A DNA stretch of 64,000 bases. Origin: Streptomyces sp. OfavH-34-F. Lineage in GTDB: Bacteria > Actinomycetota > Actinomycetes > Streptomycetales > Streptomycetaceae. The stretch is from the NCBI RefSeq assembly GCF_022347745.1, contig NZ_JAKRGC010000002.1, positions 1 to 64,000 on the forward strand, in the 5' to 3' direction. The notes below the pieces were generated by a model. The model was given only the letters and a program-made list of their open reading frames with translations. It was not told where the DNA came from and made no database searches. Position 1 is the first letter of the stretch, and each line of letters opens with the position of its first letter. The translations under genes were made by a program, and so were the position numbers. Positions 1-64,000 of the stretch are shown in pieces.

Positions 1-1141
1 GGCCGCCGAGCCGGTCCGCCAGGCGGCCCGCCTCGTCCGGGTCGCCGCAGACCACGGCGGTGAGCCGGCCCTGCGGCGCCAGCAGCCCGGTGACCGGGTC
101 GTAGAGGTCGCCGGACGGGGCGGTGGTGACGGTGGCCGGCCGGGTGGTGCGGCTCAGCGCCAGCACCCGCACCGCGCGCTGCGCCGACGGGCGGGAGAAG
201 GAGTACGCCATGGCGATCTCCTCGAAGTGGCGCAGTGGAAACAGCATCAGGGTGACCGCGCTGTACACCGTGACCAGTTGGCCGACCTCGACCTTGCCGT
301 CGCGGGCGAGCGCGGCGCCGTGGACGACCAGGGCGAGCAGCAGCAGGCCCGGCAGCAGGACCTGCACGGCGGAGATCAGCGACCACATCCGGGCGCTGTG
401 CACCGCCGCCACGCGGACCTCCTGCGAGGCCCGCCGGTACCGCCGCAGAAACAGCTCCTCGCCGCCGATGCCGCGCAGCACCCGCAGCCCGGCCACGGTG
501 TCCGAGGCGAGTTCGGTGGCCCTGCCGCCCTTCTCGCGCTGCACGTCGGCCCGCCGGGTGGCGCGCGGGAGCAGCGGCAGCACGGACAGGGCGAGGAGCG
601 GCATCGCGATCGCCACGAGGACACCCAGGGACGGCAGGTAGACGACGAGCCCCACGCTGATGACGACGAGTACGGTCGCGGCGGCCAGGAACCGGGAGAG
701 GGACTCCACGAACCAGCCGATCTTCTCCACGTCCCCGGTCGACACCGCGACCACCTCGCCCGCCGCGACCCGGCGCGTCAGCAGCGCGCCCAGCTCCGCG
801 GTCTTGCGGGACAGCAACTGCTGGACCCGCGCGGCAGCGGTGATCCAGTTGGTGACGGCGCTCCGGTGGAGCATGGCGTCGCTGACCGCCGTCGCCACGC
901 CCAGCAGCGCGGTCAGCCCGCCGGCCAGCGCCAGCCGGCCCCCGGAGCGGTCGACGACCGCCTGCACGGCGATGCCCACCGCGAGCGGATACCCCGCGAT
1001 CGAGCACTGGTGCAGCAGCCCCCACAGCAACGCCTTGAGCTGGCCGCCCAGCTGACTGCGGCCCAGCCAGAACAGGAAACGGGGACCGGAGCGGACGTCG
1101 GGATCACCGGGGTCCGGATACGGAAGGTCGCGAATGTGCAT
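1..1141 (-). CDS. ABC transporter permease/ATP-binding protein, partial
   Basis: This minus-strand gene runs off the left edge; about 380 N-terminal residues are visible from an ATG at 1141. It shows a type I exporter membrane domain with hydrophobic segments near residues 35-75, 130-165 and 245-280. The start of the nucleotide-binding domain follows. Where a Walker A loop is expected the sequence reads VVCGDPDEAGRLAD, with no GK[ST]. This half therefore looks like a degenerate ATPase, as in heterodimeric actinobacterial exporters, and an active partner would be expected to the left. That partner is an inference. The substrate is unknown. Confidence 0.85.
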   Translation of the reverse strand, partial: MHIRDLPYPDPGDPDVRSGPRFLFWLGRSQLGGQLKALLWGLLHQCSIAGYPLAVGIAVQAVVDRSGGRLALAGGLTALLGVATAVSDAMLHRSAVTNWITAAARVQQLLSRKTAELGALLTRRVAAGEVVAVSTGDVEKIGWFVESLSRFLAAATVLVVISVGLVVYLPSLGVLVAIAMPLLALSVLPLLPRATRRADVQREKGGRATELASDTVAGLRVLRGIGGEELFLRRYRRASQEVRVAAVHSARMWSLISAVQVLLPGLLLLALVVHGAALARDGKVEVGQLVTVYSAVTLMLFPLRHFEEIAMAYSFSRPSAQRAVRVLALSRTTRPATVTTAPSGDLYDPVTGLLAPQGRLTAVVCGDPDEAGRLADRLGG

Positions 1142-1416
1142 GACATCCCAAAGGATCGGAAGAAACCGGGCCCGCGAGGCGCCGCGCGAGCGCACCGGGG
1201 CAGCAGTGGGTCACCTGCGGGCTGCGCAGGCGGGGGAACCAAACCGTGCAAGCTTCGCCCGACACCGGGGCCGCGGCAAACGGTTTTATGCGGATGCGGG
1301 TGCATACGGCCTCCGGCCTCCGCACCGCCCCGGAGCGGGTAAAGATTCGGCACGCTTTCCGTCGGGCGGACCGGGAGCGGACGGGCGGGCCCCGTACCGG
1401 GTGCGAGCATGGACGC

Positions 1417-2166
1417 ATGCGTATAGCCGGTGCGGTACGAGTGGTGGCCTCGGCGGCCGCCTGCGGTGTTCTGCTCATGACCCTGACGTCCTGCGGGGGC
1501 GACGGGCACGACGGCGCGAAGAAGCGCGGAACCGCGAAGCGGTCCGCCGCCGAGCAGGGCCGCACCGCGTCCCCGACCACCGGCCTCGCACGCATCCCGG
1601 ATGTCGGCGACCGGCTCCAGTCACAGATCCCGGCCGACTCCCGCCAGGTCGTCGCCGTCTACGGGGCCGGGAAGAACTCCGCGGACTCCACCGTCGTGCT
1701 CTACACCAAGTCCGGCTCCACCTGGGACAAGGCCGCGGGCTGGAAGGGGCACAACGGCAAGAAGGGCTGGACGGCGGACCACCACGAGAACGACAAGCGC
1801 AGCCCTGTCGGCGTCTTCACCCTCAGCGACGCCGGCGGCGTGCTCGCCGACCCCGGAGCCCGCCTCCCGTACACGCGGACGGCCTCCCTCCAGGCACCGC
1901 ACTCCTGGCCCGATACCCACTGGCACGACTTCGACTACGTCATCGCCATCGACTACAACCGCGTCAAGGGCACGCCCCCCAACGACCCGACGCGCCCCCA
2001 GGGCCAGACCAAGGGCGGCAGCATCTGGCTGCACATGGACCACGGCAGCGGTACCTCCGCCTGTGTCAGCGTCTCCAAGGAAGCCATGGAGAAGCTGCTG
2101 CGCACCCTGGACCCGAAGCAGCACCCGGTCGTGGTCATGGGCGACCGCGCCAGCCTCCGCGCCTGA
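1417..2166 (+). CDS. Lipoprotein with L,D-transpeptidase (YkuD-like) fold
   Basis: The product is 249 residues. A hydrophobic N-terminus ends in the lipobox LTSC (Cys about 26), so it should be a lipid-anchored envelope protein. The C-terminal half carries a YkuD-type active-site region: WLHMD, then GTSACVSVSKEAM about ten residues later, with candidate catalytic His about 206 and Cys about 216. Known members cross-link peptidoglycan stem peptides or resemble enzymes that do. The ATG at 1417 was chosen because it begins the signal peptide; the frame is open further upstream but that part looks non-coding. It converges on the next gene across a hairpin. Confidence 0.8.
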   Translation: MRIAGAVRVVASAAACGVLLMTLTSCGGDGHDGAKKRGTAKRSAAEQGRTASPTTGLARIPDVGDRLQSQIPADSRQVVAVYGAGKNSADSTVVLYTKSGSTWDKAAGWKGHNGKKGWTADHHENDKRSPVGVFTLSDAGGVLADPGARLPYTRTASLQAPHSWPDTHWHDFDYVIAIDYNRVKGTPPNDPTRPQGQTKGGSIWLHMDHGSGTSACVSVSKEAMEKLLRTLDPKQHPVVVMGDRASLRA

Positions 2167-2170
2167 CGGT

Positions 2171-2198
2171 CCCCGACCGGTCTCAGGCCGGTCCGGGG
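2171..2198. terminator. Bidirectional terminator hairpin
   Basis: The arm CCCCGACCGG pairs with CCGGTCCGGGG apart from one bulged C. It sits between the convergent transpeptidase and FAD/Fe-S genes and overlaps the stop codon of the latter. There is no T-tract, which is common in Streptomyces. Confidence 0.6.
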
Positions 2199-5116
2199 CG
2201 CGTCGCCCACTCCAGCTCCATCAGCACCGAGTGGTACGAGCGGCCCGTCGCCCGGTCCATGCCGATCTCGCACATCCGGTTGGCCGAGAGATACGCGTCG
2301 TACGCGTGGGGCCGCACCTCGGCGGCCTCCTTCGCCGTCGCGGACGCGGTCAACTCCTTGTGCAGCATGCCCCGGTCGCCCGCGAAACCGCAGCACGCGG
2401 CGTCGTCCGGGATCACCGCCTCGTCCGTGCAGGCCGCCGCCACCGCCTGCAGCCGGTCCACATTGGCGAGATGCTCCATCGAACAGGTCGGATGCAGTAC
2501 GGCCGCCTTCCTCGTCCGCAGCACCGTCAGCTCCGGAAGCAGTTCGTCCGCCGCCCAGACCAGGGAGTCGACGATCGTCAGCTCCCGGTGCAGTTCCCGG
2601 TTCGCCTCGGTGAGATACGGAACCACCTCCTGGGCGATGCCCAGCGTGCAGGACGAGGCGTCCACCACCAGCGGCAGCTTCCCGCCGGCCGTCCAGCCCC
2701 AGGCGGCCTCCACGATCCGGTTGGCCATGACGGCGTTGCCCGCGTCGTAGCCCTTGGAGTGCCAGATGGTGGCGCAGCAGGTGCCGTTGACATCGTCCGG
2801 AATCCACACGGGCTTTCCCGCCCGGGCCGACACGGCGACCACCGCCTGCGGCAGCGACGGCCCGCGATATCCCTCCGGGCTGCCGAAGATGCGGTTGACG
2901 CAGGCCGGGTAGTAGACGGCGCTCGCCCCCACCCTGCGGGTACGCGGCAGCTTCCGCGAGGCCGCCCCGGGGATCTCCGGCAGCCACTCCGGGACCAGAT
3001 CCGGGTGCACCACCCGGCGGGCGAGCCGGGTGACGCCCTGGAGCAACCGGTCGTCGATCCTGCTCGCCGCGGCCACCGCCAGCCGGGCCGCCGTCTCCGC
3101 CGCGCCGAAGCGCCGGGCGGCGAGCGCGGCGATCCGCTCCTCGCGCGGCGAGTGCCGCTGATGGCGGAAATCCTTCATCATCGCGCCGGTGTCGATGCCG
3201 ACCGGGCAGGCCAGCTTGCAGGTGGAGTCACCGGCGCAGGTGTCCACGGCGTCGTAGCCGTAGGAGTCGAGGAGGTTCGATTCCACCGCGGAGTCGGCGG
3301 GCTGGCGCATCATCTCCCGGCGCAGCACGATCCGCTGACGCGGCGAGGTCGTCAGATCGTGGCTGGGGCAGGTCGGTTCGCAGAAGCCGCACTCGATGCA
3401 CGGGTCCGCGACGGGCTCGACCTTCGGGATGGTCTTCAGCCCGCGCAGATGGGCCTTCGGATCGCGGTCCAGGACGATCCTCGGGGCCAGCACCCCGTCC
3501 GGGTCGATGGCCTGCTTGGTGCGCCACATCAGCTCGGTGGCGCGCGGACCCCACTCCAGTTCCAGGAAGGGAGCGATGTTGCGGCCGGTGGCGTGTTCCG
3601 CCTTGAGCGATCCGTCGAACCGCTCCACCGTCAGCCGGCAGAAATCCGCCATGAAGGCGGCGTAGCGCTCGACGTCGGACGGGCGCGCCGCGTCGAACGC
3701 CAGCAGGAAGTGGAGGTTGCCGTGCGCGGCGTGACCGGCGACGGCGGCGTCGAAGCCGTGCTCCGCCTGGAGCGCCAGCAGCGCCTCGCAGGCGTCCGCC
3801 AGCCGGGACGGCGGTACGGCGAAGTCCTCCGTGATCAGCGTCGTGCCGGAGGGACGCGAGCCGCCGACCGCGGTGACGAACGCCTTGCGGGCCTTCCAGT
3901 AGCCGGAGATGGTGGCCGCGTCACGGGTGAACTCGTTGGTCACGGAGGTCACCGGCCGGACCAGCTCCAGCCGCCGCACCACATCGGCCGCCGCCCGCTC
4001 GTACGCCTCCTGGCCCGCCTCGTCGGGCGCCCGGAACTCCACCAGCAGCGCCGTGGTCTCCCTCGGCAGCCCGGCCCAGTCGGCGGGGACGCCCCGCACG
4101 CTGACCGAGGCACGCAGCGTGTTGCCGTCCATCAGCTCGACGGCCAGGGCCCCCGCCTCGTTGAACAGCGGCACGGCGGCGGCAGCGGCGGTCAGCGACG
4201 GGAAGAACAGCAGCGCGGTGGAGATCCGGCGGTCCAGCGGCAGGGTGTCGAAGACGACCTCCGAGATGAAGCCGAAGGTCCCCTCGGAGCCGACCATCAG
4301 ACCGCGCAGGATCTCCACCGGCGTCGAGCCGTCCAGGAACGCGTCCAGCCGGTAGCCGTTGGTGTTCTTGATCTCGTACTTGGCGCGGATACGGGCGGTG
4401 AGCGCGGCGTCGGCCTCGATCTCCGCCTTGAGCGCCAGCAGCTCCGCGCACAGCCGCGGCTCCCCGCGGGCCAGCTCCTCGTCGGCCGCCGGATCGCCGG
4501 TGTCCACGACGGTGCCGCTGGGCAGCACGAAGGTCAGCGAGGAGACGGTGCGGTACGAATTGCGGGTGGTGCCCGCGGTCATCCCCGAGGCGTTGTTGGC
4601 GACGACTCCGCCGATCGTGCACGCGATCGCGCTGGCCGGGTCGGGGCCCAGCAGCCTGCCGTACCGCGCGAGGGCGGCGTTGGCCCGGACGACCGTCGTC
4701 CCCGGCCGGATACGGGCCCGGGCGCCGTCCTCCAGGACCTCGACGCCCGCCCAGTTCCGCCGGACGTCGACCAGGATGTCCTCGCCCTGCGCCTGCCCGT
4801 TGAGGCTGGTACCGGCGGCGCGGAAGACAACGCTGCGGCCCTGGCCGTGCGCGTACGACAGGATCGCCGAGATGTCGTCGAGGTCCTCCGGGACGACGAC
4901 CACCTGCGGCACGAAGCGGTACGGGCTGGCGTCGGAGGCGTACTTCACCAGGTCCGAGACCTTCCAGAGCACCTTCTCGGTGCCGAGCAGGGCGGTCAGA
5001 TCGGCGCGCAGCCGCTCCGGCGTACCCCCGGCCCGGTCCTCGGGGACGCGGTCGTGGGAGGGCGGGCGCACCGCGGCGGGGCGCAGCGTGTCGGGGTCCG
5101 GCTCCAGCAGCGGCAT
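2183..5116 (-). CDS. FAD-linked oxidase / Fe-S (CCG-domain) fusion, D-lactate or glycolate dehydrogenase-like
   Basis: The product is 977 residues and fuses two activities that are often separate subunits. Residues about 60-245 form an FAD-binding PCMH domain and about 270-540 an FAD-oxidase C-terminal domain of the GlcD/Dld type. A ferredoxin-like region follows, with CIECGFCEPTCP near 571 and a second cluster near 629 (STCKLACPVG). A CCG domain lies at the C-terminus (CCATIW near 779, CCGFAG near 907). Family members oxidise 2-hydroxyacids such as D-lactate and pass electrons to the quinone pool at the membrane. The length matches the fused family. Exact substrate is not readable from sequence. 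Confidence 0.9.
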   Translation of the reverse strand: MPLLEPDPDTLRPAAVRPPSHDRVPEDRAGGTPERLRADLTALLGTEKVLWKVSDLVKYASDASPYRFVPQVVVVPEDLDDISAILSYAHGQGRSVVFRAAGTSLNGQAQGEDILVDVRRNWAGVEVLEDGARARIRPGTTVVRANAALARYGRLLGPDPASAIACTIGGVVANNASGMTAGTTRNSYRTVSSLTFVLPSGTVVDTGDPAADEELARGEPRLCAELLALKAEIEADAALTARIRAKYEIKNTNGYRLDAFLDGSTPVEILRGLMVGSEGTFGFISEVVFDTLPLDRRISTALLFFPSLTAAAAAVPLFNEAGALAVELMDGNTLRASVSVRGVPADWAGLPRETTALLVEFRAPDEAGQEAYERAAADVVRRLELVRPVTSVTNEFTRDAATISGYWKARKAFVTAVGGSRPSGTTLITEDFAVPPSRLADACEALLALQAEHGFDAAVAGHAAHGNLHFLLAFDAARPSDVERYAAFMADFCRLTVERFDGSLKAEHATGRNIAPFLELEWGPRATELMWRTKQAIDPDGVLAPRIVLDRDPKAHLRGLKTIPKVEPVADPCIECGFCEPTCPSHDLTTSPRQRIVLRREMMRQPADSAVESNLLDSYGYDAVDTCAGDSTCKLACPVGIDTGAMMKDFRHQRHSPREERIAALAARRFGAAETAARLAVAAASRIDDRLLQGVTRLARRVVHPDLVPEWLPEIPGAASRKLPRTRRVGASAVYYPACVNRIFGSPEGYRGPSLPQAVVAVSARAGKPVWIPDDVNGTCCATIWHSKGYDAGNAVMANRIVEAAWGWTAGGKLPLVVDASSCTLGIAQEVVPYLTEANRELHRELTIVDSLVWAADELLPELTVLRTRKAAVLHPTCSMEHLANVDRLQAVAAACTDEAVIPDDAACCGFAGDRGMLHKELTASATAKEAAEVRPHAYDAYLSANRMCEIGMDRATGRSYHSVLMELEWATRPGPA

Positions 5117-5174
5117 CGTGTCTCCTCCTCGGCGATGTGGCGGTCCCGCGGCCCGTCGCCGCGTCCCGTCCAGG

Positions 5175-5627
5175 TCAGCAGCGGCGTTCCGGCATCCCGT
5201 TGACCAGGGCGGTGAGCAGGCCGCCCAGCACCTCGCGCTGGTCGGCGGTCAGTGGAGCCAGGATCTCCTCCGCGGCCGCCCGGCGCGCGTCGCGCAGCGA
5301 GCGCAGCGTGGCGACGCCCTCGTCCGTGATCTCGATCCTGACCACTCTGCGGCTGGCCGGATCGGGGACGCGGCGGACCCGGCCGCCGGCCTCCAGCGCG
5401 TCCACCAGGGTGGTGACGGCGCGGGGGACCACGTCGAGGCGCTGGGCGAGATCCGCCATCCGGGGCGGGCCCTCGTAGTGCGCGACGGTGCGCAGCAGGC
5501 GGAACTGCGCGGGCGTGATGCCGATCGGCTCCAGCTGGCGGCTCTGGATGCGCTGGAGCCTGCGCGTCAGCCGCAGCAGTTGTTCGGCGAGCAGGCCGTC
5601 CGGGTCGGGGGAGTCCATGGCGCTCAC
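5175..5627 (-). CDS. MarR-family transcriptional regulator
   Basis: This 150-residue protein has the MarR layout: an N-terminal dimerisation helix, a winged helix-turn-helix around residues 45-100 (MADLAQRLDVVPRAVTTLVD), a wing containing DPASRRVVRIEIT, and a C-terminal helix. It starts at a GTG with a GGAG about ten bases upstream; an ATG three codons later is an alternative. It is divergent from an ABC exporter with a palindrome in between, so autoregulation and ligand-relieved repression of the exporter are likely. That regulation is inferred from layout. Confidence 0.9.
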   Translation of the reverse strand: MSAMDSPDPDGLLAEQLLRLTRRLQRIQSRQLEPIGITPAQFRLLRTVAHYEGPPRMADLAQRLDVVPRAVTTLVDALEAGGRVRRVPDPASRRVVRIEITDEGVATLRSLRDARRAAAEEILAPLTADQREVLGGLLTALVNGMPERRC

Positions 5628-5641
5628 CGTATCAGGACTCC

Positions 5642-5670
5642 GCTCATTGTGAATAGAGGTAACAATGAGC
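5642..5670. promoter_or_regulatory. MarR operator candidate (9-bp perfect inverted repeat)
   Basis: GCTCATTGT and ACAATGAGC are exact reverse complements separated by 11 bases. The site lies 14 bases upstream of the marR-like start and 138 bases upstream of the exporter gene. It is AT-rich in a GC-rich genome, as MarR sites usually are. Confidence 0.75.
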
Positions 5671-5676
5671 TATGCT
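5647..5676 (+). promoter_or_regulatory. Promoter for the ABC exporter, overlapping the operator
   Basis: TTGTGA (5647-5652) and TATGCT (5671-5676) are spaced by 18 bases and resemble housekeeping sigma -35 and -10 boxes. The palindrome covers the -35 box and spacer, so bound MarR would block polymerase. Confidence 0.5.
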
Positions 5677-5807
5677 CCCTTTCGGCTCGACCGTCGAGGG
5701 CGCGGTAACCGCCTCCGGACGGCCCTGCCCGCACCCGGCGCCCGGGCGCGCCGCTCCGTCGGCCGCGCCCCGGCGCCCCCGTTGCCGCATGTCCGACGAA
5801 GGAGCCC

Positions 5808-7613
5808 ATGAAACCCGACGAACCCACGTGGACACCCCCGCCGCGGGACGGCAGCCAGCCGCCCGCGGACCTGCGCCGCATCCTGCGCCTCTTCCGCCCG
5901 TACCGCGGCCGCCTCGCGGTGGTCGGACTGCTCGTCGGCGCCTCGTCGCTGGTGTCGGTCGCCTCGCCGTTCCTGCTGCGCGAGATCCTGGACACCGCCA
6001 TCCCGCAGGGGCGGACCGGGCTGCTCTCGCTGCTCGCCCTCGGCATGATCCTCACCGCCGTGATGAACAGCGTCTTCGGCGTCCTGCAGACCCTGATCTC
6101 CACCACGGTCGGCCAGCGCGTCATGCACGACCTGCGCACCGCGGTCTACGCCCAGTTGCAACGCATGCCGCTCGCCTTCTTCACCCGGACCCGGACGGGC
6201 GAGGTCCAGTCCCGGATCGCCAACGACATCGGCGGAATGCAGGCCACCGTCACCTCGACGGCGACCTCCCTCGTCTCCAACCTCACCGCCGTCGTCGCCA
6301 CCGTCGTCGCCATGCTCGCGCTCGACTGGCGGCTGACGGTCGTCTCGCTGCTCCTGCTGCCGGTCTTCGTCTGGATCAGCCGCCGCGTCGGCCGTGAACG
6401 CAAGAAGATCACCACCCAGCGCCAGAAGCAGATGGCCGCCATGGCCGCCACCGTCACCGAGTCGCTCTCCGTCAGCGGCATCCTCCTCGGCCGCACGATG
6501 GGCCGTTCCGACTCACTGACCCGCGGCTTCGCCGAGGAGTCCGAGCGGCTGGTCGACCTCGAGATCCGCTCCAGCATGGCCGGACGGTGGCGGATGTCGA
6601 CGATCGGCATCGTCATGGCCGCCATGCCCGCCGTCATCTACTGGGCGGCCGGCCTGGCCCTCCAGTCGGGCGGCCCCGCCGTCTCCATCGGCACCCTGGT
6701 CGCGTTCGTCTCGCTCCAGCAGGGCCTCTTCCGTCCGGCGGTCAGTCTGCTCTCGACCGGTGTGCAGATGCAGACGTCCCTCGCGCTCTTCCAGCGGATC
6801 TTCGAATACCTCGATCTCACCGTCGACATCACGGAGCCGGAGAATCCGGTGCGCCTGGACAAGATCCGGGGCGAGGTGCGGTTCGAGAACGTCGACTTCA
6901 GCTACGACGAGCAGAGCGGCCCCACCCTCAGCGGCGTCGACGTGACCGTGCCCGCAGGCGCCGGACTGGCCGTCGTCGGCCCCACCGGCTCCGGCAAGTC
7001 CACCCTCAGCTACCTCGTGCCCCGCCTGTACGACGTGACCGGCGGCCGGGTCACCCTCGACGGGGTCGATGTGCGCGATCTGGACTTCGACACCCTGGCC
7101 CGCGCGGTCGGCGTCGTCTCGCAGGAGACCTACCTCTTCCACGCCTCGGTCGCCGAGAACCTGCGCTTCGCCAAGCCCGACGCCACCGACGAGGAGATCG
7201 AGGCCGCAGCCCGCGCCGCGCAGATCCACGACCACATCGCCTCCCTCCCCGACGGCTACGACACCCTCGTGGGGGAGCGCGGATACCGCTTCTCGGGCGG
7301 CGAGAAACAGCGCCTGGCCATCGCCCGCACCATCCTGCGCGACCCGCCGGTGCTCATCCTGGACGAGGCCACCAGCGCCCTCGACACCCGCACCGAACAC
7401 GCCGTCCAGGCGGCGATCGACGCCCTCTCCGCCGGCCGCACCACGATCACCATCGCCCACCGGCTCTCCACCGTCCGCGACGCCGACCAGATCGTCGTCC
7501 TCGACGGCGGCCGCACGGCGGAGCGCGGTACCCACGACGAACTCCTGCGACTGGACGGGCGCTATGCGGCACTGGTCCGCCGGGACACGGAGATGGCCCC
7601 GATGACGACCTGA
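5808..7613 (+). CDS. ABC exporter (membrane domain fused to ATPase)
   Basis: This 601-residue half-exporter has a six-helix type I membrane domain over residues about 40-325. A complete nucleotide-binding domain follows: Walker A GPTGSGKST near 390, signature FSGGEKQR near 496, Walker B VLILDEATSALD near 515 and the His switch in IAHRLS. It is probably a homodimeric multidrug or lipid exporter in the cell membrane. Divergence from a MarR gene suggests induction by a toxic small molecule, perhaps the transported substrate; this is inference. Confidence 0.93.
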   Translation: MKPDEPTWTPPPRDGSQPPADLRRILRLFRPYRGRLAVVGLLVGASSLVSVASPFLLREILDTAIPQGRTGLLSLLALGMILTAVMNSVFGVLQTLISTTVGQRVMHDLRTAVYAQLQRMPLAFFTRTRTGEVQSRIANDIGGMQATVTSTATSLVSNLTAVVATVVAMLALDWRLTVVSLLLLPVFVWISRRVGRERKKITTQRQKQMAAMAATVTESLSVSGILLGRTMGRSDSLTRGFAEESERLVDLEIRSSMAGRWRMSTIGIVMAAMPAVIYWAAGLALQSGGPAVSIGTLVAFVSLQQGLFRPAVSLLSTGVQMQTSLALFQRIFEYLDLTVDITEPENPVRLDKIRGEVRFENVDFSYDEQSGPTLSGVDVTVPAGAGLAVVGPTGSGKSTLSYLVPRLYDVTGGRVTLDGVDVRDLDFDTLARAVGVVSQETYLFHASVAENLRFAKPDATDEEIEAAARAAQIHDHIASLPDGYDTLVGERGYRFSGGEKQRLAIARTILRDPPVLILDEATSALDTRTEHAVQAAIDALSAGRTTITIAHRLSTVRDADQIVVLDGGRTAERGTHDELLRLDGRYAALVRRDTEMAPMTT

Positions 7614-7621
7614 CCGGCCGC

Positions 7622-7640
7622 GCGGCGGCGTACCCGCCGC
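7622..7640. terminator. Terminator hairpin between convergent genes
   Basis: GCGGCGG (7622-7628) pairs with CCGCCGC (7634-7640) over a five-base loop, eight bases after the exporter stop and just before the stop of the opposing gene. Confidence 0.5.
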
Positions 7641-7647
7641 CCGCCCT

Positions 7648-8787
7648 TCAGACGAAGACGGGCTCCTCGGCGACCGGAGCGGCGGCGGACGCGCCCGCAT
7701 CCCGCACGGCGCCCCCTCGCCCGCGCCCCAACAGTCCCAGGACCTCCCGCACGGCGGACCGTCCGGCGCGGTTGGCGCCGACGGTGCTGGCGGACGGCCC
7801 GTAACCGACCAGATGGACACGCGCATCGCGCACGGCCCGCGTGCCCTCGACGCGCACCCCGCCCCCGCGCTCACGCAGCCGGAGCGGGGCGAGATGGTCG
7901 ATGGCGGCACGGAAGCCGGTGGCCCAGAGGATGACGTCGGCCTCGACAGCGCGGCCGTCGTCCCAGGCCACACCGGTCGGAGTGATCCGGTCGAACATCG
8001 GCAGCCGGTCGAGAACCCCGGACTCCCGGGCCCGCCGTATCGCGTCGTTGACGGGCAGCCCGGTCACACTCACCACGCTCTGCGGCGGCAGCCCCCGCCG
8101 GACCCGCTCCTCCACCATCGCCACGGCAGCCCGCCCCTGGTCCTCCCCGAACGGCCCCTCCCGGAAGACGGGCGGCCGGCGCGTCACCCAGTGCGTCTCC
8201 GCCGCCACCTCGGCGATCTCCATCAGATGCTGCGTACCGGACGCCCCGCCCCCGACCACCACCACGCGCTGCCCGGCGAACGCGGCCGGGCCCGGATAGC
8301 CGGACGTGTGCAGCTGCCGGCCCCGGAACGTCTCCTGTCCCGGATAGCGCGGCCAGAACGGCCGGTCCCAGGTCCCCGTCGCGTTGATCAGCGCACGAGC
8401 CGCGTACACCCCCTCGGACGTCTCGACGAGCAACCGGCCCCCCTCGCCCTCGCGCACGGCACGCACGTCCACCGGCCGGTGGACCCGCAGCCCGAAGGTC
8501 CGCTCGTACCGGTCGAAGTAGGCGCCGATCACCTCGGACGAGGGCCGCTCGTCGTCCGCGCCGGTCAGCTCCATGCCCGGCAGGGAGTGCATCCCGTGCA
8601 CCTTGCCGTACGTCAGCGAAGGCCACCGGAACTGCCAGGCGCCGCCGGGCGCCGGAGCGTGGTCCAGGACGACGAAGTCGCGGTCCGGCTCCAGCCCGCC
8701 GCGCCGCAGGTGGTAGGCGGCGGACAACCCCGCCTGCCCGGCACCGATCACCACGACGTCCACCGACCGCACCCCAAAATCGTTCAC
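7648..8787 (-). CDS. FAD/NAD(P)-dependent oxidoreductase (flavin monooxygenase-like)
   Basis: A GTG start at 8787 gives 379 residues and places the FAD Rossmann motif VVVIGAGQAGLSAAYHL close to the N-terminus. A second dinucleotide motif, VVVVGGGASGTQHL, lies mid-protein, and WATGFR near the C-terminus is typical of flavin-containing and Baeyer-Villiger-type monooxygenases. The family oxidises S, N or C atoms of small substrates with NADPH and oxygen. The substrate is unknown. A longer upstream GTG start (8832) is possible but adds a poorly conserved-looking leader. Confidence 0.85.
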   Translation of the reverse strand: MNDFGVRSVDVVVIGAGQAGLSAAYHLRRGGLEPDRDFVVLDHAPAPGGAWQFRWPSLTYGKVHGMHSLPGMELTGADDERPSSEVIGAYFDRYERTFGLRVHRPVDVRAVREGEGGRLLVETSEGVYAARALINATGTWDRPFWPRYPGQETFRGRQLHTSGYPGPAAFAGQRVVVVGGGASGTQHLMEIAEVAAETHWVTRRPPVFREGPFGEDQGRAAVAMVEERVRRGLPPQSVVSVTGLPVNDAIRRARESGVLDRLPMFDRITPTGVAWDDGRAVEADVILWATGFRAAIDHLAPLRLRERGGGVRVEGTRAVRDARVHLVGYGPSASTVGANRAGRSAVREVLGLLGRGRGGAVRDAGASAAAPVAEEPVFV

Positions 8788-8898
8788 GCTTCTACCAACT
8801 ACGCAGCCCCCGAGGAACTTCCCCACGCCCACCCGCCCCCGACGCGCAACCCCGCGCGGTCAACGGCTTCGCCCGGCGATGACGGCAGGATGGACCCC

Positions 8899-9321
8899 AT
8901 GTCTGCTGCCTTCACCACCACCGTCCTCCACCTCACGACCGGCTCCACGGAGACCGTCACCGACCTCACCCCGGACTGCGAGCGCTTCCTCGCCCGCGCG
9001 GCCGCCGACCGCGACGGCCTGCTCAACCTCTTCGTCCCGCACGCCACCGCCGGAATCGCCGTCCTGGAGACCGGCGCCGGCAGCGACGACGACCTCCTGT
9101 CGGCCCTCCACACCCTTCTCCCCGCCGACGACCGCTGGCAGCACCGCCACGGCACCCCCGGCCACGGCCGCGACCACGTGGTCCCGGCCCTGGTCCCCCC
9201 GCACGCCACCCTCCCGGTGATCGCGGGCCGCCTGGAACTGGGCACCTGGCAGTCGGTATGCCTCGTGGACACCAACGTTGCTAAAGACAACCGTCAGGTG
9301 CGTCTGAGCTTCCTCGGCTGA
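8899..9321 (+). CDS. YjbQ-family protein (UPF0047)
   Basis: This 140-residue protein matches the compact YjbQ fold. The sequence FVPHATAGIAVLE and the later GHGRDHVVPAL carry the conserved His and acidic residues, and LGTWQSVCLVD ends the core. Bacterial members have been linked to thiamine phosphate synthase activity in vitro; the physiological role is uncertain. The ATG follows GGCAGGA at good spacing. The last eighteen or so codons (from NVAKDN) use A/T-ending codons such as GCT, AAA and CGT, unlike the rest of the gene. Together with the integrase next door this suggests the 3' end was supplied by an integrated element. Confidence 0.88.
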   Translation: MSAAFTTTVLHLTTGSTETVTDLTPDCERFLARAAADRDGLLNLFVPHATAGIAVLETGAGSDDDLLSALHTLLPADDRWQHRHGTPGHGRDHVVPALVPPHATLPVIAGRLELGTWQSVCLVDTNVAKDNRQVRLSFLG

Positions 9322-9388
9322 CCAAGATCGTTCAGCTGGGGCGTGCCGCCGATTCTCCGTACCATGCGCGCTCGAACGGAGAGAAGAA
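9265..9388. other. Candidate left attachment site of an integrated element
   Basis: The stretch covers the recoded 3' end of the yjbQ-like gene and the 67 bases before the serine integrase start. Serine integrases usually leave one hybrid att site beside their own gene and often recombine within a coding sequence. No second copy of the 3' yjbQ sequence was noticed in the window, so core and right end are undefined. Confidence 0.4.
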
Positions 9389-10933
9389 ATGCGCGGTACG
9401 GACCTCAATGCGATCGAACGACCCTACGACGGATGCGGCAAGTGCCTGCTCGGAGTGCGGCGGCTGTCGCGCGTGAAGCTGGCGACGTCTTCGCCTGAGC
9501 GCCAGCGCGAGAACGTGCTCGCCGCTGCCGCCTCCGTCGGTGCCCACATCATCGGCTGGGCGGACGACTGGGAGGTCTCCGGAGCCACCGATCCCGTGAC
9601 CCGCCCCAGCCTGGGCCCGTGGCTCCGTGACGAGAGGGGCCCGTACGACGGCTTGGTCGCCGCAGCGGTGGACCGGCTCGGCCGCAACGTCGTCGACTGC
9701 CTGAACACCGGCTACAAGATGCGCGACGAGAAGAAGATGCTCGTCACGTACGGGCACGACGGAGCCTGGAACCTTGACGACCCCGCCGACGAGAACCGTT
9801 TCACCATGGAGGCGTGGGGCGCGCAGATGGAACTGCGCGCGATCCAGCGCAGGAACCGTGACGCCACCGTCAAGACCCGCGCCGCCGGCCGTCCCAAGGG
9901 CAAGCCGTCGTACGGCTTCCAGTACGTGCGGAAAGTGATGGGAGGGAAGATCGACCAGGTCGAACTGCATCCGCACGCCTCTGAAGTGCTGCGGGAGGTC
10001 GCCCGCCGCATCCTGGCTGATCCAGACAATGTCACGTGCAGCAGTGAGGCCGCGCGTCTCAACCGTGCCGGGGAACTGTCACCTGCGGATCACCTGGCGG
10101 TGATGTACGGCAAGCCGGCAGGAGGCCGGCCGTGGTCTCCACAGAGTCTGAAGAACATCCTTCTGTCGGAAGCTGCTCTCGGGTACCTGATGCACCGCAA
10201 CAGGCCCGTCCTCGGCAGGGGGGACGGTAACCCCGTACGGCTCTGTGAAGGCCTGTGGGATCGGGCCACTCACGAGGCAGTCAGGAGCGCCATCCTCTCG
10301 CGGAAGGCCCCTTGGACCCGCCGTTCCAACCGTGAATACCTGCTGACCACCGTCGCCCTGTGCGGACAGTGCCATACGCGTCTCTATACCCAGACGTCGA
10401 AGGGCGCCCCTCCGCGCTACACGTGTACGGCGCGGAACAAGGGCTGGCTGCAGGCGCAGCACTGCCGACCTGCCCCGCTCATCAACGCCCATCTTCTTGA
10501 CGCCTACGTCGAGGAGTGGTTCCTCCGGGAACTGGGTGACGGGATGATCTACGAGACGGTGTACGACCCGGGAAACGGCGTCGCCGAGCGCGTGGCCGAG
10601 ACCCAGGCCAGCCGTAAACGACTGCGAGCCGACCGTGAAGCCGGGCTGTACGACGCCCCGGACGACGCCGCGTGGTACCGGGACCGGTATGCCGCGCTGG
10701 GACGGGAGTTGGCCGCTCTTGAGGTTGAGCCACAGCGGGCAGCCGGCATGGTGCGGCGACCGACCGGCGAGACGGTCGCAGATCGTTGGTTCCGCGCTGC
10801 GGATGTACAGGCGCGAAAGGAGATCCTGATCGACTTCGGTGTACGGGTGACGCTATTTCCGGCCAGTGCTCCCGTTCGCTGGGTGCCCGGCTTCATTCAC
10901 GGCCCCGAACAGGACCGGACGGCCCTGCTTTAG
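9389..10933 (+). CDS. Large serine recombinase (integrase)
   Basis: The product is 514 residues. The N-terminal resolvase domain shows VRRLSRVK with Ser27 as probable nucleophile, then the SPERQREN helix typical of phage-type serine integrases and DRLGRN in the catalytic core. Residues about 165-290 form the recombinase domain (GRPKGKPSYGF). A zinc-ribbon domain follows (CGQC near 330, later CTARN and HC), then a short coiled-coil region. Such enzymes recombine attP with attB to integrate phages or conjugative elements. GGAGAG precedes the ATG by five bases. It marks the left boundary of the accessory region. No recombination directionality factor was identified. Confidence 0.93.
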   Translation: MRGTDLNAIERPYDGCGKCLLGVRRLSRVKLATSSPERQRENVLAAAASVGAHIIGWADDWEVSGATDPVTRPSLGPWLRDERGPYDGLVAAAVDRLGRNVVDCLNTGYKMRDEKKMLVTYGHDGAWNLDDPADENRFTMEAWGAQMELRAIQRRNRDATVKTRAAGRPKGKPSYGFQYVRKVMGGKIDQVELHPHASEVLREVARRILADPDNVTCSSEAARLNRAGELSPADHLAVMYGKPAGGRPWSPQSLKNILLSEAALGYLMHRNRPVLGRGDGNPVRLCEGLWDRATHEAVRSAILSRKAPWTRRSNREYLLTTVALCGQCHTRLYTQTSKGAPPRYTCTARNKGWLQAQHCRPAPLINAHLLDAYVEEWFLRELGDGMIYETVYDPGNGVAERVAETQASRKRLRADREAGLYDAPDDAAWYRDRYAALGRELAALEVEPQRAAGMVRRPTGETVADRWFRAADVQARKEILIDFGVRVTLFPASAPVRWVPGFIHGPEQDRTALL

Positions 10934-10943
10934 GGAAGAGGCT

Positions 10944-10972
10944 CCCGGGTGGCGCTGAGCGCGCTGCCCGGG
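10944..10972 (+). terminator. Terminator after the integrase gene
   Basis: CCCGGG-TG-GCGC, a five-base loop, then GCGC-TG-CCCGGG forms a hairpin with an internal mismatch beginning eleven bases after the integrase stop. Confidence 0.5.
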
Positions 10973-11069
10973 GGCGTCATCGTCGGGCTGCCGGGGCCGA
11001 GCGGTGATGCGCCCCCTTACAGGCTGATGTCGGCCGGGCCAAGCCGACCTTCTCCGGGATCCTCTGGGC

Positions 11070-11463
11070 GTGATGCACGGCGACGAGGTGAGTGATGTGA
11101 CACAAGCTGCAGAGCGGTGGATGCGTGAGAAGGCAGTGGCGGAACTGTACGTCGAGGAGATGGATTCCGGTGCGCAGTGGTTGATCGGGTCGTGGGATCG
11201 GCGGATAGACCGAGCGATCGCCGAGGCATTTTCGGCGGAACGATATTTCGGTGCTGCCGAATCATGCGAGTTGGTACAGATTCTTTTGACCGATGAGGTG
11301 TTGGTGCGCATCGCAGACGCTGGTGCCGTGCACATCGGCTGCGTCGGAATCGGGGTGGCTGCGGGTGGGCAGTGTCCCTGTCGAGATGGCGCAAGCTCTG
11401 GATCGAGCGAGCCGTACGGGTGTCTCTGCGGCTGCCACTTTGGCGGTGTATGTCGGAAGCTGA
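11070..11463 (+). pseudogene. Hypothetical protein, probably frameshifted
   Basis: About 75 residues from the start read like a real helical protein (ERWMREKAVAELYVEE, SWDRRIDRAIAEAF). Past about 11300 that frame turns into implausible Cys/Gly-rich text, whereas the next frame reads sensibly (VEMAQALDRASRTG) to a stop at 11463. A single-base indel near 11300 would join them. The original frame stays open to 11753, but that part does not look coding. No family was recognised. Confidence 0.35.
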
Positions 11464-11786
11464 TGGCGCGGAACCACCGAGGGGGAGTGCCTCATGCGGC
11501 GTTCCTGTTCCACCTCCAAGCCGTGCCAGATCTCGGGCCAGTCTTCATGCGGTCGAGGTCCTGGGCGTTGAGTCTTTGGCTTCGAGATCTGGTCCGTAGC
11601 GCTGCTTTGGGGAGCGGAGCGTTGGAGGCGCGGATCCGGCTTCGTAAAACAGATGTCCGTACGCGGTCGGGCGTTGAGGTGGCTCTTTCTCAACCAGTAG
11701 GGCAACGCCTCCCTGGGGGGAACCCGGCAGTGCCATTCCGGTTGGCCGCATAATGCGAGCTTTGCAGCCCCGAGGGGTGGAGGAGG
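11464..11786. other. Stretch with no convincing gene
   Basis: Frames are open on both strands but none shows steady GC-rich third positions or protein-like composition. It may be decayed sequence between cargo genes. Confidence 0.4.
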
Positions 11787-12224
11787 GTGCAGAGCTTCCT
11801 GTGCTCCAAGCGCAACGATCGTCTGATCAGACAGGATGGCAGACAGCTTGGCGTCACTTGGCTTCCCACTGACCACGCGGCCGGCTACCGGCTGCTGCTC
11901 GACCTGCCCGCCGAGTATCGGCTGCTCCTGAGTGCCGGGCTTCCCGAGGACGAAGAACAGGTTGACGAGCAGACCCACGAACTGCAGTCCCTTCTCAACA
12001 GCGTGCCAGAAGACAGCGACTTCGCGTTCGCCTCTTGGACCCGGATGCGGGCGCTGGCGCGAGTGCTCCGCCAGTATCTCGAACAGCACCACGAGCCCAA
12101 ATCGAGCAAGAATCTGAAGCTGCCGGCCGATGTACGGGATGCCCCACTGACCGCTGATGGCTCGGCGTCCGCATACGGCGGACTCGCCACCCCTGGACCC
12201 GTCAGGGAAGGCCCCACCCAGTGA
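11787..12224 (+). CDS. Hypothetical protein
   Basis: The frame encodes 145 residues. The centre is convincing: LPAEYRLLLSAGLPEDEEQ, then LNSVPEDSDFAFASW and a helix RMRALARVLRQYLEQ. The C-terminus is low complexity. The start is doubtful, because the GTG at 11787 directly abuts a GGAGGAGG, leaving almost no spacing, so the gene may be 5'-truncated. It converges on the TrmO-like gene with a gap of about 50 bases. No family was recognised. Confidence 0.5.
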   Translation: MQSFLCSKRNDRLIRQDGRQLGVTWLPTDHAAGYRLLLDLPAEYRLLLSAGLPEDEEQVDEQTHELQSLLNSVPEDSDFAFASWTRMRALARVLRQYLEQHHEPKSSKNLKLPADVRDAPLTADGSASAYGGLATPGPVREGPTQ

Positions 12225-12271
12225 CCAACGCCGCCCCCAGGGGTATCGACTACCTGCCCATGGAGCTGTGT

Positions 12272-12760
12272 TCAGCGCCTGGGGCGCTCAGCGGCGTTGC
12301 GCCAGTAGTCGGAGAGCATCTCCCCCGGCCACGCCGGCTGGCGTACGGGGCCGTGGGGCCCCATTTCCTGAAAAAACGGCGCCAGGTCCAGGATCGGTGT
12401 CCCGTCCACGGCGTCGAGGTCCGTCACCAGGAGGTCGCGGCCTTCCACACCGAGCAGCCTTGGGTAGCTGATGGCCAGTTGGTTGGGCCTGCGGTGATTC
12501 CGGTGCACGAAGGTGCCGGTCGCAGGCCACCGCGTGTCACCCCGTGGGCTGCGTGCATGGAGCTGAACATCGTCCGGCCGGGCAAGGTGGAAGCGCCACG
12601 TGACCGTCAGGTGGGAGAACTCCTCGATGCCTTGCAAGGTTTCGAGGGGATACGCCCCGTTGAGTCTGATGACCGCTTGGACTCCGCCCTGGTAGTCGTC
12701 CTGGACGCGAGTGTGGCCACCGACGACAGAAGCGACTGGTTCGACCTCGTAGGTTTCCAT
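12272..12760 (-). CDS. TrmO-like tRNA modification protein (UPF0066/TsaA family)
   Basis: This 162-residue protein carries the conserved parts of the TsaA/TrmO beta-barrel: GIEEFSHLTVTWRFH, then THVHRNHRRPN-like text (TFVHRNHRRPNQLAIS), and DLDAVDGTPILDLAPF. Characterised TrmO enzymes use SAM to methylate N6 of t6A37 in tRNA. Here it is short and sits among accessory genes, so it may have been co-opted. The start follows a purine-rich GGAGGAGAGGGAAGAG. It is probably transcribed with the XRE gene upstream on the same strand. Confidence 0.8.
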   Translation of the reverse strand: METYEVEPVASVVGGHTRVQDDYQGGVQAVIRLNGAYPLETLQGIEEFSHLTVTWRFHLARPDDVQLHARSPRGDTRWPATGTFVHRNHRRPNQLAISYPRLLGVEGRDLLVTDLDAVDGTPILDLAPFFQEMGPHGPVRQPAWPGEMLSDYWRNAAERPRR

Positions 12761-12832
12761 CGACGCTCTTCCCTCTCCTCCGGTGTGGCGTGTGCTGTGG
12801 TGGTCGGTTGTGGCCGTTGACCCGTCTCCCCG

Positions 12833-14221
12833 TCACCCTATGGCGCGCAGCATCTCCGCGGCACGGCGGTCGAGTTCGGCGACGCGGCGGCCTCCGCGTC
12901 GTCGTACGGGGGAAAGGTCGCTCTGCATGCGAACGATGACATCGCGGGCGCGTCCGGACTGGATGCCGGCCATGGCGGCGAGGGCTTGTTCCCAGGTGGC
13001 GCACGCCTCGTCGAGGTGCCCCTGGCGGACCTGGACCGCTCCGAGGTACCCGAGGGTCACACTGTGGGTGCGGGCGTACTGCTGCCTTCGGCGTGTGGCG
13101 ACGCTGTGCTTGAAGTGGGCCTCGGCGTCCTTGGAGTCGCCCAGGTCTCGCAGGGCGCAGGCGGTTTCGTGGGCGAGCGAGGCTTCCTGGAAGAAGCCGA
13201 CGCGGTCGGGGGCGGTCTCGGTATCGGCGCGTGCGAGGTCGCTTTCGGCGCGGCTGATGGCGGCGAGGGTGCCGCGGCGGTCGCCGTCGGCGGCCAGGGC
13301 GCGGGCGTGCACGATGGCGAGGAGGGCCTTCTCGCGGAAGCTGGCCTGGGCGTAGTGCGTGCGGGACATCGAGGCGTCGGTCAGGTCGAGGGCTCGGCGG
13401 GGGTGTCCGAGGTCGACTGCCTGGTGGGCGAGAGCGCGCAGGATGTGGCCGCCGAGAGGGCCGTCTGCGGCTTCGGCCGCGAGGCGTGCGGCGAGGGTGA
13501 GGTAGCGCTGGGCGGCGCGGTGTTCGGAGGCGTCGAAGGCCATCCACCCGGCGAGGTAGGTCATCTCCGCCACGGCCGAGTACGTATCCCGGCGGTGCTG
13601 TTCGGTTCGGAAGGTGCTGCCCAGCAGTGGGACGGCCTCGTCGCGGAGGTGCCCGGCCAGGGCCGAACGTCCCGAGGCTCCGCCGCGTTGCTGGTCCCGG
13701 GCGGAGTAGAAGGCGGTCAGCCCGCGTACGTCGTCGATGTCGCCTTGCGTTACGCGCCGGGGCGAGGTCGCTGGGCGGGAGGAGGCTTCGGCCGGCGCGG
13801 CGGCCCACCACGCGGCGGCGGGCAGGGCCAGGCCGGCGGCCGAGTAGGCGGTGGTCGCCAGCAGCTTGCGTCGATGCATGTCCAGGTCGTCGCTTCCCAG
13901 CTCGGCCAGCACGGTCAGAGAGTCGACGCTCCAGTCGCAACCGTTGTCGCCCGCGCCGGTCGGCCCGTCTTCCAGTCCGAGTTCGGCGAGGGTGAGGCGT
14001 CGGCCGAGCCTGCGGGACAGCGTCTCGGCCAGGATATGAGGTGTTCGCCCGGAGGGCTTCGTGCCCTGGACCCACATCGCGATGTGGGAGCGGGAGACGG
14101 CCTCCAGTTCGCGTGCGCCGCTCTCTGCGGCAACGCGGGCAACGGCGGCGGCAGCTTGAGGCTGGGACCAGCCTGCTTCGCGCAGGAGTGCGGCAAGGGC
14201 TTCGTTTCGCTCACGGGCCAT
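12833..14221 (-). CDS. XRE-type regulator with TPR-like C-terminal domain
   Basis: From the ATG at 14221 (GAGGGGGG upstream) the product is 462 residues. Residues 1-75 form a helix-turn-helix (WSQPQAAAAVARVA, SHIAMWVQGTKPSGRTPH). A small hydrophobic Ala-rich segment lies near 130-150 (YSAAGLALPAAAWWAAAPA). The rest is made of helical TPR-like repeats (YLAGWMAFDASEHRAAQRY, ACALRDLGDSKDAEAHFK). This is a common Streptomyces regulator type whose ligands are mostly unknown. The open frame extends to 14338 but the downstream start fits the HTH fold better. Confidence 0.85.
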   Translation of the reverse strand: MARERNEALAALLREAGWSQPQAAAAVARVAAESGARELEAVSRSHIAMWVQGTKPSGRTPHILAETLSRRLGRRLTLAELGLEDGPTGAGDNGCDWSVDSLTVLAELGSDDLDMHRRKLLATTAYSAAGLALPAAAWWAAAPAEASSRPATSPRRVTQGDIDDVRGLTAFYSARDQQRGGASGRSALAGHLRDEAVPLLGSTFRTEQHRRDTYSAVAEMTYLAGWMAFDASEHRAAQRYLTLAARLAAEAADGPLGGHILRALAHQAVDLGHPRRALDLTDASMSRTHYAQASFREKALLAIVHARALAADGDRRGTLAAISRAESDLARADTETAPDRVGFFQEASLAHETACALRDLGDSKDAEAHFKHSVATRRRQQYARTHSVTLGYLGAVQVRQGHLDEACATWEQALAAMAGIQSGRARDVIVRMQSDLSPVRRRGGRRVAELDRRAAEMLRAIG

Positions 14222-14410
14222 GAGGCCCCCCTCGGTTCCGAAATGATCTTTGACGCCTTTGACGGGCTTGCCCGCCACGCAGACGTACCCCTCGACGGGG
14301 ATTCGCGGTTCGCTCAACGTAGCGGCTGCATTACTCACGATGCTCTGGGGTCGGCTGCCGCAGGTATCACCATCGGGTCAATTTGGCTTGAATCGAACGG
14401 GAGTTGGGTC

Positions 14411-14893
14411 ATGCATTCCTTACTGGCCACGCGACAGGCTTCCTCAAATAGCCGCTACCGCACACGGGGCAGATGCCTGGGGCCGGGGCGGGATCAGAGG
14501 GTCGCTGCTGCCGAGACGGTTCTGCTCGTGTTGGGCGAGGACTCGCCCGTTCCTGAGAGCGCCGCCGATGTGGAGGACCTCGTCCTGCGGCTGCGAGGGC
14601 ACGTGCAGCACCTCGGCCCCCTGGCGTCACCGAGGGAGCCGGCCCTCCGGCAGGCGCAGCAGCTCTGCTCGGAAGGTCTTCCCGACGGCTACGTGCCCAG
14701 CCGAGTTCATCTCGTCAAACTTGCCAGGGCCACCCAGCAACTACTCGCCGTAGCGGGGAACGACCGCGCTCTCACGGTGAAGTCGCCGGGCCGATGGCGG
14801 TGGTGGAGGCCGTCGCTGAACGTATGGCGGGGGTCCGTTTTTGCTCTGGCGCTTGCCGTTTTGGTGCTTGCCGCATCGGTGCCGCGCAGGTGA
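14411..14893 (+). CDS. DUF6415 family protein (TTA codon)
   Basis: The 160-residue product matches remembered Streptomyces DUF6415 proteins in its centre: AAETVLLVLGED, ADVEDLVLRLRGHV and the block SEGLPDGYVPSRVHLVKLA. The family is usually found next to XRE regulators, as here, and has no proven function. Codon 4 is TTA, making translation dependent on the bldA tRNA. The last ~25 residues form an unusual hydrophobic tail (VFALALAVLVLAASV) that family members do not normally have; a frameshift near 14800 may have extended the frame. Confidence 0.7.
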   Translation: MHSLLATRQASSNSRYRTRGRCLGPGRDQRVAAAETVLLVLGEDSPVPESAADVEDLVLRLRGHVQHLGPLASPREPALRQAQQLCSEGLPDGYVPSRVHLVKLARATQQLLAVAGNDRALTVKSPGRWRWWRPSLNVWRGSVFALALAVLVLAASVPRR

Positions 14894-15023
14894 CTGGCAC
14901 CGGGGCCGCCCTCATTGCGCTGATCCTCGGTCCGACGGCCTGGCTGGTCGTCCGTGATGGCCGTACGCGCAGCCACCACTCCCAGAAACGATCCCCTTCT
15001 CGGGGCCTACGGAGATTTCTACG

Positions 15024-16925
15024 ATGACGCGTCATCCACGTATCGAGCGGTACGGCCTGATCGGCGACCTGCAGACCAGTGCGCACGTCTGCGACGACGG
15101 ATCGGTCGACTGGCTGTGTCTGCCCCGCTTCGACTCGTCGGCGGCCTTCGCGCGACTGGTCGGTGAGGAAGAGCACGGCAGTTGGCGGATCGCACCGGCC
15201 GCGTCGTTCGACGACGGCCACCAGGTCGCCGCCGAGCGCAGCTACCGAGGGGACTCCCTCGTCCTGGAGTCGGTCTGGCGCACGCCGGATGGGGCGGTTC
15301 GTGTGACTGACTTCATGCCGCCGCGCAAGGGCGAGCCGCAGGTGATCCGGATCGTCGAGGGCCTGACCGGTGAGGTGGCGATGGTGTCGGCCATGCGTCC
15401 GCGCTTCGGTTACGGCCGTGTCCACCCGTGGATCCACGAGGTCGCAGGACGCATGGTCGCCGAGGCCGGCGCGGACGCGATATGGCTCGACACCGGTATC
15501 CAGCAGGTGGAGAAGGACGGCGTGATCGTCAGCGCCTTCACCATCGCCGCCGGGCGCAGCGCCGCGTTCGTGCTGAGCTGGTGTCCGTCACACGGGCCCG
15601 CGCCCGAAGTCCCGGAGCCGGAAGCGGCTCTCGCGGCGACGCTCGCCTTGTGGGCGGACTGGACGCGGCAGTGTGCCTACGCCGGTCCCTATCGGGACGC
15701 CGTGGTCCGGTCGCTGATCACGTTGAAGGCAATGACGTACGCGCCGAGCGGAGGGATCGTCGCGGCTCCGACCACGTCGCTGCCGGAGGAGATCGGCGGC
15801 AGCCGGAACTGGGACTACCGCTACACCTGGCTGCGGGATGCTTCGACGACCCTGGCCGCCCTCCTGGGGACCGGGTACCTGGAGGAGGCGCAGGCGTGGC
15901 GGCGGTGGCTGCTGCGTGCCGTGGCCGGAGACCCGGAGAACCTGCAGATCATGTACGGGATCACTGCGGAACGCGACCTGCACGAGAGGGAGCTGCTGTG
16001 GCTGCCCGGGTACGAGGGCTCCGCACCCGTACGAGTCGGAAACGGTGCCGCGGAACAGCTCCAGCTCGATGTGTACGGGGAAGTGATCGAGACCCTGTAC
16101 CTCGCACACCTGAGCGGCGTCGCCCACTGCACCGACACCGCGCTGCTCCACCAGCGGCTCGTCGAAGCGCTGGCCCGGCGGTGGCAGGAGCCCGACGAAG
16201 GGATCTGGGAGATCCGCGGCACGCGCCGGCACTTCGTGCACTCGAAGGTGATGGCCTGGGTCGCGGTGGACCGCACCATCCGCCTGGTCGAGGCCGGCGC
16301 GCTCGACATGGACCTCGTCACCCTCATCGACCTGCGGGACACGATCCACCAGGAAGTGTGCGAGAAGGGATTCGACCCGGAGCGCAACACGTTCACCCAG
16401 TTCTACGGTTCCGAAGAACTGGACGCGGCCACCCTCCTCATCCCCGTCGTGGGCTTCCTGCCGGGCGACGATCCCCGTGTCATCGGCACCGTAGACGCGG
16501 TGCGCCGGGAACTGAGCACCGCCGACGGGCTCGTGTGCCGATACCCAACCGCAGGCGACACCGCCGGGGTCGACGGACTGCTCGGTGACGAGGGCGCGTT
16601 CGTCCTGTGCTCCTTCTGGCTGGTCGATGCCCTGGCGCTGACCGGTCGTGTCGACGAGGCGACCGACGTGTTCGAGCACCTGCTGACGCTGCGCAGTGAC
16701 CTCGGGCTCCTGGCCGAGGAGTACGACCCGACGTGCCAACGCCAGCTCGGCAACTTTCCCCAGGCGTTCAGCCACATGGGGATGATCCAGAGCGCGGAGC
16801 TCCTGGAGCGGCTCGGTGCCTCGTCCGTACCGGCCACGGACACCTCCTCGCCTCCGAACCACGGTACGGGTCGGGCCCGCAGGGGTCTGACGGCACTGCG
16901 CGCGCAGCCGCCGACACCGTCTTGA
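15024..16925 (+). CDS. Glycoside hydrolase family 15 protein
   Basis: The product is 633 residues, normal for the bacterial GH15 group. It begins IERYGLIGDLQTSAHV and shows DGSVDWLCLPRFDS, the hallmark N-terminal block. GGSRNWDYRYTWLRDAS is the most diagnostic stretch of the (alpha/alpha)6 barrel, and GFLPGDDPRV lies near the end. Bacterial members are trehalases, glucoamylases or dextranases; the substrate cannot be read here. There is no signal peptide, so it should act in the cytoplasm, where trehalose is a plausible substrate. GGAG precedes the ATG. Confidence 0.92.
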   Translation: MTRHPRIERYGLIGDLQTSAHVCDDGSVDWLCLPRFDSSAAFARLVGEEEHGSWRIAPAASFDDGHQVAAERSYRGDSLVLESVWRTPDGAVRVTDFMPPRKGEPQVIRIVEGLTGEVAMVSAMRPRFGYGRVHPWIHEVAGRMVAEAGADAIWLDTGIQQVEKDGVIVSAFTIAAGRSAAFVLSWCPSHGPAPEVPEPEAALAATLALWADWTRQCAYAGPYRDAVVRSLITLKAMTYAPSGGIVAAPTTSLPEEIGGSRNWDYRYTWLRDASTTLAALLGTGYLEEAQAWRRWLLRAVAGDPENLQIMYGITAERDLHERELLWLPGYEGSAPVRVGNGAAEQLQLDVYGEVIETLYLAHLSGVAHCTDTALLHQRLVEALARRWQEPDEGIWEIRGTRRHFVHSKVMAWVAVDRTIRLVEAGALDMDLVTLIDLRDTIHQEVCEKGFDPERNTFTQFYGSEELDAATLLIPVVGFLPGDDPRVIGTVDAVRRELSTADGLVCRYPTAGDTAGVDGLLGDEGAFVLCSFWLVDALALTGRVDEATDVFEHLLTLRSDLGLLAEEYDPTCQRQLGNFPQAFSHMGMIQSAELLERLGASSVPATDTSSPPNHGTGRARRGLTALRAQPPTPS

Positions 16926-17072
16926 CGTGCGGCGGCGCCGACCGGCCGGCGCCGCCCACCCCCACTGGGACGCGGACGAGCGATCCGGCCCATCCGCAGC
17001 CCGAACGGCATCGCCCTGTGGTGCCGAAGCCGACGCCAACCCGTCTAAGCCCCCTTCCACCGGAGTGATCCG

Positions 17073-17585
17073 TTGAGCACCCACCCTGCGACCAACCCGC
17101 ACGCATCGAGGACGACGGCCGACGAGGGCCGCGACGACATCGCCTGGCTCCTGAGCGAATTCGCCACCGACACGAACGGCGTCACGCACGTGGTCCTGCT
17201 GTCGCGGGACGGATTGCGGTTGCTGGACAGCGAGGCCGAGGAAGACTGGGCGGACTCGTTTGCCGCAGCGGTCAGTGGCGTCGTCTCCCTCGCGGCGGGG
17301 CTCACCGGCCCCGGTGGCGGGAAACGCCCGGCCAGGCAGGTCCTGATCGAACGGGACGACTGCCTCATCTTCGTGCAGAACGCCGGACGGAGCGCCATCC
17401 TCGGCAGCCGGCCTGGTGGCGTGGACACGGTCTTGGCAGTGGTCGCCGCCGCGGATTCCGACGCGCACACCATCGGGTTCAGCATGGGGCGCCTGGTCGG
17501 CCAGCTCGCTCCATACATGCTGACCCCCCTCTACGCCGACTCAGAAGAGGAGGCCACGACGAGTACATGCGGGCTTACGTCCTGA
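17073..17585 (+). CDS. Roadblock/LC7 domain protein
   Basis: The 170-residue product has the roadblock fold over about residues 20-140: DDIAWLLSEFA, GVTHVVLLSRDGL, then FVQNAGRSAILG. In Streptomyces such proteins usually occur in conservons with a histidine kinase-like protein, DUF742 and a small GTPase, acting on Ras-like GTPases. No GTPase or kinase is adjacent here, so this is an orphan copy. It begins at TTG with GGAG seven bases upstream. Next come an HTH protein, an acyltransferase-like protein and another HTH protein. Confidence 0.85.
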   Translation: MSTHPATNPHASRTTADEGRDDIAWLLSEFATDTNGVTHVVLLSRDGLRLLDSEAEEDWADSFAAAVSGVVSLAAGLTGPGGGKRPARQVLIERDDCLIFVQNAGRSAILGSRPGGVDTVLAVVAAADSDAHTIGFSMGRLVGQLAPYMLTPLYADSEEEATTSTCGLTS

Positions 17586-17716
17586 CAGGTGTACGTACAC
17601 GGCCTCGTCCCACGCTCGCCGGAACCGAGGAAGTCCAGAGCAGCCGCCTCGCCGGGGCTGAGCTGAACAAAGGCTTACAACCACCTCGCTCGCAGCTCCA
17701 CGGAGAAGGAGATTCC

Positions 17717-18205
17717 GTGACTCAGCTCATCACCACCAGCGCACCGATCACACCGTTGAGCCCAACCCTGCGGCAAGTCGTCCATCACCTCATGGCGGGA
17801 CTCACCACCGCCCAGATCGCCGTGGAGCAGGGCATAGCGCTCGAAACGGTGCGTGGGTACGTGCGCGACATCAGAGAGCGTCTCCACTGTCCGCGGCGCA
17901 GCAAGACCTGGGTGATCGTTCACTTCGCCCTGGTGTCGGCTCAGGCCGAACCGCCCACGACGGATCGGCCCGCGCCGACGCTCGACGCAAAGCAGACGTT
18001 GCTACTCCGGGCAGTAGCGGAGCACAGCACCACCCGCGACATCAGTCGTGCCGCCCGGATCGCCCCCGACGACCTGCGCAGCGCACTCGACGTGCTGCAC
18101 GCCGCGACATCCACCACGGACGTTACCGAACTTGTCGTCCGCGCCCACGCCTGGGGCCTTCTGCCGAGTCGGCGAATCGATGTGAAAGGCAGGAGCGAAC
18201 AGTGA
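17717..18205 (+). CDS. LuxR-type HTH protein (first of a paralogous pair)
   Basis: The GTG at 17717 follows AAGGAG. The 162-residue product starts with a helix-turn-helix of LuxR/GerE style (LTTAQIAVEQGIALETVRGY, then IRERLHC). A second helical half ends with VVRAHAWGLLP. There is no receiver domain. The protein at 18919-19386 shares the arrangement MTQ..TTS...ITPL..T at the N-terminus and a HA.G(I/L)L ending, so the two look paralogous around the acyltransferase-like gene. The stop overlaps the next start (GTGA), implying translational coupling. Confidence 0.7.
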   Translation: MTQLITTSAPITPLSPTLRQVVHHLMAGLTTAQIAVEQGIALETVRGYVRDIRERLHCPRRSKTWVIVHFALVSAQAEPPTTDRPAPTLDAKQTLLLRAVAEHSTTRDISRAARIAPDDLRSALDVLHAATSTTDVTELVVRAHAWGLLPSRRIDVKGRSEQ

Positions 18206-18822
18206 AGACCTCCCCGCCGGCCGCCGGGGCTTCCCGATTGGACCGACCACGCAACCCTCTTCCACCGTACGAGATGCGACCCCTGCGCACCGACGCTGAG
18301 CGAGCCGAGGCCGCCGCCCTCGTTCAGGACAATCAACGCATCCTCGCAATACCCGCTGACATGAGCGCTTCCGCCTTCTACCAGGACCCGGCGACGCCAG
18401 CGGTCGGCCTGTTCGAGAATGGACTGCTGCTGGCCTGCATGACCGCGCGGCGCGTGCCCGATCTCGGCTGGGGCAGCGGCCCGTGTCTCTTCCTGGACCA
18501 AGTCCACATGCTGCCCGAGCAACTCGACGACACTGCCCGGTTGATCACGCTCTGGGCATCAGACGCCGCAGCCCGAGAGGATCTCCCGCTCGTACGAACG
18601 GAGATGCCGGCCCGCGGCGCCCTTGCCGCAGAGCCCCTCGCCAGTCGTTTGCGTCGGCTCATCGACCTTGGCTGGGACCTACGGGGACCGAGCCCCGGCC
18701 GGGACGGTCACCGAGTGGCCCGCCTCGAACTCGTTGCCGAGCAACGTTCCGGCCTCGGCGTCCTGATCGATGACGACGTCCGCATGACGTTCGCAAGCCC
18801 GCCTGACCGGAGTGACGCATGA
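18202..18822 (+). CDS. GNAT-like acyltransferase family protein
   Basis: The 206-residue product resembles GNAT proteins: an N-terminal segment MRPLRTDAERAEAAALVQ, a central strand region (GLFENGLLLACMTARRVPD, then CLFLDQVHMLP) and a helical stretch where the acyl-CoA pocket would be. The pyrophosphate-loop signature is weak, so activity is not assured. It is coupled to the HTH gene before it by a GTGA overlap. A role modifying a regulator or small molecule is a guess. Confidence 0.5.
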   Translation: MKTSPPAAGASRLDRPRNPLPPYEMRPLRTDAERAEAAALVQDNQRILAIPADMSASAFYQDPATPAVGLFENGLLLACMTARRVPDLGWGSGPCLFLDQVHMLPEQLDDTARLITLWASDAAAREDLPLVRTEMPARGALAAEPLASRLRRLIDLGWDLRGPSPGRDGHRVARLELVAEQRSGLGVLIDDDVRMTFASPPDRSDA

Positions 18823-18918
18823 CATGACGACCGGCGAACTCCACCGTTTCCAACGAATCGAAAGCGCCGTTCCACACCGTCCTCCGCACCTGCTCCACCG
18901 ACACTTCGGAGACACCAC

Positions 18919-19386
18919 ATGACCCAGCGGACGACTTCCATCATCACCCCCCTCACCCCTACCGAGCGCAAGGTGCTGGAGGAGATTTCCCTCGGCCGAG
19001 CGCCAGCGGCCGGCTCCGCGAACCTGAACATGACGCCAGGTACGTTCGGCCGACACTCCACGCTGATCGGCCACAAGCTGCAGGTCAAGAAGCCGTCGCT
19101 CAAAGTGCAGATGGGCTTCGTGACCGGCGAACTTCCCCGGCCCGCACCTCTGCCGCCGCCTGAGCCGTTCACTGAGAAGGAACGACTGCTGTGGCAGGCC
19201 CATGCCCTGCACCACACGGTGGCCGCGATCGCCCACCACACCGGGATCGACCAGTTCGACCTGCCGGGCTACACCGCCCACCTCATCGCAAAGGCAGAGG
19301 CGGACAACGAAGCGCACCTGATCCGCCTCGGCCACGCCTACGGAATCCTCACCACCGACGATGTACCCGCGCCGTCGCCGACGTGA
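18919..19386 (+). CDS. HTH protein (second of a paralogous pair)
   Basis: This 155-residue protein begins PLTPTERKVLEEISLGRA, like the opening helices of a LuxR-type DNA-binding domain, but the recognition region is degenerate. A proline-rich linker (LPRPAPLPPPEPF) leads to a second helical domain ending RLGHAYGILTT. Its architecture mirrors the protein at 17717-18205. It may bind DNA or act as a partner of that paralogue; both roles are inferred. Confidence 0.6.
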   Translation: MTQRTTSIITPLTPTERKVLEEISLGRAPAAGSANLNMTPGTFGRHSTLIGHKLQVKKPSLKVQMGFVTGELPRPAPLPPPEPFTEKERLLWQAHALHHTVAAIAHHTGIDQFDLPGYTAHLIAKAEADNEAHLIRLGHAYGILTTDDVPAPSPT

Positions 19387-19523
19387 GCCGGAACCCCGCT
19401 TTGACCCACCACCCACAGCACCTCTCCGAAAGGGAAGGCGACCGAGTGCCGGGCTTGGGCCCTGTCGGCGAACGCTTCCTCGACAGCAGCCACGAAGTCC
19501 TTTTGCACCATCCGGTCCACCAC
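19338..19523 (-). CDS. Small hypothetical ORF, possible remnant
   Basis: A 61-residue frame with GC-rich third positions reads VQKDFVAAVEEAFADRAQ and HSVAFPFGEVLWVVGQ, which looks protein-like. Its 3' end overlaps the convergent HTH gene by 49 bases. The start is unclear; a strong AGGAGG sits about 30 bases upstream. The 220 bases between it and the repeat-protein stop at 19748 show no other gene. Confidence 0.3.
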   Translation of the reverse strand: MVDRMVQKDFVAAVEEAFADRAQARHSVAFPFGEVLWVVGQSGVPAHVGDGAGTSSVVRIP

Positions 19524-19747
19524 GACTGCGACTCGTCCAGCACCTCCTGGACGGCGACGCTCTCGGCGTCCGTGTACAGCCTCCCCTGGGCGGGTTCGTC
19601 GGGCTGACGCCGTGGGGCGAGGCTGCGGGGCATGGCGCTGATGTCGGTGGGCTCAGTGGGAGGCGGGGACTGCTTGTGCGCGGTGATGATCCTGCTGGCT
19701 TATTCCGTACCCAGCAGGATCGTCACCAGCTGCAAACGGCGGCATCC

Positions 19748-22441
19748 CTACGACGGGCGTGGCGGAACGTGTTCCCTCAGTGCAACGGACCCGGACGGTT
19801 CCCAGGGGGATGTTGGTGTGCCGTCCGGGTCCAGGCCGTACGGCCACAGCCTGTGGAAGATGCTCGACGGTTCCCCCGGGTGGGTCAGGGCGTAGATGTT
19901 GCCGTGGTCGGCGGCCTGTCGGTAGAGGGTTTCGGCACCGTCCCGGTCCCCGGCCTCTTCCCGCATCTTGGCCAGGTAGGTCAAAACTCCGGTGTCGCCG
20001 TGGTCGGCGGCCTGTCGGTAGAGGGTTTCGGCACTTTCCCGGTCCCCGGCCTCTTCCCGCATCTTGGCCAGGTGGGTCAGGGCGTAGGTGTCGCCGTGGT
20101 CGGCGGCCTGCTGGTAGAGGGTTTCGGCACGTTCCCGGTCCCCGGCCTCTTCCCGCATCTTGGCCAGGTGGGTCAGGGTGTAGGTGTCGCCGTGGTCGGC
20201 GGCCTGCCGGGCGAGGGTTTCGGCACCGTCCCGGTCCCCGGCCTCTTCCCGCATCGCGGCCAGGTAGGCCAGGGCGTGGGTGTTGCCGTGGTCGGCGGCC
20301 TGCCGGGCGAGGGTTTCGGCACCGTCCCGGTCCCCGGCCTCTTCCCGGATCTCGGCCAGGTCTGTCAGGGCGTAGATGTTGCCGCGGTCGGCGGCCTGCC
20401 GGGCGAGGGTTTCGGCACCGTCCCGGTCCCCGGCCTCTTCCCGCATCGCGGCCAGGTAGGCCAGGGCAAAGGTGTCACCGTGGTCGGCGGCCTGCCGGGC
20501 GAGGGTTTCGGCACTTTCCCGGTCCCCGGCCTCTTCCCGCATCTTGGCCAGGTTGGTCAAAACTCCGATGTCACCGTGGTCGGCGGCCTGCCGGTAGAGG
20601 GTTTCGGCACCGTCCCGGTCCCCGGCCTCTTCCCGCATCGCGGCCAGGTAGGTCAAAACTCCGATGTCACCGTGGTCGGCGGCCTGCCGGTAGAGGGTTT
20701 CGGCACTTTCCCGGTCCCCGGCCTCTTTCCGCATGGTGGCCAGGTAGGCCAGGGCAAAGGTGTCGCCGTGGTCGGCGGCCTGCCGGGCAAGGGTTTCGGC
20801 ACCGTCCCGGTCCCCGGCCCTTTCCCGCATTGCGGCCAGGTCGGTCAGGGCTCTGGTGCTGCCGTGGTCGGCGGCCTGCCGGTAGAGGGTTTCAGCGCCG
20901 TCCCAGTCCCCACCCCCCTTTCGCGCCCTGGCCAACTCGGTCAGGGCCTCGGGGTCGCCGTGGTCGGCTGCGCGTCGGAAGAGGTGGTGGCTCCATTGCA
21001 GGCGATGTCGCTCTTTGGCTGCCTTGGCGAGGTTGTTCAGGTCGTCGGGGTGAGTGAGGTGGGTGTGTGCGGCATGCCAGAAGGATGCGGGTGGGCACAG
21101 GTGGCGGCGGATGGCGCGGCCGTGTTGTTCGAGGTAGTCGGCGAGCCGGAACACCGGGCCTGCGGGGGTGGGCGGTGTGGTGCCGGCGTCGGTGGTGGGG
21201 GTGGGCGGGCGCCGTGTGGGCCGGGGCGTGGTGCGGCGCAGGGGTGCTTGCTTGCCGTGAACTTTTTCGGCGAGTTCGGCGTAGGCCTGTTCGGCCCAGT
21301 CGTCGGCGAGCTGGTCGTAGTCGTGGTCGCTGAGGTAGTCGAGGGCGGCGTCGGTCAGGAAGGCCTGGGGGATGTGGAGTCCTGTGCCGAGCCGGCGGGC
21401 GTCCATCGCCGCTTCCAGGAGCGCGCGGGCGGCAGCCTGGCGGGGCTGTTCGTAGCGGCGCAGGAGCTCGGGGGCTCCGGCCAGGTCCTGGGTGATCCGG
21501 CCGCCGTTCTGGTTTCGGGTGAGAGCATCGGCCAGCAGGCTGTCGCCCTGCTCGGCAAGGGCTGTCGCGGTGGCCAGGGCCGCGGTATCGAACGTGTCGG
21601 GGACGCTCACGGTGTGTCCGGCCATCAGTTCCCGCACCAGACTGTACGGATCGTCCTGGCCCGGTGTGGGCGGGACAGTGTAGTCGTATGCGTACTCGGG
21701 CCACAGCGTGCCCAGGACCAGGACCGGACCGCGTTCCTCGTCGAGCAGCAGCTGGCGCACCGCCGCCGCGATCCGCTCGCCGAACTTCCGGTCGCCGAGG
21801 TAGTGCTGTGCCTCGTTCAGCCATACCACCGTCCGCGGACCGACCCGGTGCAGGTCCTCAAGGGCGGCTTTGGCGCGGGTCGGATCGAAGGGATGCCATA
21901 GCCGCCATCCCTTCTCGGCGAGCGGCTGCACGGCCTCCCAGCATGCCCGGGTCTTCCCCGTCGACGAGGTCCCCACCAGGACCACAATTCCACTGCGGCC
22001 TGCTGCCGCCGCCGTGACCGTGTTGGCCAGCACCTGGTCGTGCTCGCGCCGCGCATACCCCGGCAGCGCGCGCGCACCGTCGGTGCCCGTCGGGCTCTTG
22101 CCGGGTCCGGCTGGGTGGACTTCCAGTTCGTGCGGATCCCACTGCCCGATCGGCCGGCCCGGCCCGGACAAGTCGGCGGAGGCGGTGCCTGTCTCCCCGG
22201 CCGCGATCCGCCGCAACTGCAGCAGCTCCTCTTCCGACAACTTCAGCACGTTGGCCAGCACCCTCACCGTCTGCACCGACGGCACCCCCTGATTGGGGGA
22301 GAGTGCGTTCGACACCGTCGTACGCCCCAGTTCCGCTCTCCTGGAAAGTTGCGTCTTATCCAGGCGGGCGCGGGCCCGTTCCCTATCCAGCCTTGAGCAC
22401 AGCTCGGACAACGCACGTCGACGGTTCGGATCATCGAGCAT
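19748..22441 (-). CDS. HTH-NTPase protein with 32-residue helical repeats (STAND-like architecture)
   Basis: The 897-residue product has three parts. Residues about 20-75 form an XRE-type helix-turn-helix (KTQLSRRAELGRTTVSNAL). Residues about 135-420 form a P-loop NTPase with Walker A GTSSTGKT near 160 and a Walker B-like strand TVVWLNEAQ near 205. After a Pro/Thr-rich linker, residues about 490-850 consist of about eleven copies of a 32-residue unit (consensus AETLYRQAADHGD, then LAKMREEAGDRDG) of Sel1/TPR type. Sensor-NTPase-repeat proteins of this layout act as signal-dependent switches, several of them in phage defence. Whether this one is a regulator or a defence NTPase is open. Confidence 0.75.
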   Translation of the reverse strand: MLDDPNRRRALSELCSRLDRERARARLDKTQLSRRAELGRTTVSNALSPNQGVPSVQTVRVLANVLKLSEEELLQLRRIAAGETGTASADLSGPGRPIGQWDPHELEVHPAGPGKSPTGTDGARALPGYARREHDQVLANTVTAAAAGRSGIVVLVGTSSTGKTRACWEAVQPLAEKGWRLWHPFDPTRAKAALEDLHRVGPRTVVWLNEAQHYLGDRKFGERIAAAVRQLLLDEERGPVLVLGTLWPEYAYDYTVPPTPGQDDPYSLVRELMAGHTVSVPDTFDTAALATATALAEQGDSLLADALTRNQNGGRITQDLAGAPELLRRYEQPRQAAARALLEAAMDARRLGTGLHIPQAFLTDAALDYLSDHDYDQLADDWAEQAYAELAEKVHGKQAPLRRTTPRPTRRPPTPTTDAGTTPPTPAGPVFRLADYLEQHGRAIRRHLCPPASFWHAAHTHLTHPDDLNNLAKAAKERHRLQWSHHLFRRAADHGDPEALTELARARKGGGDWDGAETLYRQAADHGSTRALTDLAAMRERAGDRDGAETLARQAADHGDTFALAYLATMRKEAGDRESAETLYRQAADHGDIGVLTYLAAMREEAGDRDGAETLYRQAADHGDIGVLTNLAKMREEAGDRESAETLARQAADHGDTFALAYLAAMREEAGDRDGAETLARQAADRGNIYALTDLAEIREEAGDRDGAETLARQAADHGNTHALAYLAAMREEAGDRDGAETLARQAADHGDTYTLTHLAKMREEAGDRERAETLYQQAADHGDTYALTHLAKMREEAGDRESAETLYRQAADHGDTGVLTYLAKMREEAGDRDGAETLYRQAADHGNIYALTHPGEPSSIFHRLWPYGLDPDGTPTSPWEPSGSVALREHVPPRPS
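19880..20960 (-). repeat. Tandem 96-bp coding repeat, about 11 copies
   Basis: The string TGGTCGGCGG recurs every 96 bases (for example at 19905, 20001 and 20097) in register with the 32-residue protein repeat. Copies are nearly identical at DNA level, suggesting recent duplication or gene conversion and likely copy-number variation between strains. Confidence 0.9.
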
Positions 22442-22560
22442 GTGACGGTCTCCAAGTGATGCGTGTGCCCGTGTTCATCTTCGTTCAGGTGAACCATGGC
22501 GCACAGCGGTTCTGCGAACTTCTCCCCTGTCAACGCCCCGCTGTGTCCAGGGAGTCTGTC

Positions 22561-22758
22561 GTGACCGTCGCTGTTGTCCTTCTCACCATCGCTGTCGTCC
22601 TCCTTGTCGCTCTGCTGTCCGCTCTCGGCGCAGGGACGCTTGCCCGGATCGACGGCGCTAGCTGGCCAACAGCCTGCACCCGGGCTGCCGGCACCTTCGC
22701 CGCCGTCCTCGCCCTCGCCGCCGCCATCACCGCAGCCCTCTCCCCCCTCTTCAGCTGA
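22561..22758 (+). CDS. Small membrane protein
   Basis: A 65-residue frame starts at GTG after AGGGAG. It has one long hydrophobic segment at residues 2-24 and a second at about 43-62, separated by a short polar stretch (ARIDGASWPTACTR). It would be a two-pass inner membrane protein. It is divergent from the HTH-NTPase gene across about 120 bases and may share its control region. Function is unknown. Confidence 0.6.
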   Translation: MTVAVVLLTIAVVLLVALLSALGAGTLARIDGASWPTACTRAAGTFAAVLALAAAITAALSPLFS

Positions 22759-22828
22759 CGGCCAGCACTCCCACGTATTCGAAGGCCGATCATTTGCGGC
22801 CGGTGGCGATCCTGCCGGCTTTACTTGG

Positions 22829-23440
22829 TCACGCGGCGAGGGAGAGGCCGAGGCGGGCAAGGCGGCTGGCACGGATACGGTCGAGCGAGTGGTCTTTCCA
22901 CCAGGCATCGAGGCGGATGAGGGTGAGCGCAGCGGCGGAGAAGACGCGTTCCACGTGGGTCTTCTGGAGGACGAGGCACCGGGCACGTCTCATGCCGGTG
23001 ACCGCGACGGCCTGGTGGATGTTTCCCTCGACGCCCGCGCGGGTTGCGTACTCGGCTCGCTACTGGTCGTCGGACTGCTGGAGGCGGGCATGGTCGAGGA
23101 CTTCTTGCACCTCGCGTGGTTGCAGGGAGAGGGTCCGACCGCCGGTCTTCGAGCGGAGGCACTTGTCTCGCACCGGGCAGGGGCGGCATCGCGCCGAGAC
23201 CGATCTGGATCAGGGAGCCGACGCGCGGGTGGTCCGCAACGGGGCCGGTCAGGTTGTAGGCGTAGGGAGTGCCGGCCCGTTCGCCAGCGACGACGACGCT
23301 CCGGTCCTCGGGGCTTTCCGGGCATGGGGAGTCTCCTGGAAGGCGTGCAGGAAGACGCCGGGGGCTCGGTGCCCCTGCGGCGGTCTTCACGATGGACGAG
23401 GGCGTCGGTCGGCCGCAAGGCAGTGGAACGGTGCTCCCCG
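22829..23440 (-). pseudogene. Transposase remnant (IS1182-like)
   Basis: The minus strand carries the C-terminal part of a transposase: a Cys-rich block CRPCPVRDKCLRSK, then LQPREVQEVLDHARLQQSDDQ, and finally EYATRAGVEG, HQAVAVTGMRRARCL and FSAAALTLIRLDAWW. An in-frame TAG replaces the expected Trp codon just before RAEYATRAG. The N-terminal DDE part is missing or scrambled. No intact terminal repeats were found. The element is dead and separates the cargo regions on either side. The upstream limit is approximate. Confidence 0.75.
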
Positions 23441-23459
23441 TACGTTGTGCGCCCGCCAG

Positions 23460-24617
23460 TCAGGCCCACAGCTCCCGGACGGCGTGAATGACGCGTTCGA
23501 CGTCGTGGTCGGTCATCGCCGGGAAGCACGGCAAGGACAGCTGGCGGGCAGCGGCGCGCTCGGTAACCGGCAGCGGCCGGTGGACCATGCCCCGGTAGGG
23601 GGCCAGAAGGTGGACGGGCTTGAAGTGGACGCTGGTGGAGATGTGGTGGCGCTCCTGCAGCGCTGCCGCTACCTCGTCGCGGTGCAGGGGTGCGGTGTCA
23701 GGGTCGATGAGGACGGCGTAGAGGAACCAGCCGTGCTCGACGCCGGGCAGGACGACGGGTGTTGTCAGGCCGGGTAGGCCGGCGAGGGCGCTGGTGTAGG
23801 CGGCGGCGATGTCGGCGCGGCGCCGGGTGAACTCGGGCAGCCGGTCGTACTGGACGACGGCGAGGGCGGCGGTGAGGTCGGACATGATGTATTTCAGGCC
23901 GGGAACGGTGACCTCGTAGTCGGCGGTGTTGCGCTTGCCGTGCCGCTGCCAGGCGGAGGAGTCGATGCCGTGCCGTCCCAGCAGACGGGCCTGCTGGACC
24001 AGTTCGCCGCGGCCGACGAGGAGGCCGCCTTCCCCGGCGGCGGCGACCTTGTTGGCGTAGAAGCTGAACGTCGACAGGTCGGCGGTGCTGCCGGCGGGCA
24101 GCCCGTCGCGGCTGGCGTGCAGGGCGTGAGCGGCGTCCTCGATCAGCAGCAGGCCGTACCGGTCGGCGAGCTGGCGGAAGGCACGCATGTCGCACATCTG
24201 GCCGCCGTAGTGCATGACGATGATGGCCCGGGTGAGCGGGGTGATCGCGGCTTCAACCGTCTCGGGAGTGACGCACAGGGTGGCGGGGTCGACATCGACC
24301 ACCTTGGGGCGGGCACGAACCTGGCGCAGCGCGTTCAGGGCGGCGCAGAAGGTCAGGCTCGGCGTGATGACCTCGTCGCCGGCGCCGATGCCGGCGGCGA
24401 GGAAGGCGAGGTGGAGGGCGGCGGTGCAGGAAGTGACGGCGAAGGCGTCCTCGACGCCCAGGCGCTCGCGCGCAGCGTGCTCCAGGCGGGTGGCCTTGGG
24501 GCCGTGGGTCAGCCAGCCGGAGCGGAGCGTATCGACGACGCTGGCGATCTCCTCGTCGCCGATCATCGGCCGGTTCCACGGCAGGGGGGCAGCCGCCGGG
24601 TCGAGGTTCTGGCTCAT
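23460..24617 (-). CDS. DegT/DnrJ/EryC1/StrS aminotransferase
   Basis: The 385-residue product has the fold type I layout of sugar aminotransferases: SGWLTHGPKATRLE near the start, FAVTSCTAALHLAF for the PLP phosphate, LLLIEDAAHAL with the PLP-binding Asp, and FSFYANKVAAAGEGG with the probable Schiff-base Lys near residue 187. These enzymes transaminate keto-sugars bound to nucleotides or, in some cases, cyclitols. The ATG overlaps the upstream epimerase stop (ATGA). It is the last gene of the seven-gene minus-strand operon. Confidence 0.9.
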   Translation of the reverse strand: MSQNLDPAAAPLPWNRPMIGDEEIASVVDTLRSGWLTHGPKATRLEHAARERLGVEDAFAVTSCTAALHLAFLAAGIGAGDEVITPSLTFCAALNALRQVRARPKVVDVDPATLCVTPETVEAAITPLTRAIIVMHYGGQMCDMRAFRQLADRYGLLLIEDAAHALHASRDGLPAGSTADLSTFSFYANKVAAAGEGGLLVGRGELVQQARLLGRHGIDSSAWQRHGKRNTADYEVTVPGLKYIMSDLTAALAVVQYDRLPEFTRRRADIAAAYTSALAGLPGLTTPVVLPGVEHGWFLYAVLIDPDTAPLHRDEVAAALQERHHISTSVHFKPVHLLAPYRGMVHRPLPVTERAAARQLSLPCFPAMTDHDVERVIHAVRELWA

Positions 24618-25672
24618 CGCAGGCTCCAGGTGGCGTTGGTGTAGTCGGCGTGCAGGCGGGTGCATTCGGCGCTGCGCAGCGCGCGGATGCGGCCCTGGGC
24701 CAGGGAGTTCTGCAGGCCGGCGAGGTTGTCGTACTCGGGCAGGTCGGGGTCCTCAAGCTCCTTGGACGCCACGGCGGCGGCGACCTCGCGCACCCCGTGA
24801 TCCAGGGGGGTGGGGCAGGCGCCGGGGAAGGCGGCGGCCAGCCGGGCGAAGCTGGTGCGGTAGTCGCGGGCGTCCGCCTCGTCGCGCTCGGGCCCGGCGT
24901 CGACGCACGTTCCGGGAACGGCGTGCTCCACGGCGGCGGCGATCTGGGCAATGGTGTAGTTCTCCGCCTCGGCGCCCACGTTGAAAATCCGGTGCCCGGC
25001 CGGGGTGGCGAGGACCTGGGCGAGGACGTCGGCGACGTCCTCGACGTGGACGAGGGGGCGGCGCTGGCCGCCGCCGTTGAGGGGGATGCGCCCGGTGGCG
25101 ACGGCCTGGGCAGTCATGCGGTTGGCGACGGAGTCCAAGCGCTGGCGCGGGGAGCGGCCGTGCACCGTGGCCAGTCGCAGAACGGTCAGTGCCCGGTCGG
25201 CCAGCAGCCCGCCCAGGGTGCGCTCGGCCAGGACCTTGGTGCGGGCGTAGATCCCCAGGGGGTTGGGCACGGTTTCCTCGTCGACGGTGCCCTCGCGGCG
25301 ACCGTAGACGCTGCAGGAGGAGAAGAGGACGAAGTGCTCCACGCCAGCCGCGCGGGCCGCCTCGGCGGCCAGGACGGCCGAGGCGTAGTTGAGCTCGACG
25401 GCCAGGACCTCGTCGAGGGCGCAGGCGGGCTCGCCGACCAGGCCGCCGAGGTGGACAACGGCGTCGGCGCCGGTGGCCGCCCGGTGTAGCGCGTCGCCGT
25501 CACGCAGATCGGCGTGGACGAAGGTGCTCGCGGACGGAAGGAGGCGGGCGGGGTCGTCGCCGCGGCTGTAGATCAGGCCGTCGACGACGGTGACGCGGTG
25601 GCCCAGTTCGGTCAGGTGATGGGCGGCGACAGTGCCCAGGTAGCCGGCGCCGCCGAGCAGGACGATACGCAT
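24614..25672 (-). CDS. NAD-dependent sugar epimerase/dehydratase (extended SDR)
   Basis: The 352-residue product starts with the NAD motif GGAGYLGTVAAH. It has the catalytic stretch FSSCSVYG and, further on, the Tyr-Lys motif IYARTKVLAER, as in extended short-chain dehydrogenases acting on nucleotide sugars. The C-terminus is about 40 residues longer than in typical family members. It is coupled to the aminotransferase by a four-base overlap, suggesting successive steps on one sugar. The exact reaction (epimerase or dehydratase) is not clear. Confidence 0.88.
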   Translation of the reverse strand: MRIVLLGGAGYLGTVAAHHLTELGHRVTVVDGLIYSRGDDPARLLPSASTFVHADLRDGDALHRAATGADAVVHLGGLVGEPACALDEVLAVELNYASAVLAAEAARAAGVEHFVLFSSCSVYGRREGTVDEETVPNPLGIYARTKVLAERTLGGLLADRALTVLRLATVHGRSPRQRLDSVANRMTAQAVATGRIPLNGGGQRRPLVHVEDVADVLAQVLATPAGHRIFNVGAEAENYTIAQIAAAVEHAVPGTCVDAGPERDEADARDYRTSFARLAAAFPGACPTPLDHGVREVAAAVASKELEDPDLPEYDNLAGLQNSLAQGRIRALRSAECTRLHADYTNATWSLR

Positions 25673-25700
25673 GTGGTGCTCCTCGGAAAGATGGGGACGA

Positions 25701-27071
25701 TCAGGCTGCGGAGGTCTCGCCGACCAGGACAGGGCTCGCGGTCGGACCGGTCGACGGGCCGGGGTACGCCGCTCGGCCCAGGGCAGTGCCGCGCAGGTCG
25801 GCCAGGCGCGGAACGGGCAGGAGGTTGAGTTCCTCGGTGGGGTGCAGCAGCCCGCGCTCGCAGGTCTCGGCCACCCACGCGGCGCACGAGGCTCGGGGAA
25901 AGGCGAGGTTGAGACCGATCTCGCCCTTGGGCAGCACCCCGTTGAAAGGAACGGAGATGTCCTGGCTGTTCCAGTACGCGTACACGGACGTCGCCTTGGC
26001 CTGCTCGAACACCGGAAAGAGCGCCGGGTAGCGGGGCAGTGTGCGCATCTCGCGGAAGACGAGCTGCCCGGCCAGGTACGGCGCCATGACGGTCAGGGTG
26101 TCGAAGTCGGCGCCCGCGTACCGGAAGGACACCGCGCCCGCGTCCCGGCCCGGGCCGAGCGCGGCGCAGGCGAACAGGTGCGGTAGGCGACGACGTACGT
26201 AGGCGTCGGCGCCCAGGGCGAGCGCGGGGTCGACACGGTCGATCAGCTCGGTGAGCTGCGCGCGGTCGGGATTGAACAGGGCCAGGTCGAACAGGCGCCC
26301 CATCGTCTTGACGGCGGCGAATGCGAGTTCCTTGTAGAGGCGGTTGTTCATCTCCCCTGCCAGTGCATACCCCTTGGTCTCGGGGCTGGTGGAGTACAGC
26401 AGGAGGTACTCGGACAGGACCTCGAAGTACAGGTAGCCCAGGAACGGCATGTGCGGGACGGCCTGGACCAGCTGGTGGAAGAACGCGGTCGTGGAGGTGG
26501 TGTGCTGACCGCGGGCGTCGGCGAGCAGCAGGTCCAGGAAGCCGGCCGTCTCGCACACCCTTGCCACGGCGCTCTGCCGGAGGTGCTCGTCTTCGCCCTC
26601 GGCGAGGAATCCGCGGTGGGCCAGGTAGGTGTCCATGTGAATGCCGCCGAGGCGCAGGTAGTCCAAGCCCTTGGCCGGCGCGGGTGCCTCGGGGCGGACC
26701 TCGAACACGAGGGTCTTGGTGTCGGGTTTGGTCCGCAGCAGGTAGGAGCCGAGGTTGTGCGGGCGCAGCCCGTCGGCGGTGACGGTCAGCGGGGCGCAGT
26801 ACAGGGCGCCAACCAGGCAGCCGGCGGAGCCGTGGAGTTCGCCGGTGGCGCGGATGGCGTCCAGGTACGGGGTGGTGTGCATCAGGTGGATGGGCCGGCT
26901 GCTGGTGAGGGAGGCGAGCATCTGGTTGCCGGTGGGGGCCAGCAGGTGTCCGTTCGGGGCCTCGCGGTGGAGGGTGAGCCAGTCGTCGGTGCTCTCGGCG
27001 AGCCCGGTCGGCCCCGGCAGGGCGGTGTGGGTGGCGTAGTCGGTGTGGACGGCGTCCCAGGCGGTGTGCAC
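25701..27071 (-). CDS. Unrecognised cluster protein (possible biosynthetic enzyme)
   Basis: The 456-residue product was not recognised. It begins at GTG after a G-rich ribosome site. Soluble, with repeated aromatic and His content (SRPIHLMHTTPYLDAI, LLRTKPDTKTLVFEVRP, LGGIHMDTYLAHRGF), and long helical stretches (LYKELAFAAVKTMGRLFDLAL). No Rossmann, P-loop or PLP motif is visible. It lies between the epimerase and the HD protein with short gaps, so it presumably acts in the same pathway. It may be the signature enzyme of this cluster. Confidence 0.7.
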   Translation of the reverse strand: MHTAWDAVHTDYATHTALPGPTGLAESTDDWLTLHREAPNGHLLAPTGNQMLASLTSSRPIHLMHTTPYLDAIRATGELHGSAGCLVGALYCAPLTVTADGLRPHNLGSYLLRTKPDTKTLVFEVRPEAPAPAKGLDYLRLGGIHMDTYLAHRGFLAEGEDEHLRQSAVARVCETAGFLDLLLADARGQHTTSTTAFFHQLVQAVPHMPFLGYLYFEVLSEYLLLYSTSPETKGYALAGEMNNRLYKELAFAAVKTMGRLFDLALFNPDRAQLTELIDRVDPALALGADAYVRRRLPHLFACAALGPGRDAGAVSFRYAGADFDTLTVMAPYLAGQLVFREMRTLPRYPALFPVFEQAKATSVYAYWNSQDISVPFNGVLPKGEIGLNLAFPRASCAAWVAETCERGLLHPTEELNLLPVPRLADLRGTALGRAAYPGPSTGPTASPVLVGETSAA

Positions 27072-27092
27072 GAGGGTCGTCCCCCTTCTCTT

Positions 27093-27836
27093 CTAGCGGG
27101 TCAGGATGGTCACGGCGCGGGTGAGGGCGTCGCGGTGTCCAGCGCCGTGAAGGCGGGCGCGCTCGGAGTGGACGACCAGGCTGTGCGCGAAGGGCAGCAG
27201 CCCGTCGGGGACCGTCACGCGCAGGTAGGTGAGGTCGGGCCACCACCGCGTGAGCGGCAGGCGGTAGCGGTCCAGGCAGTCGGCGGCCTTGAGTAGGTCA
27301 GTCAGTTGCGGGGTCTGTTGGTAGGCGGTGTGCTGAGCGGGGCTGAAGGCGTCGTAGGGCAGGTTGTGCACGGCGATTGCCGCAGCCGCCTCCTCGCGCA
27401 GGGCTGCAGGGACGTCCTGGCCGAGGACGGCGAGGACCTCCTCGGCGTGCTCGGTGAACCAGTCGGCGCCCCGGCGGCCGTGCTCGGGGTCGGTCCGGTC
27501 GTCGTGGCGGCGGCAGTCGTGGAGGGCAGCCGCAGTGCACAGCGCGGCGGTGTGCGGCCCATCGAGATCGTGGACGCGGGCGAGGAGGAAGGCGAGGATG
27601 CCGGTGCGGGCGCAGTGGCTGATGCCGTGCAGACCCTCGGCCTGCACGGGGCGGGTGAACCAGGCCGGGTCGGGGACCAGCACCTGGATGTCGTCCGCCG
27701 CGAGCTGCGGGAGGTCGGCGGCCGGGGGTGGGTTGCCCGCGATCCAGTCGAGGGTGGTGGCGTCCATCCTCTGGTGCTCCGGCAGCATCCGGCCGACGGC
27801 CAACTCATGCAAGCTGAATTCGGGTTGAGCGGGCAC
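27093..27836 (-). CDS. HD-domain phosphohydrolase-like protein
   Basis: In the 247-residue product the HD signature is readable: HGISHCARTGILAFLL, then ALHDCRRHDDRTDPEHG, and later AVHNLP and AADCLDRYR. These give the usual H...HD...D metal ligands. HD proteins hydrolyse phosphate esters of nucleotides or small metabolites, and some act as oxygenases. It starts at GTG. Its place in a sugar-type cluster suggests removal of a phosphate or nucleotide from an intermediate, which is inference. Confidence 0.8.
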   Translation of the reverse strand: MPAQPEFSLHELAVGRMLPEHQRMDATTLDWIAGNPPPAADLPQLAADDIQVLVPDPAWFTRPVQAEGLHGISHCARTGILAFLLARVHDLDGPHTAALCTAAALHDCRRHDDRTDPEHGRRGADWFTEHAEEVLAVLGQDVPAALREEAAAAIAVHNLPYDAFSPAQHTAYQQTPQLTDLLKAADCLDRYRLPLTRWWPDLTYLRVTVPDGLLPFAHSLVVHSERARLHGAGHRDALTRAVTILTR

Positions 27837-27863
27837 AGCAACTCTCCCCTCCGGAGTGGACGG

Positions 27864-28868
27864 TCAGGCGAGGGCGAGTTCGCAGGCGGTGACCGCGGTG
27901 GCACGGCCGATGGCAGCCGCCGTCAGCAGCGCCTCGGTCACGGTCACGGCGTGCGCGCCCTCGGCCAGGGTCACCAGGCCGCGAGGGCCGGCGCCGAGGA
28001 GGGCGTCGCGCATCAGCTTGTGCTCGACGGTGAACGGGGGCTCCTGCTCGGGCAGCGTGATCAGGCGGGCTTCGCCACCTTGGACGCCCGGGAAAGAGTC
28101 GGTCGGGGCCAGGGAGGCGGTGTTGGGGTGGTGGGTGAGGGTGCCCGCGACGGTGTCGGCGGTCAGGACTTCGGCCACGGTGTGGACCTGGACCTGGCGG
28201 TGCTTGAACGGGGTGATCCAGTCGGCGTGGTGGTGGGCGAGGACCCCGCCGCGCAGAACCGTGGTGGCGGTGGCGGTGTCCTCGTGCGGGCCGGCCAGGG
28301 TGCGGGTGGCGGCGGTGACCGACTCGATCGGCGTCCCGGCGAGCCAGGAGACCAGGTCGATGTCGTGGACCAGCAGGTCCAGGGCGACGCCTACGTCAAG
28401 GACCCTGCCGGAGTAGGGGCCCTGGCGTCGGGTCTCCAGCTGCCACAGCTCTCCGAAGTCCCCGCCGTGAAGGAGCCGGGCCAGCTCCGCGAGCGGGGCT
28501 TGGTGTCGTTCGGTGTGCCCGACGGCGGCGAAGGTCCCGGTGCTCGCGAAGGCGTCGTGGATCCGGCGGGCGGCCGTGCCGGTGGGTGCCAGCGGCTTCT
28601 CGATGAGGGCGGGCACGCCGGCCGCCGCGAGGAGGAGGGCGTAGTGCTCGTGTGTCGCGCTCGGGGTGGCGATGACGCAGTAGTCCAGTTCCAGGCGCAG
28701 CATCTCCTGAACGTCGCGGTACAGGGGGATGTCGGGGAAGGCGGTGTGCCTGGCGGGGTCGAGGTCGCTGACGGCGACCAGGTCGATGCCGGGCAGGGCG
28801 GCCATGGTGCGGGCGTGGACGGTGCCCGCCCAGCCCAGGCCCACCACGCCGGTACGCAGCTTCGTCAC
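27864..28868 (-). CDS. Gfo/Idh/MocA-family oxidoreductase
   Basis: The 334-residue product has an N-terminal Rossmann fold (VGLGWAGTVHARTM), the EKPLAPT motif typical of the family with its catalytic Lys, and a C-terminal alpha/beta domain. A conserved His in the DLLVHDIDLVSWLAG stretch fits the family active site. Members oxidise or reduce sugar or cyclitol hydroxyls with NAD(P). Next to a DegT aminotransferase it could make the keto group that is then aminated; order of steps is inferred. Confidence 0.9.
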   Translation of the reverse strand: MTKLRTGVVGLGWAGTVHARTMAALPGIDLVAVSDLDPARHTAFPDIPLYRDVQEMLRLELDYCVIATPSATHEHYALLLAAAGVPALIEKPLAPTGTAARRIHDAFASTGTFAAVGHTERHQAPLAELARLLHGGDFGELWQLETRRQGPYSGRVLDVGVALDLLVHDIDLVSWLAGTPIESVTAATRTLAGPHEDTATATTVLRGGVLAHHHADWITPFKHRQVQVHTVAEVLTADTVAGTLTHHPNTASLAPTDSFPGVQGGEARLITLPEQEPPFTVEHKLMRDALLGAGPRGLVTLAEGAHAVTVTEALLTAAAIGRATAVTACELALA

Positions 28869-28897
28869 GGACTCTCTCCTTCAGATCCGGGGGTGGG

Positions 28898-29971
28898 TCA
28901 CCGGGGGGCGGGGGCGCTCCAGGCGGCGATGCGGCTGGTGCTGGTCTCGGCGCGCATCCAGTCGGGGATGGCGTTGGGGGTGGTGCGCACCCAGTCGACG
29001 TAGCTGTCGATGCCGTCCGCGGCGCCGATGGCCGGCTGCCACTCCAGGACGGTCCGCATGCGGGTGGTGTCGGCGCAGGCGCCGAGCGGGTCCTGGGCGA
29101 CGCGGGGGGCGTCGACGATCCGGGCGCCGGGGAAGTGCCTGGCCACGTGCTCGGCGACCTCGCGAACTGCGGTCTGGGCGCCCGTGCCGAGGTTGAGGGT
29201 CTGCCCGGATGCCGCGGGCGCGGTGAGGCAGATGCGCAGGGCGTCGGCGACGTCGTCGCGGTGGATGAAGTCGCGAACCTGGCGGCCGCCGTTGTTGAGC
29301 AGCAGCTGCTGGCCCAGCGCGGCGTACATGGTGAACTGCGCCACCACCCACGAGGCGGCGCCCGGCTTGGGAACCTGCCCGGGCCCGTAGACGGAGAACG
29401 GCCGCAGGATCGTGTAGTCCCGTTCGGCCAGGTCCAACAGCTGCCGGGTGTGTCCCTCGGCCCACAGCTTCGAGTTCGCGTAGATGTTCAGAGGGTTGAG
29501 CGGCTGGTCCTCGGCGAAGTAGCCGGCCTGCTGGCCGGAGGGCTCGTGCGGGGCACCGTGGCCGTAGACCTGGGCGGTGGAGAGCAGGACGAAGCGGCGC
29601 ACGTTGCGGGCGGCGGCTACGGCGCGGAGCAGGGTGTCGGTGCCCGTCAGGTTGGAGCGGACGGCCTTGTGCGGGTCGGTGGTGCAGCCGTGGACGGAGG
29701 AGTGGGCGGCGGCGTGGACGACGTAGTCGGCTTTGGCAACCATGCGGCGCACCAGCGGCTCATCGTTGATATCGCCGACGGTCAGTGCCGCGTCGGTGGG
29801 GCCGGTGCCCAGCAGGGCCAGGGTCGTGGGCCCGTAGGCGCTGAGATCGTCCAGGAGGGCCGGGTGCGCGCCGGCGCGGGTCAGGGTGGCGCGCAGCGCG
29901 GTGCCGATGAACCCGGCGCCGCCGGTGATCAGGACGCGGGCACCGGTCAGGTCGTTCGTCTGAGCAGGCAC
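28898..29971 (-). CDS. NAD-dependent epimerase/dehydratase (extended SDR), second copy
   Basis: The 357-residue product begins VLITGGAGFIGTALRA (NAD loop) and contains LLSTAQVYG, then IYANSKLWAEG with Tyr and Lys of the active site, and FSVYGPGQ further on. It resembles UDP-glucose 4-epimerase and dTDP-glucose 4,6-dehydratase relatives. It is distinct from the other SDR of the cluster at 24614-25672. Two SDRs, an aminotransferase and an oxidoreductase together imply several changes on one sugar. Confidence 0.9.
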   Translation of the reverse strand: MPAQTNDLTGARVLITGGAGFIGTALRATLTRAGAHPALLDDLSAYGPTTLALLGTGPTDAALTVGDINDEPLVRRMVAKADYVVHAAAHSSVHGCTTDPHKAVRSNLTGTDTLLRAVAAARNVRRFVLLSTAQVYGHGAPHEPSGQQAGYFAEDQPLNPLNIYANSKLWAEGHTRQLLDLAERDYTILRPFSVYGPGQVPKPGAASWVVAQFTMYAALGQQLLLNNGGRQVRDFIHRDDVADALRICLTAPAASGQTLNLGTGAQTAVREVAEHVARHFPGARIVDAPRVAQDPLGACADTTRMRTVLEWQPAIGAADGIDSYVDWVRTTPNAIPDWMRAETSTSRIAAWSAPAPR

Positions 29972-29999
29972 GGGGGTCTCCTCGTGGAGGTGGAGAGGG

Positions 30000-30920
30000 T
30001 CAGGAGCAGATGAAGTGGCCGGTGTACTTGGTCAGGGCGAAGTAGCCGGCGGTCTCGATGGCGGCTTGGACGTGGGCGTGCACGCGGTGTTCGAGTTCGG
30101 TGAAGAACGCCGGTGGTAGCCCTTCGCCCGGTTTGGAGCCGGCGCAGCAGTGGTTGCAGCTGCGGTAGAAGGCCATGAACTGCTCGGCCTTGCCGAACTG
30201 GAGCTGGTCCTGCCAGTCCACGCGCTCGACGGACGTGAAGTGCCCGGCAAGTTGGTCGGCGCCGTTGCTCAGGGAGATGCGGGCCTTCGGCGTGGCGCGG
30301 ATCAGCTGCTGGGGAGCGTTCATCTCACGCAGCGCAGCGAAGTGGACGTTCCACATCTCGACCATGGAGTCGTTGCGGTCGGTGGCGAGCACGAACCGAC
30401 CCCCAGGGCGCAGGACCCGGCGTACCTCGGCGAAGCAGGCGCCCAGATCGGTGACGTAGTGCGCCATGTAGACGGCCATGACCCGGTCGAAGCTGTCGGT
30501 GGCGAAGGCACCCAGGTCGTCCGCACTGCCCTCGACGAACTCGCACGGAGTGGCCACGCCGTCCAGTCGCTGCCGGGCGGCCTCCAAGGCGGCGGGGGCG
30601 ATGTCGAAGGCGGTGAGATGGCCAGCGGCCAGGTAGGGGCGGATCCGGGCCAGAATTTCGCCGTTTCCGCAGCCCAGGTCCAGCAGTTCCTCGGTACCGC
30701 GCAGGTCCAGGGCCCTGATCAAGTGGTCGTGCAGAGCCAGCGGGTTGGTGCGGAACCGATCGTGGGCCAACTGCTTCGCGTCGAGCTTGCTGGTGTTGGT
30801 GAAGTAGCTGTCGCGGGCGTCCTCGGCCCGCAGTTCGAAGTGCTTCTCGGGGATGACCTTCAGAGCCAGAGCCTCCAGCTCCGGGGTACTGAAGTCCAGG
30901 GAGGTCTCGGTGAACGACAA
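30000..30920 (-). CDS. Class I SAM-dependent methyltransferase
   Basis: The 306-residue product has motif I LLDLGCGNGEIL near residue 85, motif II around HLTAFDIAP and motif IV region DRVMAVYMAHYV, followed by RRVLRPGGRFVLAT. It starts at TTG with GGAG upstream. It is the first gene of the minus-strand biosynthetic operon and is divergent from the XRE regulator across 227 bases. The Cys-rich C-terminal patch CNHCCAG is unusual and may bind metal. Confidence 0.88.
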   Translation of the reverse strand: MSFTETSLDFSTPELEALALKVIPEKHFELRAEDARDSYFTNTSKLDAKQLAHDRFRTNPLALHDHLIRALDLRGTEELLDLGCGNGEILARIRPYLAAGHLTAFDIAPAALEAARQRLDGVATPCEFVEGSADDLGAFATDSFDRVMAVYMAHYVTDLGACFAEVRRVLRPGGRFVLATDRNDSMVEMWNVHFAALREMNAPQQLIRATPKARISLSNGADQLAGHFTSVERVDWQDQLQFGKAEQFMAFYRSCNHCCAGSKPGEGLPPAFFTELEHRVHAHVQAAIETAGYFALTKYTGHFICS

Positions 30921-31124
30921 GGCGGTGCTCCGATCGTGGCCGTGCCCGGTGGCAGATCCCCTGCCGCGACCTCAGGCTGACCTCACCCTGACTTCCGCCC
31001 AGCCACGCGTGGAAGCCACTTCGGCGGTGCCGTTGGGGTGCGGTGAGGAGCACTGTCGGAGCACCGTTTGACGCTCTTCCGCGCCGGGTTCCGAGCCGCT
31101 AGCGTCGCCCGGATATCCACCCGC

Positions 31125-31138
31125 GCGGGGCTTTTGCA
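31125..31138 (+). repeat. Leader motif GCGGGGCTTTTGCA (shared with 37801-37814)
   Basis: This 14-mer occurs 10 bases before the regulator start at 31148 and again exactly at 37801-37814, upstream of the gene at 37857. A shorter form GGGGCTTTTG is at 36983-36992. It resembles the 3' side of a terminator stem followed by T residues. Confidence 0.5.
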
Positions 31139-31147
31139 GGAGGAACA

Positions 31148-32482
31148 GTGGGGAAGATCCACCGGTTAGTCATCGCACGTCAGGCCCGGAACATGAACCG
31201 GCCTGATCTCGCCCGCGCACTGCGCAGACTGAGCGTCGAGCGCAAACGCCCTCTGGGAACCGCCCCGTCCGGCGTCCTACGCTGGGAGGACGGCCGCGAA
31301 CCGGAGGTGGAGACGCAGAGACTGCTGGCCGAGCTGTTCGACATCGACCCGCACCTCGTCGACACCCACCCCTGGCCCCGGTGGCTCGAGTGCGACCCGC
31401 TTCAGCAGTACAGCGACTTCCCCTGGACCCCGCAAGGCGCGTTGGACGCGCTCAGAGACTCAGTCGGGAGCGACATGCATCGCCGGTCCTTCATCTTCGG
31501 CTCGTCGGCCCTGACCGCCGGCCTGTTCTCCTGGCTCACCGCCGACCCGGCAGCCGCGGGCGAGATCACCAGCGGCAAGCGCATCGGCGAGGCCGCCGTC
31601 ACCCACATCGAGCGTAAGGTCCGCGCGCTGCGCCGCACCGACGACGAGGACGGCGGCGGCACCCTGATCCATGAGACCGCGGCGGCCAACGACATGGTCG
31701 CCGACCTGCTGACCCACCGCAGCTACTCCTTGGACCACGGCCGGCGCCTCTACGCCGCAGCGGCCGACCTGGAACGCATGCGCGCCTGGGCCATCTTCGA
31801 CATCCACGGCACCTGCGACGACCGGATCTTCAAGTCCGCCCTGCACTCCGCGCACAGCGCCGACGACCAGGCCCTGGGAGCCCACATCCTCACCTTCTGG
31901 GCCGCCGCCGCCTACAACTGCGATCGCCCCGTCGAGGCCGAGTCGATCGCCAGCGCGGCCCTGAGCACCGTGCGTGGCAAGGCCTGCCCTCGGGTGCAGG
32001 CCCTCGTCCACGCCCGCCGCGCCCGCGCCCGTTCGCACCTCGGGGACGACCGCTGCTGGTCCGACCTCGACCAGGCCGAGCGCTATCTCCACCGCGCGGA
32101 GCAGGACCCCGACGAGCACGAGCCCGAGTGGGCGTACTGGATGGACCTCGCCGAGTTCCAGGGCTCGCGGGCCTCCACCCAGCTGGCCATGGGGCGCCCG
32201 GGCGACGCGGAGGCCACCTTCGCGGCCGCCGCGCGCGCCTTCGACGGCGGAGCGGTGCGAACGCACGCTCTCTACCTCACCCGCATGGCCGGCGCGCAGT
32301 GGCTCCAGGGACATCACGAGCAGGCGTGCGGCACTGCGCACCAAGCCCTGGATCTCACCGGCCAGATCAGTTCGCAGCGCACCGTCGGCCCTCTCCAGGA
32401 CCTCGTCGCCATCATGGCCTCGCACAAGGCTGCCCTGCCGGCCGTACGGGAACTTCATGAACGGATCGCCGCCGGCGGCTGA
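31148..32482 (+). CDS. XRE-type regulator with TPR-like domain (TTA codon)
   Basis: The 444-residue product has an N-terminal helix-turn-helix (RPDLARALRRLS, VLRWEDGREPEVET), a Tat-like or hydrophobic stretch (RRSFIFGSSALTAGLFSWL, residues about 113-131) and a long helical TPR-like sensor region. It starts at GTG after GCAGGAGGAA. Codon 7 is TTA (31166-31168), so its translation should depend on the bldA tRNA, as for many pathway-specific regulators. Divergent placement beside the methyltransferase makes it the probable regulator of the sugar-type cluster. Confidence 0.85.
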   Translation: MGKIHRLVIARQARNMNRPDLARALRRLSVERKRPLGTAPSGVLRWEDGREPEVETQRLLAELFDIDPHLVDTHPWPRWLECDPLQQYSDFPWTPQGALDALRDSVGSDMHRRSFIFGSSALTAGLFSWLTADPAAAGEITSGKRIGEAAVTHIERKVRALRRTDDEDGGGTLIHETAAANDMVADLLTHRSYSLDHGRRLYAAAADLERMRAWAIFDIHGTCDDRIFKSALHSAHSADDQALGAHILTFWAAAAYNCDRPVEAESIASAALSTVRGKACPRVQALVHARRARARSHLGDDRCWSDLDQAERYLHRAEQDPDEHEPEWAYWMDLAEFQGSRASTQLAMGRPGDAEATFAAAARAFDGGAVRTHALYLTRMAGAQWLQGHHEQACGTAHQALDLTGQISSQRTVGPLQDLVAIMASHKAALPAVRELHERIAAGG

Positions 32483-32513
32483 CACCGCACACCCCCAGGG
32501 CGCGCCGGGCAGG

Positions 32514-33425
32514 TCAGACGATCGGTGGGCGGCCGGCGCGCGTCAGCCGCCAGACCGTGCGCCACGACATCGCCCGCCGCTCCCCGGCACCCCCGCGCAG
32601 TCCCTCGGCGAACCCCCGGAACCAGACTCCGAGGCTTCCTGATGACCGGAACCGCCATACGCTGATCAGGATCCAGGTGGCCAGGTAGACGGGGATGAGC
32701 GGAGCGGGCAGGCGGCGGCGCGCGACCCAGACCCGGTTGCGGGCCACCATCCGGTAGAACGGCTTGTGCCGGGCGGGGTTCGTCGCCGGGTGGTGCACCT
32801 CGACGTCCCCGGCGTACCAGCCGATCCGACCGAGGTCCCACAGGCGCCACGAGAGGTCGATACCCTCGTGGAAGAGGAAGAAGCGTCCGGGCCAGCCGCC
32901 CACCTCCTCGTAGTCCGCGCGGCGCACGAGGACGATGCCCTCGGCCATGACGGTGACGACCCCCGAGCGCCGGGCGTCGCCAGATCGGAGCCGTGGAACC
33001 CATCGTCCCAGCGTCTGGCCGGTGGCAGGATCAGCGATGCGAGGCTGGACGTAGGCGGCCCGCGGGTGCTGGTCGAACTCGGCGATCAGCCGAGAGATGG
33101 TGTCGGGGGTCGGCAGGACCGCGTCGTTGTCGAAGAACAGCACGAACTCGGCGGCACCGTGCGCAGCCAGGGCATCCGCTCCGACGTTGCGGCCTTCCGG
33201 AATGCCGGTGTTCTCGGCAAGTGTGACGCTTTGCACCCCGTCGGGGACGTAGTCGGGTTCCACGCCGTTCCCGACGATCACGACGCGGAGGTCCACGTCC
33301 TTCTGGGCCAGGACCGAGGACATCGCCGTTCGGAACTCTTCGTCGCGATCGTTCATGGTGAGCACGACGACGTCGACCGTGCGCTTGGGTACTTCCCTGC
33401 TCACCTGGACCTGTCCTTCGTTCAC
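32514..33425 (-). CDS. Glycosyltransferase family 2
   Basis: The 303-residue product has the GT-A opening VDVVVLTMNDRDEEFR, the ENTGIPEGRNVGAD block and the metal-binding FFDNDA. An acceptor-side stretch FFLFHEGIDLSWRL contains the usual E.D.. element. A hydrophobic C-terminal segment (IPVYLATWILISVW) may tether it to the membrane. It converges on the XRE regulator and could transfer the modified sugar made by the neighbouring enzymes; that link is inferred. Confidence 0.88.
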   Translation of the reverse strand: MNEGQVQVSREVPKRTVDVVVLTMNDRDEEFRTAMSSVLAQKDVDLRVVIVGNGVEPDYVPDGVQSVTLAENTGIPEGRNVGADALAAHGAAEFVLFFDNDAVLPTPDTISRLIAEFDQHPRAAYVQPRIADPATGQTLGRWVPRLRSGDARRSGVVTVMAEGIVLVRRADYEEVGGWPGRFFLFHEGIDLSWRLWDLGRIGWYAGDVEVHHPATNPARHKPFYRMVARNRVWVARRRLPAPLIPVYLATWILISVWRFRSSGSLGVWFRGFAEGLRGGAGERRAMSWRTVWRLTRAGRPPIV

Positions 33426-33753
33426 TGGGCCTGCATCGCCGTGTCCGCGAGGGTGCTCGCTGCTGTCGGGGGGGCACGAGATGGTCTCGGAGCTTGTCCT
33501 GATTGCACGGCCCAGCGCAGCGTAGCGCCCAGAGCACCTGCGGAAGAACTTGGCAGGTTGGCTACGTGGCGCGATTTCGAACTTCAGCTGAACGTGTCAC
33601 TCGACGGCGACTCTCGCGGGGAAGGCCGGGCTCGTGGGTGCTTCGCGGCCAGTCTCTTGGAAACGACGGCCAGCCGCGGCTCCGGTCCGCCGCGAGGACG
33701 GCACGGCAAGACGGCGGCTGCCCTGTCCGGCGATCGCGCCGCAGCCTGCGGAG
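33426..33753. other. Intergenic stretch, no gene seen
   Basis: About 330 bases with no frame of convincing codon bias on either strand. It probably carries the promoter of the glycosyltransferase gene and the 3' region of the peptide operon. No strong hairpin was noticed. Confidence 0.4.
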
Positions 33754-33885
33754 TCAAGACCTCGGCCAGGGTGTCGCTGTGCAGGTGTCGTACGCGTCAG
33801 GTGCTCCGGGGTTGATGACGTCGCTCACGCGTGGCAGCTGATCTGGGTGCTGTCCCCGGCAGGTGTCAAGGGGCGCTGTGCTCAC
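33754..33885 (-). CDS. 43-residue peptide gene at the end of the peptidase/membrane protein operon
   Basis: A GTG at 33885 is preceded by a near-perfect ribosome site AAGGAGG with five-base spacing. The peptide has 43 residues: it starts VSTAPLDTCRG, has DVINPGAPDA in the middle and ends DTCTATPWPRS. It has two Cys in similar DTC contexts, no signal peptide and no hydrophobic core. It lies about 50 bases after the MAB_1171c-like gene on the same strand. It could be a precursor of a signal or a small toxin partner. No family was recognised. Confidence 0.5.
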   Translation of the reverse strand: MSTAPLDTCRGQHPDQLPRVSDVINPGAPDAYDTCTATPWPRS

Positions 33886-33932
33886 CGAAGCCTCCTTCCC
33901 GTCCGGTTCGGACGCCGTTGGCAAGGGCGCGC

Positions 33933-35213
33933 TCACCTACTTGCCCGGCGTCTGCTGGACGAGAAGAGGACAGAGGGCGGCAGATTCTGAGAGTTCGACG
34001 TCGTTGACCTCGGCCTCGGCAGCGAGGAACTGGTGGCCGAGGCCGCCGAGACCCTCCGCTCCTGGGAGTGGCTTGCGTAGGCGTGCGCCACGTGGACAAG
34101 CCACTGCGCGTCGGCATCCAGGTCTCTGCGCGAGGTGGTCTGCGCCGGCGGGGCGATATCGGAGGCCAGTTGGTTGGCAGCGAGGTTGGCGAGCGCTTCT
34201 TTAACGACGGCCGCCTCGATTTGTGCCGAGCCTTGCTCGGTTCTGGCGTCGAATATATTCCGAGCTGCGTCTTGGGACTCTAGGGAACGGTACGGTCGCA
34301 GTGCCAGGATCCCGTCGCTGATTTCAACAACGCGTCGCTGTAGGTGAAAGGCAGTATCTGCTTCGGATGGATTCTCGGTGAGTGGCCGAGCGGGCGACAG
34401 GACGATATGCGGCATCGCTTTTGCAAGATCATGCCACAGGGGTGCGAGAGCTTCGAAGGAATCCCTTTCCCAGCGCCGGCGGCGCATGTGTCGAATCGGG
34501 TACACCACTGCGGGCAGGGTCAGACCGAGGCAGATCAGCGCGACGGCGAGTGCTGGAGACGTCACGCCGACCGCGCAGCGTACGGCACTGAGTGAGGTGC
34601 ACCTCTCGCCATTGCCATTGAGTTCGGCCCCGGCCCCCAGCCCCAGATGGACCAGTTGAAGGGTCTTGTAAGTGAGGTGGATCAGCGCGAACCCGGAGCC
34701 CACCGCCGCAGTACGCAGGCCCACACGCACAGCGGTCCGTCGCGTTGTCGTTGCCTGACGAAGTGCCTGGACCACAAAATTGATGTCCGTTGCTCCGACG
34801 ATGGAGGTGTAAAGGAGTGAGTAGAGAGCGTACGCGTGTGCCGAATGGTCGGTTGCCTGCTCGTACGCGAACAGGCAACCGATGCCGGCGAGGGCGATAG
34901 CCAGCCATTTGAGACGTGATCCGATGAGCTGTCTTGCTCTGGTCGGGCCCTGGTTGAGCTGGAGCGAAACAGCCAAGACTGCTGTGGTGGCTGCCAGCGA
35001 TGAGCCGTCGCTGAGAATACGGGTTCCGTGAGGCACGGCTGCCTCGACGGTACGTTCCACCAGCGGCGCATACGTGGACAGGAATACGGCGAAGGAGCTG
35101 AGGAGCGCGCCCATGGCCCACGTGCCGGCGGGTCGCGGCTTTCTCCTGCCGAGTACCCAGAAGCAGCTAGCACCTGCGAGCAGGGTGGCCGCGCCGAGGA
35201 AGAAGATGCTCAC
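33933..35213 (-). CDS. MAB_1171c-like integral membrane protein, C-terminus probably frameshifted
   Basis: The 426-residue frame begins with about seven hydrophobic segments (for instance residues 5-20, 33-52, 72-90, 105-122, 163-185, 215-240), then a cytoplasmic helical region (MRRRRWERDSFEALAPLW). This matches the MAB_1171c family of putative actinobacterial transporters. Its GTG overlaps the peptidase stop (GTGA). After AHAYASHSQER the frame becomes Ser/Arg-rich and unnatural, while the adjacent frame reads GLGGLGHQFLAAEAEVND to a stop at 33937, so a one-base indel near 34065 is likely. Confidence 0.75.
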   Translation of the reverse strand: MSIFFLGAATLLAGASCFWVLGRRKPRPAGTWAMGALLSSFAVFLSTYAPLVERTVEAAVPHGTRILSDGSSLAATTAVLAVSLQLNQGPTRARQLIGSRLKWLAIALAGIGCLFAYEQATDHSAHAYALYSLLYTSIVGATDINFVVQALRQATTTRRTAVRVGLRTAAVGSGFALIHLTYKTLQLVHLGLGAGAELNGNGERCTSLSAVRCAVGVTSPALAVALICLGLTLPAVVYPIRHMRRRRWERDSFEALAPLWHDLAKAMPHIVLSPARPLTENPSEADTAFHLQRRVVEISDGILALRPYRSLESQDAARNIFDARTEQGSAQIEAAVVKEALANLAANQLASDIAPPAQTTSRRDLDADAQWLVHVAHAYASHSQERRVSAASATSSSLPRPRSTTSNSQNLPPSVLFSSSRRRASR

Positions 35214-35754
35214 GGGCCGCTCTTACGTCTTCTGAAGGGCTGGGCGAAGAGAGCGTCCCAGCGCTCCGGGGCCAGGCTGGGATGAGGGGGCGGGGCCTCT
35301 CGGTCCCGGTAGATGCGCCAGCGGATCACCGACGCCATCATCTCGGCCTCGCGCTCTTCGTCGGTCGAGTACCTGGTACGGCCCGCCATGCGCATCATCA
35401 GTGCTGGGTTGAGCCCGATGAAGCGGGCTGTCTTCGCATCGACTTCCAGGTTCCCCGGATGATCGCAGTACACGTGGCACAGCTCATGCGTGAGGATGTG
35501 GCGCTGGTGGTGCACGGAAGTCCCCTCCTCGTAGAAGAGGAGATCGGCATCCGGGGTCTCGATTCGCATGCCGCACGGTGCGTCGACTGCGCCGAGTGTG
35601 GACAGCGGCCTGATGGATATCGGCTTGCCCCGGCGTTCCGCTATTGCATCGCGCAATGCCCGAGTGGTCGCCGGGTAGGGGAGACGGAGGCGTTCGACTT
35701 GTTCCTCGCACCACTGGCGCAGCCGCAACTCCGTCATGTGCGACGAGGGCATGG
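35210..35754 (-). CDS. ImmA/IrrE-like metallopeptidase domain protein
   Basis: From the ATG at 35754 the product has 181 residues, with a GTG at 35763 as an alternative. The zinc motif reads HILTHELCHVYCDHPG, so His-Glu-x-x-His is present (HELCH). ImmA/IrrE proteases cut or release repressors in mobile elements and stress responses. In actinobacteria this gene type is commonly paired with a MAB_1171c membrane protein, as here by a four-base overlap. The MmyB-like and XRE regulators nearby are candidate targets; that is inference. Confidence 0.8.
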
Positions 35755-35860
35755 CACTCACTTCCCAACCCCTAGATCCTGACTTCGGGCTAGAGCCCGG
35801 CTCCGGTTCGTGAGTGGGCGTGACGAGAATGCCAAAGGGGAGCAGGAAGCCGCACTTCCG

Positions 35861-35875
35861 GGAACTCACAGTTCC
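35861..35875. promoter_or_regulatory. Operator candidate (GGAACT-CAC-AGTTCC)
   Basis: A perfect inverted repeat with 6-base arms and a 3-base spacer lies about 107 bases upstream of the peptidase start, in the gap between it and the divergent MmyB-like regulator. The gap (35764-36135) holds no gene. Confidence 0.4.
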
Positions 35876-36135
35876 GATTACGGTGTGTGATATAAGGTAG
35901 GGCTTGTCGCGCGATTGACGCATCGCCCCGGCCTCTCTGATCCCGCGTGTGCGCCCTGGAATCTCACGTGCGGCCGACTGGTCTCAGGCTGATCACCTCT
36001 CTCCTTCCTGGTTACGCTGAATGACTGATTCATGATCCGCTGCCAGCCTTGCGGTGCAGGGTATGGCGTAAGTCACAGGGCCTCGGAGGCTATTTTCGGA
36101 CTAGGGATCTCGTCGGGCCGGGTGAGGGTGAGGGT

Positions 36136-36948
36136 ATGGGCGGTGATCGTGATTCACTTCCGATGCTGTTGCGCACGTGGCGGAACCGCACGAAGGCCAG
36201 TGATATCCCGGGTCTGATGGTCGCCGGCCGGAGAGGCGAGTTTTTGACGCAGCGCGACGTGGCCCGTTTGGCGGGAGTGAGTGAGCGTTGGTACGGCGCC
36301 TTCGAGCGCGGCGTCGAAGCCGAGTATTCACCGGACTTCCTCGACCGGATCTCGTCCGTGCTCGGATTAAGCCCTGCGGAACGCCAGACTCTCTACCTCA
36401 GAGTGCTGGGTCATCCGCCGGCCCTTTCCGGATCGGTAGTAGCGGGGGCGGACCCGGAGAATGCGGGGATTCTGCAGCAGTTCCTGGACAACCAAGGGCT
36501 GGCGCCTGCCTTCGCGACCGACCTCGCGTGGAATGTGATCGCTTACAATGAACCATTGCTGCAATGGTTTCCACGGGTCTCGACCGGGGCGAATCAGATG
36601 CGGTGGATTTTTCTGGCGCCGGAGGCTCGCGAGCAGCTCGTTGCCTGGCGGCGGGACTGGGCGCGTCCGCTTCTCGGGCGGATTCGCTACGAGCGGGCTC
36701 ATCATCCGGAAAACGAAGCGCTGGCCGGGCTCGAGCGTGACATTCTCGCGGGGTCGCCGGATGCGCAGGAGATGTGGGATCTGCACGAAGTGGCGGATCA
36801 TTCACACGGCCGTCTGCGGCGGCTCAGGCTGCCGTGCCATGACGGACGTGAGGTCGCCGTGCGTATTGCCGCGATGCGGCCGATGTCCGGAGAGTCCCTC
36901 TACGTGAACGTTCTGCTGCCGGCCCCTGGAGGCGCCGGCAGCGTCTGA
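36136..36948 (+). CDS. MmyB-like HTH regulator (TTA codon)
   Basis: The 270-residue product has an N-terminal helix-turn-helix (LTQRDVARLAGVSERWYGAF) and a C-terminal MmyB-type ligand-binding domain (DLAWNVIAYNEPLLQWFP, MRWIFLAPEAREQL). MmyB-like domains resemble PAS folds and may bind fatty acid-like ligands. The ATG at 36136 follows a G-rich GGTGAGGGT. Codon 78 is TTA (36367-36369), which ties expression to bldA. It is divergent from the peptidase operon and may regulate it. Confidence 0.88.
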   Translation: MGGDRDSLPMLLRTWRNRTKASDIPGLMVAGRRGEFLTQRDVARLAGVSERWYGAFERGVEAEYSPDFLDRISSVLGLSPAERQTLYLRVLGHPPALSGSVVAGADPENAGILQQFLDNQGLAPAFATDLAWNVIAYNEPLLQWFPRVSTGANQMRWIFLAPEAREQLVAWRRDWARPLLGRIRYERAHHPENEALAGLERDILAGSPDAQEMWDLHEVADHSHGRLRRLRLPCHDGREVAVRIAAMRPMSGESLYVNVLLPAPGGAGSV

Positions 36949-36995
36949 TCTACTGCTCGCCGGGCGGGTGAGGCGCCGCAACGGGGCTTTTGTTC

Positions 36996-37442
36996 TCACT
37001 CGTCGTCGAGCAGGTCCGAGATATCCGCCGCCTCCGGTACGCCTTCCAGCTTGCGGGCCTGTTCGATCACTGTGCTCACCATGTCCAGGCTCGACGTGCT
37101 CAGTCCGTCGGCGCGCAGGGCAACCCGGAGCACGTTCTGGTCGTGCATGGCGGCCACCAGCCGGATCTCCGCGCGTTGCCGCTCGGCCTCCTCCTCGTCG
37201 AAGAAGTAGCCGGAGGGTACTCCGAAGAACGCGGCCAGTGCCCGGATCGTCTGCATCTTCGGATTCCGGTTGTTTCCGCGGCGCAGCTGCTGGATGGCGC
37301 TCGCGGAGATGCTCACGCCGGTAGCCTCCCGGATGCCCTGGGACACCTCGGCGTACGTGTACGGGCCGCGGCCTGCCGGGTGTACTTCCCGAAACAGGTG
37401 GTCGAGCAGCTCCGCGAAGCTGCGCTCTTTCTTCTCCGTCAT
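36996..37442 (-). CDS. XRE-family HTH regulator
   Basis: A 148-residue product starts at ATG 37442 after CGGAGGAGGGGAG. The helix-turn-helix spans residues about 25-75 (YTYAEVSQGIREATG, SASAIQQLRRGNNRNPKM, LAAFFGVPSGYFF). The C-terminal 60 residues are helical and may mediate dimerisation. It resembles repressors that keep integrated actinobacterial elements quiet. It is divergent from the replication module across about 415 bases, so control of that module is plausible. Confidence 0.85.
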   Translation of the reverse strand: MTEKKERSFAELLDHLFREVHPAGRGPYTYAEVSQGIREATGVSISASAIQQLRRGNNRNPKMQTIRALAAFFGVPSGYFFDEEEAERQRAEIRLVAAMHDQNVLRVALRADGLSTSSLDMVSTVIEQARKLEGVPEAADISDLLDDE

Positions 37443-37512
37443 CTCCCCTCCTCCGTCGCCGACCAGCCTAACCACTCCAGTGGAGAACGCGTCTCGGATA
37501 CCGGTACTGCGG

Positions 37513-37541
37513 TTGACGCGACTCCGCCACCAGGGTGTACG
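37513..37541 (+). promoter_or_regulatory. Promoter candidate for the replication module
   Basis: TTGACG (37513-37518) is followed by a 17-base spacer and TGTACG (37536-37541). The -10 match is weak. It would drive the leader and the genes from 37857. Confidence 0.3.
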
Positions 37542-37668
37542 TTTTCCGGCATCTTAATTCAGTTCAGTGTTGCATGCCTGGTCAGGGGCGGTTCGAAGGT
37601 GGTGGACTTGAAAGAGCAGTCGCCATATGGTTCTGGTCCGATCGGGCTGCCAGACGCAGCACGGGCCA

Positions 37669-37814
37669 GGAGAGGAGGAAGCGCCATGCACGCGCACGGG
37701 CCGTGAGATCCGCCGGGGTGAAGTGAACCGGCGCCCAGGAGCTACCAACTCCCGAGCGCCGGGTCGGCACCCCGAAGGGGCCATTCACATCTCGCGGGCG
37801 GCGGGGCTTTTGCA
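37669..37814 (+). promoter_or_regulatory. Putative leader-peptide attenuator
   Basis: The leader holds a strong ribosome site (GGAGAGGAGG, 37669-37678), a 6-codon ORF, an overlapping 7-codon ORF (37703-37726) and competing hairpins. CCGGCGC (37728-37734) pairs with GCGCCGG (37756-37762). CGGGGTG (37714-37720) can pair with CACCCCG (37768-37774). The same C-run can instead pair with GGGG at 37777-37780, or with CGGGG at 37802-37806 just before CTTTT. Mutually exclusive pairings are the mark of ribosome-controlled attenuation. This is a structural prediction by eye. Confidence 0.45.
37686..37706 (+). CDS. Leader peptide candidate (6 codons)
   Basis: ATG at 37686 sits seven bases after GGAGAGGAGG and encodes Met-His-Ala-His-Gly-Pro before TGA. 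A second 7-codon ORF begins at an overlapping GTGA (37703). Two His codons and a terminal Pro could make the ribosome pause. Without function as a regulator such a strong ribosome site would be odd. Confidence 0.4.
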   Translation: MHAHGP

Positions 37815-37856
37815 CGAGAACCGCCGCTCGCGCTCCTACGAACAACGGAGTATCGC

Positions 37857-38186
37857 ATGCTCGCCACGCCGAGCGGTATCCCCGCATGCCCGGACACCGA
37901 CCGCCTCCGCCGCCTTGCGGATCAGCTCACCGGCATGATCCCGGGCGCGTCCACGATCCGCGTCAGCCTCACCAGCCCGCAGCACGCCTGGCCCCACCCG
38001 CACGCGATCGTCAAGGACGCGGCGGGCCGGACCATGGAGGTGAGCAGGACGACCGCCCGCATCGCGGCGCGGTGGATTCTGCGGGTCTGGCCGGAGTCGG
38101 ACTGGACCCACCCGCACACCCTCGACCTCGCCGACGCGGTCCTTACCCGCAGCGACCGGGTTCCCGCCGCCGACCGGGGCCGCTGA
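37857..38186 (+). CDS. Hypothetical protein of the replication module
   Basis: The 109-residue product starts after CGGAG with six-base spacing. It is a small alpha/beta protein (DRLRRLADQLTGMIPGAS, TIRVSLTSP, HAIVKDAAGRTMEVSRTTARIAARW) with no motif I recognise. It is immediately followed by the initiator-like gene with a one-base gap, so the two are co-translated. Similar small proteins lead replication operons in actinobacterial elements as far as I recall; function is unknown. Confidence 0.75.
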   Translation: MLATPSGIPACPDTDRLRRLADQLTGMIPGASTIRVSLTSPQHAWPHPHAIVKDAAGRTMEVSRTTARIAARWILRVWPESDWTHPHTLDLADAVLTRSDRVPAADRGR

Positions 38187-38187
38187 C

Positions 38188-39207
38188 ATGGCGCGGATAC
38201 GAACGATCAAGCCGGAGGCGTTCGTCTCCGAGTCGCTCGCCGAAGTGACCGTGGCGGCCGAGCGGACCTTCTTCGGCCTCCTCACCCAGGCTGACGACCA
38301 CGGCCGCCACCGCGACAACGCGGCCATCATCGCCGGGCTGCTCTGGCCCCTGCGGGCTGAGCACACCTCGGTCCACGTCGAGGACGACCTCCACCAGCTC
38401 GCCACCGCCGGTCTGATCTGCCGGTACACCGGCTGCGACGGCCGCCGCTACCTGCACATCGTCACCTGGTCCGAGCACCAGAAGATCGACAGGCCCAGCC
38501 AGTCGCGCCTTCCGTCCTGCCCGCATCACCAGGCTGCCGACCGGTGCGCACCCTGCAAGGGCACCTGTGCCAAGGCCGCCGAGAAGTCGCCGAAGCCTCC
38601 GCGAGGGCTCGCCGGGGATTCCCCGAACCTTTCCGCCACCCTCGATGCAGCCGGGCAGCACGACGCGACACCTCGCGATGACACAGACAAGGCTTCCGCT
38701 GCCCCGCAGGGCGCCCTCGCCAGCCCGGACAACACAGTCGGCCGGAGACAGGAAGAAACGGCAGGTCAGGGCACCTTCCCCGAGTCCTCCCCGAGCCTTC
38801 CCCGAAGCCTCGACGAGGGCTCGGCGCCTGGATCTAGGATCTTGGATCCTGGATCTCTTGTCCCTACGGGGCGCGCCGCGCCCGCAGCTGGCATCTCGGC
38901 GCAGCAGCTCGTCGGCGAGTACGTCGCGGCGTGCGGTGAGCGTCCGCCCCGCGACGTGATCGGCCACCTCGGAAGGATCACCAAGCGGCTGCTCGACGAG
39001 GGCATCAGCCCGGAGCACGTACGGGCGGGGCTGGCGAAGTTCGCTGCCAATCCGAAGCACCCGAGCGTGCTGACCAGCATGGTCAACGAGGCCATGAACG
39101 CGCCCTCGGCCGGTTTGGCACGGCCGGGTATCCGGCCTAACGTGCCTGCCCACCAGGCGTGGACCAACCCGTCTGACGCTGCCGCCGCCTACGCCGAGGA
39201 GCTCTGA
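38188..39207 (+). CDS. Phage-type replication initiator-like protein
   Basis: The 339-residue product opens MARIRTIKPEAFVSES, with AERTFFGLLTQADDHGR and LHQLATAGLICRYTG, a winged-helix layout seen in replication proteins of actinophages. A zinc-like patch (CPHHQ, then CAPCKGTC) and a long Ser/Pro-rich disordered linker follow. A C-terminal helical domain (LVGEYVAACGERPPRD, VRAGLAKFAANP) may contact the helicase loader. Its stop overlaps the start of the DnaC-like gene. Together they look like an initiator-loader pair. Confidence 0.75.
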   Translation: MARIRTIKPEAFVSESLAEVTVAAERTFFGLLTQADDHGRHRDNAAIIAGLLWPLRAEHTSVHVEDDLHQLATAGLICRYTGCDGRRYLHIVTWSEHQKIDRPSQSRLPSCPHHQAADRCAPCKGTCAKAAEKSPKPPRGLAGDSPNLSATLDAAGQHDATPRDDTDKASAAPQGALASPDNTVGRRQEETAGQGTFPESSPSLPRSLDEGSAPGSRILDPGSLVPTGRAAPAAGISAQQLVGEYVAACGERPPRDVIGHLGRITKRLLDEGISPEHVRAGLAKFAANPKHPSVLTSMVNEAMNAPSAGLARPGIRPNVPAHQAWTNPSDAAAAYAEEL

Positions 39208-39914
39208 TGGCCACCAGCCGCCGAGAACCGCAGCTCCTTGGCGCGAGCGCCCTGGAGCGGATGACCAGGATCCTTGCCGCCCGGAACATCGACCCGGCCG
39301 CCCTCGCCGGAGCGCGGTCCGACGAACCCGAGCAGCCCCACCCGCTGGACGCACTGTCGGCCGGCATGCCCCCGCGCTACCGGGCCGCAGTCGCCGACCA
39401 CCCCCAGGTCCTGGACTGGACCCGGCAAGTCGCAGACGCAGCGGTCGCCCCCACCCTCCGGGCCCGGCGCCAGGTCACCACCGGGCCCAGCCTCCTGATG
39501 GCCGGGGTCGTCGGCGCGGGCAAGACCCACCAGGCGTACGGCGCTGTCCGGGAACTGGTCAGGAACGGGGTCGGCGTGCGCTGGCGCGCGACCACGGCGG
39601 CCGACCTCTACGCCGAACTGCGCCCCCGGCAGGGCGTCGACAGCGAGCGGGAGCTGGCGATCGTCAGCAGGTGTCCGCTGCTGATCCTCGACGACCTCGG
39701 CGCCGCCCGAGCGACGGAGTGGGTCGAGGAGATCACGTACCGGCTGATCAACCGCCGCTACAACCTCATGCTTCCGACGCTGATCACCACCAACCTGGCG
39801 ATCAGGGACCTCCGCAGCTACCTCGGCGACCGCGTCGCCTCGCGCCTCGCGCAGATGACCACTCGCGTGGAGTTCGAGCCCGTCGACCGCAGACGCGACC
39901 GCGCCGCCGCCTGA
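39207..39914 (+). CDS. DnaC-like ATPase (helicase loader)
   Basis: The 235-residue product has Walker A GVVGAGKTHQAYG near residue 104 and Walker B LLILDDLGAARATEW near 158, then LITTNLAIRDL and an arginine-finger region (RLAQMTTRVEF). This is the DnaC/IstB AAA+ arrangement. It probably loads the host replicative helicase onto the element origin. It is coupled to the initiator-like gene. Confidence 0.88.
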   Translation: MATSRREPQLLGASALERMTRILAARNIDPAALAGARSDEPEQPHPLDALSAGMPPRYRAAVADHPQVLDWTRQVADAAVAPTLRARRQVTTGPSLLMAGVVGAGKTHQAYGAVRELVRNGVGVRWRATTAADLYAELRPRQGVDSERELAIVSRCPLLILDDLGAARATEWVEEITYRLINRRYNLMLPTLITTNLAIRDLRSYLGDRVASRLAQMTTRVEFEPVDRRRDRAAA

Positions 39915-40032
39915 CCCACCCCAGGCCGCACCGCCGGGCAGAGCGCCCCACCGCGCCGCCCCTATGCCTTCCCGACCCAGCGCACCTCTCCGCCGACGCC
40001 CCTGCGCGCGGAGAGCGATCGGAGCCACCACC

Positions 40033-40596
40033 GTGACCACCACGACGAACCGCCCTGCCCGCCACCGGTCGCTCGGCGACCACTCCTGGCAGGACGATGC
40101 CGTCTGCCAGAGCACCCCCTACAACCCGGTCGACCCTGACCAGTTCTTCCCGGAGCCCGACGAGACCCACAAGATCGCCGCCGCGAAGGCGCTGTGCGGC
40201 CAGTGCCCGGTCCGCCGCATCTGCCTGGACGCCGCCCTCGAAGGCGGCGACACCGACGGCATCCGGGGCGGACTCACCGAGGAGGAACGCGCGAGGCTGC
40301 ACTCCAGGATCGCCGACCGCCTCGACGACAGCCGCGTCAACGACACCATCGCCGGACGCGACATCCACCTCACCAAGGCCGAACGCCGCGCCGTCGTCCT
40401 CGCCGCCTACCGGCACGGGCTGAGCGAACAACGCCTCGCCTGGCTCCTGAAAATCACCGAGGAACACGCACAGAAGCTCTACCGCGAGACCCGCCGCGCC
40501 CTGCGCAACCGCGCGCTGAACCAGCCGACCGGCACCCCACCGCCCGACCACCAGGCCGAGCCGCTGGGCCGCGACGACTTCGGGACGGCGGCATGA
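40033..40596 (+). CDS. WhiB-family Fe-S regulator with C-terminal extension
   Basis: From the GTG at 40033 the product has 187 residues. The four cluster ligands are Cys25, Cys55, Cys58 and Cys64 (LCGQCPVRRIC), and the turn GIRGGLTEEE follows. These 4Fe-4S proteins bind sigma factor and DNA. Beyond residue 95 an HTH-like extension (HGLSEQRLAWLLKITEEHAQKLY) is present, which most Wbl proteins lack. Plasmid and phage WhiB paralogues are known to block host development. Its stop overlaps the next start (ATGA). Confidence 0.92.
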   Translation: MTTTTNRPARHRSLGDHSWQDDAVCQSTPYNPVDPDQFFPEPDETHKIAAAKALCGQCPVRRICLDAALEGGDTDGIRGGLTEEERARLHSRIADRLDDSRVNDTIAGRDIHLTKAERRAVVLAAYRHGLSEQRLAWLLKITEEHAQKLYRETRRALRNRALNQPTGTPPPDHQAEPLGRDDFGTAA

Positions 40597-41660
40597 CCAC
40601 CCCCAACACACCGACCGCCGCCCGCCTCACCGGCTGGGACCGCACAGCGATCATCGCCCTGGGCGGCGCCGGATGCGCCCTGTCGTACGACGCACTGCAG
40701 CAGATGGCAGTCGCCATCCACGTCAGGGGCGTGCTGACCTACCTCTTCCCGCTGGTGATCGACGGCTTCATCGCCTATGGCGTCCGCGCCCTCCTGGTCC
40801 TGCGCAACGCCCCGTTGCGCGCCCGGCTCTACGTCTGGATGCTCTTCGGTACGGCCACCGCCGCCAGCATCTGGGCCAACGCCCTGCACGCCGTCCGCCT
40901 CAACGGACAGGTCGCGCCCGGCACGGGCCTGCGGCTCGGGGACACGGTGGTCGCGGTGCTCTCGACCCTGGCCCCGCTCGCGCTGGCCGGAGCCGTCCAC
41001 CTCTACATCCTCATCGCACGGGGACCGGTCAAGACCGGTGACCGCGAGGGCACGGGTCACCCCGGCCACCCCGGTCAGGCCAACGGGTCTGACCGGGTCG
41101 CGCTCACCCGAGATGACCGGCTCGGTCAGCAGCGCCCGGAGAACGGTCAGGTCGGTCCGGGGCAGCCGGTCACCGCCCTGACCGGCTGGCCGGCCGTCTC
41201 CCCGGACACGCGGACGGCGAGTCCCCGGTCAGTGACCGGGGAGAGCGCTTCGACGGACAGCCTCCTCCCGGTCACCGGTGACCGCGAGGAGCAGAGAAGG
41301 GCCTCTGACCTGCGCGGTCAGTCCGACACCGCGCCGCCGGTCAGCGATTGCACGGCGGATTCCAGGTCGGTCGGCAGCGCCCTGGACAGCGGGAGCATGG
41401 CCACCGGCCGGTCGGTGACTCCGGCCCAGGTCAGTGACCGCGAGCCTCGGACAGGCGGTGACCGGCGGGGTGACCCGGACACCGAGGAACTGCTCCGGAT
41501 CGCCCGGTCGGCAGTCAGGGCGGAGGACAAGCTGACCCGGAAGGTGGTCGCCCAGGCCATCCGGGGACAGCGAATACCGCTGTCCAGCGACACCCTGACC
41601 GGCCTGATGGCCCAGCTCCGAGCCCAGCACGGACAGCAGGTCACCCCCACCCGCAACTGA
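40593..41660 (+). CDS. DUF2637 membrane protein
   Basis: The 355-residue product has four membrane segments in residues about 13-145 (IIALGGAGCALSYDAL, LTYLFPLVIDGFIAYGV, LYVWMLFGTATAASIW, LAPLALAGAVHLYIL). DUF2637 proteins are common on Streptomyces plasmids and may help in transfer or spore-associated replication, though this is unproven. The C-terminal 200 residues are disordered (TGDREGTGHPGHPG) because that DNA doubles as a repeat array. A short folded tail (IARSAVRAEDKLTRKVV) ends the protein. Confidence 0.85.
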   Translation: MTTPNTPTAARLTGWDRTAIIALGGAGCALSYDALQQMAVAIHVRGVLTYLFPLVIDGFIAYGVRALLVLRNAPLRARLYVWMLFGTATAASIWANALHAVRLNGQVAPGTGLRLGDTVVAVLSTLAPLALAGAVHLYILIARGPVKTGDREGTGHPGHPGQANGSDRVALTRDDRLGQQRPENGQVGPGQPVTALTGWPAVSPDTRTASPRSVTGESASTDSLLPVTGDREEQRRASDLRGQSDTAPPVSDCTADSRSVGSALDSGSMATGRSVTPAQVSDREPRTGGDRRGDPDTEELLRIARSAVRAEDKLTRKVVAQAIRGQRIPLSSDTLTGLMAQLRAQHGQQVTPTRN

Positions 41661-41708
41661 CCGGTCCGAACTCTGGCGGGTGACCGCGCCGGACACCATG
41701 GCCGGTCA
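41025..41708. repeat. Iteron-like array of TGACCGG/CCGGTCA (14 exact copies)
   Basis: Exact heptamers start at 41025, 41071, 41090, 41114, 41166, 41179, 41225, 41233, 41268, 41337, 41459, 41596, 41658 and 41702, in both orientations and in different reading frames. They lie mostly inside the disordered tail of the DUF2637 gene and continue past its stop, so the repeats are a DNA-level signal. Many extend to GGTGACCG. Two GACCCGGA octamers lie at 41472 and 41534. Candidate origin iterons or transfer recognition repeats. Confidence 0.7.
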
Positions 41709-41762
41709 CCCGCCTCACCGAGACCGCACCCCAGCCGTTCCGAACGAGTCGGAGAGCATCAG

Positions 41763-41987
41763 ATGCGCACCACACCGGCCACACCCGCCGAGGTCGAGTC
41801 CTGGCTGACCGTCCTGCACCAACACGGCCACGTGCATGACGCCCGCCGTGGACCCGACGCCACGTGGATCGTTCGCCGGTCGCCGGACAGCCGGCCGTGG
41901 ACGCTGCACCATCCGGTCCTGGCCATGGACTGGATCGAGAACACCGTCCGCGAAATCCGGCAGACGCGTTCGGAGAAGCACCGGTGA
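41763..41987 (+). CDS. Small hypothetical protein
   Basis: A 74-residue product starts at ATG after GGAG. It is a compact alpha/beta protein (AEVESWLTVLHQHGHVHDARR, then WIVRRSPDSRPWTLHHP) with no known motif. Its TGA overlaps the mobC GTG, so it belongs to the mobilization operon. Confidence 0.7.
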   Translation: MRTTPATPAEVESWLTVLHQHGHVHDARRGPDATWIVRRSPDSRPWTLHHPVLAMDWIENTVREIRQTRSEKHR

Positions 41988-42649
41988 CCACCGACGAATC
42001 GGGGCCTGCCCCCTCCGGACAGCAGCGTGACCCTACGACGGCTCCCGGCGGAGCAAGTTGTCGCGTACGACGGTCCTACGGCCCGTCGTACGCACTTGCC
42101 CCCGCCCCGGAGGGCGGGGGCAGCCCTGCTGGTTCCCGGGCGAGGGCGCACGGGAACCAGCAGGGCAACCGGCACCAGGGGGCGCCGATCACCGGGGGAG
42201 AAGCCAACAGCGAAGCCCGCCGCGAGCAGCCGAGCCCGAGCACGCCCGCCTTCCCCGACCGCATGCCGCGCCGCCGCAGCCGCAACCCGAGCCAGCGCAC
42301 CCGCAAGACGACCACGCGTCTCTCCGATATCGAGCACGCCGAGATCGCGACCGCCGCCCAGCAGCGCAACGTCACCGTCGCACGCTTCATCGCCGCGGCC
42401 GGCCTGGCCGCCGCCCGCGGTTCGACCGTTCTGCACACCAACGAACGGCTCGACGCCGCGATCGACGAGCTGGCGGCCCTGCGGGCGGCGCTGGCCCGGA
42501 TCGGCAACAACATCAACCAGATCGCCTACGTCCTCAACAGCGGCGGCCACCCGCGCTCCGGAGAACTCGAACACGCCCTGGGCGCCCTGGCCCGGCTTCT
42601 CGTCCATGTCGACAACGCCGCGAACGACCTGGTGAGGGCGCGAAGCTGA
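41984..42649 (+). CDS. MobC-like relaxosome accessory protein
   Basis: A GTGA overlap gives a 221-residue frame. The C-terminal 125 residues carry the MobC/ribbon-helix-helix fold: KTTTRLSDIEHAEIATAAQ, then VARFIAAAGLAAAR and ARIGNNINQIAYVLN, which is diagnostic. Such proteins help the relaxase melt oriT. The first 90 residues are low complexity and lie over three large hairpins, so translation may really begin nearer the ATG at about 42263. The relaxase start overlaps the stop. Confidence 0.88.
   Translation: MTTDESGPAPSGQQRDPTTAPGGASCRVRRSYGPSYALAPAPEGGGSPAGSRARAHGNQQGNRHQGAPITGGEANSEARREQPSPSTPAFPDRMPRRRSRNPSQRTRKTTTRLSDIEHAEIATAAQQRNVTVARFIAAAGLAAARGSTVLHTNERLDAAIDELAALRAALARIGNNINQIAYVLNSGGHPRSGELEHALGALARLLVHVDNAANDLVRARS
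42053..42165. other. Candidate oriT: three nested/adjacent inverted repeats
   Basis: First hairpin: GCAAGT (42053-42058) and GCGTACGACGG (42063-42073) pair with CCGTCGTACGC (42083-42093) and ACTTGC (42094-42099), with a 4-base bulge. Second: GCCCCCGCC (42098-42106) with GGCGGGGGC (42113-42121). Third: the 15-base arm 42124-42138 with 42151-42165, perfect. They sit just upstream of the MobC fold and relaxase, the usual place for oriT. The nick site is not identified. Confidence 0.65.
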
Positions 42650-44382
42650 TGGTCCCCAAGATCCGGCGCGGCTCACGCACCCACGGCCTCCTCGTTTACC
42701 TGTACGGCCCTGGCAAACGGGACGAGCACGTCGACCCCCACCTCGTCGGCTCCTGGGACGGCTTCGCCCCCGACCCCGGCCGCGACACCAGCCCGGACCC
42801 CGACCCGAAGGCCACCCTCGCCCGGCTTGCCGCAGCGCTGGATCTACGCGTCAAACAGGCAGGCGCCGACGCCCCGCGTGAGCACGTCTGGCATTGCTCG
42901 GTGCGTACCGACCCTGGCGACCGGACCCTGACCGACGCGGAATGGAACACGGTCGCCAGCCGCTTGGTCCGCGCCGTCAACCTCGCCCCGGAAGGCGACC
43001 CGGATGGCTGCCGCTGGATCGCCGTACGACATGCCGACGACCACATCCACATCCTGGCCACCATGGTCCGAGGCGACCTGCGCCGACCCCGGATGAACTA
43101 CGACTTCAAGAAGGCCCAAGCCGAGTGCCGACGCATCGAGAAGGAGATGGGCCTGCGCCGGCTGAAGCCCGGCGACGGAACCGCAGCCAGGACCCCCACC
43201 AGCGCCGAACGCTTCAAGGCCGAACGCGCCGGACGCTCCGATACCGCCCGCGAGACGCTCCGTGACACCGTCCGCCGAGCACTCGCCGGAGTGGATGACG
43301 AGCAGGAGTTCTTCGCCCGGCTTCGCGAAGCGGGCCTGCGGGTTAAGGTGCGGATCGCGCCGTCCGGCGACCTCCTCGGCTACAACGTCGCCCTCGCCGG
43401 TGACCGCAACCGGCACGGCGAACCGATCTGGTACCCCGGCTTCAAACTTGCCCCGGACCTCTCCCTCCCCAAGATCCGCCTCCGCCTCGCCGACGGCCTC
43501 AGCGAGCGGACAACACCTGCGCCGGACAACGGCCGACCGGACTGGTCCGCGCCGGCCCGAGCACGACGCAGCGCCACTGGCACCGCCGAACACGCCGCTG
43601 CCCTCCTCGGCAGCGAGAACGACCAAGAGGCCGCCGCACAGCTCGTCGGTGCCGGAGAACTCCTGGATGCACTCGCCCAGACCTCCCCTGCCGCCACCCG
43701 CGCCGAACTCGCCGCCGCAGCCCGAGCCTTCGAACGAGCCACCCGCAGCCACATTCGAGCAGAACTCGCCGACCACCGGGCACTCCGCTCAGCCGCCCGC
43801 GGCATCGTCCAGGCCGGCGGCGCACTCGGCCGGGGCGAAGACGGCGGCACCACCGCCATGCTCCTGTCCGCCCTCATCCTTCTTACCCTCGCCGCCGCCC
43901 ACTGGCACTCCGCCCGCAACCACGCCCAGCAAGCCCACGCCGCACGCCAAGCCGCCCACCACCTGCGCACCGCCTACCACCACGCCGCCACCACACCGCT
44001 GCGCGCACTCAACGCACAGGGCCGCTCCCTCCCACAGGCAGAACGCCGCACCCACCAGGCCACCATCCGCACAGCGCTGAGCGAGTCGGGACTCCGGGCC
44101 GACCGCTCAGCAGAGAACGCCCACGCCCTCGCTGCCACGCTCGCCCAGGCCGAAGACGCTGGCCACGACCCGAAGACCCTGCTCCAGCAGGCCATCGACA
44201 TGCGCGAACTCGACACCGCAGACAACATCAACGACGTCCTGGTCTGGCGCCTGCGCCACCTCGCGCACCTCCCAGCCCAGCCGGCCGAACCGTCCCGCGC
44301 CCGGCGGGCGGGTACCACGGGCCGCCCCGGCACGCCCGCCCGCACCACTGTCGAGCCACGCCACCGTTCACCACACCGCTGA
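42649..44382 (+). CDS. HUH relaxase / mobilization nuclease
   Basis: The 577-residue product begins with the relaxase opening (RTHGLLVYLYGPGKRDEH). The HUH motif appears as RHADDHIHILATMV near residues 125-138, with metal-binding His in D-H-I-H. Further on CSVRTDPGDRTLTD and FKKAQAECRRIEKEMGL match actinobacterial MOB enzymes. A likely nucleophile Tyr is at about residue 22 (YLYG). After residue 300 helical coiled-coil regions follow, with one membrane-like segment near 400 (MLLSALILLTLAAAHW). It cuts and pilots the transferred strand. The ATG overlaps the mobC stop. Confidence 0.92.
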   Translation: MVPKIRRGSRTHGLLVYLYGPGKRDEHVDPHLVGSWDGFAPDPGRDTSPDPDPKATLARLAAALDLRVKQAGADAPREHVWHCSVRTDPGDRTLTDAEWNTVASRLVRAVNLAPEGDPDGCRWIAVRHADDHIHILATMVRGDLRRPRMNYDFKKAQAECRRIEKEMGLRRLKPGDGTAARTPTSAERFKAERAGRSDTARETLRDTVRRALAGVDDEQEFFARLREAGLRVKVRIAPSGDLLGYNVALAGDRNRHGEPIWYPGFKLAPDLSLPKIRLRLADGLSERTTPAPDNGRPDWSAPARARRSATGTAEHAAALLGSENDQEAAAQLVGAGELLDALAQTSPAATRAELAAAARAFERATRSHIRAELADHRALRSAARGIVQAGGALGRGEDGGTTAMLLSALILLTLAAAHWHSARNHAQQAHAARQAAHHLRTAYHHAATTPLRALNAQGRSLPQAERRTHQATIRTALSESGLRADRSAENAHALAATLAQAEDAGHDPKTLLQQAIDMRELDTADNINDVLVWRLRHLAHLPAQPAEPSRARRAGTTGRPGTPARTTVEPRHRSPHR

Positions 44383-44473
44383 GGACAGGCACCCTGGGGT
44401 CGGTAATCCCCTGGACAGCCCCCTCACCTGCTGTTACGGATGAGAACCGAGACCTCGACCGGGAGACGACACC

Positions 44474-44836
44474 GTGGACAGAAGAACCAACCCCGCCGCT
44501 GGCACCGACCCGCTCCTCCAGCTCACGGACGCACCGATCCTGCCCACCGGACCCAGCGCGACGCGCCACCTCACTCACCCCCAGGACCTCGCCCTTCGCG
44601 GAATCCCGGTGATGTGCTCGGCATGCTGCGCCCGACGCGACTGGCTGCTCATCAACCACGGCCGCAACGTCTGGGTCATCTGCCGCTGCGGCAACCAGTG
44701 GCTGGAGCCCGAGATCACCCGTGCCGACTTCGACGCACTGATCTTCTTCCCCGACGGCACCGTCTACCCCAGCATCGACCAGGCCCTTGCCGCACTCGGA
44801 TTCGACGGGACCTTCGCCGGCACCTACCTGGACTGA
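44474..44836 (+). CDS. Hypothetical protein with zinc-ribbon-like Cys pairs
   Basis: The 120-residue product starts at GTG. It holds MCSACCARRDWLLI and VICRCGNQWLEPE, that is two CxxC-like pairs about 20 residues apart, suggesting a zinc ribbon. The C-terminus (FPDGTVYPSIDQALAALGF) is acidic and helical. Function unknown; it follows the relaxase and could be an accessory DNA-binding protein. Confidence 0.7.
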   Translation: MDRRTNPAAGTDPLLQLTDAPILPTGPSATRHLTHPQDLALRGIPVMCSACCARRDWLLINHGRNVWVICRCGNQWLEPEITRADFDALIFFPDGTVYPSIDQALAALGFDGTFAGTYLD

Positions 44837-44871
44837 GGGGTTCCTGGGCAACCGCAGAAACGCCATCCTCA

Positions 44872-44877
44872 TATAAT
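44872..44877 (+). promoter_or_regulatory. TATAAT -10 box for a leaderless transcript
   Basis: A perfect TATAAT ends seven bases before the GTG at 44885, which would then be the transcription start. No good -35 box is at 17 bases upstream. Confidence 0.5.
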
Positions 44878-44884
44878 CGAACGG

Positions 44885-45220
44885 GTGAGCGAAGATGGGG
44901 TGTCGAGGATCGAGCTGCTCCGCTTCCTGGAGCGGGTGCAAGTCCGAGATCTCGCACGTACCCGAGAGTGGATCTTTCAGGAGGAACGGCGTTTGACGGA
45001 GATCGCGTCTCGTCGGCCGCTTCCTCCGCCTCCGGACTGGGTGGTCGAGATGAGCATCGGCCAGGGCCACCGGCTCGTCGCCGTGCACCACGGCTCGTGC
45101 CGGATGACCGGCTCCAGGGTCAAACCGGTGCAGGCGGAGGAAGCACGGCGCCTCATCGGCGAGGACGGCTCGCTCGCCTGCCAGCTCTGCCGTCCGGACA
45201 CCGAACTGGGCATGCTGTGA
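44885..45220 (+). CDS. DUF6233 family protein
   Basis: The 111-residue product shows the family pattern as I recall it: LLRFLERVQVRDLARTREWI, a Pro-rich PPPPDWVVE stretch, then GHRLVAVHHGSC and the C-terminal LACQLCRPDTELG with a Cys pair. DUF6233 is frequent on Streptomyces plasmids and has no known role. Its GTG is exactly where a TATAAT box would start transcription, so translation is probably leaderless. Its stop overlaps the next gene (GTGA). Confidence 0.8.
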   Translation: MSEDGVSRIELLRFLERVQVRDLARTREWIFQEERRLTEIASRRPLPPPPDWVVEMSIGQGHRLVAVHHGSCRMTGSRVKPVQAEEARRLIGEDGSLACQLCRPDTELGML

Positions 45221-45456
45221 CGACCGTGCTGTCGGACGATGGAGGCATGAAGCCTGCGCCGATAGTCGTCCACCGCCCTTCGCCCACCGGCGGTCGGAGG
45301 GTGACCGCAAACGGGGAGATCCTCGGACTGGCCCACGATGATCGAGATCTGATCGAACTTCTGCGCCGCGCCGGTCTGGAGGCAGAGACGCTGATCGATG
45401 ATCCCACCTGGGTCGAGTGGCGAGGGGGCCGTGCCCACGACTGGGACGCGGCCTGA
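45217..45456 (+). CDS. Small hypothetical protein
   Basis: A 79-residue product with a GTGA overlap, or 69 residues from an ATG at 45247 that has GGAGG only one base away. The conserved-looking core reads PAPIVVHRPSPTGGRRVT, then DLIELLRRAGLEAE and WVEWRGGRAHDWDAA. It often accompanies DUF6233 genes, as I recall. No function is known. A very strong terminator follows. Confidence 0.7.
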   Translation: MTTVLSDDGGMKPAPIVVHRPSPTGGRRVTANGEILGLAHDDRDLIELLRRAGLEAETLIDDPTWVEWRGGRAHDWDAA

Positions 45457-45497
45457 CGAGGTCAGCCCCGTAGGTCCTGGGACGTCGGACACACGAA

Positions 45498-45538
45498 GGC
45501 TGCCCGTACCACGCTCGTCGAGCGTGGTACGGGCAGCC
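45498..45538. terminator. Strong bidirectional terminator (19-bp perfect stem)
   Basis: Arms 45498-45516 and 45520-45538 are exact reverse complements with a 3-base loop (GTC). It lies between the plus-strand mobilization operon and the minus-strand gene ending at 45557. Confidence 0.85.
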
Positions 45539-45556
45539 GCGGATGGCGTAGGCGGT

Positions 45557-45910
45557 TCAGGTAGGGGCGTGGCTGTTCGAGAGGTCGAGGGCGGCGGTCG
45601 CAAGAGCGAGGGCGGCGGAGAGGCCCGTCACCTCGTAGAGGGTCGGGCGGACCAGTCTGGGCCAGTCGTCGGGAGCGGCCGGCCAGGACGCCAGGTGCAC
45701 CTCGGTTGTGGCGAGGCTGAGGTGGGCGGTGACGTCCCAGCCGGCGAGGGAGGCGGGTTCCCAGTGGAGCCGGATACGGCCGAGCGGGAGGGGCGCGGAA
45801 TCGGGTGCGAGCCAGGTGACGTCGAGCGGGCCGTCGGCCCGTGCGCTCACCCGCTGGACCACCGCCCCGCGTACACCGATCGGCATGGGACGTATGGCGA
45901 GTCCGTGCAA
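45557..45910 (-). CDS. Hypothetical protein
   Basis: The 117-residue product contains GAVVQRVSARADGPLDVTWL, then HWEPASLAGWDVTAHLSLAT and a helical Ala/Leu-rich end (GLSAALALATAALDL). No motif was recognised. It is the last gene of a three-gene minus-strand set with those at 45967 and 46233. Confidence 0.6.
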   Translation of the reverse strand: MHGLAIRPMPIGVRGAVVQRVSARADGPLDVTWLAPDSAPLPLGRIRLHWEPASLAGWDVTAHLSLATTEVHLASWPAAPDDWPRLVRPTLYEVTGLSAALALATAALDLSNSHAPT

Positions 45911-45966
45911 GGGGAGGGAGCGTGAAGAGGGGATGCGGACCTCCGGGGTGGTGCAGATGTGTTTGG

Positions 45967-46179
45967 TCAGGACCAGCCGATCGCGTCCGCGACGGCTAGT
46001 GGGAGGTAGTCCTCCTGGCCGTCCTCGCTGATGAAGGCGTAACCGTCGTGGACGACGATCTCGGCGCCCACGTAGTGGGTGAACGGGAAGTCGGGGGCGA
46101 GGGCAATCCTCACCGGCAGGTGGGGATCAAGCTGCTGCAGCTGACGCAGCAGATCACCGACGGTCAGGTGGCGGGGCAA
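45967..46179 (-). CDS. Small hypothetical protein
   Basis: A TTG start at 46179 has GGAGG five bases upstream and gives 70 residues: HLTVGDLLRQLQQLDPHL, VRIALAPDFPFTHY, VVHDGYAFISEDGQEDYL. The frame is open further upstream to 46377 but there overlaps the next gene and is Arg-rich without codon bias. The pattern of an N-terminal helix followed by strands is common in small plasmid proteins that accompany DUF317 genes. Function unknown. Confidence 0.65.
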   Translation of the reverse strand: MPRHLTVGDLLRQLQQLDPHLPVRIALAPDFPFTHYVGAEIVVHDGYAFISEDGQEDYLPLAVADAIGWS

Positions 46180-46232
46180 GAGGACCTCCAAGGGTCGTAC
46201 GCGAGCGGAGGACGCCGATGGGTTCGGATGCC

Positions 46233-46418
46233 CTATTCGCTGGAGGCGTCCGCGATGTCGGCGAGCCATTGGCGTTCTTCGGCGCGCCGCGCGGCCCGGC
46301 GTCGAAGGGTCTTGGCACGGCGGCCGTAGTTTCCGGGCATGTAGTAGCAGGTGCAGCCTCGGCGGGCGTGGGCGCACCTGCGTCGGTATCCGGGGCGGGT
46401 GGCCAGGAGCATGGGCAT
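46233..46418 (-). CDS. Small Arg/Cys-rich protein
   Basis: A 61-residue product follows CAGGAGGT at good spacing. It has four or so Cys-related positions (RRRCAHARRGCTCYYMPGN) and a basic C-terminal helix (RRRAARRAEERQWLADIA). It may bind zinc and nucleic acid. The frame is short but codon bias and ribosome site support it. Confidence 0.65.
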   Translation of the reverse strand: MPMLLATRPGYRRRCAHARRGCTCYYMPGNYGRRAKTLRRRAARRAEERQWLADIADASSE

Positions 46419-46586
46419 GGAGAGTGACCTCCTGTCTTGTTGGTCGGGGGAGAGCCGCTGGTTCGAGGACCGGTCGGGTTCAGGCGGCTATGCACGGTGG
46501 GGCCGACGGCGGCGAAGGAGGGCGGCAGACGTGTTCAAGGTTGGAAGACCCCTTCGGCGACCTGCGGTTTTTCCGACCCCCGTACG

Positions 46587-46615
46587 TTGACATGGGGTGT
46601 CCCGGCGGTCGTAGT
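46587..46615 (+). promoter_or_regulatory. Promoter candidate
   Basis: A perfect TTGACA (46587-46592) is followed by a 17-base spacer and CGTAGT (46610-46615). The predicted start site is within a few bases of the ATG at 46626, suggesting a leaderless or near-leaderless transcript. Confidence 0.4.
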
Positions 46616-46625
46616 CGTTTCCCGC

Positions 46626-47024
46626 ATGGTGGCGTCTGCCGTGGGCGAACTCGCGACGACCCGCAAGCGTGCGTCGGCCGAAGGAATGGATCGGCGGCGG
46701 CCGGTGTCGTACCTGGGTTGCGGTGACGGGCCGCACTGGAACGAGAGGCGGACCGGAATGACGAAGTTGAGCAGAGGGTGGGACGGTGCAGGGTTGGAGC
46801 GCAAGATCCTCGCCGCGGGCCGGCCCTGGACCGTGGGCGACACCGTGATGGTCGCGGACGGGCAGTGGGGGGTGGACGCGCAGCCCGGCCGATGGACGGA
46901 GCGGGAGGCCGTGGTGGAGCACCGCATAGCGGATGGCGGAGGCGTCGAGATGACGGTGGAGGAGCTGGCCCGCGTCGTGGGCGCTCGCCTTTCGGGTGCC
47001 GACCAGGCGGAGCCTCCCGCCTGA
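46626..47024 (+). CDS. Hypothetical protein
   Basis: The 132-residue reading from ATG 46626 keeps GC-rich third positions throughout. Its second half looks folded (GRPWTVGDTVMVADGQWGVD, then REAVVEHRIADGGGVEMTVEELARVV). ATG 46758 would give only this 88-residue part. The first option is preferred because of the TTGACA upstream and codon bias. No family was recognised. It converges on the gene ending at 47030. Confidence 0.6.
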   Translation: MVASAVGELATTRKRASAEGMDRRRPVSYLGCGDGPHWNERRTGMTKLSRGWDGAGLERKILAAGRPWTVGDTVMVADGQWGVDAQPGRWTEREAVVEHRIADGGGVEMTVEELARVVGARLSGADQAEPPA

Positions 47025-47029
47025 GCACG

Positions 47030-47344
47030 TCATGGGGGAGCCGCGTGGTGGGCGGTGTTCTGTCGCGGGCGCCGGGCCCGAAGGGGCGCGGTCTGCCCGG
47101 AGCGGGCGACAGCGGCGGGGGGCCGCAGGGCTGCCGGCGCGGCGGCTTTACGGTCCTTGATGACGCAGCCGATGGCCTGCAGGGCGATCCGGGATTCAGC
47201 CTGGCTGACGTGCACGCTGGTCGCAGAATTGGCGATGCGCTCCAGGTCGAAGAAGCCTGGTGTGTAGTTGTCACGGGTCAGAGCATGCAGACGGCCCTGG
47301 TGTACCGCGGTCGAGTTGTCGGTGATGACCAGGGCCGATCGCAT
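47030..47344 (-). CDS. Hypothetical protein
   Basis: The 104-residue product reads ALVITDNSTAVHQGRLHAL, then NYTPGFFDLERIANSAT and AESRIALQAIGCVIKD, before a basic Pro/Arg-rich tail. It follows the DUF317 gene by 16 bases and is the end of the long minus-strand operon. Function unknown. Confidence 0.6.
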   Translation of the reverse strand: MRSALVITDNSTAVHQGRLHALTRDNYTPGFFDLERIANSATSVHVSQAESRIALQAIGCVIKDRKAAAPAALRPPAAVARSGQTAPLRARRPRQNTAHHAAPP

Positions 47345-47360
47345 GTTCTCGGCAGCGGGA

Positions 47361-48299
47361 TCAGCGGGGGTGCCGGGCCGTTGGTGGACTTGCCGGTGGT
47401 GCGGCTGCGGTTGGGACGGGGGTATGCGGACGGGTCCGCGGTGTACCTGCCGTGCGGCTTCGGGCTGCTGTTGCCCGTAGGTCAGCGGCGGAGCGTGGGG
47501 TGCGTGCGGCGCGCTTGACGGCCTCGGTGACGGCGGTGCGCCGTACGTCGAGCGGAGTCGGAGCAGCGTGTGGCCGGGGCGTGCGCGGAGTGACGGGTGT
47601 GATGGTGACCAGATGCTTCAGGTCGTCGTTCAGCATGTGCCGTTCACGTACGACGGGCGCGGTGATCGTCATGGCGGCGGCTGTTGCGGCGATCAGGTGG
47701 GACGGGGTGCCGGCAGTGAAGACCGCCTCGGCGCGCGTGCCCCATCCGGGCGGACCGGACCACAAGGTCACAGTCTTTTCGTTCCCGCTGATGTACCGCC
47801 GGTCGAGTCGGGCACCGGCCTGTCCGTCGGGTGCGATGATCTTGACTACGCCCGGTTCCGCGCCCCCCTGGCGCCAGCCGGCGTCGAGCAGGGGCTGGAG
47901 TGCGCTGCGCCAGTACATCGACGGCCGCTCCAGGAAGCGCGCATCGTCCTCGTGGGTGTCGGATTCGGCGTAGTCGCGGGCCAGGGCGGCGGTGAGACCC
48001 GCCACGATCTCGGGTGCGGTGAGGTGGTTGAAGGATGCCGCCCACCGCGGTGCGCCGATGCTCTCGGGGGAGGCGGTGAACCTCCAGATGTCCCAGTCGT
48101 CGCCGAACCAGCCGATACGAATGCGGTGGTCGGGACTGGTGACGAGCAGTTGGCAGGGGCTGTCGCCCAGGTCGTGGCGCGGCCAGTGGGCAACGGGCGC
48201 GAAACTCGCTTCCCCCGACACCCCCAGACCGGCCAGGTACCGGGGGCTGACCAGCACCTCCTCGTAGGGGTCAGGTTCGTGGGGCTGCAGGGTGCTCAT
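47361..48299 (-). CDS. DUF317 domain protein
   Basis: The 312-residue product has two DUF317-like halves. The first includes DDWDIWRFTASPESIGAPRW and FNHLTAPEIVAGLTAALA; the second includes GWRQGGAEPGVVKIIAPDG and LWSGPPGWGTRAEAVF. DUF317 proteins are typical of Streptomyces plasmids and chromosome arms; their function is unknown. The ATG at 48299 follows GGAG and overlaps the stop of a small upstream frame (ATGA). The last 70 residues are low complexity. Confidence 0.88.
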   Translation of the reverse strand: MSTLQPHEPDPYEEVLVSPRYLAGLGVSGEASFAPVAHWPRHDLGDSPCQLLVTSPDHRIRIGWFGDDWDIWRFTASPESIGAPRWAASFNHLTAPEIVAGLTAALARDYAESDTHEDDARFLERPSMYWRSALQPLLDAGWRQGGAEPGVVKIIAPDGQAGARLDRRYISGNEKTVTLWSGPPGWGTRAEAVFTAGTPSHLIAATAAAMTITAPVVRERHMLNDDLKHLVTITPVTPRTPRPHAAPTPLDVRRTAVTEAVKRAARTPRSAADLRATAARSRTAGTPRTRPHTPVPTAAAPPASPPTARHPR

Positions 48300-48553
48300 A
48301 GCCGGTACTCCGGGAGGCATAGAAGGAGGGTGGTGGTGCCCGCGCGGGCGGAGCGGAGGCCGGCTCGGTCGTACGGGGGCGCCGCGCTGATGGCGAGAGG
48401 AGCTTGGTTCTCGGCATCGGGATCACCGGCTTCGGGCGGAGGAGGACTGGGCGGCGACGGCTGCCGGGACCTGCGGCTGAGGCTGGGGCGCGTGACTGAA
48501 CAGGGAGGTCGGAGCGGCGGGGCTTCGCCGCAATGCTGCAGCGGTTCGTACAC
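48296..48553 (-). CDS. Small ORF coupled to DUF317
   Basis: An 85-residue frame ends in an ATGA overlap with the DUF317 start. Its C-terminal half has GC-rich third positions and reads ENQAPLAISAAPPYDRAGL, then TTTLLLCLPEYRL. The first half overlaps the end of the HxlR-like gene and is Pro/Ser-rich, so the true start is uncertain. It might be a small protein or a shifted remnant of the upstream gene. Confidence 0.35.
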   Translation of the reverse strand: MYEPLQHCGEAPPLRPPCSVTRPSLSRRSRQPSPPSPPPPEAGDPDAENQAPLAISAAPPYDRAGLRSARAGTTTLLLCLPEYRL

Positions 48554-49238
48554 TGCTCGCCTCCAGCGGAAGGCCGACTCGGGCCTGAGCCGAGGGCGCG
48601 GGTGAAGGGGGCGTCATCGGTGTGGAGGGAGCGGCCCAGTGCTTTACGGCTGCGTAGACGGGGCTGAGCGCCTGCCCGGCGTCGGTGAGGACGTACGGGT
48701 CGCCCCAGCGTGGCCCGGTGCGGGTCACCAGTCCGTCCTTCTGGAGTCGCTTAAGGCGCTGCAGGGTGTTGTTGTTCTCCAGGTCGGTGGCTTCGGCGAT
48801 GTCGAGGAACCGCATGGGTCCATGCGTGCTGAGGGTCTGGATCACGGTGGTGGTATGGCGCAGGTGCAGACGCCGGACCGCGTCCTCGATGCGTTCGGCG
48901 CCCGCGGTCTCGTCGAGCGGGAGGTGTTCCCGGGACCAACTGGAGAGGGCGTGGTAGACCGGTGGCAGCGACTCGCCCAGAGCGCTGAGCTTGTAGGGGG
49001 CGCCATGGCGGGAGCCGGCACGGGTGACCAGATCGGTGGTGTGCATCTCGCGCAGTCGTGTGCTGATGGTCGACAAGGCGATGAAGGGCAACCGTTCGGC
49101 TATGTCGCCCACACGGAGTGGGTGCTCGTGCTGGGCCAGGGTCTGAGCCAGCCAGACGGTCCACTTCGGCGCGAGGAGCGACAGCGCGTCCTCGATCCGC
49201 TGCGCTTGGGCCAGGGCGAGGGGTGTGGTGGTGAACAT
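48423..49238 (-). CDS. Tandem HxlR-type winged-helix regulator
   Basis: The 271-residue product contains two HxlR-like winged-helix domains. The first (residues about 12-100) includes LAPKWTVWLAQTLAQHEHPL, then STISTRLREMHTTDLV and GAPYKLSALGESLPPVY. The second (about 105-195) includes TVIQTLSTHGPMRFLDIAEA and PYVLTDAGQALSPVYAAV. HxlR proteins normally have one domain and work as dimers; a fused pair would be an intramolecular dimer. The tail contains SSVRTAAALRRSPAAP, part of a motif shared with other proteins nearby. Confidence 0.82.
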   Translation of the reverse strand: MFTTTPLALAQAQRIEDALSLLAPKWTVWLAQTLAQHEHPLRVGDIAERLPFIALSTISTRLREMHTTDLVTRAGSRHGAPYKLSALGESLPPVYHALSSWSREHLPLDETAGAERIEDAVRRLHLRHTTTVIQTLSTHGPMRFLDIAEATDLENNNTLQRLKRLQKDGLVTRTGPRWGDPYVLTDAGQALSPVYAAVKHWAAPSTPMTPPSPAPSAQARVGLPLEASSVRTAAALRRSPAAPTSLFSHAPQPQPQVPAAVAAQSSSARSR

Positions 49239-49268
49239 GGTGCACTCCGGTGAGAAGGGGGCTTGCCT

Positions 49269-49841
49269 CTAGGCCGAGGGGGTGCGGCGAGGGCGTGAGG
49301 GAGCGGGAGCCGTACGGGGGGCGGGAGTCTCTGCGTCGGGGCGCGGCTCCGGGACGGAGGAGCTGCGACTGAGGGCGGCAGAAACGCGCGACGTGGCCAG
49401 CCCCGGGTCTGTTTCGCGCACAGGCTGTTGGCTTCGCTCCGGGTCGCACGCTGCCGCCTTCGTGGGGTTGTTTGGCCCGCGGCCGGGGTTGAGCTGGCGG
49501 AAGGCGGCAATGGCCTTTTTGAGCTGGTCGTAGGCAACGGCCCGATGGGCTGCGAGCACGTCGATGCGTGGGGCCACACCCGACAGAACGCCGTACCGCT
49601 GCTCGTGGGCGATCTCGCCATGAAGGATCGGTGCGAGGAGATCGGCGGCGGTTTGGGCAGCCCGCTCAAGCTCCGTGTGCAGGGCATCGACGTTGCGAGC
49701 CGACTCGGCGATCAGCTGGCCGACGATGTCGCGGGGGTCACCAGGACCATAGTTCTCGGTCAGGTCCCAGGGATTGTCGACGGAGAGCCCCTCGGCGACC
49801 AGGTGTGCGCCGGGCCGCTCGACAGCATCGTAGGGGTTCAC
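49269..49841 (-). CDS. Hypothetical protein with Arg/Ser tail motif
   Basis: The 190-residue product is helical in its first 110 residues (DIVGQLIAESARNVDALHTELE, AVAYDQLKKAIAAFRQLNPG). The tail reads SRVSAALSRSSSVPEP and then Pro/Ala-rich sequence. A GTGA overlap joins it to the gene upstream. No family recognised; the tail motif is discussed in the findings. Confidence 0.7.
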   Translation of the reverse strand: MNPYDAVERPGAHLVAEGLSVDNPWDLTENYGPGDPRDIVGQLIAESARNVDALHTELERAAQTAADLLAPILHGEIAHEQRYGVLSGVAPRIDVLAAHRAVAYDQLKKAIAAFRQLNPGRGPNNPTKAAACDPERSQQPVRETDPGLATSRVSAALSRSSSVPEPRPDAETPAPRTAPAPSRPRRTPSA

Positions 49842-50515
49842 TTCGCCGGCTCCATCCGGGTGAGGAGCGAGCGGACCAGGGTGGGCAGGCTGCCCGGTCC
49901 GTCGTCGGTCCGGACGTGGTCGTTCGCTTCGTCCAAGACGTAGGCGGCGTCGTCGCGCAGGCCGCTGGAGATTTCCATGCAGGCGTCGGTGATCCGGGAG
50001 CCGGCGAGCAGCGCCTGGGAGAGGACTTCGACATAGTCGACCGGGGTGAGGCCGGCAGCTTCGGCCGCGGTCCGGATCGCCGCCAGTTCCAGCGCGCTGA
50101 ACGTGAAGTCGAAGGTGTCGTTCTCTTCGTCCGGGCCGGTACCGGCGGTTCCGTCGGTATCCGGGGTGCGGGGCGTGGTGGGGATGCCCACACGGGTGCA
50201 GATCCGATCGACCGCAACGGTTAGCTCGGTGACGGACTCGGTGAGCCAGCCCAGGGCGGAGGCGTAGGAGGCCAGGGTGAACAGGCCGGCCGGGGTGACC
50301 AGGCTGGGCTCGGCGGTCACGAGTTCTTCGAACCGGTCGTTCAGTTCACCGATGACACGAGGGCCGGCGGCCAGCTGGCCCAGCACGGGGTGCAGGTAGG
50401 ACCGGTTCGCGGCGGTCGGGAATTCGGTGGTCAGGATGCTGGAGACGCTGTGGGCCGCTGCAGTGAGACGTTCGGCCAGCTCGTAGCGGGTCAGGGAGTT
50501 CTCGGTGGTGCTCAT
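49838..50515 (-). CDS. Hypothetical helical protein
   Basis: The 225-residue product is largely helical (YELAERLTAAAHSVSSIL, LFTLASYASALGWLTESV, LAAIRTAAEAAGLTPVDYVE) with an acidic linker near residue 130 (DTDGTAGTGPDEEND). It lacks the tail motif of its neighbours. It overlaps both neighbours by four bases, so the set 49269-50988 is translationally coupled. No function was recognised. Confidence 0.7.
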   Translation of the reverse strand: MSTTENSLTRYELAERLTAAAHSVSSILTTEFPTAANRSYLHPVLGQLAAGPRVIGELNDRFEELVTAEPSLVTPAGLFTLASYASALGWLTESVTELTVAVDRICTRVGIPTTPRTPDTDGTAGTGPDEENDTFDFTFSALELAAIRTAAEAAGLTPVDYVEVLSQALLAGSRITDACMEISSGLRDDAAYVLDEANDHVRTDDGPGSLPTLVRSLLTRMEPAK

Positions 50516-50988
50516 CGCTGGGGAACCTTTCGAAGGGGTGCGGCGGCAGGCCGGCCCTCGGGCGTGGGAGATACCGAAGCGGGCAGGCGCTGAGCGGTGG
50601 CGTGGAGGGAGCGGGAGCGGGCCGCACGCACGCGCGCTTCGGCGGCGGTCTTCGGCGGGTGCTCCTGGATGGCGCCCGTGCGCAATTGCGCGGTGCGGTA
50701 GACGGCGTAGTCCCTGCGGCTGCCGGCGGCGACGAGGTAAACCTCGCGCCTGTGGGCCGAGGTAGGCGGGGCCGGGCGGAACTGGATGACCATCCTGTAC
50801 GAGACGGCGGGGTCGACGTACACCTTGTGGTAGCCGGCGAGACGACCCTTCAGCGGCAGGCAGTCGTGGCTGCCATGGACGAGGTTCTGGAGCTCAAGTA
50901 CAGCCAAGTCCCTTATGTGGTCCGGGAGGTCACGAAGGTCTGTGATGGCGTCCGGGTGTGCGGCGAAAGCGAAGCTGGCGTGGCTCAC
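50512..50988 (-). CDS. RelE/ParE-like protein with Arg/Ser tail
   Basis: The 158-residue product has a RelE/ParE-type core: LVHGSHDCLPLKGRLAGYHK, then VSYRMVIQFRP and VYLVAAGSRRDYAVYRTAQ. These toxins cut mRNA or poison gyrase, but no antitoxin-like gene of the usual kind is adjacent, and plasmid proteins with this fold may serve other roles. After residue 110 the tail contains ARVRAARSRSLHATAQ. It starts at GTG. Confidence 0.6.
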   Translation of the reverse strand: MSHASFAFAAHPDAITDLRDLPDHIRDLAVLELQNLVHGSHDCLPLKGRLAGYHKVYVDPAVSYRMVIQFRPAPPTSAHRREVYLVAAGSRRDYAVYRTAQLRTGAIQEHPPKTAAEARVRAARSRSLHATAQRLPASVSPTPEGRPAAAPLRKVPQR

Positions 50989-51028
50989 GAGGTCCCCCTG
51001 GCACGGGTGCGGAGGTCGGGGGCGATGA

Positions 51029-51598
51029 TCACGCTGCCTCCTCGGGCGGTTCGGGGGCGGGGGTGGTGAGCACGCGGTGGCTGGGCCGGGACGGGCTCGT
51101 CGTGCAGGCGGCGAAGGGGCCGTCGGGAGCCCGCAGGTGGGCCAGGGTCTGGTCGAGGTGGTCGCGGTGCCAGGTCGAGGGCCCGGACAGGCCGGCTTCG
51201 ATGTCGGTGAGCTGCTGCCATGCGAGCCACAGCGCGTGCAGCCGCGCGACGGCTTCGGGGTGCTCGTGCCACTGCGCGCACCATGGCCGGGTCGTGCTGA
51301 TCTCCCGCCCGTAGACCGGGAGGAGAAGGTAGTTCACCCAGTCGCTGAGGGCCGCAAGCTCGGTCTCGTACGCCTCGCCCGCCAGGGCGACGACGAACAG
51401 CGAGGTCGGCTCCTCGCTCCGGGCAGGAGCGGCCTGGCCGGGGATGGCAGAGGGCGGGGGTTCGGAACCGAGGCGGTCGAGGATGACGCCGTGCTGCCTG
51501 ACCTCGGACACGGTCCTGGCGAGGGTGCTCGCGAGGTCGTCGAGATCGGCGTCGGCAACGCGGAACGGTTCGGGGGTGGGCGTGCTGGTGTCGGGCAT
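51029..51598 (-). CDS. DUF4913 family protein
   Basis: From ATG 51598 (preceded by GCAGGAACGT) the product has 189 residues. The domain lies in residues about 65-160: LSDWVNYLLLPVYGRE, then RPWCAQWHEHPEAVARLHALW and WQQLTDIEAGLSGPSTWHRDHLD-type text typical of DUF4913. These proteins are frequent in actinobacterial conjugative elements near coupling proteins; function is unknown. A second possible start lies at 51613. Confidence 0.85.
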   Translation of the reverse strand: MPDTSTPTPEPFRVADADLDDLASTLARTVSEVRQHGVILDRLGSEPPPSAIPGQAAPARSEEPTSLFVVALAGEAYETELAALSDWVNYLLLPVYGREISTTRPWCAQWHEHPEAVARLHALWLAWQQLTDIEAGLSGPSTWHRDHLDQTLAHLRAPDGPFAACTTSPSRPSHRVLTTPAPEPPEEAA

Positions 51599-51691
51599 AC
51601 GTTCCTGCTCCATCTGTGAGACGGCGACATGTGCAAAAGGATTGGGACGAACGGCGATTTGGCCCGGCCGGAAGGGCCGGGTAGAGGAGCA

Positions 51692-52871
51692 CTACGTCGC
51701 CGCGCAGCGCGGACAGCGGGGGAAGGGTGGGGCCAGCAGCCGCAGGGCTTCGTGGGCCTGCTGGGGGACGACTCCGTTGCCGAGGGCGGTGAGCTGCGCG
51801 GGGCGTCCGAGACCGGGGGTGGCGGTGACCCATCCGGCCGGCAGCCCCTGCATCCACTCCACGAAGTCGGGCCGGAGCCGGCCTGCCGGATCAGTGGGTG
51901 CCGGGGCGGGGCGGGTGAGCGTCTCCCATCGGGTGATGGCGGCTTCGTACGGTCCCCACCGTCCGTAGGGCCGGCTGCCGGGGGTGGGGTCGTTGGGTCC
52001 GTCCAGAGCGGTGGTGTCGTCTCGGGCGGAAGAGGGCGTCGGCTCTTCGGGGTGCGCGGGCGCGGGGTGCCGGGGGAGAGGGAGGCCGCCGCACTGGGCA
52101 GGGTCATGTCCCCGTTGCCGTGGCGCTGGTTGGGTGAGCCCTTGGTCCCGTCCGACGCCTTCGGGGTCGGCAGGAGCCACTCGATCTTGTCGGCCAGGTT
52201 CGGATCGTGGCCCCCGTACTTCGGATTCGTGGGGTGCTGCGACCCGCCGTTCCCGCCCAGGCTGCTGGCCGGGGTCTTGAGCAGGGTGGTCGGCGGCCCA
52301 GGCGGTGAGGAAGGTTCGCTCGCGCCGGTGTGGGGCCCCGACGTCGGAGGCACGAAGCACGAGCCACTGCGCGTCGTACCCGAGGTCGGCCAGGGAGCCG
52401 AGTACGGCACCGAGTGCCCGCAAAGGAGGCTGGCCTGGGGTGTCTCCCAGACACCACGGGCAGGGTTCCACGTCGCCAGGGGAACTGGCGGGGGAAGTGA
52501 GGAGTCCGCGGACATTCTCGATCACCACAAGGCAGGGTCGGAGGGCCGCGAGAGCACTGGCGACGTGCAGCCACAGCCCGGAACGGGTGGAGGGGTTGAG
52601 TCCGGCGCGGCGGCCGGCGACCGAGACGTCTTTGACAGGGGAAGCCCGCCGTCAGGACGCACACACGGGGAACGGTCGACCAGTCGACGACAGCGATGTC
52701 GCCGAAGTTGGGGACGGTCGGCCAGTGACGGGCCAGGATGCGTGAGGCGCCCGGATCGATCTCCGCGTGCCAGGCCAGGGTGCCGCCGAGGGCGGACTGG
52801 ACCCCGAGGTCGAGACCGCCGTAGCCGGAGCAGAGCGAGCCGATCAGCGGGCCTTCGGCGTCGGCGGGCAT
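51692..52871 (-). pseudogene. C5-cytosine DNA methyltransferase, frameshifted
   Basis: The N-terminal frame shows the SAM motif GSLCSGYGGLDLGVQ and the catalytic FPCQ. Directly after PCQ the frame breaks: an extra A in an AAA run (plus-strand TTT at 52631-52633) shifts it. The next frame continues correctly with VIENVRGLL and APHRRERTFL. A second shift near 52290 leads to LLPTPKASDGTKG, and a third near 52060 to RWGPYEAAITRWE and QLTALGNGVVP. With three shifts the gene is probably dead, or the assembly has homopolymer errors here. If intact it would be about 390 residues, a phage/plasmid-type Dcm. Confidence 0.85.
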
Positions 52872-52872
52872 G

Positions 52873-53451
52873 TCACCGCCCCCGCCGGGCCGGGCTCGCG
52901 GGACCTGCCGGCATCCGGGGTGGGGCGGGGTCCGGGGCTGTGACGGAGGGTACGGCCGTGGACCGGCTGAGAGCGGCCCGAAGCCGGACGGACGGCGGAG
53001 AGACGGTCATCGCCGCTGCGCGAAGTGAGTCGGCGGCAGCGCGGAGAGTTGTCTGAGCGGTGCCGAGTGCCTCGTCGATCACGCCTACCGCAGCCTCCCG
53101 TGCGTCGTCGGCGTCGGGCTGATCGCGCAGGTGTTCAGTCCGGTCGAGAAAGGCGAGCTGCTCGGCAACCCGCCCGAGGGCGGAGGCGGCCTCGCTGGTG
53201 GGCCTCACGGCTGCGGAGTAGCCGGCGATCACCCTCGGGGCGTGAGCTTCCTGGTCCCGGGCATCGGCGAAGAGGGTCTCGTGACCCATGTCGGCGATCA
53301 GCTGGCCCACAGCGGTGATCTGCCGGGCGACGTCGCCCAGGGCCGGTGAGCGAAGGGGGTCCGCGAGGTCGGGAAGGTTACCGCGCTGCGCGTCGAGGGC
53401 CACCGCGATGGCACGCATGGAGCGGATGTCGGAGCTGGGGGTGTTGTTCAT
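52873..53451 (-). CDS. Hypothetical helical protein with Arg/Ser tail motif
   Basis: The 192-residue product is almost entirely helical (LGDVARQITAVGQLIADMG, TTLRAAADSLRAAAM), suggesting a coiled-coil or structural role. The tail reads SVRLRAALSRSTAVPS, then Pro/Ala-rich sequence, as in several neighbours. The alternative start at 53454 adds one Met. It ends two bases before the methylase start. No family was recognised. Confidence 0.68.
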   Translation of the reverse strand: MNNTPSSDIRSMRAIAVALDAQRGNLPDLADPLRSPALGDVARQITAVGQLIADMGHETLFADARDQEAHAPRVIAGYSAAVRPTSEAASALGRVAEQLAFLDRTEHLRDQPDADDAREAAVGVIDEALGTAQTTLRAAADSLRAAAMTVSPPSVRLRAALSRSTAVPSVTAPDPAPPRMPAGPASPARRGR

Positions 53452-53483
53452 CATCGGTCCAGACGGGAGATGCGAGGCGTGTG

Positions 53484-54647
53484 TCAGTGGTGGCCGCGTG
53501 CGGACGGTCGCGTCGCGGCAGGGGCGGCAACCGGGCCGGGCGGTGTTCCGGCACGTGGGAGAGGCTTCGGCGTGCTGCGGGCGAGAGCGGCGTGCGTCCG
53601 CTCCGCCGGAGGCCCGGCCGGGGCCGGCGTACTGCCGGATGCCACGGCCGGCGAGCGGCCGGTGGCGCTCTGCCAGCGAGCACGTACCTCGTCGAGCGGG
53701 CCGAGGGCATGCAGGGCGTGGTTGATGAGCCGGCCCGGCGACAGAGCCTCGTTCTCGGCGAGAACCCGTACCTCCTCGGCGGATGCCGCTGCGGTACGGG
53801 TGACGGAGGAACGCAGGACTCGCTCGCCGAGCCAGGCGGCGTCGCCGGCACCGACGTCGTCGCAGATCGCGGCGAGATCTTCCGTCGTGAGCGTGCCGTC
53901 GGCCAGGAGCCCGCGCCGCTGGGCCTCCCAGAGCAGGGTGAGGCGGTCGACGGGTTCACCGCGGTGGTGCAGGGCACCGAGGCAGCGGTAGAGCTGCCCG
54001 TGGGCCGGGCCCGTGAAGTCGTCCGGCCGCAGCCAGCTCATCACTTCATCCATGGCCTTCGGCCGGTCCGCCAGGACGGCCAGCAGGAACCTCTCGTCCT
54101 CGGCGGCCTCCGAGCGGACGGGGGACTTGCGGGCCGGGGACGGTGGGGAGACGGCCGGGACCGGCCGGGGCTCGGTGCCCCATCGCTGCGCCAGGTCGCC
54201 GAGCACCCCGGCCAGGATGTCCGCCCGGTGCAGGGCACCTTCGACCTGGCCTTGGAGCGCATCGGCACGGGCCGCCTGGTGCAGGCGCACCGCGTGCTGG
54301 GCGACCGTGCGGTGGATGGCGCCCTCCAGCACCATCCGCCCGTACACGGGTGCGTTCTCGGGGCGCGGACAGGCCGATGCCAGGATGTGGGCGTACGGTG
54401 CGGTCAGGCCCCGGACGTGGCGGCTGGCCTCGGTGACCGCGTCGGTGACCCACGACAGCGGAACAGGACCCTGTGTGGTCAGCGCGCGGTGACCGCCCGT
54501 GTGCAGCTTGCGCAGCGCGGTGAACAGGGCACGATGAACAGGCCGGTCGAAGTGCTCCGGGGCGAGCCAGCCGAGGTGGGCGAGCTGGCCCGGGTCCAGG
54601 AGCACCGCGCCGAGGACCGCCTGCTCGGCCCTCTGCAGCGGTGTCAT
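53484..54647 (-). CDS. DnaB N-terminal-like protein without helicase domain
   Basis: The 387-residue product has two DnaB-N-like helical modules. The first begins AEQAVLGAVLLDPGQLAHL and EHFDRPVHRALFTALR; the second begins ERFLLAVLADRPKAMDEV and GPAHGQLYRCLGALHH. The RecA-type helicase domain is absent, so it may bind host primase or helicase instead of unwinding DNA. The tail carries RTHAALARSTPKPLP. The ATG overlaps the stop of the small upstream gene. Confidence 0.75.
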   Translation of the reverse strand: MTPLQRAEQAVLGAVLLDPGQLAHLGWLAPEHFDRPVHRALFTALRKLHTGGHRALTTQGPVPLSWVTDAVTEASRHVRGLTAPYAHILASACPRPENAPVYGRMVLEGAIHRTVAQHAVRLHQAARADALQGQVEGALHRADILAGVLGDLAQRWGTEPRPVPAVSPPSPARKSPVRSEAAEDERFLLAVLADRPKAMDEVMSWLRPDDFTGPAHGQLYRCLGALHHRGEPVDRLTLLWEAQRRGLLADGTLTTEDLAAICDDVGAGDAAWLGERVLRSSVTRTAAASAEEVRVLAENEALSPGRLINHALHALGPLDEVRARWQSATGRSPAVASGSTPAPAGPPAERTHAALARSTPKPLPRAGTPPGPVAAPAATRPSARGHH

Positions 54648-54883
54648 CGCCGACTGCTCAGCGCCGGAGGTATGGCGGTGCGGGTGCGGAGATCAGCGAC
54701 CGTCAGGTCGGCGGCGGCTGCGGCCGTGGCCAATGCGTCCAGGGCGCTGACGAAGTCCGGGTCGTCGGCCCGTACGGCCCCGGCCGTGCCGGCGAGCCAC
54801 CACTGGCCGCCGATCTGCACAGCCGGTGATCGCATCAGCCTTCCGGAACGAGCCGAAGGGGAAGGGCGGCGGTGCGAGTACAC
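54644..54883 (-). CDS. Small hypothetical protein
   Basis: From a GTG at 54883 with GGGAG six bases upstream the product has 79 residues. The core reads VQIGGQWWLAGTAGAVRAD, then VSALDALATAAAAADLTVAD. It is coupled to the DnaB-N-like gene by a four-base overlap. A TTG at 54887-54889 is another possible start. No function recognised. Confidence 0.6.
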   Translation of the reverse strand: MYSHRRPSPSARSGRLMRSPAVQIGGQWWLAGTAGAVRADDPDFVSALDALATAAAAADLTVADLRTRTAIPPALSSRR

Positions 54884-54910
54884 ATGCAACTCCCAGGCAG
54901 TGATGAGGTG

Positions 54911-55834
54911 TTAGGAAGCGAGGCCGTGATCGGTCTGAACGGGGGTGACGGATCGGCAGGACCAGGGGGAGCAGCCGTCCGGCTCGCCGTTCTCCAGCTC
55001 GGCGTCGGCGACCGCGTCGAAGATGTCGGTCTGCCGCCCGGACCACTCGTGGGCGGTGACCCGGTCGATTGGCGCCTGGTCAAGGGGGCGGCGGCTTCGG
55101 TGCAGGTATGCCTGTCCGAGCAGGGGCTTGCCCTCGGCGGTTGCGCGGGCGTTGCCCGAGCGGATCGCCGCATCGAAGGCCACAACGTCCTTCCACTCCT
55201 CGGGGGACTCGTCGCGAAGGGCCCGCCACTGCGAGTTGCCGTGGTAGGGACACCCCAGACAGGCGGATTTGGGGGTCTGGCCGAAGCCCCTGGAGCGCAG
55301 CAGCCGCAGGCAGTCCGACCGTGAGAAGCCGAGTTCGATCAGCGGGTGGCGGTTCTTCATGTAGGCAACGTCGGCGTCCTTGGCCCGGTGGAACTCATCC
55401 ACAGAGATGCCGATCCACTGCTCGACGTGCATTCCGGCGGGGATACGCTGCGGGTGCGGGTAGCCGAGCAGCTCGCGGACCTTCTCCTTGATCGGGCGGA
55501 CCTTGTACTGCCCCGTGCACTGTCGCCGCGACATACCTTCACCGCCATCGGCATTGAGGATGTGCAGGGGCATGGAAGCGAAATGCTTGGCGGGGTCGAG
55601 CGCGTCGGAGCGGATGTTTCCGGACGACACCCGCAGGATCGGAATTCCGGCGGGCTTCGCGACCTCGGACTCGATCCGGTCGAGGTGGTCGTAGACGCCA
55701 CGCGGCTCCCAGCCCGTGTCCGCGAAGATCGCCGCGTCCAGCTTCGGGAGGTGGCCCTCGGCCGCCAGCAGCAGCAGGCAGGTCGACTGCACGCCGGCGC
55801 CGAGCGAAAGCACCTTGAGTGCCGGGGCGCTCAT
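54911..55834 (-). CDS. PP-loop ATPase of the PAPS reductase-like family
   Basis: The 307-residue product begins VLSLGAGVQSTCLLLLA, the SGG-x-S-type PP-loop near residue 14, and continues with FADTGWEPRGVYDHLDRIE. RRQCTGQYKVRPIKEKVREL and a Cys pair (ACLGCPYHG) follow. Phage and plasmid members of this family are abundant; possible roles include sulfur transfer to DNA or tRNA, or nucleotide chemistry. No dnd partner genes are visible. Its ATG overlaps the coupling-protein stop. Confidence 0.8.
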   Translation of the reverse strand: MSAPALKVLSLGAGVQSTCLLLLAAEGHLPKLDAAIFADTGWEPRGVYDHLDRIESEVAKPAGIPILRVSSGNIRSDALDPAKHFASMPLHILNADGGEGMSRRQCTGQYKVRPIKEKVRELLGYPHPQRIPAGMHVEQWIGISVDEFHRAKDADVAYMKNRHPLIELGFSRSDCLRLLRSRGFGQTPKSACLGCPYHGNSQWRALRDESPEEWKDVVAFDAAIRSGNARATAEGKPLLGQAYLHRSRRPLDQAPIDRVTAHEWSGRQTDIFDAVADAELENGEPDGCSPWSCRSVTPVQTDHGLAS

Positions 55835-57156
55835 GCCGTCAGCCCGAAGTCGTCGCCGGCCTCGGCCTTGGCCAGGGCGCGTTCGGTGATGGCCTTCGTC
55901 GCCCGCGCGGAGGCCGGGCCAATGACCTTGGCGGAAGGCTCCTTGTACCAGGGCCGGATGCTGAGCGTGGCGATGCGCAGTCCGGTGGCCAGCAGCAGCA
56001 CCTTGCCCTTGGGCAGGGCACGGATCGCGTCCGGAGGCAGAATTCGCTCCGTGCGCATGCTCACCGAGGTGGACTTGCCGCCCTCGCTCGTGGACACCGA
56101 GACGGTCTGGACGTCGTGGTCACCGACCTGGCGGCTGAGACGGTCGGCAAAATCCGCGTCATCGATGCCGGACCCGACGATCTTGATGGTGGCGGCGGAC
56201 CAGAGGGCGTCCATCCCAGCCTCGCCCCAGCACCGCTGACCCTGCCGGTAGGACTGCAGGATCGTGATCGGGATGACGCCTCGGCTGCCCAAGTGGCTGT
56301 ACAGATCGGGCAGGTCGCTGATCTTGCACACGTTGGCGGCTTCGTCGAGCACGCACAGCGCGGGCGGGTCGAGCCGGCCACCGGAGCGCTCGGCGACGAC
56401 GACGGCCGCGCGCATCACCGCGTCTGCGGCGGCAGCGATGATCGCGGACGCGCTGCCCCCGCCGTCCTTGCTCAGCAGGTACAGAGTGTCGCGGGAGGTG
56501 GCGAAGGCGTATGGCTTGAACTGGGGAAGGTCTGCGGTGGGCGTGACCCAGGCGGCGACGTCCGGGTCGAGGAGACAGCTCGCGTACTGCCTCGCCGTCT
56601 CGTAGATGCCGTCGCGGGTTTCGGTGGCGCCGGAGACGGTGCCCTGGAGCTGGGCGGCGACGGCGTCGTGGCCGGCGTCGGTGAGCAGGTCCACCGGGGT
56701 GCGGTCGTTGGGTGAGGCGAGCCAGGCCAGCACGTCGGTGACCGGGCGTCGGTGGCTGGCGGCGGCGAGGAAGAGGGCGCCGAGCGTGTTGGCGGCGGCG
56801 GTGGACCAGAAGTCGGACCCGTTGGACTCGTCCACGCTCGCGGCCACGAAGTGCCCGGCCAGGCGCTTAGCCCCGGCCAGGTCGCGGGCGTCGGCGAGGA
56901 TGTCCCACCACATCCGACGCGGGTGGTGGGCGATCTGCTGCGGGTCGAGGGTCCAAACCGTGCCGACTTCGGCGCGGGCGTCGACGGTCGCGGTGAAGGC
57001 GTCGTTCGCGGCCTTGTTGCTGGTGAGCAGAACCGGGCCGGGGGCCGAAAGGATCGCCGGAATGGCGAGTCCGGACGTCTTCCCGCTGCGCGGCGCCATG
57101 ATCGCGACGAGCACGTCCTCCCAGGACGCCCGGACCTCGGCCCGGCCCGGCTCCAA
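55831..57156 (-). CDS. VirD4/TraG-like coupling protein, ATPase part (frameshift from N-terminal part)
   Basis: The 441-residue frame holds the motor domain of a T4SS coupling protein: Walker A IMAPRSGKTSGLA near its start, ATSRDTLYLLSKDG, Walker B ALCVLDEAANVC and PITILQSYRQGQ. Its first codon is a TTG without a ribosome site. The same frame remains open further upstream to about 57196 (VKEVAAADRGILLGTLE), directly behind the membrane part encoded in another frame. So it is the C-terminal portion of a single protein, separated by a one-base shift. It would deliver the relaxase-DNA complex to a channel. Confidence 0.85.
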   Translation of the reverse strand: MEPGRAEVRASWEDVLVAIMAPRSGKTSGLAIPAILSAPGPVLLTSNKAANDAFTATVDARAEVGTVWTLDPQQIAHHPRRMWWDILADARDLAGAKRLAGHFVAASVDESNGSDFWSTAAANTLGALFLAAASHRRPVTDVLAWLASPNDRTPVDLLTDAGHDAVAAQLQGTVSGATETRDGIYETARQYASCLLDPDVAAWVTPTADLPQFKPYAFATSRDTLYLLSKDGGGSASAIIAAAADAVMRAAVVVAERSGGRLDPPALCVLDEAANVCKISDLPDLYSHLGSRGVIPITILQSYRQGQRCWGEAGMDALWSAATIKIVGSGIDDADFADRLSRQVGDHDVQTVSVSTSEGGKSTSVSMRTERILPPDAIRALPKGKVLLLATGLRIATLSIRPWYKEPSAKVIGPASARATKAITERALAKAEAGDDFGLTA

Positions 57157-57178
57157 GGTGCCGAGCAGGATGCCGCGA

Positions 57179-57688
57179 TCAGCAGCCGCGACCTCTTTTA
57201 CTCTCCCGCTCGTTCAGGGACGGGCGCAGGTCACGGGCCTTCGCGGTGATCTCATTGCCCAGCAGCGGAGCGAGGTCGGCCTTGCGCGCGAGCCCGGTCG
57301 TCGAACCGGCACGTTTGCGCATCCAGAGGACGACGCCGGTAGTGACCAGGGACAGGGCCAGCAGGCCGGGAATGATGCGGACACTGACGAGCAGGGTGGC
57401 GGTGTCCAGATCGGGCCACAGCGCCTCGGGGTGCAGCAGAGCCGCAGTGGCGTCGTAGTGGGCCCACGGTCCCTCGCCCACAAGGGAGTTGGTGAGGTTA
57501 CCGGTCAGCCAGGCCAGGGAGCCGAAGGCTATGGCGGTGCCGAGGGCTGCGAACAGGGTATAGAGGAGCGCGTCCGACCCGGTGGTGGTCGAGGGCGCGC
57601 TGGTACGCGGTAGGGGCATGGAGGGTCCAGGAGGTGCGCGGGCGAAAGGGGCGGCAAGGGCGCGGGACGCTCTTCTGCTGGTCATCAC
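57179..57688 (-). CDS. Coupling protein N-terminal membrane part
   Basis: The 169-residue frame has two membrane helices (LLYTLFAALGTAIAFGSLAW near 45-65 and LLALSLVTTGVVLWM near 110-125) and then the typical linker GLARKADLAPLLGN. It ends SKRGRGC, stop, just where the ATPase part begins in another frame; one extra G in AAAAGAGGTC (plus-strand region about 57185-57200) explains it. The start is GTG/ATG after CGGAG. See findings for interpretation. Confidence 0.75.
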   Translation of the reverse strand: MMTSRRASRALAAPFARAPPGPSMPLPRTSAPSTTTGSDALLYTLFAALGTAIAFGSLAWLTGNLTNSLVGEGPWAHYDATAALLHPEALWPDLDTATLLVSVRIIPGLLALSLVTTGVVLWMRKRAGSTTGLARKADLAPLLGNEITAKARDLRPSLNERESKRGRGC

Positions 57689-57712
57689 GGAACTCCGTTT
57701 GATTGGTGCGGG

Positions 57713-58387
57713 CTATCGGCTGCGGGACGCGCGAAGTGGCGCAGGGACCGCATGCGGTGAGGTGGAACTCGGGGGCGTAGCCGCAGGGATCGGGCCGGCG
57801 TGAGGTGAGGTGGTGCGCGCTGCCTGTTGGCGCAAGGTTTCCCGGGAAGCACCTTCGAGGACCGGGTCCGCTTGCTGCGGGCCGGGCCCCATGACATCCG
57901 CGAGGAGTTCCCTGCTCCGCAGTTCGTTGACCATCCGGTGGTGCTTCGGGTCGGTGCGCTCGGCCGGACTTGCCGCGATGCCGTCTTCGGCGAACTCCAG
58001 CTGCTCCCTTACGTCTTCGAGCATGGCGTGTGCCGCCGCCAGCCGTGTCCACGTATCGAATACCGGGCTGCGGTCGGGATCATCGAGCGTGAGACGGGCC
58101 CGGGTCCAGTCGGCGGCAGCGGCGACCAGCTCGGTCAGCTGTGGCAGTGCCCCGATCAGCGATCCGTTGACTTCTTCGATAATCGCCGCCATCTCGGCGG
58201 GCTCCGCGGTCGCGGTGAGACGGGAGAGCATCCCGGGCACGGAGTACGGGGCCGTCGGCGGGGGAGGCAGGTGTCGGACCTGGAGAGGTGCTTCGCCCGC
58301 CGGCGCGCGGAGGCCGTAGGTGAGGCGGATGTTGTGCTGCATCGCGGCGGCGACGGCCTCGCCGATGCTGGAGTAGTACTCAGGCAC
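57713..58387 (-). CDS. Hypothetical protein
   Basis: The 224-residue product starts at GTG and overlaps the ATP-grasp stop by eight bases. Its centre is helical (AEMAAIIEEVNGSLIGALPQ, LAAAHAMLEDVREQLEFAEDG). The tail (RETLRQQAARTTSPHAG, then Pro/Ser-rich) resembles loosely the Arg/Ser tails of its neighbours. No family was recognised. Confidence 0.68.
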   Translation of the reverse strand: MPEYYSSIGEAVAAAMQHNIRLTYGLRAPAGEAPLQVRHLPPPPTAPYSVPGMLSRLTATAEPAEMAAIIEEVNGSLIGALPQLTELVAAAADWTRARLTLDDPDRSPVFDTWTRLAAAHAMLEDVREQLEFAEDGIAASPAERTDPKHHRMVNELRSRELLADVMGPGPQQADPVLEGASRETLRQQAARTTSPHAGPIPAATPPSSTSPHAVPAPLRASRSR

Positions 58388-59633
58388 GGTGGTCCCCGGG
58401 ACTGGACCCGACCGTCAGGGTCAGGGCGTCGGTGAGGGCGGCGAGCCGCTGGCGGGCTGCGCTGGGGGTGTCGGCGGTGACGACGAACCATCCGATCCGG
58501 CTGGTGTCGAGGTCGCCCGCCGGCGGAAGGACAACGCGCTCCCCGCAGTCACGCAGCCACGTCACCTGATGAAGCCACGGACGCACAGGACCGGGCGCGA
58601 TAGGCAGGTGCCGTGCCGTGAGGGTGCCGCTCGCGGGCGGATAGACGATCTTGATCGCGGCGGTCGCGTGCTTCGTGCGGGTCAGATCGGGCACCTTGCC
58701 GCACGCGACATCGGCGGCGATGCGAGGCAGGTCGAGACCGGTGGCGAGACCCACCAGCTTCCCGATCAGGTCACCGCCGATACGGGAATTGACCTCGATG
58801 ATCCGGGGACCGGTCGGAGTCAGGCGCATCTCGACGTGCTGGATACCCTCCGTGATCCCGAGGGCCTGGACCGCCCGCACGGCTACGGGCGCGACCTCCG
58901 GCAGCAACGGGTCACCGGCATCGAGGGTGTGGCCGACCTCCTCGAAGTACGGTTCGAAGGCGACCTCCTTGCGGGTGACGGCCAGCGCGGTGGTGACACC
59001 GTGCCGCGTGACGCACTCCACCGATATCTCGGGCCCGCTCAGGTACTCCTCGACCAGCACCCCGCTGCCCTCCGGACCCTGCTCGTCCGCACCAGTGGCA
59101 GCGAACTCCCACGCAGCGGGCAGCTGTTCGACGGTGTCGACGCGCACGACGCCGATGCTGGCCGCGTGCGAGGCGGGCTTCAGGACGACCGGGAACCCGG
59201 TCCGCAGCGCGGCAGCCGTGGCTTCGACCAGGGTGTCGACCCGGGTGGAGGCGGCCGAGGGCACCTGGTGCTCGGCGAACAGACGACGACTGGTCGCCTT
59301 GTCCCGGCATGCGTTCATGGCCTCCGGGGTGTTGCCGGGTACGCCGAGCCGGTCGGCGAGTTCCGCGGTGGGCACGAGCGCGTACTCATCCCACGTGACC
59401 ACGCCTGCGATGGGATGGCGCGCGGCCAGGGCGAGGCCGGCGGCGACCACGGACTGCGGGTCGTGGGTGTCGGCGACCTCGTAGTCGAGCACCAGTCCCG
59501 GCCGCAGGGACGGGGCCTTGGTGTCGATCAACGCGACCGGGTAAGCGGCAGCGGCCTGCTCGACGCAGTAGCCGCGATACACCGGGTCGGAACCTCCGAC
59601 GACGATGAGCAGCGGAACGGTGGAGCGGTACAT
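58380..59633 (-). CDS. ATP-grasp ligase
   Basis: The 417-residue product shows the ATP-grasp fold: a pre-ATP-grasp domain (PLLIVVGGSDPVYRGY), VVLKPASHAASIGVVRV for ATP binding, VEEYLSGPEISVE, and the metal site IIEVNSRIGGDLIG. It resembles carboxylate-amine ligases that make dipeptides or other amides, such as those of bacilysin-type pathways. GGAGG precedes the ATG. The next gene upstream is an MFS exporter, so a ligase plus exporter pair for a small amide is likely; the product is unknown. Confidence 0.88.
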   Translation of the reverse strand: MYRSTVPLLIVVGGSDPVYRGYCVEQAAAAYPVALIDTKAPSLRPGLVLDYEVADTHDPQSVVAAGLALAARHPIAGVVTWDEYALVPTAELADRLGVPGNTPEAMNACRDKATSRRLFAEHQVPSAASTRVDTLVEATAAALRTGFPVVLKPASHAASIGVVRVDTVEQLPAAWEFAATGADEQGPEGSGVLVEEYLSGPEISVECVTRHGVTTALAVTRKEVAFEPYFEEVGHTLDAGDPLLPEVAPVAVRAVQALGITEGIQHVEMRLTPTGPRIIEVNSRIGGDLIGKLVGLATGLDLPRIAADVACGKVPDLTRTKHATAAIKIVYPPASGTLTARHLPIAPGPVRPWLHQVTWLRDCGERVVLPPAGDLDTSRIGWFVVTADTPSAARQRLAALTDALTLTVGSSPGDHRA

Positions 59634-59717
59634 GGAGAACCTCCAGGAAGGGACAACGAACGGACAACAGGCAGACAGGGAGAGGAGGAAGAGGGGAACG
59701 GGTCGCTCAGTGGGCCG

Positions 59718-60989
59718 TCACGGCGTGCCGACCGGCTGGGCACGCTCGGGGCGCAGATGCGCGTCCCGCTGCCGGTGCGGCTCGCAGGCGACCCGTTGCC
59801 GCCGCAGCCCCGTGAAACAGGCGCCGAGGACCAGACCCTGGAGCACGGCACAGGCCAGCAGCAGGTGAGGAAGCCCGGCGGGCGGAACGAGGGCGACCAA
59901 GGCGCCGGCCAGCGGAAGCGGCACCAGTACCAGGAGGATCGTCACCGCCAGCGTGGAACCGAACGCCGCCGCAGGGATCAGTCGGGACCGCAACGTGCGC
60001 AGCACCACCGTCAGCGCGCCCTCACCGGCCATGACCACCGCCACCGCAACGGTGTACGTGACGAAGTTCGGCGCTAGCGCGGTGACCAGGCACGCACTGG
60101 TGGCCAGCGCGGCGGCCACGGCACCCACCGCCCACGTCCCGAACCGGTCAATCGCACGCCGGCTCACCCAGACCGCGAGCAGGGACGCCACCGCTGCAGC
60201 GCTCCACACCGAACCCACCAACGCGGTGGACGAGTGGAACTGGTGAAGGACCGTGATCGGGGCGGCGGCCTGCAGGACGCCGGTGGCCAGATTCGATGCC
60301 GCCAGGCCCACGACCAGCCAGACCAGCGCTGGCGTACGACGAAGAACCTTCCACCCGGCAGCCAGACTGCTCGGCTCCGTCGCGTGGCGAGCCGGTTGCG
60401 TGACACCGGACGCGGTAACGGTCGCGACCAGGGACAGGAGCGCGACCACGGCCATCATCACCGAAGGGCCGGCCAGCAGGAGCAACCCGCCGAGAAGCGG
60501 GCCGACGAGCACAGCTCCTTGATCAATGCCGGTCTGCGTCGCCTGCACACGGTGCGCCTCAGCCCCCAGACCGCGGCCGATAGCGACACCGAGGGTCTCC
60601 ACCGCGACGAACGAGACCTCGGCCAGCAGTCCGGAGACCGCGCTGAAGGCCAGCACCACCCCGGTCGTCACCGTGCCCGCGGTCGGGAGGACCAGCAGCG
60701 CCGCCCCGGTCAGGAGGACGAGACAAGCTCGTACCGAGTTCGACGCACGGAAGACGGAGTCGGCACTCCACCGGTCCACGAGGGCCCCGGCGAAGGTGAA
60801 GGCGGCCAGCCTCGGCGCCCATTCCAGAAGGAAGGCGAGCCCGGTCAGGGCGGTGGAGCCGGTGGTGACCAGCACCAGTAGCGGGATGGCGTAGGTCGCC
60901 GTCGAACTGGCCAGAGCATCCGCCGCCCGCATCAGGTACGTACGCCCCAGACCGGGAGACGACACGAAGGAAGAGATCACCCCGGTCAC
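59718..60989 (-). CDS. MFS transporter
   Basis: The 423-residue product has about twelve membrane segments, with the MFS motif A region as GALVDRWSADSVFRAS after the second helix. Composition and length match the drug/metabolite exporter class. It overlaps the end of the relaxase-like gene by four bases and precedes the ATP-grasp gene by 84 bases. It probably exports the ligase product and may give self-resistance. Confidence 0.88.
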   Translation of the reverse strand: MTGVISSFVSSPGLGRTYLMRAADALASSTATYAIPLLVLVTTGSTALTGLAFLLEWAPRLAAFTFAGALVDRWSADSVFRASNSVRACLVLLTGAALLVLPTAGTVTTGVVLAFSAVSGLLAEVSFVAVETLGVAIGRGLGAEAHRVQATQTGIDQGAVLVGPLLGGLLLLAGPSVMMAVVALLSLVATVTASGVTQPARHATEPSSLAAGWKVLRRTPALVWLVVGLAASNLATGVLQAAAPITVLHQFHSSTALVGSVWSAAAVASLLAVWVSRRAIDRFGTWAVGAVAAALATSACLVTALAPNFVTYTVAVAVVMAGEGALTVVLRTLRSRLIPAAAFGSTLAVTILLVLVPLPLAGALVALVPPAGLPHLLLACAVLQGLVLGACFTGLRRQRVACEPHRQRDAHLRPERAQPVGTP

Positions 60990-62245
60990 CGCCGCGGACC
61001 GGAAGCACGCGACGGACGGACATTCACACGAGCCTCTGCCACCTCGACCGTTGCAGTCGAGGCGACTTCCGTCTTGACCACCGCAGGCGAAACGGCCAGC
61101 GCTGCCCTCTGGACCAAGGAGCGCTCCTCCGTCCAGACCGATGAGCCGGTCTGCGCCCCGACGCCCTCCACTTCGGTTTCCGAGCCGCGAAGTTCTGCCT
61201 GCGCCGTGCTGACGAAGTCGGCGGCGACACCGAACCGGTCGGCCAGCTCGTACGCCTCGTCATCGAGGTCCGTGATGTGCTGGCCGACAGCTTCCAGTGC
61301 TTCCCGGACCCGTTCGAGCGCTCCGTGCTCGGGGTGCAGGAGCTGCTCGGCCACGTCCCGGAGACCCGTTCCGTCTTCGGCGGCCCTGATGGCATCGGTG
61401 ATCTGGAGAAGCGCAGCCCCGGCGGCGTAGTGCTCAAGGGGGCGCACTGGGGTGCTCGCCTGAGCCGCATCAAGGATCGGTGCGAGTTCGACGTCGTAGC
61501 GGGCGGCGCGGAGCATCTCGGCCGCATGGCTGGAGACGGCTATCCGTTGGGCGGCCGGCGTGGTGGTGGGGAGACGGTGCCGCCGGCCGTGCCAGTCGTC
61601 GATCTGCTGGAAGCCGGCGTGCTTGAGCAACATGGCGGCGACATCGTCGTTGGCCCCCTTCACTACGACGCTGCCGCTGGGCTCGGAGGAGATGGTGATC
61701 GGAGCGGGCACGAGGGCCTCCTGGGAACGGGGGGTGGTACTGGGGGAGGCGGTGGAAAGATGCCCCAGCTCGGCCGCGATCCGGTGGCACTCGGACTGGA
61801 GCCGGAAGACATCGCGGTAGCCGTGGTGCAGCCCGCCGTCCTCGCGGGCGACGGTCGCCACAACATGCACCTGCCGGGGTTGAAGACGAAGGGCGATCCA
61901 CCGGCAGGCGTCAGGGTCGCCGTACGGAGCGATACCGGTCGCCGCGACCAGCCGACGGGCGACCGCGGCCCACTGCTCGTCAGAAAGATCAGGCCGACAA
62001 GGGTCCGACCGAACCGAGCAGAGCCACGTTGGCCGCTGAGGCGCACGGCCCGCGAGAAGTGCGACCGGAGCGTCGAGCGCCTGCCCCAGGGCAAGAGGAC
62101 CGACCTCGGCGAGGAGGTCGACCGGGGCACCGTGCCCGTCGCCTCCGATCAACCTCGGACGGATGCGACGGCTCCGCTCATCCGTCCCGTACAGGTCGGC
62201 GAGCACGTCAGCGGTACTGCTGGCGTGCTTCAGGTGAGCGATCAC
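60986..62245 (-). CDS. Relaxase-like protein with incomplete HUH motif
   Basis: From the GTG at 62245 the product has 419 residues. It aligns by eye with the relaxase at 42649: STADVLADLYGTDERS versus HGLLVYLYGPGKRDE, then WLCSVRSDPCRPDLSDEQW and DACRWIALRLQPRQVHVVAT. The HUH motif D-H-I-H is replaced by R-Q-V-H, so one metal-binding His is lost, and the Tyr position reads DLYG. The C-terminal half differs and is helical. It is unlikely to nick DNA; it may bind DNA or regulate the true relaxase. The frame is open upstream to 62473. Confidence 0.75.
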   Translation of the reverse strand: MIAHLKHASSTADVLADLYGTDERSRRIRPRLIGGDGHGAPVDLLAEVGPLALGQALDAPVALLAGRAPQRPTWLCSVRSDPCRPDLSDEQWAAVARRLVAATGIAPYGDPDACRWIALRLQPRQVHVVATVAREDGGLHHGYRDVFRLQSECHRIAAELGHLSTASPSTTPRSQEALVPAPITISSEPSGSVVVKGANDDVAAMLLKHAGFQQIDDWHGRRHRLPTTTPAAQRIAVSSHAAEMLRAARYDVELAPILDAAQASTPVRPLEHYAAGAALLQITDAIRAAEDGTGLRDVAEQLLHPEHGALERVREALEAVGQHITDLDDEAYELADRFGVAADFVSTAQAELRGSETEVEGVGAQTGSSVWTEERSLVQRAALAVSPAVVKTEVASTATVEVAEARVNVRPSRASGPRR

Positions 62246-62353
62246 GGCATCTACCTCGTCGGGGAACGGCGAACGAGAGCCCGCGGTCCGGGCTGTCAGG
62301 TAGGAGAATCCGCAGGATTCGGGATTTGGTACGGCCGGAGATCGCTGATAGCC

Positions 62354-62632
62354 GTGCACGAACTCGATACTCGACAGCTGGACCGGAAACTCGCGATTCG
62401 CTGTGCGCGTGACGGCACCAACCGTCTGGTGGACAAGAAGGTGGTGCTGCCCGGGGTAACTGTGCTGAAGCAACTGGTCGTCGTCCTCGCCCGGAAGCGG
62501 ATCTCGGAGCTGGACCGGATGGGCCGCTCCCCGCGGGACATCTCCGCGCGTGGGGTGGGCAAGGCCCTTGAGCGGTACGAGTCGCTGAACGCGCTCGGCA
62601 GCGGATGGGACCTGACGTTCTTCTGCGCTCTG
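62354..62632 (+). CDS. Uncertain plus-strand coding stretch
   Basis: From GTG 62354 about 90 codons have GC-rich third positions and read like protein (RLVDKKVVLPGVTVLKQLVV, then RKRISELDRMGRSPRDISA). GGAG lies 13 bases upstream. The frame does not stop until 63199, running antisense into the VWA gene, so this may be a truncated gene whose own end was lost, or chance. No family recognised. Confidence 0.25.
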
Positions 62633-64000
62633 TCAGCGTGTCCTGCGGATGGCGTCTGTGGCTGCTGCGGCGATGGCGGCGGGAGCGCTGAAGGGATGGG
62701 GGAGGTGCAGCAGGGTGGTTCCCGGCAGGTGGCGGGACTTCGGGGTGAGGGTGAGCTGGAGTACGGCGCAGCCGGCGGTGGTGAGCTGCTTGACACGGGT
62801 GACGGCGTGAGCCGTTTCGTCGCTGCGGTACTGGGCGTCGGTGACGATGACGAGGAGGCGGCCGGTGCCGGGGCGGCTGAGTTCGAGGCCGTGGTCGAGT
62901 GCGTCGATGGCGTCGCCGAGGTTGTGGCTGGCGCCGTTGGCATCGAAGGTTGTCACGTGCTCCGGTGCTCGGTGGGTGGGACGGGTGAGTGCGGTGAGGT
63001 GATGGTCGTAGGCGATGGTGGCGGTACGGGAGTCGGGGTCGGTCAGGGTTGCTGCGCGTGCCACGATCCAGGCAGCGGACGCGACGGGTGCGCAGGCGGC
63101 ACGCATGGAGCCGGAGACGTCGACGGCGATCCCCACGCGCAGCGGAGGGGTGGGGGAGGTGCGTCGGCGGGTGTGGGTGAACGGCTCGGCGGTGGGTAGC
63201 GATCCGGCGGCGCGCTGGGCGTCGCGGGCGAGGGCGCGACCCATGTTGAGGCGGCCGGGCGGGGTGGGGCTGGTGGTCCGTTCCTCGACACGCTCGCGGT
63301 AGGCGGCGGCGCGCAGGGCGCGGCTCAGGCGCGCGGCGGCACTCTGCTCTGCGGCGGTCGGCCTGCGAGTGCCGGTGACCGGCGAACCGTAGGGCGCCGG
63401 CGTGCCGTCGGGGTTGACGGTGGTGCCGCGGGTGTTGAAGACGCTCTTGGCGGTGGCGGCGGCTGCGCGTCGCCGGCCGGCCCGCTGGGCGCGGTCCTCA
63501 GCCTGCGCCTTGGACTTCGCCTCCATGGCGCTGTCCGCCGCAGACTGTGCCGCGAGGTCGGCGGCGTCGGTGGCCGCCGTGCTGTCCATGACGACCTTGA
63601 CGGCGCCGGACAGCAGATCGGTGAGGTTCGCGGGCACGGGTCGGGCGGGGGCCGCGGCGTCCAGAGCATCGCACCACTCTTGCCCGCGCGTGAGCATGGC
63701 CGTGGCGTCGTGGTCGGCGCACCGGTGAGCCGCGGTCCAGATGCGGGTGAGGGTGGTCAGCAGATCGAGGCCCAGCACCGATTCGCACAGATCGGCGACG
63801 GCGCGGGTCTCGCCGGCGTCCAGGATGCCGACGTCACGGCGGCCGAGGATCAGGGCCGCCACGGCGGCGGCCTGCTCGACGCCCTGGAAGGTCGGGTTGG
63901 CGATGTCAGGCATCACCAGGGTCCGGGCACTGGTGCGCAAGTACGGGCGGTCCGTGGGCCGCGTGACCAGGTGGGCGCCCTCGACCCGGCTCTCCTCCAG
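62633..64000 (-). CDS. VWA domain protein, partial
   Basis: The reading frame continues past the right edge, so the N-terminus is missing; over 455 residues are visible. A von Willebrand factor A domain lies toward the C-terminus, with the MIDAS motif as VGIAVDVSGSMRAA and later LLVIVTDAQYRSDE. The middle is Ala/Arg-rich and probably disordered. VWA proteins of this kind often work with a MoxR-type AAA ATPase, which may lie just outside. It is the first visible gene of the long minus-strand operon. Confidence 0.85.
   Translation of the reverse strand: MEESRVEGAHLVTRPTDRPYLRTSARTLVMPDIANPTFQGVEQAAAVAALILGRRDVGILDAGETRAVADLCESVLGLDLLTTLTRIWTAAHRCADHDATAMLTRGQEWCDALDAAAPARPVPANLTDLLSGAVKVVMDSTAATDAADLAAQSAADSAMEAKSKAQAEDRAQRAGRRRAAAATAKSVFNTRGTTVNPDGTPAPYGSPVTGTRRPTAAEQSAAARLSRALRAAAYRERVEERTTSPTPPGRLNMGRALARDAQRAAGSLPTAEPFTHTRRRTSPTPPLRVGIAVDVSGSMRAACAPVASAAWIVARAATLTDPDSRTATIAYDHHLTALTRPTHRAPEHVTTFDANGASHNLGDAIDALDHGLELSRPGTGRLLVIVTDAQYRSDETAHAVTRVKQLTTAGCAVLQLTLTPKSRHLPGTTLLHLPHPFSAPAAIAAAATDAIRRTR

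Follow-up and report, generated by a model that had tools for sequence, protein, structure and literature searches.

What does a dense cluster of short DNA words do inside a protein-coding gene? The question is raised by the tail of a DUF2637 gene in Streptomyces sp. OfavH-34-F, for which an earlier note had reported 14 exact TGACCGG heptamers in both orientations at 41025-41708, next to initiator and helicase-loader genes. Coordinates refer to the window, the whole stretch of 64,000 nucleotides that was analyzed. All 14 heptamers were found in place, seven on each strand, and profile matches bear out both neighboring gene identities.

The array lies in a plasmid-like module

The neighborhood of the array is a plasmid-like module of rep, loader, WhiB, DUF2637, a small protein, a MobC/NikA-like protein, and a relaxase, with the following features.

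37857-38186, plus strand: small protein 5' of rep (phrog_11833, unknown function, 1.9e-5)
38188-39207, plus strand: phage-type replication initiator, rep (phrog_2149, 5.6e-30; phrog_1408, 5.1e-27)
38579-38826, unstranded: 11-bp phased repeats within rep (TCCCCGA at 38777, 38788, and 38799)
38828-38857, unstranded: GGATCT/GGATCC direct repeats within rep, possible unwinding element (from the sequence)
39207-39914, plus strand: DnaC/IstB-like helicase loader (phrog_50, 1.4e-35; Pfam IstB, 2.6e-12)
39964-40596, plus strand: WhiB-family regulator (Pfam, 1.5e-19)
40593-41660, plus strand: DUF2637 gene (four long helices, low-complexity linker, C-terminal HTH-like domain)
41025-41708, unstranded: array (14 TGACCGG; 37 GGWCA half-sites in both orientations)
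41469-41657, plus strand: C-terminal three-helix HTH-like domain, proposed array reader (alignments A3/A4, AF2, class-word association)
41763-41987, plus strand: 74-aa conserved hypothetical protein (translation, relatives)
41984-42649, plus strand: MobC/NikA-like relaxosome protein (Pfam NikA-like, 4.5e-8; MobC, 3.6e-6; annotated relative; start inferred by comparison with L003)
42047-42091, unstranded: oriT-like element (GGCGGAGCAAGTT, then the inverted repeat 42065-42073/42083-42091)
42649-44382, plus strand: MobA/VirD2-type relaxase (Pfam PF03432, 7.6e-9 on the longer open frame)

Judged by its place and form, the element at 42047-42091 is oriT-like and may act as an oriT. Its exact core, CGGAGCAAGTT, is present in 40 of 104 loci, patterns relaxed at one position are present in 76 of 104, and in several relatives the core is retained while the stems differ. 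The array had also been considered as the oriT itself, a candidate that was rejected because this separate, conserved element lies ~340 bp away. The middle of rep has a periodicity of its own: across 110 loci, the lag-11 value is 0.334, compared with 0.248 for the first 330 bases, and the lag-22 value is 0.327, compared with 0.254 (at lag 33, codon periodicity confounds the value). The 11-bp phased repeats within rep are likely the initiator's own iterons or origin site; in lambda, the iterons lie within the O gene. A search of the PDB with the Rep sequence gave no match. Relatives of rep were found at 67 loci of named genomes, nearly all of them Streptomyces, and in 70 of 199 genus genomes.

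Further upstream, a large serine integrase is encoded at 9389-10933 beside a UPF0047 gene and possibly forms one boundary of a ~36-kb element whose cargo is sugar biosynthesis; an aminotransferase, epimerases, an oxidoreductase, and a methyltransferase are encoded within 23460-30920. None of the 16 tyrosine integrase matches of the genome lies on the contig of the array. A DUF6545 gene followed by an HTH regulator (33933-36948) is located 5' of the replication module, and in the circular plasmid pMDJK44.2 (L139, 15932-24000), a MAB_1171c-type gene followed by an HTH regulator precedes the replication module; the two gene names presumably denote one family. In L108, a separate and strongly enriched TAGGGG/TTGTGA/ATGAGG cluster was seen downstream of the relaxase (~15090-15900 of the reverse-complemented locus).

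The natural unit is the half-site GGWCA

A count of the heptamer elsewhere, as the earlier note had suggested, gave 0.41 copies per kb in the host genome (3007 in 7.398 Mb) versus 20.5 per kb in the array, a 50-fold difference. Outside the array, the window holds 21 copies, with 18.5 (SD, 3.9) expected by chance for the entire window, and its richest 700 bp contain 14 copies, with a maximum of 4 across 200 first-order Markov simulations. The shorter word GGTCA/TGACC, whose wider context is CGGTCA, occurs 27 times in 41020-41720 versus 2.1 expected. The natural unit of the array is the half-site GGWCA, which is shorter than the heptamer. Counted as GGTCA/TGACC plus GGACA/TGTCC, 37 half-sites span 41027 to 41708: one at 41027, 23 in the linker part of the gene (41030-41468), nine in the codons of the C-terminal domain, and four from the stop codon onward.

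Selection seems to act on the DNA

The array recurs in related elements, where a search had been proposed, and is kept there although the protein linker diverges. In 67 related genes, the tail contains on average 24.4 GGTCA words versus 12.7 after synonymous shuffling, in which codons trade places between residues of the same amino acid, and 6.1 when codons follow the usage of the neighboring genes. In 60 of these 67 genes, the count lies above all 500 synonymous shuffles; in other gene sets, 41 of 43 genes lie above all 300. Furthermore, the sites use five of the six phases, and the sole empty phase is the one that would place TGA in frame. The use of five phases together with the excess over synonymous shuffles rules out a pure protein repeat. 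Since the tail words exceed the synonymous shuffles, selection seems to act on the DNA, and the array is a real, recurrent cis-element that is apparently under selection. The earlier view that DNA function dominates is upheld at the DNA level by the 60 of 67 genes; its companion, a disordered encoded tail, applies to the low-complexity middle and fails at the end, which is a conserved domain predicted to fold. An apparent preferred spacing between sites is confounded by shared ancestry.

Predicted architecture of the DUF2637 protein

The gene product matches Pfam PF10935 (3.1e-10; 40.6 bits versus a curated cutoff of 22.8), as do its relatives in L103 (38.5 bits) and L111 (25.7 bits); the protein of L086 does not match. 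Four long helices with hydrophobic stretches (hydropathy) occupy aa 14 to 142 and are followed by a linker at aa 143 to 294. The full-length AF2 model, of low confidence (mean pLDDT, 43.7), has four long helices, an unstructured linker, and three helices. With these predicted features, a location in the membrane is very probable. Modeled alone, the C-terminal domain again forms three helices, and the blocks of its helical part reach pLDDT values of 73 to 87 except at the start. Foldseek gave no structural match of this model in the PDB at an E value of ≤0.001 (best E value among the listed matches, 0.91), the VIA comparison gave no significant match (Z at most 5.3), and among 70 pattern matches from a scan of viral sequences with the HTH alignment, none was confirmed as a relative. 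In the domain alignment search, relatives of the HTH domain, weak array-less ones included, were found in 84 of the 199 sampled genus genomes.

None of the eight other DUF2637 matches in the host genome has a comparable array; L015 (contig C488) has a weaker CGTGA cluster. Host DUF2637 matches adjoin FtsK/SpoIIIE matches on contigs C77 and C210 and lie 5 kb from one on C488. In a Streptomyces virginiae plasmid (L131, ~880-1600), the DUF2637 gene has a modest GCGGAG cluster in its tail (11 versus 0.8) and lies near parAB. In the full-text literature search, DUF2637 appears in a single paper, as a domain name only.

The word is associated with the class of the C-terminal domain

More distant elements have arrays at the same place made of other words, namely, GGWCC, GGACCA, and GGGACC, and each word goes with a class of the HTH-like domain: L[SGA][SN][DA].LT.LM..LR with CGGWCA, N[QED]RLG..L with CGGWCCG, [VI]S[NH]..F..LQ..LY with GGACCA, and [RG]N[ED].L...L..LR with GGGACC. 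Among the known loci, 69 of 70 of the GGWCA class, to which the window belongs, have the array in the DUF2637 tail (67 of 68 in the first count plus L042 and L076; the miss is L108), as do 5 of 5 of the GGACCA class and 6 of 7 of the GGWCC class (the miss is L097). For the GGGACC class, the count is 5 of 7; the other two, L104 and L105, bear a GGWCC-type word together with an altered third helix. Fifteen of the 110 known loci had been set aside from the first class count, having no full-length tail or no HTH. On reexamination, L042 and L076 agree with the pairing and L097 disagrees, L116 encodes a member of another membrane-protein family, and the remaining 11 have no HTH match, among them the short or cut stretches L019, L059, and L081.

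For a further comparison, 40 loci were fetched after a domain-alignment search of 199 genomes, and L143, a duplicate of L005, was removed. The class was assigned from the protein before the words were counted, both within one script, with class profiles trained on 26 known loci. With the words of the earlier loci, and with diagnostic words and threshold set after the test-locus counts had been seen, 27 of the 28 new loci with an HTH score of at least 60 carry the predicted word, the miss being L148 (14 versus 2.8), and none of the 11 low-scoring HTH relatives carries any of the four words. As the test loci were retrieved by the HTH alignment and several of them are closely related, 27 of 28 does not equal 28 independent trials, and the 0 of 100,000 permutations overstates the case.

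We compared four predictors of the word in 54 chosen loci; 11 of the 26 earlier ones were drawn from the 70 window-class loci, and each of the 28 test loci was labeled by its HTH class, in agreement with the array call for 27 of them. The HTH gave an AUC of 0.967 and a correct nearest neighbor in 54 of 54, WhiB 0.848 and 48 of 53, the relaxase 0.778 and 40 of 48, and the membrane domain 0.760 and 35 of 36. Membrane domains that are 81 to 87% identical accompany different words where the HTHs are 15 to 23% identical, and so do relaxases that are 78 to 83% identical. The replicon varies as well: GGGACC arrays occur with a phrog_2149-type rep (L099, L103, L112, L118, L121, and L178) and with O-like initiators (L151-L155, L167-L169, and L171-L177), and GGACCA arrays occur with one initiator family in L098, L101, L111, and L113 and with the other in L005, L144, and L145. 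The two initiator families have no mutual similarity in blastp; in the stretches of L146 and L182, neither was found.

Hence, the HTH is the best predictor of the word, and membrane domains and relaxases are common to different words, which singles out the C-terminal domain. The word is associated with the class of this domain and not with the replicon, relaxase, WhiB, or membrane domain. What one would look for in a single-protein centromere, a DNA-binding-like domain whose class fits the repeats, was found here as an association. We consider it probable that the C-terminal HTH-like domain binds the array.

When single representatives of three HTH classes (GGWCC not among them) were used to query a plasmid collection, L118 gave no match, the window two, and L111 one; all three records are replicons of 0.6 to 2.8 Mb, though relatives are frequent in whole genomes.

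Exceptions to the pairing

Five elements (L089, L091, L092, L094, and L114) have dense GGGACCG arrays (12 to 29 versus 0.4 to 0.8 expected) and no HTH gene in the fetched stretch. They retain a relaxase, and the arrays that were inspected (L089, L092, and L094) are apparently noncoding. A GACC-class profile matched in genomes G012 and G015 and found no match in G180, G043, G136, and G131, the genomes of the four array-only elements other than L094; the broader A3 profile, with 150 candidates scored per genome and no positive control among these four, likewise found none. In G012, the genome of L094, a matching HTH gene is present at another place (L146). The array-only elements may be decaying, may be hitchhiking on other elements, or may be the sign of another reader. 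Conversely, L097 (score, 61) and L096 (score, 48) have an HTH without an array, and L108 and L148 are narrowly below the array threshold.

In L086-L088, L090, L093, L102, L106, L117, L120, and L122, and also in L116, the slot is taken by a different multihelix protein that ends in an HTH-like domain of another kind. None of these 11 loci has the four class words; an enrichment of CGGGC(A), which lies outside those words, is weak in most of the 10 loci that were counted and absent in the others (L116's own word not counted).

Alternative readings

Could the array serve a neighboring protein instead? As an iteron oriV, it would be bound by the neighboring Rep, which would load the DnaC-like loader so that replication begins there. 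The array is indeed 3' of initiator and loader in most loci, also in the five HTH-less elements, and repeats lie beside rep in Streptomyces theta replicons (PMC3583192). However, a single initiator family accompanies four words, and one word is shared by two initiator families; rep has its own 11-bp phased repeats beside the GGATC repeats; and in six records of phages or prophage-like elements that have an initiator of this family (L125-L130), no class word exceeds 6 copies per 700 bp. We consider an iteron oriV unlikely, and the earlier assignment of the array to the neighboring initiator finds no support, as the word is independent of the initiator family and rep holds its own phased repeats. 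It is still less probable that the array is an accessory site of the relaxosome, bound by MobC or the relaxase beside oriT. The oriT-like element ~340 bp away, the relaxase that follows in most loci, and its retention in the five array-only elements would agree with such a site, but in six relaxase-MobC plasmids (L131-L136), every class word stays at or below 6 copies per 700 bp and nothing comparable to the array stands next to mobC, relaxases that are 78 to 83% identical go with different words, and the weak arrays of the WCC-class loci L157, L162, L164, and L181 stand in stretches where no relaxase of this family was detected. WhiB was tried as the reader and rejected, with pairs up to 95% identical going with different words and five array loci without a WhiB match. 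Recognition by a TraB/FtsK-type protein (clt/TRS) had been suggested from two octamers, and these are present: GACCCGGA, which equals the consensus for TraB of pSVH1 (PMC5133688), lies at 41472 and 41534, both times as a TGACC array site followed by CGGA, and a third copy is at 42997. Yet chromosomal TRS are described in the same source as clusters of four octamers and the array has two, GACCCGGA occurs 16 times in the window, two aligned relatives keep the first octamer and not the second, and none of the nine FtsK/SpoIIIE (PF01580) matches of the genome is on the array's contig (C222), contig ends aside. With no FtsK match on the contig and only one octamer conserved, TraB recognition is extremely improbable.

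Two further explanations leave the DUF2637 locus at the center. The HTH might bind the array for autorepression, titration, or control of copy number or incompatibility rather than for anchoring. Such a role would suit sites that lie inside and just 3' of the gene itself, and it has parallels in the sps site within the gene of its binder SpdA2 (PMC4170104) and in stbDR adjoining the StbA gene (PMC3098194). Roughly 15 to 50 sites over 600 to 1000 bp would, however, be more than a repressor needs, and the binder carries a membrane domain in the same polypeptide; we regard regulation alone as rather unlikely. Alternatively, array touches HTH codons, so that cotransfer by linkage could mimic recognition: word and HTH would travel in one recombining block, and the reader would be another protein of the element or of the host. 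The contiguity of array and HTH codons and the existence of five array-only elements speak for linkage. But the codons of the membrane domain are equally contiguous and yet common to different words, a single host factor is an improbable reader of four different words, and in L104 and L105 word and third helix changed together, all of which makes mere linkage an unlikely explanation as well.

Model: a proposed membrane anchor with its own sites

On balance, we favor a reading in which the DUF2637 protein binds DNA while anchored in the membrane, with the array inside its gene as its own set of binding sites. In this model, the four N-terminal helices would be embedded in the membrane, the disordered linker of ~150 residues would extend into the cytoplasm, and the C-terminal three-helix HTH-like domain would recognize the half-site CGG(T/A)CA. 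The linker would be weakly constrained as a protein, so that its codons are free to accommodate roughly 15 to 50 copies of the site. With many copies of the protein bound at one locus, the element would be held at the membrane or at septal cross-walls, and this tie may serve inheritance and/or the handover in conjugal transfer; we see even chances that tethering does serve segregation or transfer. The DUF2637/array cassette lies between replication and mobilization genes in most loci, and protein and cis-site would move as one cassette that becomes coupled to different replicons.

A more far-reaching version, which we put forward tentatively and consider possible rather than probable, is a gene that is its own centromere. 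The disordered linker of a multipass membrane protein would hold, in its DNA, ~15 to 50 copies of the word for its own HTH, the mobile cassette would follow an HTH-to-word code (GGWCA, GGWCC, GGACCA, and GGGACC), and the five GGGACC array-only elements would be hitchhikers that borrow the anchor of another element. If true, a disordered protein linker doubles as storage for a DNA array, which would also be the reason why the linker is poorly conserved as a protein. The four HTH-word pairs are directly testable predictions, and the model offers a possible role for DUF2637, an uncharacterized family that recurs in actinobacterial mobile elements.

Comparison with known systems

The spread proteins of the SpdB type, which we take to resemble DUF2637, are likewise membrane proteins of mobile Streptomyces elements; one difference is that no comparable site array accompanies the other eight DUF2637 matches in the host genome. 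In the titles and abstract openings of the literature searched by topic, an array-carrying membrane protein of this kind is not described; a survey of AICEs is available (PMC3218068).

Plasmid pWTY27 has a few iterons bound by RepA and a clt bound by the FtsK-like TraA, with 16 bp of clt within traA (PMC3583192). These short repeats beside replication or transfer genes are similar to ours, but at the DUF2637 arrays neither a RepA- nor a TraA-type protein tracks the word.

The closest known systems are SpdA2/sps and StbA/stbDR. StbA of R388 binds repeats near oriT and affects both segregation and transfer (PMC3098194). Both systems combine a single DNA-binding protein, here a putative one, with an array of short repeats in the oriT region; they differ in that stbDR consists of two sets of five regular 9-bp direct repeats of another word, around a promoter and outside the gene. 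SpdA2 of pIJ101 and other Streptomyces plasmids binds a palindrome within its own gene, and its loss lowers segregational stability and not transfer (PMC4170104). Compared by description, it resembles the DUF2637 protein as a Streptomyces plasmid protein with short repeats inside its own coding region. SpdA2 has 135 aa, and sps comprises two or three copies of one conserved 12-bp palindrome, whereas at the DUF2637 loci the half-sites number roughly 15 to 50, there are several words, and the protein is larger and includes a membrane-like domain.
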